Virus record (IMG/VR): IMGVR_UViG_3300022074_000306
Location: 1-27,235 of that record
Length of the DNA stretch: 27,235 bases
From: a virus
Strand: one strand, 5' to 3'
Shown: one piece after another, positions 1 through 27,235 of the stretch
How positions within the stretch are numbered: position 1 is the first letter of the stretch
Layout of the letters: each line of letters begins with the position of its first letter
Notes under the pieces: model-generated
What the model saw: the letters and a program-made list of their open reading frames with translations, nothing else
The model's database searches: none
Told to the model about the DNA's origin: nothing
Program-made: the position numbers and the translations under genes

Positions 1-148
1 CCGTAATAGGAAACCCAACTTCATCGGCATATAGCCGCAAAAGTTGACAACGACGCAAAGCATCTTCCTCATTAGAGAGGACGATGCTTGCGTGATGATC
101 GAGCCTGGTTAAAAGTTCCTTGTGATCTTTCAGGCTTTCGGGAATCAT
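1..148 (-). CDS. Unknown protein, N-terminal part (cut by window edge)
   Basis: This is an open frame on the minus strand from an ATG at 148 to the window edge, giving about 49 residues that begin MIPESLKDHKELL. It is rich in Leu, Asp, Glu and Arg and looks like a helical soluble protein, for example around LRRCQLLRLYADE. I recognise no domain. It overlaps the end of the upstream gene (72-443) by 77 bases in another frame. Within the overlap this frame looks more protein-like than the other, so the two may be one gene broken by an indel or joined by a frameshift. The ATG sits at the edge of a small hairpin (139-152). Confidence 0.5.
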   Translation of the reverse strand, partial: MIPESLKDHKELLTRLDHHASIVLSNEEDALRRCQLLRLYADEVGFPIT

Positions 149-443
149 CCCGGAGCTGCTTGATTCTGTTGGTGTAGTGTCCATCCTTGGCTTTGCTTGG
201 CGAATAAAAGTCGGCGTTTGTGTAGACACCAAGCCGTTCAAGTTCTTGAAAAGCAATTAGCTCATCGCTTGATTTGAAGGGGTGCTCTTTGTCCAAAGCA
301 TCCAGAGCGCGATTAGACCGCTCTGTTTGCGTTTTGCTGTAATAGCCGACCAACGCTAAATCGTCGTCATATTCAGCAGGAAGACAGTATGGAATCCACT
401 GCAGCAGATCAAATGATCGTTCCTGGCTGTCAGGGTTAGTCAC
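72..443 (-). CDS. Hypothetical protein, 123 aa
   Basis: I do not recognise this protein. The GTG at 443 is preferred over the TTG at 449 because it overlaps the stop of the upstream RHH gene (436) by 8 bases, which suggests coupled translation. The product is soluble and acidic in its first 90 residues, with no membrane segment. The last 23 residues turn strongly basic and low in hydrophobic residues (SRKPERSQ onward). In that stretch a different frame (1-148) looks more like real coding sequence, so the C-terminus may be an artefact of a frameshift. The context is a short leftward operon with an RHH regulator. Confidence 0.55.
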   Translation of the reverse strand: MTNPDSQERSFDLLQWIPYCLPAEYDDDLALVGYYSKTQTERSNRALDALDKEHPFKSSDELIAFQELERLGVYTNADFYSPSKAKDGHYTNRIKQLRDDSRKPERSQGTFNQARSSRKHRPL

Positions 444-705
444 GCGCAAGGGGCTCAGGCTCTGAGGCTATGGCCTTTTGCAGCAGCAGGTTGACCCAGC
501 CTGTGCGAGTCACACCTATGGGTTTCTTCCGATCAATTTCTTGTATCACTCTGGGGTCTATAAACACGCGAGTGTTCGTAATCTGTTCTAGTTCTGGCAC
601 GTTGTGGGCTTGCTTTGCCTGCAGATTGTGCCCATACTGTGCCGGAACCGCAACCCCCTCTTGCTCGAACCAATACCAGAACTGGATTTCTTTGAAGATC
701 AGCAC
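436..705 (-). CDS. Ribbon-helix-helix (RHH) type small protein, 89 aa
   Basis: This is a probable small DNA-binding protein. Residues of about 44-80 fit the RHH pattern: a short strand (TRVFIDP), a first helix (RVIQEIDRKK), a turn (PIGVTR) and a second helix (TGWVNLLLQKAIA). RHH proteins act as dimers and usually repress small operons; its target here is unknown. The GTG at 705 gives the longest form. A GTG at 600 would leave a 54-residue RHH core and would abut, without overlap, the divergent nuclease frame starting at 604. The 5' end therefore overlaps the nuclease on the other strand by an amount that depends on both true starts. It is followed by the 123-residue gene with overlapping stop and start. 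Confidence 0.6.
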   Translation of the reverse strand: MLIFKEIQFWYWFEQEGVAVPAQYGHNLQAKQAHNVPELEQITNTRVFIDPRVIQEIDRKKPIGVTRTGWVNLLLQKAIASEPEPLARD

Positions 706-1293
706 CGCTATCGGTGGCGTGGCAACTGGATTTTGGACAATGCGTCTGACGTTCTACAAGGCGAATTGAATGCGTTTGCTAAGAAAAAAATCGAAGAAAC
801 CAAGCATGGCGAAGACGGTTGGCTTGTAAGAGGCAGGACAATTCACCGCAGCTTGGATCGTTACCTCAGGGGTGAGGTTGATATGCACGACGACAAATGG
901 AGCCCTTGGATCGATGCTTTACTGGGTGATGAGCTTTTTCAGGGAATTGAAACCCTTGCTACTGAGTTTCGTGTGGTTGACCGATTTAACAGCGTTGCCG
1001 GAAGTTTTGATTTTTTAATCAAACAAAGAGATGGACTGACAATTTTGGGAGACCTCAAAACCGTAAGCAGTGCCAAGGCTGTTTCAGGTAGGAAGCCAGC
1101 GACAGGTCAACTTGGTGCATACACCAAAATGCTTGGCCAGCACTTTGGTCACATAACAGTGACTCAATGCGTCACAGTCGTTTCAGGCCCTGACAAAGTC
1201 AAAGTCATTAAGGAAGAGCCTGAAGACTGCATCAATGCATGGGAAGAGGCGTATGGACGCCACCAAGCGAGATATGCCGCTTTCGATTTTTAA
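604..1293 (+). CDS. PD-(D/E)XK nuclease, RecB/Cas4-like exonuclease family
   Basis: This is a probable phage exonuclease that would process DNA ends for the ERF annealing protein and SSB encoded downstream. Counting from the GTG at 604, the visible signatures are G77-x-x-x-H81 in an N-terminal helix, E121 before the core, D136 in a GSFDF strand, D150-L-K152 (the D-x-K of the PD-(D/E)XK site) and Q169-x-x-x-Y173, the QxxxY motif of RecB-type nucleases. The length (229 aa or less) suits single-domain phage members. The start is unresolved. The first 19 or so codons do not look like protein, and homology-like sequence begins near residue 24, so a TTG at 661 is a credible alternative. The 5' end overlaps the RHH gene on the other strand. 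Confidence 0.78.
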   Translation: MGLLCLQIVPILCRNRNPLLLEPIPELDFFEDQHRYRWRGNWILDNASDVLQGELNAFAKKKIEETKHGEDGWLVRGRTIHRSLDRYLRGEVDMHDDKWSPWIDALLGDELFQGIETLATEFRVVDRFNSVAGSFDFLIKQRDGLTILGDLKTVSSAKAVSGRKPATGQLGAYTKMLGQHFGHITVTQCVTVVSGPDKVKVIKEEPEDCINAWEEAYGRHQARYAAFDF

Positions 1294-1413
1294 TAAATGC
1301 GGACTAGAACCGGCTCACGCGCCTGACGCTCCTCACTCCTGATCCGCTGCAAGAGACCTGTGCAACCGTTGTAAAGGGTTACGAACCCACCATAACCACA
1401 TAGAAGCGAGTTG

Positions 1414-1542
1414 ATGGACTGGGCAAGAATCTTGAAACAAGGCGGCATCCCTGAGCCTCCTGGCTACTTGGAGACTGTTGCAAAAGTCAGCAGTAGACCC
1501 AAAAAACAAAAGAAAAAGCCCAAGAGCAAGAAAAAAGCTTGA
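1414..1542 (+). CDS. Small basic protein, 42 aa
   Basis: This short gene begins at ATG 1414 (a TTG lies just before it at 1411) and encodes 42 residues. The N-terminal half has a distinct motif (MDWARILKQGGIPEPPGY) and the last 15 residues are mostly Lys (KKQKKKPKSKKKA). The split between a structured front and a polylysine tail suggests nucleic-acid binding, but this is inference. It sits between the nuclease and P63C genes on the same strand. A TTGACA hexamer overlaps its stop codon and may be the -35 of the P63C gene. A hydrophobic frame on the opposite strand (1333-1545) is judged a shadow. Confidence 0.6.
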   Translation: MDWARILKQGGIPEPPGYLETVAKVSSRPKKQKKKPKSKKKA

Positions 1543-1566
1543 CAAGATCTAGCACTGCTGTAAACG
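1539..1566 (+). promoter_or_regulatory. Possible promoter of the P63C gene
   Basis: A perfect -35 hexamer TTGACA (1539-1544) is followed after 16 bases by TAAACG (1561-1566), a poor -10 with three of six matches. The next gene starts at 1592, a suitable distance. The -35 overlaps the stop codon of the 42-residue gene, the same arrangement as at the stronger promoter at 2666. The weak -10 keeps confidence low. Confidence 0.3.
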
Positions 1567-1591
1567 TTAAAGCGCTGTATGTCATCCACTG

Positions 1592-2527
1592 ATGAGAACA
1601 CTCAAAGATCTAGCTGGTGATCAAACGCCAGTCATCGCCTATCCGAAATCAATCCAGTTTGGACCAGTCACTCTTGACGGCTACATGCTTGAAAACGGCG
1701 AGTTTCGTCAGTCAATCAAATCAACAGGACGCGCTCTGGGAATGCGCTCAAATTCATTTATTCAAACCAAGACGGCGCAGCTTGCTGCACAGGCCGCCCA
1801 AAATGCTAGTGATAGCAACGGATTTGATCTAATAACCCCCGGAAAACAGGCCGACCAAATCATTGTGCCAGTGTGCTGCACAGGGGCAAACCATCACGCC
1901 AACACCGCGTACACCATCAATTTGCCGATGGTGGTTGAAGTTTGGAAGCAATTAGCGCTCAGCGACAGCAAATACGGCCACGCAGCGTTGGAGTTGCTCG
2001 GCCTATCTGCTGTTCATTCATTAGAAAGGGTCTATCAAGAAGCATTTGGCGTAGTTGACGCACGATCAACAGACGATCGATTGCTTGAATGGGCTATCAG
2101 ACTTGATGCAGGCAAGCATTTTCCGCTGTTTGGCGGTCAGTTTCATCAGCATTTTGCGCGTGTTACAGGGGTTGCACTTGGCCACCGATATGCCCAAGTC
2201 TGCTTGGCAGAATTGGTTTATCACCGATTGCCGGAAACAATTTATGAAACGCTAAAAGACATCAACCCTTTAGACGAACGAGGTTGGCGACAGTTCACCC
2301 ATAGCCAACTTATGTCAGACGATATGCGGCAACAAATGCGTGAAATCGTGTCTGCTGTTACCAGTCAACTCGCCAACACTCCAAGCAAGGCAGATGATTC
2401 CAAAGCATATAAGCGTTGCTTGCATCGCTTAGATAAAACCCTGCCACGTTACAAAAAACGTGGAGGAAACATCGATAATTTAAAAAAAGCGATTACTCTA
2501 AAGCCTGACGCCTCTGACCATGAATAA
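1592..2527 (+). CDS. P63C domain-containing phage protein
   Basis: This 311-residue protein has a C-terminal region (about 168-262) that fits the P63C domain: FP.F...F...F then a long helix, and the signature around LVYHRLPETIYETL with INPLDERGWRQFTH. P63C proteins occur in phages and plasmids. Their biochemical role is not established, and some have antirepressor-like N-termini. The N-terminal part (about 25-150) has the feel of such a domain, with GYMLENGE and an SAVHSLERVYQEA helix. The C-terminal 50 residues are Lys-rich. ATG 1592 is the first start in this frame; an ATG at 1579 is in a different frame that stops after 13 codons. Its stop overlaps the start of the RHH gene at 2520. Confidence 0.75.
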   Translation: MRTLKDLAGDQTPVIAYPKSIQFGPVTLDGYMLENGEFRQSIKSTGRALGMRSNSFIQTKTAQLAAQAAQNASDSNGFDLITPGKQADQIIVPVCCTGANHHANTAYTINLPMVVEVWKQLALSDSKYGHAALELLGLSAVHSLERVYQEAFGVVDARSTDDRLLEWAIRLDAGKHFPLFGGQFHQHFARVTGVALGHRYAQVCLAELVYHRLPETIYETLKDINPLDERGWRQFTHSQLMSDDMRQQMREIVSAVTSQLANTPSKADDSKAYKRCLHRLDKTLPRYKKRGGNIDNLKKAITLKPDASDHE

Positions 2528-2669
2528 ATTAAAACGGCGCCATCTTTTGTCAGTAACTTTAAAGAAAGAGTTATTCGAGCAAGTAAAAGCGCAAGCTCAA
2601 AAAGAAGACATTCCAGCCACGGCTTGGGCTAGGAAGGCAATTTTAGAAAAATTAGCCAAAGCACCTTGA
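2520..2669 (+). CDS. Small RHH-type DNA-binding protein, 49 aa
   Basis: The ATG at 2520 overlaps the last codons of the P63C gene by 8 bases, so the two are probably co-translated. The 49 residues are almost entirely an RHH fold: a strand (HLLSVTL), helix A (KKELFEQVKAQAQKED), a turn (IPAT) and helix B (AWARKAILEKLAK). The net charge is strongly positive. Its stop codon is embedded in the -35 hexamer of a promoter (2666) whose spacer carries a 10-base perfect palindrome. A natural inference is that this protein, or a sibling RHH protein, represses that promoter. Confidence 0.65.
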   Translation: MNKLKRRHLLSVTLKKELFEQVKAQAQKEDIPATAWARKAILEKLAKAP

Positions 2670-2694
2670 CATGGCATGCCACTCAGCCCATAAT
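2666..2694 (+). promoter_or_regulatory. Sigma-70-type promoter
   Basis: A consensus -35 TTGACA (2666-2671) and a near-consensus -10 CATAAT (2689-2694, five of six) are separated by exactly 17 bases. The -35 overlaps the TGA stop of the preceding RHH gene. The predicted transcription start near 2701 is almost on the ATG at 2702, so a transcript from it would be leaderless or would use the next ATG at 2726. It would drive the small-gene, RusA, ERF and SSB run that ends at the terminator at 4903. Confidence 0.6.
2672..2681. promoter_or_regulatory. Perfect palindrome TGGCATGCCA in promoter spacer (possible operator)
   Basis: This is a 10-base perfect palindrome lying wholly between the -35 and -10 hexamers of the 2666 promoter, starting one base after the -35. 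A protein bound here would block RNA polymerase. The same 10-mer occurs again at 3466-3475 inside the resolvase gene. The operator role is inferred from position and symmetry. Confidence 0.45.
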
Positions 2695-2701
2695 ACAGAG
2701 C

Positions 2702-2929
2702 ATGAGTCGCCTACCTCAACTTCTCATGATCAAACATGAATCCCACAAACTGCGTTCTGGCTTTTATGGCCCAGAACGCAGCAGCGCAAAAACCAACACA
2801 ATTGTTTCTGTTGTTGCCTGTGTTTTGTTCGGTGTAACTGCCTGGCATTCCTTGACTTCAACTTTGGATCAGCAGCAGGCTTATCACTGCGAACAGGGCT
2901 GGCAGCGTGCCTGTGAAAAACTTAAGTAA
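2702..2929 (+). CDS. Small single-pass membrane protein, 75 aa
   Basis: I know no specific family for this protein. ATG 2702 gives 75 residues; an ATG at 2726 would remove eight. A basic, polar N-terminus (about 1-35) is followed by one hydrophobic helix (about 36-53, IVSVVACVLFGVTAW) and a short tail with two cysteines (YHCEQGWQRACEKLK), which could face the periplasm. It is the first gene after the promoter at 2666, so it is probably expressed early. Its stop overlaps the next start (TAATG at 2927-2931). Phage proteins of this shape can act in superinfection exclusion or host take-over, but nothing in the sequence decides this. Confidence 0.55.
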   Translation: MSRLPQLLMIKHESHKLRSGFYGPERSSAKTNTIVSVVACVLFGVTAWHSLTSTLDQQQAYHCEQGWQRACEKLK

Positions 2930-3072
2930 TGGGTCTTCCGTCACGTTACATCAACACTGAAGAGTTTATTGCTGAAGCCAAAGCACGAGCCAAGGCTGCA
3001 CTCAAGCAAAAAAACATTAAACTTACAGCACTTGAAAAAGCCTTTCTTGAGGCTTTTAAAAGAGACCTGTAA
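2929..3072 (+). CDS. Small helical protein, 47 aa
   Basis: The ATG at 2929 overlaps the stop of the membrane-protein gene (TAATG). The 47 residues are rich in Ala, Lys and Glu and predict as two helices (EEFIAEAKARAKAALKQ and LTALEKAFLEAFKRDL) with no hydrophobic segment. I recognise no family. The tight overlaps on both sides make it a real member of the operon. A minus-strand frame across it (2946-3212) is considered a shadow. Confidence 0.5.
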   Translation: MGLPSRYINTEEFIAEAKARAKAALKQKNIKLTALEKAFLEAFKRDL

Positions 3073-3074
3073 TT

Positions 3075-3317
3075 GTGGGCAGCATTCGCGTAAGCCCCAT
3101 GCACATCAACTTCTTTCCTATGAAATCCGCTTCTATCAACCTCACCGAAGATCGCCAAGCAAAGCTGCAAGCATTGGTCGAAGCAGCCCCCTGCTACACC
3201 GCTGAAGTTCAAATTGCTGGCAAGACTATTCGCACCAGTGAGCGTAAGATCTCAGCATCCGCGCTAGCCCAGAGCTTGCTTGATGGTGCAATCGACGACC
3301 ACTACTCCCGCTTGTAA
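3075..3317 (+). CDS. RHH-like protein with an enlarged middle loop, up to 80 aa
   Basis: The GTG at 3075 lies two bases after the previous stop. ATGs at 3099 and 3120 are in frame and 3120 may be the true start, because the recognisable part begins there. After it come a strand and helix (SINLTEDRQAKLQALVEA) and, near the end, a second helix (SASALAQSLLDGAIDDHY). This resembles an RHH unit with about 22 residues (including TAEVQIAGKTIRT) inserted between the helices. The insert could be a beta hairpin. It overlaps the start of the RusA gene by 35 bases. DNA-binding function is inferred and weaker than for the 2520 gene. Confidence 0.5.
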   Translation: MGSIRVSPMHINFFPMKSASINLTEDRQAKLQALVEAAPCYTAEVQIAGKTIRTSERKISASALAQSLLDGAIDDHYSRL

Positions 3318-3750
3318 TTCATTCACTTTTACTGTTTTAGGTAAACCCGCCCCACAAGGCAGTAAAAGACACGTAGGCAAAGGCGTCATGGTTGAATCCT
3401 CTAACAGGGTCAAACCATGGCGTTTAGACGTAAAGCACACTGCACTGGGCTTGCTTCCTAGTCACTGGCATGCCATACTAGACAAGCCAATGGCAGTTAC
3501 AGCGACGTTTATTTTTGCTCGTCCAAAAAATCATTTTCGCGCCAACGGTCAATTAAAACCTGCAGCACCGAAACACTGCACTTCCCGTGTGGGCGATGTT
3601 GACAAGTTAAGCCGCAGCATTCTTGACGCCCTTTCTGAAGGTGTGATTTTCAACGACGACGCTCAAGTCGTCAGCCTTATTGCCTCCCGCCGCTACGCCA
3701 ATGACTCAGAACAACCCTCCGCAATCATCACCGTCACAGCAATCACCTGA
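3283..3750 (+). CDS. rusA: RusA-like Holliday junction resolvase
   Basis: RusA proteins are small dimeric endonucleases that cut four-way DNA junctions made during phage recombination. From ATG 3283 (a TTG lies one codon upstream) the protein is 155 residues. Residues 14-29 hold the usual opening strand and glycine turn (FTFTVLGKPAPQGSKR). The catalytic region is 105-126: D105-V-D107-K-L-S-R-S-I-L-D115-A-L, then N124-D125-D126. This aligns without gaps to the acidic DxDN...DAL...DD region of E. coli RusA, with R111 where RusA has its conserved Lys. It overlaps the ERF gene by 50 bases, which supports functional pairing in recombination. Confidence 0.8.
   Translation: MVQSTTTTPACNSFTFTVLGKPAPQGSKRHVGKGVMVESSNRVKPWRLDVKHTALGLLPSHWHAILDKPMAVTATFIFARPKNHFRANGQLKPAAPKHCTSRVGDVDKLSRSILDALSEGVIFNDDAQVVSLIASRRYANDSEQPSAIITVTAIT
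3466..3475. repeat. Second copy of palindrome TGGCATGCCA
   Basis: This is identical to the 10-base palindrome in the spacer of the promoter at 2666 but lies within the RusA coding sequence. It might be a secondary binding site for the same regulator, or chance. On random sequence a given 10-mer is expected about 0.03 times in a window of this size. Confidence 0.3.
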
Positions 3751-4396
3751 CCTTGCATTAGCTTTGATTGCTTTTCAAGCATCAGTCCCAACCATTCACG
3801 ACAACGACAAAAGTTTTCACGGTAGTTTTGCCAATTTGCCTGGCATTCTTTCAACGATTGGACCCAAGCTGCGCGAGCATGGTTTAACTGTTTCTCAGTT
3901 ACCTGAAGGCATTGACGGAAAGCCTGGCTTAAGAACAACACTGATGCACGTCAGCGGGCAATCTGTTTCTGCGGTGACTCCTGTTGAGATTCAGCAAGGC
4001 GTTGACCGCAAAGGTAAGCCCCTAAACGCAACCCAGGAGTGGGGGAAGGCAATTACTTACTCCCGGCGCTATGCCCTTCAAGCAGTGCTTGGTCTGTGCG
4101 TAGGCATTGAAGATAACGATGCAGACATGGAACTATCAGCTCCGCCAGTCAGAGCAGAAACCTCTGAGCCTGCAGCTAAAATTGAGGGAGTATCAGACGG
4201 AGACCAACCACTCAGCAAAAACGATCGAGAGCTTTGCTTGGGCTTGATCAAAGAACTAGAGGCAGACAAACTTGCTTTGTTTCTTGCAGACTTTCGACGG
4301 GATTTTGGTTTAAGCAAAGAAGCCAAAGTCGCTCCATCCTTGACTAGCAAAAAGCATCAGGATTTCATGAATAAAAACATGCACAAGTATGTCTGA
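3701..4396 (+). CDS. erf: ERF-family single-strand annealing protein
   Basis: ERF proteins anneal complementary single strands and support genome circularisation and recombination. ATG 3701 is preferred over the TTG at 3680 because the first 16 residues are already a disordered Gln/Pro/Ser leader. The core spans about 20-145. The family signature is at 115-127 (GKAITYSRRYAL), followed by an acidic DNDAD stretch (138-142). The rest is a variable linker and a helical C-terminus. Length (231 aa) is normal. Neighbours RusA (upstream, overlapping), an RHH-like protein and SSB make a recombination module, with the PD-(D/E)XK nuclease as the likely partner exonuclease. Confidence 0.85.
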   Translation: MTQNNPPQSSPSQQSPDLALALIAFQASVPTIHDNDKSFHGSFANLPGILSTIGPKLREHGLTVSQLPEGIDGKPGLRTTLMHVSGQSVSAVTPVEIQQGVDRKGKPLNATQEWGKAITYSRRYALQAVLGLCVGIEDNDADMELSAPPVRAETSEPAAKIEGVSDGDQPLSKNDRELCLGLIKELEADKLALFLADFRRDFGLSKEAKVAPSLTSKKHQDFMNKNMHKYV

Positions 4397-4568
4397 CGAC
4401 AAAACGCCTCAAGCGTTGCGTGATGATGATCGACGCAATCGCCATTTTCAAGTCAGGCTAGATCTTCAGCTAGCCAATCAACTTCGGCACTATGCTGATC
4501 AACGCCATAACGGTGTTGTCAACATGGCGCTAACAACCATCGTTTCTAAATTTTTCAACGGTAAGTAA
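4389..4568 (+). CDS. RHH-like small protein, 59 aa
   Basis: The ATG at 4389 overlaps the ERF stop by 8 bases, and the stop abuts the SSB start (TAAATG). The first 16 residues are polar and charged. Residues of about 17-57 fit an RHH: a strand (RHFQVRLD), a helix (LQLANQLRHYADQRH), a turn and a second helix (VVNMALTTIVSKFF). It may be a DNA-binding accessory of the recombination module or a regulator. It is the fourth RHH-type frame in the first 4.6 kb. Confidence 0.55.
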   Translation: MSDDKTPQALRDDDRRNRHFQVRLDLQLANQLRHYADQRHNGVVNMALTTIVSKFFNGK

Positions 4569-4886
4569 ATGCTCAACATCACAGCTCACGGCAATCTCGG
4601 CAAAGACCCTGAAATCAAAGATGTCAAAGACACTCAGGTTGCTGAGTTCAGCTTGGCAGCAAGAACCGGCAAAGATGAGACCACCTGGATCAACTGTGCT
4701 GTTTGGGGGAAACGCGCAGATGTCGTTAAGCAGTATCTGCACAAAGGCGACAAGGTCACTGTTGCAGGCTCTGGCAAGATAACGACTTACGAGAAAAAGG
4801 ACGGCACAGAGGGGTTTTCGCTGAATCTGAATGTCTCTGATTTCACCTTGCCACCTAAGAAAGAAACAGAAGATGCCCCTTTCTAA
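4569..4886 (+). CDS. ssb: Single-stranded DNA-binding protein (SSB)
   Basis: This is an OB-fold protein that coats single-stranded DNA during phage replication and recombination. The 105 residues cover a short SSB: an opening strand (MLNITAHGNLGKDPE), then WINCAVWGKRADVVKQYL with the typical WxxCxxWGK pattern, KGDKVTVAGSG, and a C-terminal strand followed by an acidic tip ending EDAPF. That tip resembles the partner-binding end (DDxPF) of bacterial SSBs and suggests it recruits host or phage partners. It is shorter than the roughly 170-residue host type because the disordered linker is nearly absent. It is the last gene before a strong terminator. Confidence 0.92.
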   Translation: MLNITAHGNLGKDPEIKDVKDTQVAEFSLAARTGKDETTWINCAVWGKRADVVKQYLHKGDKVTVAGSGKITTYEKKDGTEGFSLNLNVSDFTLPPKKETEDAPF

Positions 4887-4902
4887 AATGCGAGCGCAGG
4901 GC

Positions 4903-4926
4903 AGGGAGCTTCGGCTCCCTTTTTTT
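4903..4926 (+). terminator. Intrinsic terminator after SSB
   Basis: A perfect 7-base-pair stem (AGGGAGC at 4903-4909 with GCTCCCT at 4914-4920) closes a TTCG tetraloop in the very stable C(UUCG)G context. It is followed by six more T (4921-4926) directly after the T that ends the stem. This is a textbook rho-independent terminator closing the early plus-strand operon. Confidence 0.92.
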
Positions 4927-5091
4927 ATGGCTAAACCAGTAATCCAGCAGGTAAACCATAAAGGCGTTTTGCTGTGGGAAGTCAGTTATGCAGGCATGAC
5001 ACGCTATTTCCGGCGCGATTGGCAAGCCAGATGGCATTTTGAATCGTGCATCAGGCTGCACCGATCAAAGACTGGAGGCAATAACGGCTAA
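4927..5091 (+). CDS. Small hypothetical protein, 54 aa
   Basis: The ATG at 4927 follows the T-tract of the terminator with no gap, so translation needs read-through or an unseen promoter upstream. The 54 residues are rich in aromatic and basic residues (KGVLLWEVSYAGMTRYF, then RRDWQARWHFES). They suggest a small beta-then-alpha fold that may bind nucleic acid. I recognise no family. The stop (TAA) overlaps the stop of the convergent gene at 5088 by four bases. The same frame is open upstream of the terminator, but those codons overlap SSB and are not convincing. Confidence 0.5.
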   Translation: MAKPVIQQVNHKGVLLWEVSYAGMTRYFRRDWQARWHFESCIRLHRSKTGGNNG

Positions 5092-5291
5092 CTAGGAGCG
5101 ATTGCCTTGTCAAGCGAAGCAATCCGTTCCACCGCTTGCTTTAGCAGTATTCCCTGATGCCAGTTTTGCTTGATTAACGCTACGCAAAGTGATTGCAGGT
5201 GGTCAACGTCTTTTTCTTCGTGAACACGACGACAAGTGCATTCAAGGTTGAGCTTTTGTTCCAGGCTTGGGTCAATGATCATCCATTCCAT
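5088..5291 (-). CDS. Small helical protein, NblA-like pattern, 67 aa
   Basis: ATG 5291 gives a 67-residue protein predicted as two helices. Residues of about 8-55 loosely follow the NblA (Ycf18) pattern: SLEQ plus a hydrophobic-polar helix, a turn rich in acidic residues, then L..LCVALIKQ. NblA tags phycobilisomes for degradation and is carried by some freshwater cyanophages. The match is by eye and weak at the C-terminal helix, which continues further than in NblA (ILLKQAVERIASLD). It may instead be an unrelated small picocyanophage family. The start lies inside the end of the upstream gene (20-base overlap). Confidence 0.5.
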   Translation of the reverse strand: MEWMIIDPSLEQKLNLECTCRRVHEEKDVDHLQSLCVALIKQNWHQGILLKQAVERIASLDKAIAPS

Positions 5292-5484
5292 TAGAACGCT
5301 CCAGTGACTTTAGGTAAAGGCGCTCAGAAGCGTATGGCTCCCTTGCACGCATGATGTCACCGGCAACAGGTGCTAGCCACTGATCAACCCGTACACAGTA
5401 TTTAAAGTTGTACGGGTCCATGCAGCCAATAACGACTGTTGTCCAGAACGCGGTCAGATAGCTCCAGACGACGTACCAGCTCAC
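5272..5484 (-). CDS. Small protein with N-terminal hydrophobic helix, 70 aa
   Basis: The GTG at 5484 overlaps the stop of the peptidase gene (GTGA), so it is probably translated with it. The first 22 residues (WYVVWSYLTAFWTTVVIGC) form a likely membrane or signal-anchor helix rich in Trp. The remainder is soluble, with two more Cys/Tyr-rich positions and a charged end. No family is recognised. Being downstream of a cell-wall-type peptidase, it could be a lysis accessory, but there is no direct evidence. Confidence 0.5.
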   Translation of the reverse strand: MSWYVVWSYLTAFWTTVVIGCMDPYNFKYCVRVDQWLAPVAGDIMRAREPYASERLYLKSLERSNGMDDH

Positions 5485-6212
5485 AAATCATCAACCAAAA
5501 TCGCCCAACCAGTGTTGCTACCTTCTGGTTGCCATCTAGCGTCAAACTCAGACTGACGAACCTGTACGTTGTGACCTAAATGCGGATTGGAATGACCACC
5601 GTTTTGCATGTCAGGTAGACCACGCGGATCTTGCATGATCCACTCAGGGTCTGAACTATTCTTTCCCCTGTAACCAGAAATTACGCTGTAATGACCACAA
5701 CTTATTGAATTACATGTTGGCGATTGAATCGGGCCTTTGTCTAGCCAGCCAACTATGACAGGCCTTCCCATCTCAATTTCTATTTCAATAATATCGCGGT
5801 CTGCATTTTTGATAAATCTTGCATTTAGACCAAGACTTTCTAGCGCTTGTATCTGCGCTTCAACAGAAGTCGTGTCGCCATATTGAGCACGTATTTTATT
5901 ATATTCGTCGTCTGATTTAACTTTGCCCCAAAAATTCGCCACCATCGCAGACGCTGAACTGAAGCACTCGCGGTAACCAGTTCCTGACTCATTGTCGAGT
6001 TGAGTGAAATAGCGCATGTAGACCTCTTGGTCAATGCCGCTTGCTTTCCACGCATCAAACCATGCGTTGTCTTCTTCCGCCAAAAGGTCTTGAGGCATTC
6101 GCTCCTCAAGTTCTTTGATTGCAGCCAACTGGTGGGGCGTACCACGAAACCAATGAAAGAATGGAAGCAAACTAAGACCCATCGCTGCTCCAAACAACTT
6201 TCGTGTGCTCAC
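5481..6212 (-). CDS. C39-like cysteine peptidase, candidate endolysin
   Basis: From GTG 6212, four bases after the upstream stop, the protein has 243 residues. An upstream TTG at 6281 would add 23 residues overlapping the previous gene. Residues 5-22 are hydrophobic (LFGAAMGLSLLPFFHW), a likely signal anchor. The papain-like domain spans about 66-240: Q71 (FTQLDN, oxyanion position), C83 in ECFSSASAMVANFWG (nucleophile), H174 in GHYSVISGYRG and D195 in MQDPRG, in the order of the peptidase C39 fold. Phages of cyanobacteria often carry such a protein where an endolysin is expected. Wall hydrolysis is inferred from the fold plus the neighbouring membrane proteins. Confidence 0.72.
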   Translation of the reverse strand: MSTRKLFGAAMGLSLLPFFHWFRGTPHQLAAIKELEERMPQDLLAEEDNAWFDAWKASGIDQEVYMRYFTQLDNESGTGYRECFSSASAMVANFWGKVKSDDEYNKIRAQYGDTTSVEAQIQALESLGLNARFIKNADRDIIEIEIEMGRPVIVGWLDKGPIQSPTCNSISCGHYSVISGYRGKNSSDPEWIMQDPRGLPDMQNGGHSNPHLGHNVQVRQSEFDARWQPEGSNTGWAILVDDL

Positions 6213-6216
6213 AACG

Positions 6217-6471
6217 TTAGTTGCGATTGCTATGGCCTTCAAGCCGAGCGACTGATTGTTCCAACATTGAAAGACGAGCAAAAATCTCTTGGTCTCTTGT
6301 CCTGATGTCTGCGTGAAGGATGTCCATCCTGCCCGCTAAATTATCGACAGCAGTCGTTAAACGCACCAAGGAATCCCTCCCTTGCTGGCTTTGACGGTTG
6401 ATACCCGTTAGACCAGCAGAAGCAACACCAACGCTTGCTCCAGCTACAGCTGCCCAAATTTCAACCACCAT
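6217..6471 (-). CDS. Membrane-anchored coiled-coil protein (lysis-associated type)
   Basis: ATG 6471 is preceded by AGAGGT about four bases upstream, a fair ribosome-binding site. The 84-residue product has an N-terminal Ala/Gly/Val helix (about 4-24), then a long amphipathic stretch with leucine-type heptads (RLTTAVDNLAGRMDILH, then ARLSMLEQSVARLEG). The shape resembles phage XhlA-like or spanin-like accessory proteins, in which a coiled coil helps a peptidase or holin work at the membrane. It sits directly upstream of the C39-like peptidase on the same strand and is divergent from the holin-like gene at 6495. Confidence 0.6.
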   Translation of the reverse strand: MVVEIWAAVAGASVGVASAGLTGINRQSQQGRDSLVRLTTAVDNLAGRMDILHADIRTRDQEIFARLSMLEQSVARLEGHSNRN

Positions 6472-6494
6472 TCGACCTCTAGCGCTATCCCATC

Positions 6495-6758
6495 ATGGCA
6501 GATTCACAAGAAAAGCCAGAACAGGAAGAATCCAACTCCCGTTTAGGCGACGTTATCAAGGTTGTATTGCTTGGCTGGGCAATGGCAATCTTGACTGCCA
6601 ACTACCTTGGCGTTTTCAAGCAATCCTTAGATCCAACTTATCCAGCCAGTATTTTGAGTGGCACGGCTGCTTCCTTTGGTTTGGCGGTTGGCAACAACAG
6701 GAAGAAAAAAGAGGAGCCTACAATCAAAGAACAAACCACTACGGCAAAGCCAAAATGA
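6495..6758 (+). CDS. Holin-like small membrane protein, 87 aa
   Basis: ATG 6495 gives 87 residues: an acidic, soluble N-terminus (1-17), a hydrophobic helix (about 19-40, VVLLGWAMAILTANYLGVF), a short loop, a second Gly/Ala-rich helix (about 52-67) and a basic tail from NNRKKK. Two membrane helices with a charged tail fit small holins, which pierce the inner membrane at lysis. Holins have little sequence conservation, so the call rests on topology and position beside the peptidase and coiled-coil genes. Only 23 bases separate its start from the divergent ATG at 6471. Its stop overlaps the next start (ATGA). Confidence 0.55.
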   Translation: MADSQEKPEQEESNSRLGDVIKVVLLGWAMAILTANYLGVFKQSLDPTYPASILSGTAASFGLAVGNNRKKKEEPTIKEQTTTAKPK

Positions 6759-7249
6759 AACGCTTAGCTCTGGTATTAGGCATCACACTGTTTGCCGCTC
6801 CAGTGCAGGCAGACATTACTCATCGCATTCAGTCATCAGTTTCATTGTCAGTTGATGGAGCGGGATCTGTCGCCACGAGAATACCGTCTTCATTTGCGGT
6901 ATCTGGCTCTAACGTCACTCTTAGTACTGAGCCAGTGCTCGGCACTCTTACTTCAGGGACTGCTCTTGGTTATACTCCAGGTGAGTACAGCATTACCACT
7001 GCTGGTGATGCTTTTAGTTACAGCGAAAGCTATACAGAAGGAGACGATGTACCGACAGTCCTCTCAACAACAGTCACGTCAGGAGTAGTTCCGGCACTGC
7101 CTATTTTTGGCAGTACAACTACAACTTCAGGCGGTGTTGCTGGCACTCTGGCTGGAACAATCGCAACTGATGGTGCTTTAACGATTACGGCTGGAAATTC
7201 TGGTACAACTGCAATCGGTCAAGTCATTCAAGAACTTACGATCAAGTGA
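6755..7249 (+). CDS. Exported protein 1, 164 aa
   Basis: ATG 6755 overlaps the previous stop (ATGA). Residues 1-20 are a clear signal peptide (MKRLALVLGITLFAAPVQA, cleavage before DITH). The mature part is rich in Ser, Thr, Gly and Val and has few charges, as in beta-rich secreted or virion-surface proteins (for example SGSNVTLSTEPVLG). There is no membrane segment after the signal. I have an impression of similar genes in cyanophages, without a known function. It is the first of three overlapping genes for exported proteins. Confidence 0.6.
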   Translation: MKRLALVLGITLFAAPVQADITHRIQSSVSLSVDGAGSVATRIPSSFAVSGSNVTLSTEPVLGTLTSGTALGYTPGEYSITTAGDAFSYSESYTEGDDVPTVLSTTVTSGVVPALPIFGSTTTTSGGVAGTLAGTIATDGALTITAGNSGTTAIGQVIQELTIK

Positions 7250-7680
7250 TGCTTTGGTATTGGCTTGTCTTCTCGCTGATTCTTATTGCCGTTCCAACAA
7301 AGGCAGTACCTGTTGTTCCAAACTTTCAGCAAGGTGTCTTGTCTTCTACCACCACAACTAAAACTAAAGTTACTGAAGTCATAAACTCATACGAATATCG
7401 CACTGGCTATGAGTTAAGCGTTAGCGGCACAAACATTAAGCCTGACGCCTCGATTGCTCCAATGAATATCAGTACAACAACCAACGTCGTAAATGGCATT
7501 TCTAGTGTTTGGCGCGGACTAGATCCAGCATCAAAACCAGAATGGCGCATCGTAAATCAAGGTGCATCTTTTCAGTTTGTTGAAACGCTTCAAGGGCCAG
7601 GGCTTGTAAATCATACGTTGATTAACCGTGAAACAGACATTGAATCTCTCACGGAAACAACAAGTACGTTTACGCAATGA
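7249..7680 (+). CDS. Exported protein 2, 143 aa
   Basis: ATG 7249 overlaps the stop of the previous gene (GTGATG; a GTG at 7246 is the alternative). A hydrophobic N-terminus (LWYWLVFSLILIAVPTKA) is a likely signal peptide cut after residue 19. The mature protein is Thr/Ser-rich and beta-like, with repeated TTTT and TET-type stretches and an EWRIVNQGASFQFVET segment. No family is recognised. The stop overlaps the next start (ATGA). The tight overlaps with both neighbours suggest the three exported proteins are made together and may act together. Confidence 0.58.
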   Translation: MLWYWLVFSLILIAVPTKAVPVVPNFQQGVLSSTTTTKTKVTEVINSYEYRTGYELSVSGTNIKPDASIAPMNISTTTNVVNGISSVWRGLDPASKPEWRIVNQGASFQFVETLQGPGLVNHTLINRETDIESLTETTSTFTQ

Positions 7681-8381
7681 AACGAGTCATAGCAACGCTT
7701 TTGCTGCTTTCCGCTCCAGTCCAAGCGCAGGTAAGTAGTACAGCAGCACCAGTCGCGAACAGTAGCGGTTCGGTAACTAATCAAGCCGTGATGGTCACTC
7801 CTAGTAAAAATTTTAGTTCTGTGATTAACGGCGTTAGTTGTCAAGGTGCAACCCTAACAATTAACCCTTTCCTTAGTTCAACTACTGGCTGGGCTGATCC
7901 TTACGAAGGTCATTATGCAGATCCGGTTTATGACACTCTCGATATCACTGGCGCGTTTGATTCGGAAGGCAATGCCATCCCAGATGGCAGGCCCGATAAT
8001 CCGGGCTCTATCCTTTTCTATAAACAAATCAGGACAGCTCAAAAGACAAACTTTTCAGTAAATGGCGGCATCACTGCACAGATCTCAATTCCGTTAGATC
8101 GCAGTCATATCCGTACTTGTCGTAAAGCAGCAACAAAGCAAGTCGAGTTGATGGAAGCAGCCTTGGCCGATAAACGCTTGAACTACGAAATCGCAAGACT
8201 CAAGAACTGCGCCAACCTTATGAAAGAAGGCATTATGTTTCATCCTGACTCGCCTTACGCTTCAATCTGCGCTGATGTAGTCCTAGTTAATCCACCTGGA
8301 GTCTTGCCGCCCCACACACACTCAATACCTACTTCCGCAAAGCGCGTTGCTCCTTCCGACGGTCAAAAGCAGACTCAATAA
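7677..8381 (+). CDS. Exported protein 3, 234 aa
   Basis: The signal peptide (MKRVIATLLLLSAPVQA) closely resembles that of exported protein 1. The mature protein starts Ser/Thr/Val-rich. It has a central Asp/Gly/Pro region (FDSEGNAIPDGRPDNPG), a beta segment (NFSVNGGITAQISIPLDR) and a helical part with four cysteines in the mature chain (one before and three after the beta segment), which could form disulphides in the periplasm or outside the cell. It ends in a polar tail after PPGVLPPHTHS. I recall similar proteins in cyanophages but cannot name a function. Its last 53 bases overlap the convergent gene at 8329. Confidence 0.58.
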   Translation: MKRVIATLLLLSAPVQAQVSSTAAPVANSSGSVTNQAVMVTPSKNFSSVINGVSCQGATLTINPFLSSTTGWADPYEGHYADPVYDTLDITGAFDSEGNAIPDGRPDNPGSILFYKQIRTAQKTNFSVNGGITAQISIPLDRSHIRTCRKAATKQVELMEAALADKRLNYEIARLKNCANLMKEGIMFHPDSPYASICADVVLVNPPGVLPPHTHSIPTSAKRVAPSDGQKQTQ

Positions 8382-9087
8382 CCACTTTTTTGCCTAGCTT
8401 CTCATTGATCTTTTTGATTGTCTTTTTTACGATTGGTTTGACTGCCTTGAGCAAAAAGTCTCCTAAAGGTTTTGCAGCGATGGCACTGGTGGTTGCTACT
8501 GCAGCGATTGCAGCCGTGCTCATTACGACAGGTGCACCAGGTAAATAGTTGCCGACAATCTTTGCCACAGGCAATAGCTCTAGCTGTGGCTCACACTTGC
8601 CGTCAACCATCTCATAGCCAGTTATTACAGCGGTTTGTAGTTTATTTTTTGCTCCTATAGGTATTGCATCTGGTGGTGGACAAGGCAGATTTTCCGGTAA
8701 TATAGGAATGCCAGATTCAGCAGCTGGCAGGGGGTTCATGGCCGATTGAGTCTTGGCTGTCTCTTTCGGCTTATCCTCTCCAGGGTCTAACCTTGGCGGT
8801 TTTACACCTTCAGGCGGTTGCAACGCTGGTGAAAAATCTAATGGTCGATACGATGGCATCGTTCCATCGCAAACTACAAAATTTCCCTTAGGGTCATTTG
8901 TATAAGCCTTTTGGTTGCCTGGCTGTGTATTTCTAGATTCAACGCAACCAGGCACTTGGATAACTGGAAAGCCAAGCTGCAAAGTGACTGGTGGTTCAGT
9001 TGGAATACTCTGAGGCGGCATACTCCGCCAAGCCGGAATAACTGGCACGTTTACCGCTCCAATACCAATCTCAGGAATTTCCGGCAT
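8329..9087 (-). CDS. Proline-rich protein with C-terminal membrane segment, 252 aa
   Basis: ATG 9087 gives a protein whose first 140 residues are very rich in Pro, with Ile and Val (MPEIPEIGIGAVNVPVIPAW) and three cysteines. A hydrophobic Ala/Ile helix lies at about 187-207 (MSTAAIAAVATTSAIAA), and the last 45 residues are strongly basic (KPIVKKTIKKINEKLGKK). This layout, an extended Pro-rich arm, one membrane helix and a basic tail, suggests a membrane-spanning or virion-associated protein. I associate similar openings with cyanophages but know no function. It is convergent with exported protein 3, and its start codon overlaps the divergent start at 9086. Confidence 0.55.
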   Translation of the reverse strand: MPEIPEIGIGAVNVPVIPAWRSMPPQSIPTEPPVTLQLGFPVIQVPGCVESRNTQPGNQKAYTNDPKGNFVVCDGTMPSYRPLDFSPALQPPEGVKPPRLDPGEDKPKETAKTQSAMNPLPAAESGIPILPENLPCPPPDAIPIGAKNKLQTAVITGYEMVDGKCEPQLELLPVAKIVGNYLPGAPVVMSTAAIAAVATTSAIAAKPLGDFLLKAVKPIVKKTIKKINEKLGKKVVIESAFDRRKEQRALRK

Positions 9088-9355
9088 GAAATCAGAACGC
9101 TTTACAGCTGGTCAGCTTTGGATTGACCGTGTCAAGCAACACGAGGGGCCGCCTTACGTTTACACATGCTGGTCAGGCAAGACCTCAAGACTATTCACTG
9201 ATCGCAAAGCACTGCTGAAATTTGTCAAATGGCCGCCAAAAACACCAACAGGAGATGCGTTACGCGAATGGCTTTTATCATTTGAGCCAAAACCAGAAGC
9301 TATCGCTCCAGAGACTGATAACGACCCAACTGCCAATACAAAAATGGTGACTTGA
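9086..9355 (+). CDS. Hypothetical protein, 89 aa
   Basis: ATG 9086 shares two bases with the divergent ATG at 9087 (CATG). The N-terminal 60 residues look like a compact alpha-beta domain (RFTAGQLWIDRVKQHEG, then a VYTCWSGKTSRLF strand pair and a DRKALLKFVKWP helix). The C-terminus is acidic and probably disordered. No family is recognised. Its stop is two bases from the stop of the convergent gene at 9358. Confidence 0.5.
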   Translation: MKSERFTAGQLWIDRVKQHEGPPYVYTCWSGKTSRLFTDRKALLKFVKWPPKTPTGDALREWLLSFEPKPEAIAPETDNDPTANTKMVT

Positions 9356-9357
9356 CT

Positions 9358-9585
9358 TTAAGGAAACTTAATTGGCAAGCCAGTTTCAGTCGGAAGTTCT
9401 GGCATTGCGCTTTCAATCTCATCAGGGATCATCTCAGTAACCTTTCCAGCAACATCACCAGTAATGCTGTCCGCATAACGAGTGATCATGCCCGGAAGGC
9501 GTGAGTACAGCATCACAGAGCTGCCAAGCATTCCTGCTGACATGACAAATGCTGCAACTGATAGAACGTTGAAAACTTTTTGCAT
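9358..9585 (-). CDS. Small single-pass membrane protein, 75 aa
   Basis: ATG 9585 starts a protein with one N-terminal membrane helix (about 5-27, FNVLSVAAFVMSAGMLGSSV) and a soluble tail of about 45 residues with an acidic, Pro-rich end (EIESAMPELPTETGLPIKFP). The hydrophobic part could be an uncleaved signal anchor with the tail in the periplasm. I recall look-alikes near structural genes of cyanophages, function unknown. It lies downstream of a hairpin that may limit read-through from the outer-membrane protein gene. Confidence 0.55.
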   Translation of the reverse strand: MQKVFNVLSVAAFVMSAGMLGSSVMLYSRLPGMITRYADSITGDVAGKVTEMIPDEIESAMPELPTETGLPIKFP

Positions 9586-9604
9586 AGCAAAGGCAGATAC
9601 GCAA

Positions 9605-9626
9605 AAGGCCCCTTTTCAGGAGCCTT
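9605..9626 (-). terminator. Terminator-like hairpin after the barrel gene
   Basis: On the minus strand AAGGCTCC (9626-9619) pairs with GGGGCCTT (9612-9605), eight pairs including one G-T, around a six-base loop. Only two more T follow before GC, so the T-tract is short. It lies 34 bases past the stop of the outer-membrane barrel gene and just before the 9585 start, so partial termination is plausible. Confidence 0.45.
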
Positions 9627-9659
9627 CTACTATCCGTGTGAGGATGCTTTAGTTATAGC

Positions 9660-10016
9660 TCAAAAAGCGTATTTGCCACCAAGCTTCAGGCCATAAGAAG
9701 CATCAACGTCTTCAAACTTTGCGTAACCAACCTCGGTGTAGAGATTCAAGCTGTCGCTTACAGCAGCAGAAACGCCAGTTTTGCCGGAGAAACCCCATTC
9801 AGAATCCGATCCATCATTAGAAAGAGCGGGTCCAGCTTGGATGTAGAAGGGGCCTTCTTGGAATCCAGCGTGCAGCTCTAGTGAGCTACCAACAAACTCA
9901 GCGCCTGAAAAACCTGCGTTGTACTCAGGATTTACATACACTTCGCCTGCGACAACAGGAGATGCCAGCGCAGCTGCCGTAACGACGGCACCACTCACAA
10001 TCAAAGATTTGATCAT
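9660..10016 (-). CDS. Small outer-membrane beta-barrel protein, 118 aa
   Basis: ATG 10016 is chosen because a signal peptide begins right there (MIKSLIVSGAVVTAAALA, cleavage after PVVA). A longer frame to 10064 adds an unlikely leader. The mature part, about 95 residues, alternates hydrophobic and polar residues in strand-like runs separated by short turns (SSLELHAGFQEG, FYIQAGPAL, NLYTEVGYAKF, YGLKLGGKYAF). It ends in Phe, as outer-membrane barrels do for insertion. The size suits a barrel of about eight strands. Phages use such proteins to change the host surface or block superinfection, but the role here is inferred. It is preceded by a short inverted repeat (10042). Confidence 0.65.
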   Translation of the reverse strand: MIKSLIVSGAVVTAAALASPVVAGEVYVNPEYNAGFSGAEFVGSSLELHAGFQEGPFYIQAGPALSNDGSDSEWGFSGKTGVSAAVSDSLNLYTEVGYAKFEDVDASYGLKLGGKYAF

Positions 10017-10041
10017 TAGAAAGGGGTTTAACGTTTTCCGT

Positions 10042-10063
10042 TGACAGGTTACTTGAACTGTCA
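10042..10063. promoter_or_regulatory. Inverted repeat upstream of the barrel gene
   Basis: TGACAG (10042-10047) and CTGTCA (10058-10063) are perfect six-base arms with ten bases between, 26 bases upstream of the barrel start on the minus strand. It could be an operator or a weak hairpin in the leader. No convincing promoter hexamers were found around it on that strand. Confidence 0.25.
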
Positions 10064-10104
10064 CTGTGCCAGTTGTGAGAGTGTGTCACTACGTTGGCAG
10101 ACCA

Positions 10105-10299
10105 TCAATAACCGTCAGTTGAAGACAGGCTCTGATATTTCTCAGACAAACCGGTAAACAGACCACGTTGTGGGTGATCTGCTTGGTCACGGCCATCCAA
10201 GAAATACAACTCCTCTAGCCATAGCGTGCGGTTAGACATGCTTTGCACATCTTCTGCACCAGGCTTGCAAGGAATCATTGGATCAGGTCGTTGCATCAT
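10105..10299 (-). CDS. Hypothetical protein, 64 aa
   Basis: ATG 10299 overlaps the stop of the upstream gene (ATGA) and is preferred over a TTG at 10308. The product is soluble and charged, with a helical middle (NRTLWLEELYFLDGRD) and an HPQRGLFTGLSEKYQ end. I have seen similar small genes paired with the DUF7936-like gene in cyanophages, but no function is known. The pair lies just beyond the tail fibre, behind a hairpin, so it is probably a separate small unit that may be expressed at a lower level. Confidence 0.58.
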   Translation of the reverse strand: MMQRPDPMIPCKPGAEDVQSMSNRTLWLEELYFLDGRDQADHPQRGLFTGLSEKYQSLSSTDGY

Positions 10300-10619
10300 G
10301 CGCTCCAAGGCGTACCTGCACCTGTAGTTGGCGTTTTCTTTTCGGCAAGCTGTGCATCTAATGCTGCATGAATTTCAGCAACCTTGTCCGCTCCACCAAT
10401 AGCGGATTGCGCCCATGAAACAGCTTGCGCTTCTGTCACGTCGTCATAAGCAATAAATTTGTCAGCCTCTCCGGCTTCAAGACCAACAGAGCCATAGGCG
10501 CCAACGCTATACGTTCCATCTTCATCAGTGGCATTCACTGTGTAGTGGAGCGTGTTAATCATTCCGGTTTCAAGGAGTCTGTCACATTGACCGACTTTCC
10601 AAACGTAGGTGTTTGCCAT
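10296..10619 (-). CDS. DUF7936-like cyanophage protein, 107 aa
   Basis: ATG 10619. The sequence opens MANTYVWKV and has a beta-rich first half (NTLHYTVNATDEDGTYSVG, then a Gly-rich turn), then an acidic linker (FIAYDDVTEAQAVSWAQ) and a helix, ending KKTPTTGAGTPW. This pattern matches small proteins I associate with DUF7936 in cyanomyoviruses and related phages. Those are of unknown function, probably structural or tail-associated. It follows the tail fibre gene on the same strand after a strong hairpin. Confidence 0.6.
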   Translation of the reverse strand: MANTYVWKVGQCDRLLETGMINTLHYTVNATDEDGTYSVGAYGSVGLEAGEADKFIAYDDVTEAQAVSWAQSAIGGADKVAEIHAALDAQLAEKKTPTTGAGTPWSA

Positions 10620-10653
10620 AGTTAAACGAATGCAGAATCAGTGTAAATGGAAA

Positions 10654-10673
10654 GCCCCGCGTTGCCACGGGGC
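10654..10673 (-). terminator. Hairpin after the tail-fibre gene (probable terminator)
   Basis: On the minus strand GCCCCGTG pairs with CGCGGGGC around a GCAA tetraloop: eight pairs, one of them G-T, very GC-rich, with a stable GNRA loop. It starts 10 bases past the fibre stop. Only three T follow, so it may terminate partially or stabilise the 3' end of the long tail transcript rather than stop it fully. Confidence 0.6.
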
Positions 10674-10682
10674 GGTTTACTG

Positions 10683-13600
10683 TCAACCAGCTTCAAGAGC
10701 TGCGACTTTGGTTTCTAGGGTTTCGATCTTTGCAATTGCTTCTTGCAATGCTGCAGTTAGCAGAGGAACAAGTTTGGCTTGGTCAATGCCTTGCATGACA
10801 GCATCGCCATCAGCATTAACTTCATCCTTCGTTCCACTTACGGCTTCAGGGACAACAGTTTGTGCTTCATGGGCAATAAAACCATCAACAGTTTTAGTAT
10901 CGTCAGCAATAAAGTTAAAACGCTTTGGCTGAAGTTGCTTGACGCGAGAAATACCGTCAGCAATATCAACTACATTTTCTTTGAGGCGATAATCTGACGA
11001 CGTTTGATACGCAACAGAGGTGCCACCGATATTCCGAATTTCACCACAAATGGTGTCATTTCTTCTAAATTGAATTAAATCACCTTGGCTGTCGTTGCGA
11101 CAAACCATCATAGTTTCGCCAGTAGCATCACGGCTAAAAACTGCACTGTCATCACCTCTAATGGTATGACCATTGCCAGTGCGTCCATAACTTATGCGAC
11201 CAATCAATACATTTCCCGAGCTGTCGATTCTCATCCGCTCGGTTGATGCTGTAGCAAATGCAAGCGTATTAGCAGCAGGTGAAACAAAACCGTTTCCAAG
11301 ACCACTTACATTGCCATAGTTATCTCTGACAGAAAATCTATTTGCTTCAATAGTTCCAGTTGTGGTGGTTGCACCATGTACGGTTAATTGGTGTGAAGGC
11401 GAAGTCGTTCCAATCCCAACGTTGCCCGAGCTGTCGATTCGCATCCGCTCGGCACCAGCAGTTATCCATTTAAAATAATCTCCATTATGGTCATACTGAA
11501 TAACACCTCGATATTCATCAGCGCCCGAAGTAGCATCAGAAAAGAAAATTGTTCCAACTGCTGCTGTTCCAGAACGTAAGGTGATTCCACAGTTTCCAGA
11601 ATCTGCGATTGTTAAATTATCAGCGGTAGCTTCACCTTCAATCGTCGTACCAAGCAACACCCTACCCGAGCTGTCGATTCTCATCCGCTCGGTTGGTGAT
11701 GACGCACCATCGGCGGTTGTGCTGAAAACAAGCCGCCCTGGCATATCATTTGAGCCAGGAGTTCCATCTACTTGACATCTAATTTGTGCTGCTTCTGTTC
11801 CTATATCTGTTCCATCAGCTCCAGTAAAATTAATGAATCCAAGGTCGTCACCACTTTGGACTGCAGTGTTTGATCCAACAGAGGCTCCTCTACTGCGGGA
11901 AATGTTGATTGCTGCTGCTTGGGATGCACTTCCTGCGTTGCGTATTAAATTGAGATTGGCGTTACTGGTGCTTTCAACCTGAATGCCCCCGCTATAAATT
12001 GTTCGGGCGCTAGACGCACCAACCAACAGCCTGCCAGAACTGTCGATCCTCATCCGCTCGGTTGGTGCTGACGCACCATCAGCAGTAGTCGAGAACACTA
12101 GACGCCCTGGCATGTCGTTAGAGCCAGGGGTGCCATCTACTTGTGCCTTGATTGATGCAGTTTCTACAAACTGTGCTCCGTCATTGCCTTGAAAAGTAAT
12201 AGCGCCGATATTGTCATCATGCTGAACAATGGTATTTCCGCCTACTGCTCCGCTACGTTGAAGACCTAATAAAATAGCCCCACCAGCAGTTGCACTGTTG
12301 TCGCAAGAGATTACCGAAATGCGACGAGAATCGCCAGTGCCTCCTTGACCTTCAACCTGAAAAGCAGCACTCGCTGTTGTGTTGTAAAAATTAGCCCGCG
12401 CAGTAGACGTACCTACCAACAGCCTGCCAGAGCTGTCGATTTGCATTGTCTGCGACGTTCCTGAATAAAACTCAAGCGGTGCAGAACCATTATTACTACT
12501 TTGAGCAATAATTGCTCCACCTTTAGATGTGTTAGAGCCTTTTAACCGCAGTACAGCGTTAGATGCTGATGCAGTTTCCTGGAACATTACTTGTCCAGTT
12601 TTTACATGAAGTTTATGGCTTGGGCTAGTCTCACCAATCCCAACATTTCCGCTTGCGTCAACAACAATGCGCGACTCTCCAGCTGTCGAAATTCCAAACT
12701 GATTAGACCCTGGCGAATAAATACCAGTGTCAGTATCAGATCCTGAATACAAACTGACTGCAGCAGCTGTTCCAGCTGGATACGCCAACTTGCCATCAGC
12801 ACTAAGCAATCCAGCAACATCAACCGTTGAATCAAACGTTGCCCCACTCGTTACATCTAACGTTCCAGGAACATCGACGTTGCTCGTAAATTCAACGCCT
12901 GTGCCTCCACTATCAGTCTGCAATAATTGACGCGCAGTACCGTTTGCAAGCTTGCTAACTGCAATCTCTGCACTAGCGTTAATATCGGCATTGGCGATCG
13001 TGCCGTCAGCAATCATCGTGCTAGTGACACTGCCAGTATCACCATTTGTCACCACCGTTCCAGTAATATTCGGCAGCGTGATGGTGCGGTCAGCCGTAGG
13101 ATTAGTGACCGTTAAAGTTGTCTCATAATCATCAGCTGATGAACCTTCAAACACCACATTGGTGCTAGTTCCAAGGTTCAAGTCACCAGTCATTGTGCCG
13201 CCAGCTTTTGGCAGCTTTTCAGTGTCAAGCTCTTGAATACCAGCCTGCACATCAGTGGCAACAATGTTGCCAGTAGCAATTAACGAAATATTGCTAGCTG
13301 TTTGACCAGCAATAGCGTTAGAAACGTCGATTAATGAATACTCAGTTCCGACACCCTGTGACAGCAACATGTCAGGTGGTGCAAGTGCAACAGCAGGTGC
13401 CGCTCCAGATCCTGTGCCGCTTGTATCTACAACCACGTAGTGGTTTAAATTAGTTACCGCTGGAGCTGGTAGAGCGCTTCCAACAGAAAAGCCAGCAGCA
13501 GAACCAGCAGACGTTACACTGCTCATTTGGTTCGTATTAGCGTTATACGCGCCAGCATTAACCAGATTTCCTGATAACACCGTTATGGGCACAAATGCAG

Positions 13601-14819
13601 ACCCGGTATATATATACAGATCTTGGGTAGTCTCGTCATAGAAGAACTGTCCCTTAAAGTCCCCAGCAGGAAAAATAGTTACGTTGTCACTACTTGCAGC
13701 ACCGCCAAATTTAGTTGTCGCTTCATTTGCTAACTTTGCTGCCGTAATTGAATCATTGGCAATCAAAGAAGAGCCAATTGTTCCAGAAGTTAGCTTTGCA
13801 GCAGAATGATCAGGAATGTCCGCAGCAGCTAAAGTGTCACCTGCAGAAACAAGACCTTTAGAAGTAACTGTAACCTTGGTGTACGTTCCCGGTCCAGTGG
13901 TAAAACCAGTGGAGTCTATTGACAGATTACCGTTTGCATCAACGGTAAGACCGTCGCTAGCAATAACAGCACCCAACGCAGAACTTGATGCTTTAGGAAG
14001 ATCTGATGACGAAATTACACTGCCGCCAGTAACTAAACCATTTGCGTCATAAGTGACAAGATGTTTAGTGCTGCTAGCAGTGACACTGTTGTTAATTGCA
14101 ATTGTGCCATCAATTAAACTGAGTCCGCCCCCATCAACAGTAACAATACCCTTTGTACCAGTTATGGCTGTCGGTAAATCAGCAATAGCAATTTGTCGAT
14201 AATCAACCACTCCGCCAGAAGCTGGAGGACCTGCAAGGAATTGGGCGCTTGAACTTGTATTAGGAAGCGAAGCGGTGATTGTTGCCGTTCCAGCGCTTAC
14301 AGCCGTGGTTATGTTAATTTTGCCTGACGTGTCAGTAAAAGCATTGACAGAACCTGGCGCTTTAATGCCTCGCCAACCAGTATTGTCCCATACATACAGT
14401 TTATATTGATCGGCTATTGGGTCGTTAGAAGTAACTAAAACCAGCTGACCAATGTAATCGCCGGGAGAAGCAGAAGTAGGAACCGCTGATACTAGCTTGA
14501 CAATTACGTTGTCAGCAATTTTTGCTGCTGTAACCGCATCACTTGCAATTTTTAGTGCTGTTACTCCCCCATCAACAATTGCGGCCCCGGGAACACTGCC
14601 GTCGGAAAAATTGATAGCAGCACTGCGGATTGTATTATCAGCAATAACTCCGGTAGCAGGATTATTACTGCCGCCTGAAACGAAAATTCCTTGCAGCAAG
14701 TCGCTGACCGTAATTTTCTTGGTTTCACTTGCTGAGTCATCGACAATGGCAAGCTCATCAGCAGCAACCAAGTCGCCACCAGACAGAGCTGAAAGATCGC
14801 TGATTTTAAGATCGGCCAT
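10683..14819 (-). CDS. Tail fibre with C-terminal S74 intramolecular chaperone
   Basis: This is a receptor-binding or side fibre of 1378 residues. A good ribosome-binding site (GGAGG, 14834-14830) precedes ATG 14819. The N-terminus (MADLKISDLSALSGGDLVAA) resembles marine phage fibre anchors. The middle is Ser/Thr/Gly/Val-rich with segments such as GGTMTGDLNLG and TITLPNITGT. About six copies of an ERMRIDSSG-type unit follow from the middle onward, two within long repeats (11664, 12034). The last 105 residues form the S74 peptidase/chaperone domain, which folds the trimer and cuts itself off: S1275, D1276 and K1280 in SDYRLKENV, with the Ser-to-Lys spacing of endosialidase. A coiled coil (KIETLETKVAALEA) ends it. 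Confidence 0.88.
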   Translation of the reverse strand: MADLKISDLSALSGGDLVAADELAIVDDSASETKKITVSDLLQGIFVSGGSNNPATGVIADNTIRSAAINFSDGSVPGAAIVDGGVTALKIASDAVTAAKIADNVIVKLVSAVPTSASPGDYIGQLVLVTSNDPIADQYKLYVWDNTGWRGIKAPGSVNAFTDTSGKINITTAVSAGTATITASLPNTSSSAQFLAGPPASGGVVDYRQIAIADLPTAITGTKGIVTVDGGGLSLIDGTIAINNSVTASSTKHLVTYDANGLVTGGSVISSSDLPKASSSALGAVIASDGLTVDANGNLSIDSTGFTTGPGTYTKVTVTSKGLVSAGDTLAAADIPDHSAAKLTSGTIGSSLIANDSITAAKLANEATTKFGGAASSDNVTIFPAGDFKGQFFYDETTQDLYIYTGSAFVPITVLSGNLVNAGAYNANTNQMSSVTSAGSAAGFSVGSALPAPAVTNLNHYVVVDTSGTGSGAAPAVALAPPDMLLSQGVGTEYSLIDVSNAIAGQTASNISLIATGNIVATDVQAGIQELDTEKLPKAGGTMTGDLNLGTSTNVVFEGSSADDYETTLTVTNPTADRTITLPNITGTVVTNGDTGSVTSTMIADGTIANADINASAEIAVSKLANGTARQLLQTDSGGTGVEFTSNVDVPGTLDVTSGATFDSTVDVAGLLSADGKLAYPAGTAAAVSLYSGSDTDTGIYSPGSNQFGISTAGESRIVVDASGNVGIGETSPSHKLHVKTGQVMFQETASASNAVLRLKGSNTSKGGAIIAQSSNNGSAPLEFYSGTSQTMQIDSSGRLLVGTSTARANFYNTTASAAFQVEGQGGTGDSRRISVISCDNSATAGGAILLGLQRSGAVGGNTIVQHDDNIGAITFQGNDGAQFVETASIKAQVDGTPGSNDMPGRLVFSTTADGASAPTERMRIDSSGRLLVGASSARTIYSGGIQVESTSNANLNLIRNAGSASQAAAINISRSRGASVGSNTAVQSGDDLGFINFTGADGTDIGTEAAQIRCQVDGTPGSNDMPGRLVFSTTADGASSPTERMRIDSSGRVLLGTTIEGEATADNLTIADSGNCGITLRSGTAAVGTIFFSDATSGADEYRGVIQYDHNGDYFKWITAGAERMRIDSSGNVGIGTTSPSHQLTVHGATTTTGTIEANRFSVRDNYGNVSGLGNGFVSPAANTLAFATASTERMRIDSSGNVLIGRISYGRTGNGHTIRGDDSAVFSRDATGETMMVCRNDSQGDLIQFRRNDTICGEIRNIGGTSVAYQTSSDYRLKENVVDIADGISRVKQLQPKRFNFIADDTKTVDGFIAHEAQTVVPEAVSGTKDEVNADGDAVMQGIDQAKLVPLLTAALQEAIAKIETLETKVAALEAG
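11664..11775. repeat. Fibre internal repeat, copy B
   Basis: This stretch of about 110 bases is closely similar to 12034-12143. It encodes, on the minus strand, GTPGSNDMPGRLVFSTTA followed by an ERMRIDSSG unit, at about residues 1014-1051 of the fibre. Differences are mostly third-position changes, so the copies are old duplications kept by protein selection. Confidence 0.7.
12034..12143. repeat. Fibre internal repeat, copy A
   Basis: This pairs with the repeat at 11664-11775 (fibre residues of about 892-928). The core GTCGAT..TCATCCGCTCGG recurs in shorter form at about 11221, 11430 and 11671 as well. Repeats of this kind let phage fibres lengthen, shorten or recombine. Confidence 0.7.
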
Positions 14820-14839
14820 TGTTGACTAGCCTCCAAGGC

Positions 14840-15712
14840 TTAGATGTCTGAGCTTTCAAGCAACAGCTTAGCTGTGCCGTCCTGATCCAAGAGTATGTCG
14901 TCGCTGTCCTCTTGCAAGATCTTATCGGTGCTTTCAAGGCTGACTTTCAATGCAATTTCTCCGGTGGTGACAAAATCAGCAGTGAACTGAACCGTTGAAG
15001 ACGGGCTGAACTGTGACGCGCATGCAGTTAGCACACCATCAAACTCATAAAAAATCTCATCGTTTGCGTTTGCTACAACGCCGCTTGGGTTGTGGTTGCC
15101 TGATTTCAAATAAAATTTTGCTCTAAACTGGCTGCCAACTTTTGTGCGGAGTATCAACTGCAAGAGGTACATTGGCAAATCTTGGACGGTTTCTCCTGTG
15201 TACTCCCAGAAACAACTCATGTTTCCCGAGCCAGACATCAAAGAACTAACTTGACTGCGAAAACTATCAGATAAATTTGTTGTGTCAATAACCTCTCTTT
15301 GAGTATTTAGCTCGAAACTATTTACCTGTGCAATAACACGAAAGTCAGAGTTTTGCACAACGACTTTAATTGGAATAGTTGATCCAGGAGCTGCCAAAGT
15401 TTCAGCATTTGCCGCTCCACCATTTACTGCATTAGCAAATGTCGTATAAAACCTTATTCCGCCGAGTGCATCAACATTGATAAATCGCTTGATGCCTGTT
15501 TTTGTGTAACTGTTGAAAAAAGAAAGAGCAGCGCCGTTGGTGCTAGTGATTTCAACCTGGTCGCCAGTTATCAACTGACCAAGTTTAAAATCAAAACTTA
15601 AACGTTTACGCGTTGGGTTGACGTCGCTAACATTGATCTTTGAAACAATGTCATTGCCGTCGAACTCTCGACGTAGTTCAACTTTGCCATGCGTTCCAAG
15701 ATAAATGCTCAT
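14840..15712 (-). CDS. Tail protein with tail-tube-like features, 290 aa
   Basis: ATG 15712 overlaps the stop of the upstream gene (TAATG). The protein is beta-rich. Residues of about 130-175 (VNSFELNTQREVIDTTNL, then SQVSSLMSGSGNMSCFWEY) recall the tail-tube fold, in which an I/VDTT turn precedes a Gly-rich strand. The C-terminus is an acidic low-complexity tail (LQEDSDDILLDQDG). It lies between the gpJ-like protein and the fibre, so it is probably a distal-tail or fibre-attachment part. The exact function is unknown, and tube-like is by-eye reasoning. Confidence 0.6.
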   Translation of the reverse strand: MSIYLGTHGKVELRREFDGNDIVSKINVSDVNPTRKRLSFDFKLGQLITGDQVEITSTNGAALSFFNSYTKTGIKRFINVDALGGIRFYTTFANAVNGGAANAETLAAPGSTIPIKVVVQNSDFRVIAQVNSFELNTQREVIDTTNLSDSFRSQVSSLMSGSGNMSCFWEYTGETVQDLPMYLLQLILRTKVGSQFRAKFYLKSGNHNPSGVVANANDEIFYEFDGVLTACASQFSPSSTVQFTADFVTTGEIALKVSLESTDKILQEDSDDILLDQDGTAKLLLESSDI

Positions 15713-16230
15713 TAGATGTCAACCGCAACTGGAGCGCCTTGGCATTGGAATTGAACGTCTGCTGCTACAACGTCGCCTACAGACATTGACAAAGAAATAT
15801 TAGTAATAAAGACTCTCATATCAATGAATTTGCCGTTATCTGATGTGTCGTCAATTTTTAAACGAATTTTAAACGCTTTTGTTGATGCAAATAACTCATT
15901 TTGATCCAGAGAAGCGCCACTGGGAATGGTGGTGGAATCGCGTTGTTTAATGATTTTGTTTAAAAAAGTGCTTGCACTTCCAGTGCCGCTACTTAAAGTT
16001 TTTGATCCTAAAGTCTCCTGATAATACAAAATTCGACAGCTGCCGGTCGTTGATCTTCCTACAGGGGTAAAAACATCATCTGTTTGGCTTAAAGTCTTTG
16101 TGCTAATTAACGATACCGAGGAACTAACACTCCAATTCTGCACAGCAGCAATCTCAACAGCAGTGTCGGCTTCTCCATCAGTCTCTTTAATTAAAAACAG
16201 CTTGCCAGTAGCGCCAGTGAAGTAGGCCAT
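15712..16230 (-). CDS. Tail protein, tail-tube-like, 172 aa
   Basis: ATG 16230 overlaps the upstream stop. The protein is beta-rich with the opening MAYFTGATGKLFLIKE, then NWSVSSSVSLISTKTLSQ, which resembles tube-type tail proteins (an N-terminal strand, a W-S-V-S strand and an allowed-change turn). No membrane or signal segment is present. With its neighbours it makes a set of three mid-sized tail proteins downstream of the gpJ-like gene, probably tail-tip or fibre-base parts. Confidence 0.58.
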   Translation of the reverse strand: MAYFTGATGKLFLIKETDGEADTAVEIAAVQNWSVSSSVSLISTKTLSQTDDVFTPVGRSTTGSCRILYYQETLGSKTLSSGTGSASTFLNKIIKQRDSTTIPSGASLDQNELFASTKAFKIRLKIDDTSDNGKFIDMRVFITNISLSMSVGDVVAADVQFQCQGAPVAVDI

Positions 16231-16688
16231 CAGAGCACGCTAATCAGATTCACTGTAACAGTGCTACGCCCAGAAGCTACCTGTGCGACCTGCGGTGGCC
16301 CTTCATAGCGATAATCCTTGCCAGGGGTTTCAGGGGGTCCAGGGGTTCCAGCGCCTAAAGCGTCTTGATTGCCTTCCCAACCAACGCAAGTTGGATTTAT
16401 GCCTGTCCCTTTTACGTTTTCAAGAACAAAAGTCTTGAACGTGCCTTGAACCTTGTCGTAATGGTCTAAAAACTTTTCGGCGTCAACGTCTCGAATGTTT
16501 GCATAAGTAAGCGACAGCTTCATATTGGTGCGATTGCTGCCATACAAGATTCTGTGCTCAGCGCCGTTTTGAGCCTTGTAAGTCTTGACTGGATAGTCAC
16601 CTGACTCAAAAGTGCGAGCGCTTGGCACCAAATAGTCCCCCAGCGCATATGGTTCTGTGCGTCCTGCTTTAGTGATCGGGAAAGTCAT
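16230..16688 (-). CDS. Minor tail protein (tail-tip type), 152 aa
   Basis: ATG 16688 overlaps the stop of the gpJ-like gene by four bases. The product begins MTFPITKAGRTEPYALGDYLV, has the strand-rich block RILYGSNRTNMKLSLTYANI, then DAEKFLDHYDKVQGTFKTF, and a Pro/Gly-rich linker. The F..HY....GTF.TF pattern is common in small tail-tip proteins (lambda gpM-like). The family call is tentative. Its place right after the large central protein suggests a hub or fibre-connecting part. Confidence 0.55.
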   Translation of the reverse strand: MTFPITKAGRTEPYALGDYLVPSARTFESGDYPVKTYKAQNGAEHRILYGSNRTNMKLSLTYANIRDVDAEKFLDHYDKVQGTFKTFVLENVKGTGINPTCVGWEGNQDALGAGTPGPPETPGKDYRYEGPPQVAQVASGRSTVTVNLISVL

Positions 16689-19600
16689 GACTGAACGATC
16701 CAGCCGTCGTTATCAGATCTTAGTACAGCCAAAGCAATCTTACTCACATTGTTGCTGTTGCAAGGGTGCTCAGAAGCAACAATGTCGACAATGCCGTCCT
16801 GAGAAAAGGTCAACTGTTCAACAGCATAGATGTTCTGAGATACTTCGCTGGACGTAACAGTAAATAAAATATTGTGATATGTAGAGTCTGTAGAGTCTGC
16901 AAGTTTGCCTTCTGAAACTACTAAAGTGCCGGTATCAATCTCTCCATCTCCTGATCTAAAATAAGTAATAGAATAATCTCCATCTGGCATATCTCGCACG
17001 CTTGTAATAACTCCAGTACCGTCAACAGTTCCGGTGTTTGCAGAGTTGTAAGGAGTTGCTTCCGTAATTACTTTTATGAAAGACCCAGCGCCAATGTTCA
17101 GCCCTTCTGCTGTCGTAGAAAAATTTATCGTATGAGTTACATAAGCCCTTAGGGCCAAGAAATATTTAGCGACTAAAACCGCGTGATCTCTTGACGTACA
17201 AAACTGTGTTAAATCAAATTCTTCTTGAGGTAACACTCTGGTGCCAGGAGAAGAATAAATGCCAGTGTCGTCAATTCCTTTTACTTCGACAACTGCCTCT
17301 TCTGGTAATTGATTGGCGCGTTCCTGTCTATACCGGACGACAGCCCTAAATGCTCGACGCTCTTCCGCTCCAAGGTATTCAATCTTGTAGCTGTCCTCTA
17401 GAATATTTCCAGCTGTAAAAAGATGCTCTACCTTTATGGAGTCTTCTGGCCTTACCCCCTTTACGGTTCCATCGTCGTTGACAGGAAGAGCAGGTTTTAA
17501 CGAAAATTTGCCATTGACTATCGAAAAATTGCATAAAAAACTTGGCGCAATATCACTAAAGAACTGCCGCAAATTGGTACGCTCAACGATTGGACCATTA
17601 AAGAACAAATTGTTTTTTACAAGAAACTTAGAAGTTTTAATTAAATCATCTTTTTCAACCATGTAACTTCTTTTGCCACCGTCCATTCCTAATAAGCCGC
17701 CCGCCCCAGCGGTTTGATCTGTAAACATGAAATACATCAAGTCTGTCAGCAGATTGCTAGGGCCATGGGTTTCAGTGTCGCCGTAGAAAGAGTCGAGAGT
17801 TTTAACTGTTGGATGTAAACGCTCCACTGCTATCCCGTTCTTTAGCCACACCCGCATTTGATCAAGAGCAGTAAAATTACGTCCTGCCTTAAGTGAAAAA
17901 CCAGCCAAAGTTAAGTTAATCATGTTGGCGTTACTGTCATTTACCTGCACTTCGTTGATGTAAACAATTTCATGCTCAGGCGCTGTGTTGTTTGATTTTT
18001 CAACAAAATTGCGATAAAAACTGATGTCTGAAACTTGAGACTGACCCGCAAAATTTAAGTCCGAGTCAGTCGCCCCTGTAGAGATTCCTGTTTGTTTTAC
18101 GTTTTCGATTTTATACTGCTGACCGACTTTGCTGTAACAAGTCAAGAAAGGATTATTAGTGCTTACTTCTCTAAGATCCTCAAATGTTTCGCCTACTTCC
18201 CATTCTCCACTTGAGGTAGCATTTCCCTCAATAACTTTATGAATTATAGGGTCAGTCCATCCTTTACTTTGCCCAACAATCGGAGATCCAAATTTAGTCA
18301 CCGTGCTTTTTAAATCAACAGTAATTTGCTTCGAGTCTTTATTAAAAACAAATCCTTCAACAATTTTAGTTTCACCTCTTTCACGGTCTACCGCTCCAAA
18401 AACTTCATAACGCCATGCCTGAGATCTTGCCGCTAGCACTACATCTTCGTCCACATTCGGTATTACAAATCTTATTCCTGAAAACTCTAGATCACCCTTT
18501 TCCTGACCAATAGCAAAAGGGTTGTCATTTGAATAACTAGGCGATGAAGAAGCCGTAGTATTGGTAGCCTCGCTCCCTCTTTTTACTTCTATTATTTCAT
18601 CTTCGCTAAACCCACCGCCACTGCCTAAAACCTTGCAAATAGACAGATCTTCGAAACCGTCGGCAAACGCCCAACGAGAATTCTGCCCTGAATAGGCTAA
18701 ATTTACATCAGTAGCCTTAATAGCTACTTTTTTAAGTTTCCATCGAAGATGAAGCCATTTGCGTCGATCGTTATTAATAAATTCAAGAGTCTCAACGGTA
18801 GCATATTGATCCTCAAGCGTAAGACTGTTGTCAGCACTGCCTGCAATTTCATGGAAAAAAGCAGACAATTTTCCATAAACTACAATAAAATCACCATTTG
18901 AATCTTTCTCGTTAGGAGGTACAATCCTTCCGTCTCCCTGGTCTGGCCTCTTTAAAGTTTGATTTAATTCAGCAATGTTGCCTCTAATAGGGTCAGGCAA
19001 TTCCTTTACTAAACTGCCAGCACTTGGATAGGTTGAACTAAATGAGGCCGGAATAAATTTAGGTGATCTTTGAAATTCTTTGTTGCTAGAAAATCCAGTT
19101 TTGTCAGTAAAAGATTTGCCAGATGCTTTTATCTTAATACTTAAAGTAGTGTATGGACCGAGCTGCTCTGTGTTAATACTTGTGGTGCTAGATGTATCTA
19201 TTGATTGATCTAGCACAAAAAACACGTGTTTTTTGAATTCTTCGGGGGCGTCTTCGGCGATAAGATTTGATGGAAGACCTCTAAACTCAGAACCAGAAAA
19301 AGGCGCAAATTTAAACTCTAATTGCAACTGCTGAGGGAGACTTTCTCCGTTTAAAGAATTGTTTATGAAACTAATGTAATTGTATTGCGCGACTGGCCTT
19401 TCTCCTCTAACTACAAAAATAACAGGAATTTCTTCAAAACTTGACTGGCTATTGTTGGCGTTTCTCACAAAAACCCTGAACATAGAAGAACGACGAATAG
19501 TCGCAGAAATCGTTCCATTATTAATCTGAGTTCCTTCTTTTTCTGCTCTTTTTATTTGATTTGGAGAAGGTAAATTTTGAAAGTTACACAACCCGTTAAG

Positions 19601-21313
19601 GCGTTGGAAAACAGTGCTTTTTAATCCAACCTCAGTAATGTAAGCAGGTCTGTTGTTCTTGATTGTTGCAATTTCTACCTGAGTGAGCGGGAAGAATGCT
19701 TCGCCAATACTTGCGGCCTGATCTGAATCTTGCTTTGGAGTATCGCCAATAAAATGGTTGCCTGTCCCAGTTGGCTCTACAACAAGGTCTTGACTAACAA
19801 TTCCGATTTCCTTTTGCAATGACGTGGAAGCGTCAACGCATTCAAGTTTTATAGATTGATCCGTACCAAGGCTTGGCTCAAATCTTTGCTCACTTCGTGC
19901 AATCACCTTCCAGACGCTGCCAGCAATCATAAAATGCTCTCCAACCTGCATTGCACCGTCAGCTTGGAGCTGAAGCGACTCAACGGTGGAATTAATATCG
20001 TCAACCGGAGCCTCTCCCTCGCCTCCTTCTCTCTTGTAAAAGTCCGTAGGTATCCTTGAATCTTTTATCTTAAATAAAATCTTATCGCCTTTAGTTACAT
20101 TGTTGATTGTAGTCTTAAAATTCCTTTTTCTAAACAAAGGCTCATCGCCGTCGTCATTTGTTATTTTTGTGCCATCTGTTCTTTCATACTCGACAATACC
20201 CATTCGTGGACTGTAGTTTCTGCCCGTCCCATCGTGTCTTTTAGCAAGAATAATATTACGCCGGGGCTTTGCTATCTGTCCTGGCGACTCGTCTTCATCT
20301 CTTAACTCTTTTTTATCGTCTAAAGCACCAGACTCGCCTACAATTTTCATCCGCTGCATCAAAACAGATTTTTTTATTTCCTCGGAAGCGTCTTTGTTGA
20401 TAAGATTTAATTGGTAATTAACCCTAAAACTTGTGCCGTTTGCGATTGGGCTATAGCAGCCAAACGTTGCAGAATTAGAAGGCGTGTAGGCGTGGCAAAA
20501 TAGTCTTGCAGGTCTAATATTTGCTGTATTTTCAACTTTAAAAACATCATCATTGTCCTCCTTGCCTACTCCTGGATCCCCAGAGTGAAGAGACCCTCTT
20601 GTCCCGTATTGCTTGTCACTTCCTCGAATACGAAAGTTGCCCGAAAAAGATGCCTTGTGCCAATAAAAAGCAAAATTATCCTCAAAAATTGCTTCTAGCG
20701 CATTGTTGCCTAAAAAGATTCCCTCTAATTCTGGCTTATCAATGCCAATATTATTGACGCCTTGCTCGCCAACAACAAACATAAGTTTTGCTCTTTGCGA
20801 CGTTCCATGGCTAAACATCCGCGACCAAATCAGCTTTGGCGTAACCAGCATTCCGCCAATATTGTTTTTATACATCCCAAAAATTATGGGAACAGGCGAG
20901 GCATAATCTGCAAGCTCCGCAAGCGTCTCAAAGCCGCGTGAAGGCGTAAAACGATTGGCTCCTGTAATGCTGCCAAGGTCAGTCACGCCACCGCCTTGAG
21001 CGCGTGGCATCTTTGGCTTTGGTGTCAGCAGGTATGAGACACCAGTCAGCACAAGGCTGATCGCTAAGTTGATCAGAATTGTTGTCGGATCTACACCATT
21101 GACAATGTCAGGAACATTTTCTCGACCTGCTGGTCTTACCGCTCCACGCCTTTTAACCTCAGCTGTAAATACTCGATACTCTTCTTCAGTTATCCCAATC
21201 GTTGCAATTAGCTGCCTTTCGTACGGAAGCAGTGGTACGTCGTAAATGCTCGGACCAATGACCATCTCACCCCATTGGTCTTCTGCCCCGTGTAAAGAAT
21301 CCCTTTTTGCCAT
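16685..21313 (-). CDS. gpJ-like central tail-tip / host-specificity protein, 1542 aa
   Basis: This large protein forms the tip of siphoviral tails and helps engage the host. ATG 21313 is used; an in-frame ATG at 21265 (MVIGPSIYDVPLLPYERQ) is a serious alternative because it reduces the overlap with the upstream gene from 106 to 58 bases. A hydrophobic segment followed by LLTPKPK (about 75-100) is typical of the gpI/gpJ N-terminus. Next comes GFETLAELADYASPVPIIFG, the usual opening of the gpJ hub region. The remainder is a long chain of beta-rich, fibronectin-like and hub segments (for example EEFDLTQFCTSRDHAVLVAK) up to residue 1542. Position after the NlpC/P60-like gene matches lambda K-I-J order. 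Confidence 0.75.
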   Translation of the reverse strand: MAKRDSLHGAEDQWGEMVIGPSIYDVPLLPYERQLIATIGITEEEYRVFTAEVKRRGAVRPAGRENVPDIVNGVDPTTILINLAISLVLTGVSYLLTPKPKMPRAQGGGVTDLGSITGANRFTPSRGFETLAELADYASPVPIIFGMYKNNIGGMLVTPKLIWSRMFSHGTSQRAKLMFVVGEQGVNNIGIDKPELEGIFLGNNALEAIFEDNFAFYWHKASFSGNFRIRGSDKQYGTRGSLHSGDPGVGKEDNDDVFKVENTANIRPARLFCHAYTPSNSATFGCYSPIANGTSFRVNYQLNLINKDASEEIKKSVLMQRMKIVGESGALDDKKELRDEDESPGQIAKPRRNIILAKRHDGTGRNYSPRMGIVEYERTDGTKITNDDGDEPLFRKRNFKTTINNVTKGDKILFKIKDSRIPTDFYKREGGEGEAPVDDINSTVESLQLQADGAMQVGEHFMIAGSVWKVIARSEQRFEPSLGTDQSIKLECVDASTSLQKEIGIVSQDLVVEPTGTGNHFIGDTPKQDSDQAASIGEAFFPLTQVEIATIKNNRPAYITEVGLKSTVFQRLNGLCNFQNLPSPNQIKRAEKEGTQINNGTISATIRRSSMFRVFVRNANNSQSSFEEIPVIFVVRGERPVAQYNYISFINNSLNGESLPQQLQLEFKFAPFSGSEFRGLPSNLIAEDAPEEFKKHVFFVLDQSIDTSSTTSINTEQLGPYTTLSIKIKASGKSFTDKTGFSSNKEFQRSPKFIPASFSSTYPSAGSLVKELPDPIRGNIAELNQTLKRPDQGDGRIVPPNEKDSNGDFIVVYGKLSAFFHEIAGSADNSLTLEDQYATVETLEFINNDRRKWLHLRWKLKKVAIKATDVNLAYSGQNSRWAFADGFEDLSICKVLGSGGGFSEDEIIEVKRGSEATNTTASSSPSYSNDNPFAIGQEKGDLEFSGIRFVIPNVDEDVVLAARSQAWRYEVFGAVDRERGETKIVEGFVFNKDSKQITVDLKSTVTKFGSPIVGQSKGWTDPIIHKVIEGNATSSGEWEVGETFEDLREVSTNNPFLTCYSKVGQQYKIENVKQTGISTGATDSDLNFAGQSQVSDISFYRNFVEKSNNTAPEHEIVYINEVQVNDSNANMINLTLAGFSLKAGRNFTALDQMRVWLKNGIAVERLHPTVKTLDSFYGDTETHGPSNLLTDLMYFMFTDQTAGAGGLLGMDGGKRSYMVEKDDLIKTSKFLVKNNLFFNGPIVERTNLRQFFSDIAPSFLCNFSIVNGKFSLKPALPVNDDGTVKGVRPEDSIKVEHLFTAGNILEDSYKIEYLGAEERRAFRAVVRYRQERANQLPEEAVVEVKGIDDTGIYSSPGTRVLPQEEFDLTQFCTSRDHAVLVAKYFLALRAYVTHTINFSTTAEGLNIGAGSFIKVITEATPYNSANTGTVDGTGVITSVRDMPDGDYSITYFRSGDGEIDTGTLVVSEGKLADSTDSTYHNILFTVTSSEVSQNIYAVEQLTFSQDGIVDIVASEHPCNSNNVSKIALAVLRSDNDGWIVQS

Positions 21314-21576
21314 GTGACTGCGAATGCCCAGGATTGCTGCGGTAGCAGCAGAATGTCCCCATCATACGCAGCCTTTTCAACTCGCAAACCCCACCGCATT
21401 AAATCCCGGCACACTTCCCACTTGCTTGCCTCATACCAGCTTTGCTTAAACGGTGGCGCGTCAATACCTATCCGCTCCAGAGCTTGGTAACAAAGATGGA
21501 TACAGTCAATGTGACCGTCACTGCCGTCAGCACCAAGCCGATACGGCATTCCAATCAGATCACTGCAGTCGGACAT
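21208..21576 (-). CDS. NlpC/P60-like tail-tip protein, catalytic His apparently lost
   Basis: ATG 21576 gives 122 residues; a longer frame from 21603 overlaps the upstream gene more. NlpC/P60 domains are cell-wall peptidases; in siphovirus tails (lambda gpK C-terminus) they sit at the tip. The nucleophile Cys region is present (HIDCIHLCYQALERIGI), and GDILLLPQQ marks the strand before the usual His. At the His position the sequence reads SWAFAVTW, with Phe instead. The Cys without the His suggests no peptidase activity, leaving a structural role. It overlaps the gpJ-like gene downstream and the gpL-like gene upstream by 17 bases. Confidence 0.68.
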   Translation of the reverse strand: MSDCSDLIGMPYRLGADGSDGHIDCIHLCYQALERIGIDAPPFKQSWYEASKWEVCRDLMRWGLRVEKAAYDGDILLLPQQSWAFAVTWQKGILYTGQKTNGVRWSLVRAFTTYHCFRTKGS

Positions 21577-22075
21577 TATTTGCGATTGGCAAATTGCCAA
21601 CAAGTTTCTTGGTTAAAGCACGCCTTGGAATGTCCGTTCCAACAGCATCTAGCACTGAACTAAGTTGCAAATTTAGCGATACGTTGTCCCAAGTACCGCC
21701 AGTAATCTGCCCGGTGTAACTATGTACGCTTTGATGCGTACCACTCGAAGGATTAGTTGAATCAATAATCAAAACTTCGACCTCAACAACATAATGATCT
21801 CTAATTGCTAAGACTGCCCATCCGCGAGATAAATCATTGTTTGGAAAGACAAGGGTAGCTTCCATCCCGTCTCCCGTACGGTTTACGGTTACACCAGAAA
21901 AACCAAACGGCACAAACCCATAGGAATTGGTTCCATCCTCATTGGTGTATGTCATATCTTGATTGATAAAAAAGTTCTGGAAGCGAAACTGAACAAACAG
22001 CCCGTTAGTGCTGGTGTTTGTTACTATCCGCACGGCATTGATTGTTACGACATGGCCTAAAGCGTATTGGCTCAT
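21560..22075 (-). CDS. Tail-tip protein (gpL-like), 171 aa
   Basis: ATG 22075 overlaps the tape-measure stop by four bases (ATGA). The protein is beta-rich. The block near the end (GTWDNVSLNLQLSSVLDAVG and DIPRRAL) resembles gpL or DUF1833-type tail-tip proteins: WD...L.L.S..DA.....P.R. Lambda gpL works with gpK and gpJ to build the tip after tape-measure assembly, and the order tape measure, L-like, NlpC-like, J-like here is the same. I saw no zinc or iron cluster residues. Confidence 0.65.
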   Translation of the reverse strand: MSQYALGHVVTINAVRIVTNTSTNGLFVQFRFQNFFINQDMTYTNEDGTNSYGFVPFGFSGVTVNRTGDGMEATLVFPNNDLSRGWAVLAIRDHYVVEVEVLIIDSTNPSSGTHQSVHSYTGQITGGTWDNVSLNLQLSSVLDAVGTDIPRRALTKKLVGNLPIANNVRLQ

Positions 22076-24858
22076 ATTCCAATCCTCTTGCGTGTACTGC
22101 CACTCATCTGTAAACGCTTCAGGGTTTGCTGTTCACCCTGTTTAGCACCTTGCTGTGCAGCTTGCTGCATTCCAGTCTGGAACTGATCAGCAGTTACGTA
22201 ATCGACGCTATTGATCCGCTCCACTGTGTAGCGAACATCGATTGGAGCGGCAAGAACAGTTCCACCACCTCCTTCTGCTGTTTCAGCTGCACCGGATTCT
22301 GGAATGACAGAGTTGCCACGACTGCCGCGTGAATAACGCGACATTGCGGTACGCATTTTAGATTCAGGGATGACATATTCAGGCTCGCCACCTTCTCCAA
22401 TCAAAGCGTTAGTGGGGCCTGAAACATATCCGCCTTCTGCGAGCGGATAAGAAAAAGAAGGTGATGTTGGGAAAATTCCACCAACACCGCTATCAAAAGC
22501 ACCAGTCATATTACCAACATCACCGCCGCCACCACCACCAGGCCCACCAAGTGCTTTCAAGATGGACTGATACAAAATCATTATTAACTGCTGGGCAATA
22601 ATCTTTTTAGCCATTGCCAAGAAATCAGCAGCAATAGATTTCAACATGTCCGCGCCAGCTTCTGACACAGATTTAGTGCCGGTGATGACATCACCAAACG
22701 CATCTGTAAACGCATTGCCAATAGAAGTGGCGGCGGCTAGCGCTTGTGTTTCTTTTGAAACAAGCTTGTCTAACTCTTCTTGCATACGAACCAATGGATC
22801 GTTTTCACGCGCCTTGCGTGCTTCTTCTTCAGCTTTTTTCCTATCTTTTCGCGCTTGATCTTCTATTTTTGCTGCCTCTTTTAACTCTTTATTGTAAGCA
22901 ATAGCAGCATCACGTTTTTCCTCAAGTTCAATTCTTGCGTTCATTTGAGCTTCAACATCTGCGTCTGCAAAACCTTGTGCGTTTTCGGCAATTTTTCGCA
23001 AATCAATGTTTAGCTTTACTCTGCGCTTTTCTTCTTCATTTACGGCAGATGCCAAAGAAGCCTGATCTTTTAGAGCTTGAACCTTTTGCCTTGACAGTTC
23101 TACTAATTTCTGCTCGTCACTAATTTTATCTTTGCCAGCAAGTGCTCCATTTGTTGGCTGAATTGCATTAGCTGCAGGCGGCTGCGCCCCAGGCTGCTGT
23201 TGATTTGACTGCACTCCTCCGCCAATTCTGGCTAGCTCGCCAACAGCCCCAGAGACTTGCTGAGCCACGCCAGAAACTGCACTGCCTAGAAAATCTTTTA
23301 CAGCGTTAAATCCTTTCGCAGCTTGCTCAATAATAAATCTAATTGGACTAGGTAATGCCTCGTACAAACTTGCAAGCGTGGACTTAATTGTTTCGCCAAG
23401 CCCTGAAAATACACCTACAACTCCCTCTCTAATAGAGTTGGCTAAAGTAAGAACTCTGCCAATATGCGTGGCAACGCCCCGTCCAATTACCGTAAATAAG
23501 CCAGTGACCACATCTGTGGTGAAACTGACAGTTTTCATAAATGACTGGAAAGCTTTTTCTAACTCAAAAGCCAAGTTGATGTTTTCCCCAAACGGGGCAA
23601 GTTCTTGAAAAAACTGTTGAACGCCAGCAATAAGACCACGAATAGGTGCAAGCGCACTTTTTAACGCAGCTCCAAAAAATTCAACAGTAACTGCAGCTAC
23701 TTGAAACGTGCCTTTAAGAAGCAATCCAAGTTCTGAACCATCTGCAAAGATATTCGTAAACGCTGTTTGCAAGCGTTTTAGCGCACCATTAATTGTGTCA
23801 CTTGCTTCAAATGCTGCCTTAGCTGCTGCGCCTTGTGCGTTTTTTTGATTCTCTAGCAGCTTGTTAAATTTCTCGGTGTCGTTCAATAAAGCTAAAATTG
23901 AAGGACCAGCCTCTGTTCCAAACGCTTTGATAACTGTCCCAGCGTCTGCACCTGACGCTTTAATTTTTTGAAGCGTGCCCGCCAAACCTTCAGAAGCAAG
24001 CGTTGAACTATTAATTGTGATGCCAAAATTTTTGAATTCCTTGCCAACCTTGCCTGCAGCAATCTGAGCTAATGCGGTTTTTAAAGCAGTAAACGTGACC
24101 TCTGCTTTTTGACCACCTGCAGTAATTTGAGCAACTGCAGCATTTACTTCTTCAAGTGGAACACTTAACGCCGCTGCGACTGGTGCAACCTTTGCAATGT
24201 TTGCCGCATACTCGCCAATAACAATCTTGCCGTCATTTTGCGTTTGTATAAATCCATCGACTAACTTTGATGCTTTATCAGCCTCTAGTCCATAAGCATT
24301 TAAAACAGAAGTTGCAGCGTCTCCAACAGTGTTAATGTCGCTAAAACCTCCAGTTGCACCCTGACTGGCAGCCTTTAAAATGTTCGCCGCATCTGCAGCG
24401 TTAGTAAAGCCAGCTGACGCAACGTCATAAGCAGCACTCGTCAGATCAAGAACACTAGCTTGACCAGCTAATTCACGACTGACGCCAGACAATCGTGCAG
24501 TCAACTCATCGCTATCAACCCCAAGTGAACGAACCTTTGCTTCAGCAAAATCTTGTTGAGCTAAAACTTGAAAAGCTTGGCCTAAAGATGCGACTCCCGC
24601 AATGATTGCAGAAACAGGGCCAAGCGCCGTTTTTATTGCTGCACCAACTGACGTTATGCCTGTAACAGCAGCTTTTGAACCATTAGCTGCCGCAAAACCT
24701 GCCTTGCCTAAACCTCGCAAGCTTGAGCCAGTATCTTTTATCGCACCTTGCGATCGATTAAAAGTATTATTTAATTTTTGAGCCGAGCTGTTGGCTTTAT
24801 TAAGCGCCGTGACAGCTTGTGCGGAGTTGACCTTAAGTGAAATGTTGGCAACTGCCAC
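22072..24858 (-). CDS. Tape measure protein (TP901-type)
   Basis: This protein sets tail length and is threaded through the tail tube. At about 1.5 angstrom per residue, 928 residues predict a tail near 140 nm. A GTG at 24858 starts it, with no obvious Shine-Dalgarno. The TP901/PhageMin_Tail core is about 105-320 (for example SAAYDVASAGFTNAADAAN and IAKVAPVAAALSVPLEEVN). Hydrophobic stretches follow in the middle. The 580-690 region is a charged coiled coil (EKRDAAIAYNKELKEAAK). The C-terminus (SVDYVTADQFQTGMQQAAQ, ending STRKRIGI) has the basic, helical look of related cyanophage tape measures. It follows the G/GT chaperone region by 26 bases. Confidence 0.9.
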   Translation of the reverse strand: MAVANISLKVNSAQAVTALNKANSSAQKLNNTFNRSQGAIKDTGSSLRGLGKAGFAAANGSKAAVTGITSVGAAIKTALGPVSAIIAGVASLGQAFQVLAQQDFAEAKVRSLGVDSDELTARLSGVSRELAGQASVLDLTSAAYDVASAGFTNAADAANILKAASQGATGGFSDINTVGDAATSVLNAYGLEADKASKLVDGFIQTQNDGKIVIGEYAANIAKVAPVAAALSVPLEEVNAAVAQITAGGQKAEVTFTALKTALAQIAAGKVGKEFKNFGITINSSTLASEGLAGTLQKIKASGADAGTVIKAFGTEAGPSILALLNDTEKFNKLLENQKNAQGAAAKAAFEASDTINGALKRLQTAFTNIFADGSELGLLLKGTFQVAAVTVEFFGAALKSALAPIRGLIAGVQQFFQELAPFGENINLAFELEKAFQSFMKTVSFTTDVVTGLFTVIGRGVATHIGRVLTLANSIREGVVGVFSGLGETIKSTLASLYEALPSPIRFIIEQAAKGFNAVKDFLGSAVSGVAQQVSGAVGELARIGGGVQSNQQQPGAQPPAANAIQPTNGALAGKDKISDEQKLVELSRQKVQALKDQASLASAVNEEEKRRVKLNIDLRKIAENAQGFADADVEAQMNARIELEEKRDAAIAYNKELKEAAKIEDQARKDRKKAEEEARKARENDPLVRMQEELDKLVSKETQALAAATSIGNAFTDAFGDVITGTKSVSEAGADMLKSIAADFLAMAKKIIAQQLIMILYQSILKALGGPGGGGGGDVGNMTGAFDSGVGGIFPTSPSFSYPLAEGGYVSGPTNALIGEGGEPEYVIPESKMRTAMSRYSRGSRGNSVIPESGAAETAEGGGGTVLAAPIDVRYTVERINSVDYVTADQFQTGMQQAAQQGAKQGEQQTLKRLQMSGSTRKRIGI

Positions 24859-24884
24859 AGCAAAAATGCAGCGATGCCGTCAGT

Positions 24885-25417
24885 CTACCTCCGACGCATT
24901 TTTGCGCGATCCATTGCCCTCTCTTCTCTTTCGCCTTTCAGCTGGTAATACGCAGCAAAGTGAAGCAGCTCCGCATCGGTTAACTCCGTGCGAAGCCTGC
25001 TAACGGTCATTCCAAGTTCGCAGGCCAGAAAAAACTCAAAGTTAAGCCAACTGTCCTGCTTCAGTCGTTTTTTGCTTCTTCAATGTCAGCCTCTTCGCCG
25101 ACGCCAAACAAAAACAATTCAAGTTCATTCAGAACAGTTTCGGGCAGCTGACGCTGAAGCTTTGCTGCATCAGCAGGCGCAAAGGCTCTTGCACCATCTT
25201 CAAGCTCTGCCATCTGACACAGCATCTGTGTGCTGATGTCTAAGGCTTCATCTGTTCCAGCCAAGCTTTGCGCCTTTTTCCTATCTGCGCGTGTGATGGG
25301 CTTGAAATACAAATCGACGAGAACTTCGCCGTCTGCATTTTTTAACTCGAACTTGCGACGCTGGTTAAGGTCGAAAGCCTCAACCAGCAAATCAACAGTG
25401 CGACTGTTAGCAGTCAT
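24885..25417 (-). CDS. Tail assembly chaperone GT, made by -1 frameshift
   Basis: This is the long product of the chaperone region: 117 residues in the first frame from ATG 25417, then 60 more after a -1 slip at 25073-25067. The extension begins RLKQDSWLNFEFFLACELGM and has RTELTDAELLHFAAYYQLKG before a basic end and TAG at 24887-24885. That is the typical T half: a short helical domain with an LG plus E-L-x-x-x-A-Y-Y pattern. In lambda-like phages G and GT load the tape measure for tube assembly, and the frameshift sets their ratio. Position between tail tube and tape measure is exactly right. The extension has no independent start of its own that I can identify. Confidence 0.82.
25061..25417 (-). 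CDS. Tail assembly chaperone G-like (short form)
   Basis: This is the unshifted 118-residue product, ATG 25417 to TGA at 25063-25061. It has a helix-rich body with RRKFELKNADGEVLVDLYFKP near the N-terminus and an acidic C-terminus ending in EEADIEEAKND, much like lambda gpG in size and place. It should be the major form, with the GT fusion a minority product. It is preceded by a hairpin (25422-25446) that separates it from the tail-tube gene. Confidence 0.8.
   Translation of the reverse strand: MTANSRTVDLLVEAFDLNQRRKFELKNADGEVLVDLYFKPITRADRKKAQSLAGTDEALDISTQMLCQMAELEDGARAFAPADAAKLQRQLPETVLNELELFLFGVGEEADIEEAKND
25067..25073 (-). other. Slippery heptamer A AAA AAC for -1 frameshift
   Basis: On the minus strand the gene reads GCA AAA AAC GAC TGA. 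The heptamer A-AAA-AAC fits the X-XXY-YYZ rule in the correct phase, and the stop is one codon further. The -1 frame is then open for 60 codons with T-like sequence. No strong downstream stem-loop was found; a weak one (AAGC with GCTT) starts about six bases after the heptamer. Confidence 0.82.
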
Positions 25418-25421
25418 TCAG

Positions 25422-25446
25422 TAGTTTGAACGTATCACTCAAACTA
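25422..25446. other. Perfect 8-bp inverted repeat between tail tube and chaperone genes
   Basis: TAGTTTGA (25422-25429) and TCAAACTA (25439-25446) are perfect complements with a nine-base loop. It lies in the 37-base gap between the tail-tube stop and the chaperone start. No T-tract follows on the minus strand, so it is more likely an RNA processing, stability or weak attenuation element than a full terminator. Confidence 0.45.
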
Positions 25447-25454
25447 TAGCCCCA

Positions 25455-25877
25455 TCACTCCAGGTTGGAAGTGATAGTGCCGGAGGTTTGGAAGTTGCAC
25501 GAAACAACCACAAGCTCACCAACAGTAGAAGTAATCTCCATGTCGGTGATGATTCCAGCAAAGGCAACGCTGTCAGTGCCTGATGTTGTCCCTGTCGTAA
25601 ACAACTCAAAGCTGGCATCAGTTGCGTCATTTACTTTGACGACATCCTCAATCAAGCCAGCTTGGCCAGTTGCGTCAGGGTCATACACCAATTCAATGGT
25701 GCCAGTGCCCGAAACTAAACCACCAACAAAAGAACGAAAAGTTGAACCATGAACCGTGGTTTCATAGGTTTCTTTTGTGGTTGACAAACTCCAGCTGCGA
25801 GTTCCGACAACAGTTGCAAGGCTGCCACTGCCAGTTTCAAACTGGACTGCGCCTTGTTCTCCGCGAATGGTGGCCAT
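25455..25877 (-). CDS. Major tail tube protein, 140 aa
   Basis: This protein builds the hollow tail tube (lambda gpV type). ATG 25877. The sequence is beta-rich with the expected order: MATIRGEQGAVQFETG, a W-S-L strand, KETYETTVHGSTFRSFVGG (the loop with the E-T-T turn and F-x-x-x-x-x-G), GTGTIELVYDP, and a last strand (TVGELVVVSCNFQTSG) that normally closes the hexamer ring. The length fits small tail tubes without an extra C-terminal domain. Its position between terminator and chaperone genes supports the call. Confidence 0.85.
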   Translation of the reverse strand: MATIRGEQGAVQFETGSGSLATVVGTRSWSLSTTKETYETTVHGSTFRSFVGGLVSGTGTIELVYDPDATGQAGLIEDVVKVNDATDASFELFTTGTTSGTDSVAFAGIITDMEITSTVGELVVVSCNFQTSGTITSNLE

Positions 25878-25879
25878 GG

Positions 25880-26305
25880 TCAGAGTTCCTCGATGAATTC
25901 AAAGGTCACACGGACCTGAGTTTGCAGAAAGCCCTCAGGAGAAGCCGAAGCTATAACCTCTGGACCAATTGGAGCGTCGAAGTAAACCCCCGACACAATG
26001 ACCCTATTGTATAGGTCGCGAATCCTCTTGGCGATAACGTAATTAGCGCCAGGCCCTACGCCTAATGCGCTGAAAACGTTGATGGTCATTAAACCAACCA
26101 TTCGGTTTTGGGAATTGGTCGTCAAGCCTTGACCTAAATACTGGCTAGCACCAAAGCTGACAAGGCATTGCACCCATGAGCTATCAGGCGTTGGCTCATA
26201 GGCCATGTTGTGAAACACGACTGGGATTACAGGACTGCTAGCAAGCTCAGTTGCAAGCCTGCCTTCCAATACAGATCTAATGGTGTTGAGGTCAGCAGCA
26301 GCCAT
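25880..26305 (-). CDS. Tail terminator protein (gpU/DUF4128-like), 141 aa
   Basis: This protein caps the tail tube and joins it to the head. ATG 26305 overlaps the stop of the upstream gene by three bases. The alpha-beta layout starts with a helix (LNTIRSVLEGRLATEL), followed by VVFHNMAYEPTPDSSWVQC (P-x-x-S-x-W-V, the family hallmark), a strand block, then helix AKRIRDLYNRV and a final strand (FLQTQVRVTFEFIEEL). The length is normal. It lies two bases upstream of the tail-tube gene. Confidence 0.8.
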   Translation of the reverse strand: MAAADLNTIRSVLEGRLATELASSPVIPVVFHNMAYEPTPDSSWVQCLVSFGASQYLGQGLTTNSQNRMVGLMTINVFSALGVGPGANYVIAKRIRDLYNRVIVSGVYFDAPIGPEVIASASPEGFLQTQVRVTFEFIEEL

Positions 26306-26658
26306 CAGTTACGCCTCCTGAATGCTGCAATAAAACTAGGCACCTCATTAACACTAATTTCTTTGCCAATCAGGTCTGGAAAACCAGGTTGCGTACCTTG
26401 CCGTGTCCGATACTTGCCCTGCCAACTTGCAGGCAAATTATTTCCATACAAAACAGGCTCTGCATATTCCACATTGTTTGTGATTTCAGCCTGAAGTTTG
26501 CCGATGTTTGTTTGCCACGCATTGCGTAGCCTTCCAGTATCAACAGGTGTTTGCTCTTTGACTTGCTTGGTCCAGCTAATCGCAGTCAGCTTTACAACCT
26601 CTTGAATTTCCTCTTCCATCAGATCTGCAATCTGATCGATCCTGATCTGACGTGCCAT
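26305..26658 (-). CDS. Neck/minor tail protein, HK97 gp10-like, 117 aa
   Basis: ATG 26658. The protein has an N-terminal helix with a long charged run (MEEEIQEVVKLTAISWTKQ), then TPVDTGRLRNAWQTNIG, the classic D-T-G-x-L-x-x-S/A-W motif of the HK97 gp10 family, and NNVEYAEPVLYGN, the y-a-x-x-v-e/l-x-G segment. These proteins sit at the head-tail neck. The gene order adaptor, gp10-like, terminator, tail tube supports this. Confidence 0.8.
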   Translation of the reverse strand: MARQIRIDQIADLMEEEIQEVVKLTAISWTKQVKEQTPVDTGRLRNAWQTNIGKLQAEITNNVEYAEPVLYGNNLPASWQGKYRTRQGTQPGFPDLIGKEISVNEVPSFIAAFRRRN

Positions 26659-26660
26659 CG

Positions 26661-27017
26661 TTAAACCCTCAAAATGAGTTCATGAGTAATTGCCGTGTTG
26701 TCCTGCTCTTGAGTCACAACACGAATGATCTGATGCGCTACACCTTCAACGACAACACGATCCTTTGTCTCAGGTGCTGCTGGTAAATCTTCAACGCTGA
26801 CAATCAAACGCTTGTCACCAGCCTGTATTAGCTCATTAACTTCGCGGACATTTACAGCCTCAAGCACACCCTTAACTTCCGTGTCGCTGACAGATTCAGC
26901 AACCACGCCAGTCGTGGTGTTGTAGCCGCCAGCTGTAACAAAACGAATTGTCACGTCACCGCCAAGCTTGCCGACGACTTTGCTTGCAGCATTTACTAGT
27001 GACTGAGCAAGTCCCAT
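26661..27017 (-). CDS. Head-tail joining/adaptor-type protein, 118 aa
   Basis: ATG 27017 overlaps the upstream stop (TGATG). The N-terminus is helical (GLAQSLVNAASKVVGKLGG). The rest is beta-rich, with GGYNTTTGVVAESVSDTEVKG, then LIQAGDKRLIVSVEDLPAAP and a closing HQIIRVVTQEQDNTAITHEL. The T-x-x-x-Y-x-x-x-T-G and G-D-x-x-x-x-v pattern is that of head-closure or stopper proteins in siphoviruses (SPP1 gp16-like). It is followed by the gp10-like and terminator genes in the usual connector order. Confidence 0.65.
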   Translation of the reverse strand: MGLAQSLVNAASKVVGKLGGDVTIRFVTAGGYNTTTGVVAESVSDTEVKGVLEAVNVREVNELIQAGDKRLIVSVEDLPAAPETKDRVVVEGVAHQIIRVVTQEQDNTAITHELILRV

Positions 27018-27235
27018 CAGGCAATGTATCCAATGACAGTACCAGAAGTCAGCCTGACCGATGTGATCACAAGACCCTCAATGCAAGAGGACGTATTGAA
27101 GTTGATTGCAGTGGCATCGCCTCCAGCAAGGTTTTCGTCAATTCCTTCTGCTGTCAGCGTATGGATCACAGAATCCTCAAGCGCCATCAACTTCACAAAC
27201 TTGGCAGTGTGAGTTGCTGTGTTGGTGATGATCGT
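27017..27235 (-). CDS. Structural protein, C-terminal part (cut by window edge)
   Basis: The frame is open from the right edge to TGA at 27019-27017, giving 72 residues. It is beta-rich with a run of Thr, Ile and Ala (TIITNTATHTAKFVKLMALE) and ends VRLTSGTVIGYIA. Similar small Thr/Gly-rich proteins sit between capsid and connector genes in cyanophages, possibly as head decoration or fibre-like parts. The start is outside the window and the function is open. Confidence 0.6.
   Translation of the reverse strand, partial: TIITNTATHTAKFVKLMALEDSVIHTLTAEGIDENLAGGDATAINFNTSSCIEGLVITSVRLTSGTVIGYIA

Follow-up and report, generated by a model that had tools for sequence, protein, structure and literature searches.

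The promoter P1 and the palindrome in its spacer

The window analysed here, an IMG/VR virus record of 27,235 bp, contains a promoter-like element (P1) that overlaps the end of a gene for a 49-residue ribbon-helix-helix (RHH) protein, RHH49, and carries a palindrome (O1) in its spacer, which raises the question of which genes the element controls and which protein reads it. A sequence-only reading had taken the small gene, the palindrome and the promoter of the following operon for one compact autoregulated unit, with an early-gene or lysogeny-type control suggested. Computation shows a conserved element with a fixed placement in promoters, a synonymous constraint on its second copy inside rusA and a regulon of several promoters, and the element appears to be one of the switches in a control circuit that spans the phage genome, not a private switch of RHH49. 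The features of the region are listed in Table 1.

Table 1. Promoters, operators and genes in the part of the window around P1.
Feature	Position	Strand	Remarks
MDW protein	1414..1542	+	lysine-rich tail; TGA also within a TTGACA (1539-1544)
Putative separate promoter of the P63C-RHH49 cassette	1539..1567	+	TTGACA-17-AAACGT; palindrome AGCACTGCT 1551-1559
P63C-domain protein	1592..2527	+	opens the inserted P63C-RHH49 cassette; Pfam P63C 4.5e-5, slightly short of the cut-off
RHH49	2520..2669	+	cargo gene; stop within P1 -35
Promoter P1	2666..2694	+	-35 TTGACA 2666-2671, spacer 17 bp, -10 CATAAT 2689-2694
Operator O1 TGGCATGCCA	2672..2681	no strand	core GGCATGCC 2673-2680, class GGYATRCC, spacer offset 7
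Small membrane protein	2726..2929	+	first gene of the P1 operon; alignment A1, 136 related contigs; start from homologues
P47	2929..3072	+	small basic protein of the operon; position in gene order
RHH80	3120..3317	+	RHH-like, 65 aa; considered as regulator, disfavoured
rusA	3280..3750	+	Holliday junction resolvase, contains O2; Pfam RusA 2.6e-12
Putative internal promoter P2 inside rusA	3451..3479	+	TTGCTT 3451-3456, CATACT 3474-3479, spacer 17; fits promoter rule
Operator O2 TGGCATGCCA	3466..3475	no strand	core 3467-3474, offset 16, abuts -10; codes Trp-His-Ala
ERF single-strand annealing protein	3680..4396	+	Pfam ERF 5e-15; ORF bounds, start uncertain
RHH59	4389..4568	+	Arc-like, 59 aa, between ERF and SSB; one copy in 13/13 genomes
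SSB	4569..4886	+	Pfam SSB 1.8e-20

The earlier description of the element itself was exact, both in the TTGACA-17-CATAAT promoter with the TGA of RHH49 (2667–2669) inside its −35 hexamer and in the perfect ten-base palindrome of the spacer. With these hexamers and a spacing within 16–18 bp, P1 has the form of a sigma-70-type promoter and is the top match of this type within positions 1–14000 of the window, scoring 11/12, while the remaining 12 sites score 9/12. The number of such sites in this region is the same as in shuffled sequences, so the promoter call for P1 rests on conservation. The same applies to the palindrome, because a perfect 10-bp palindrome anywhere in a 17-bp spacer is expected by chance in about 1% of cases (8 positions × 4^-5), which makes a lone instance weak and leaves conservation across loci to settle its reality. 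The exact 10-mer TGGCATGCCA occurs twice in the window (2672 and 3466), and four matches with at most one mismatch compare with 1.21 expected.

The operon downstream of P1 and its relatives

A search of viral contigs with the motif TTGACATGGYATRCCAC returned 32 stretches, most of which present the same element ahead of a homologue of the small membrane protein encoded downstream of P1. To avoid choosing loci by the motif, a second search was made with the membrane protein itself (alignment A1), which gave 136 contigs, of which 80 were kept. Pooling both searches and requiring that a TTGAC(A/G) promoter precede the membrane-protein gene gave 68 distinct loci; 17 further loci are without such a promoter and belong mostly to one divergent clade or to truncated contigs. 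The conserved core of the palindrome is the 8-bp GGYATRCC, which is kept in the P1-equivalent spacer of 66 of the 68 loci, and a CATnnT stands at an unchanged distance in all 25 loci of the first alignment. The gene order is stable and runs from EXO and MDW through variable cargo to the promoter, the membrane protein, P47, RHH80, RusA, ERF, RHH59 and SSB. P1/O1 is thus, as judged from this comparison, the predicted promoter–operator of the downstream small-membrane-protein operon, in an architecture common to the 68 distinct related loci, which supports the earlier assignment of the promoter to the following operon and of a regulatory role to the operator in its spacer.

The alignment of homologues places the start of the membrane protein at ATG 2726, so that transcription starting near 2701–2702 would give a leader of about 24 nt. 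Two other starts, a leaderless one at ATG 2702 and one at TTG 2666, were rejected, as the homologues align from ATG 2726 and the TTG frame of locus L004 is interrupted by a stop. The protein family (67 aa) has an FYDPERS motif, one hydrophobic segment and two conserved cysteines near the C-terminus; it occurs in the 136 viral contigs and was not found in GTDB genomes or in cultured phages. No family match was obtained for P47 in profile searches.

One palindrome at many promoters

The search for the palindrome in related phages, which the sequence-only reading had proposed, revealed that it recurs inside many promoters of a group of uncultured marine phages. In 13 related phage genomes (342 kb), GGYATRCC occurs 45 times, and 40 of these copies are found within the 17-bp spacer of promoters of the form TTGnnn-17-nAnnnT, at a spacer offset of 6–16, compared with 136 of 3480 copies (3.9%) for 191 control palindrome classes. 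A similar excess was detected in new contexts taken from loci fetched by RHH59 and not by the motif, where 26 of 37 copies are in promoter spacers versus 2.1% for controls. The gene map locates promoter copies ahead of the membrane-protein operon, inside rusA and after SSB, with one to four more between the early-type genes of the opposite arm and the terminase. The same site is thus found at several promoters per genome and is enriched over controls, as in a multi-site phage repressor regulon.

The placement of the palindrome is restricted as well. Among 172 distinct promoter instances, for which the promoter rule was required and the rusA promoters were counted in, the offsets are 16 (90 instances), 7 (48), 8 (11), 6 (8), 9 (8) and 5 (7), and none falls at 10–15. 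The palindrome either adjoins the −35 or abuts the −10, and some promoters have both, the double sites being 10–11 bp apart in L059, L060, L125 and L200. Some loci (L148, L157 and L164) have an additional GGYATRCC, placed about 25 bp downstream of the first and close to where transcription would start.

A putative promoter and operator within rusA

The second exact copy of the 10-mer lies within the coding sequence of rusA, in the spacer of the putative promoter P2. In 39 distinct rusA genes of the window type, the His/Tyr residue of O2 is encoded by CAT or TAT in all 39, each of the 38 alanines by GCC and the leucine at the −35 of P2 by TTG without exception (39 of 39), while the mean synonymous identity over the whole gene is 0.57. 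Coding pressure alone is therefore disfavoured as the origin of this palindrome, the wobble positions being frozen at O2 against the gene average; the contrast is strong but not unique, as a few other codons are equally frozen. In a second type of rusA, the site is absent altogether. The frozen codons and the exact promoter geometry support a putative internal promoter with its operator upstream of ERF, RHH59 and SSB, and the frozen codons look like a promoter and operator concealed in coding sequence.

Leaders downstream of the promoters

A short GC hairpin with a GNRA loop was observed about 8–11 nt past the −10 of non-coding promoters, as in L121 (12609, minus strand), L044, L077, L102 and others. 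In examples such as GGGA-GAGA-TCCC, GCGG-GAGA-CCGC and GGCG-GAGA-CGCC, the stem sequences differ and the pairing is kept, and the hairpin is followed by an A/C-rich stretch up to the ATG with no evident Shine-Dalgarno sequence. The text pattern that separates the rusA copies from the non-coding ones over-counts rusA, so the leader statistics apply to a smaller non-coding set, in which the hairpin is present in 36 of 57 leaders versus 6.5 in shuffles and the GNRA loop in 32 versus 0.3. Membrane-protein promoters are mostly without it (present in 4 of 49).

RHH59 as the candidate regulator

The best candidate for the operator-binding protein is most likely RHH59, an assignment to which the evidence points indirectly. 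RHH59 is the sole DNA-binding-type family present in all 13 site-bearing genomes. Its HFQVRL strand is near-invariant across 48 variants of the protein, in which most other positions vary. Profile comparisons gave weak matches to the PHROG Arc-like repressor (25 of 27 members, best 2.7e-4) and to Pfam Arc (9 of 27 members, best 9e-4), and only 3.5% probability in an hhalign comparison with Arc. In a gapless alignment, the RHH59 strand is collinear with Q9-F10-N11-L12-R13 of Arc, placing H19, Q21 and R23 on Gln9, Asn11 and Arg13, the residues that make base contacts in Arc (PMC12645479). The AlphaFold monomer of RHH59 is of low confidence (pLDDT 65), with helices at 26–37 and 46–56 after HFQVRL and the strand not formed; a Foldseek search, of little weight with such a model as query, gave no significant fold match, and a profile search of the PDB nothing but spurious matches.

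The strand of RHH59 covaries with the site variant. In variants with an FFQVR strand, 17 of 17 sites are GGCATGCC, compared with 10 of 133 for HFQVR variants (Fisher 8e-16, uncorrected for kinship). On the ERF tree, this covariation reduces to two independent changes, both in the expected direction, a number from which no significance can be derived. The window itself runs counter to the trend, with HFQVR together with GGCATGCC, and variants with a KFNVR strand are mixed, since L100 (2844 onwards) has GGCCGGCC and its close relative L095 keeps the usual GGCATACC at the same promoter. The covariation is thus suggestive. If RHH59 is the reader, specific binding to TGGCATGCCA or TGGTATGCCA DNA is expected, and if the strand sets the specificity, the FFQVR form should favour GGCATGCC over GGTATGCC. 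The HFQVR and FFQVR forms, with their different site preferences, would offer a natural test of ribbon-helix-helix recognition.

In the cultured relatives KBS-S-2A, S-H1, MED4-184 and MED4-117, the slot of RHH59 is occupied by an HTH protein instead. GGYATRCC is absent from KBS-S-2A and S-H1 and present in one copy each in MED4-184 and MED4-117, inside annotated coding genes, and a tblastn search with RHH59 detected no homologue of the regulon in cultured phages. The different DNA-binding protein in the same slot suggests that regulators may have been swapped together with their sites.

Another repressor could also read the site, be it RHH80, the RHH-like protein RHHm (436–603, minus strand), a small protein that escaped recognition, a host regulator or an AAA-HTH protein whose gene lies beyond the window; we regard this as unlikely. 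RHH80 is encoded in the same operon, and each phage has several RHH-like proteins, so the indirect assignment to RHH59 leaves them some room. However, of the 13 site-bearing genomes, 3 have no RHH80, 6 no RHHm and 7 no AAA-HTH protein, although some of these genomes are fragments. The strand residues of RHH80 vary between loci where the site is constant, and together with its absence from three genomes this makes RHH80 disfavoured as the reader. Against a general host regulator stand the lack of the membrane-protein family in GTDB genomes and the two cultured relatives without the site. The earlier idea of a reader among the RHH proteins of the window is thus supported in its general form, with RHH59 as the probable reader, while its specific assignment to the 49-residue protein is contradicted by the distribution of that gene.

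Proposed control circuit

In the reading that we consider somewhat better than an even bet, P1/O1 is the promoter–operator of the operon that begins at 2726, and GGYATRCC is bound at several promoters by a dimeric phage repressor, most likely RHH59. The operon from the membrane protein through P47, RHH80, RusA, ERF and RHH59 to SSB would be under the control of P1/O1. A phage-encoded dimeric repressor occupying GGYATRCC in the spacer would block RNA polymerase at P1, and the same repressor would block the second promoter inside rusA and the other early-type promoters of the genome, a label given by gene content only. As the product of its own operon, RHH59 would accumulate and shut this operon and the other promoters together, in an Arc/Cro-like early turn-off. 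We infer that the site serves to repress and not to activate, that RHH59 reads it, and when the turn-off would take place. Offsets of 5–9 or 16 and never 10–15, tandem copies and a normal 17-bp spacer point to tolerance of positions on about one helix face, as expected for a blocker.

The palindrome may alternatively be an activator site or a part of a specialised promoter served by an alternative sigma factor or co-activator, with the TGC of GGTATGC ahead of CATAMT acting as an extended −10 (TGn), but this appears improbable. The offset-16 site nearly always puts TGC directly ahead of the −10, imperfect hexamers are seen at the −10 (CATACT) and at some of the −35 elements (TTGCGC), and the cultured relative KBS-S-2A encodes a sigma factor. 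Yet at offsets 5–9 the palindrome is far from the −10 and equally conserved, its dyad symmetry is kept and it occurs in tandem copies. Moreover, MerR-type promoters have longer spacers (19–20 bp) with a centred operator, unlike the 17-bp spacer of P1 with its palindrome at one end.

In its fullest form, for which we see about an even chance, this reading would mean that in a large, uncultured group of marine siphophages a single Arc-like RHH regulator reads one 8-bp palindrome at either of two spacer positions in several or most early-type promoters, one of them lying inside rusA and most of the non-coding ones having a conserved leader with a GNRA hairpin. For these uncultured relatives of marine cyanobacterial siphophages, no publication on the control of their genes was found; the analysis offers a set of promoters, an operator that can be read and a small candidate regulator of 59 aa, all testable with short DNA.

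RHH49, its cassette and the insertion site

In favour of RHH49 as a specific repressor that acts on O1 stand the position of the gene, which ends in the −35 in the window and in seven other loci, and its Arc-like and CopG-antitoxin profile matches, but its distribution makes this very improbable. The gene is found in 3 of the 13 site-bearing genomes and upstream of 8 of the 68 P1 copies, many loci and genomes keep the site where RHH49 is absent, and RHH49 occurs without a downstream site in L003, L005 and L007. On these distributions across loci and genomes, RHH49 was rejected as the reader of O1, and the claim of one autoregulated unit of gene, operator and promoter falls with it. P1 lies downstream of RHH49 and therefore cannot autoregulate it. 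Most carriers of the P63C-RHH49 cassette have their own TTGAC(A/G)-17-nAnnnT promoter with a palindrome around AGCANTGCT (1551–1559 in the window) that is unlike GGYATRCC, so any autoregulation by RHH49 is more likely to take place at the putative cassette promoter than at O1. The cassette-promoter palindrome takes the forms CAGCATTGCTG and GCAGCACTGCTGC in other carriers.

It is equally hard to credit that the TTGACA block is mainly a recombination joint for cargo exchange upstream of the operon, with the palindrome secondary: six unrelated upstream families end at one P1-type TGA (MDW in 35 loci, winged-HTH-like proteins in 8, RHH49 in 8 and three singletons) and, next to the P63C insert, MDW has kept TTGAC at its end, but the palindrome-in-spacer architecture is found at many promoters without a cassette boundary.

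The region between the MDW gene and the membrane-protein promoter (1540–2669 in the window) is an insertion hot spot that holds P63C-RHH49, winged-HTH genes and others; ahead of the insert MDW retains its terminal TTGAC, and the last gene of the insert ends in TTGACA. The RHH-like proteins of these phages are different from one another and numerous for genomes of <40 kb, being encoded in the window at 436–603 (minus strand), 2520–2669, 3120–3317 and 4389–4568 and in G002 at 13853–14119 and 14636–15370.

Phage group and lifestyle

The terminase of a relative shares 57–60% identity with those of KBS-S-2A, S-H1 and the Prochlorococcus siphophages MED4-184 and MED4-117. The group is therefore most likely an uncultured branch of the siphophages of marine picocyanobacteria, which on this kinship would be the host. 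No tyrosine integrase (Pfam Phage_integrase) was detected in any of the 13 records, which are fragments, with positive controls working, and KBS2A was reported to be without integration genes (PMC3751600). The lysogeny-type control suggested earlier thus found no support in these fragmentary records, which make an early turn-off in a virulent phage more likely than immunity.

Comparison with known systems

The cultured siphophages KBS-S-2A, S-H1, MED4-184 and MED4-117 resemble the present group in the terminase lineage and in a DNA-binding gene downstream of an ERF-like gene, and differ in that they have no GGYATRCC in promoters and carry an HTH protein of the 'excisionase/regulator' type in place of RHH59. 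The Arc operator of phage P22 sits between the −35 and −10 of Pant, as GGYATRCC does in its promoters, and the likeness extends to a small RHH protein whose β-strand residues would read the major groove. Arc binds a 21-bp operator with TAGA boxes as a dimer of dimers (PMC12645479). The phage sites described here, in contrast, usually consist of one 8-bp palindrome, with occasional tandems 10–11 bp apart, and are present at several promoters per genome. Palindromes of 8 bp are also the units of the met box, each bound by one RHH dimer of MetJ. Unlike the phage copies, which are single or spaced by 10–11 bp in promoter spacers, met boxes are immediately tandem, and MetJ is a metabolic regulator.

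Among phage systems with many sites, the stoperators of the cluster A mycobacteriophages are numerous genome-wide sites for one phage repressor (PMC9283540). Stoperators are asymmetric, lie also outside promoters and stop elongation across the genome, whereas GGYATRCC is a palindrome that hardly occurs outside promoter spacers. In phage SPbeta, the regulator MrpR is a recombinase-fold protein that maintains lysogeny, unlike the candidate RHH protein of the present group, in whose records no tyrosine integrase was found. The two systems are alike in having one repeated phage element across many promoter regions: the SPbeta element, SPBRE, is repeated in the promoter regions of about ten genes and had been put forward as a repressor site on sequence grounds well ahead of the recognition of MrpR as its reader (PMC10516654).
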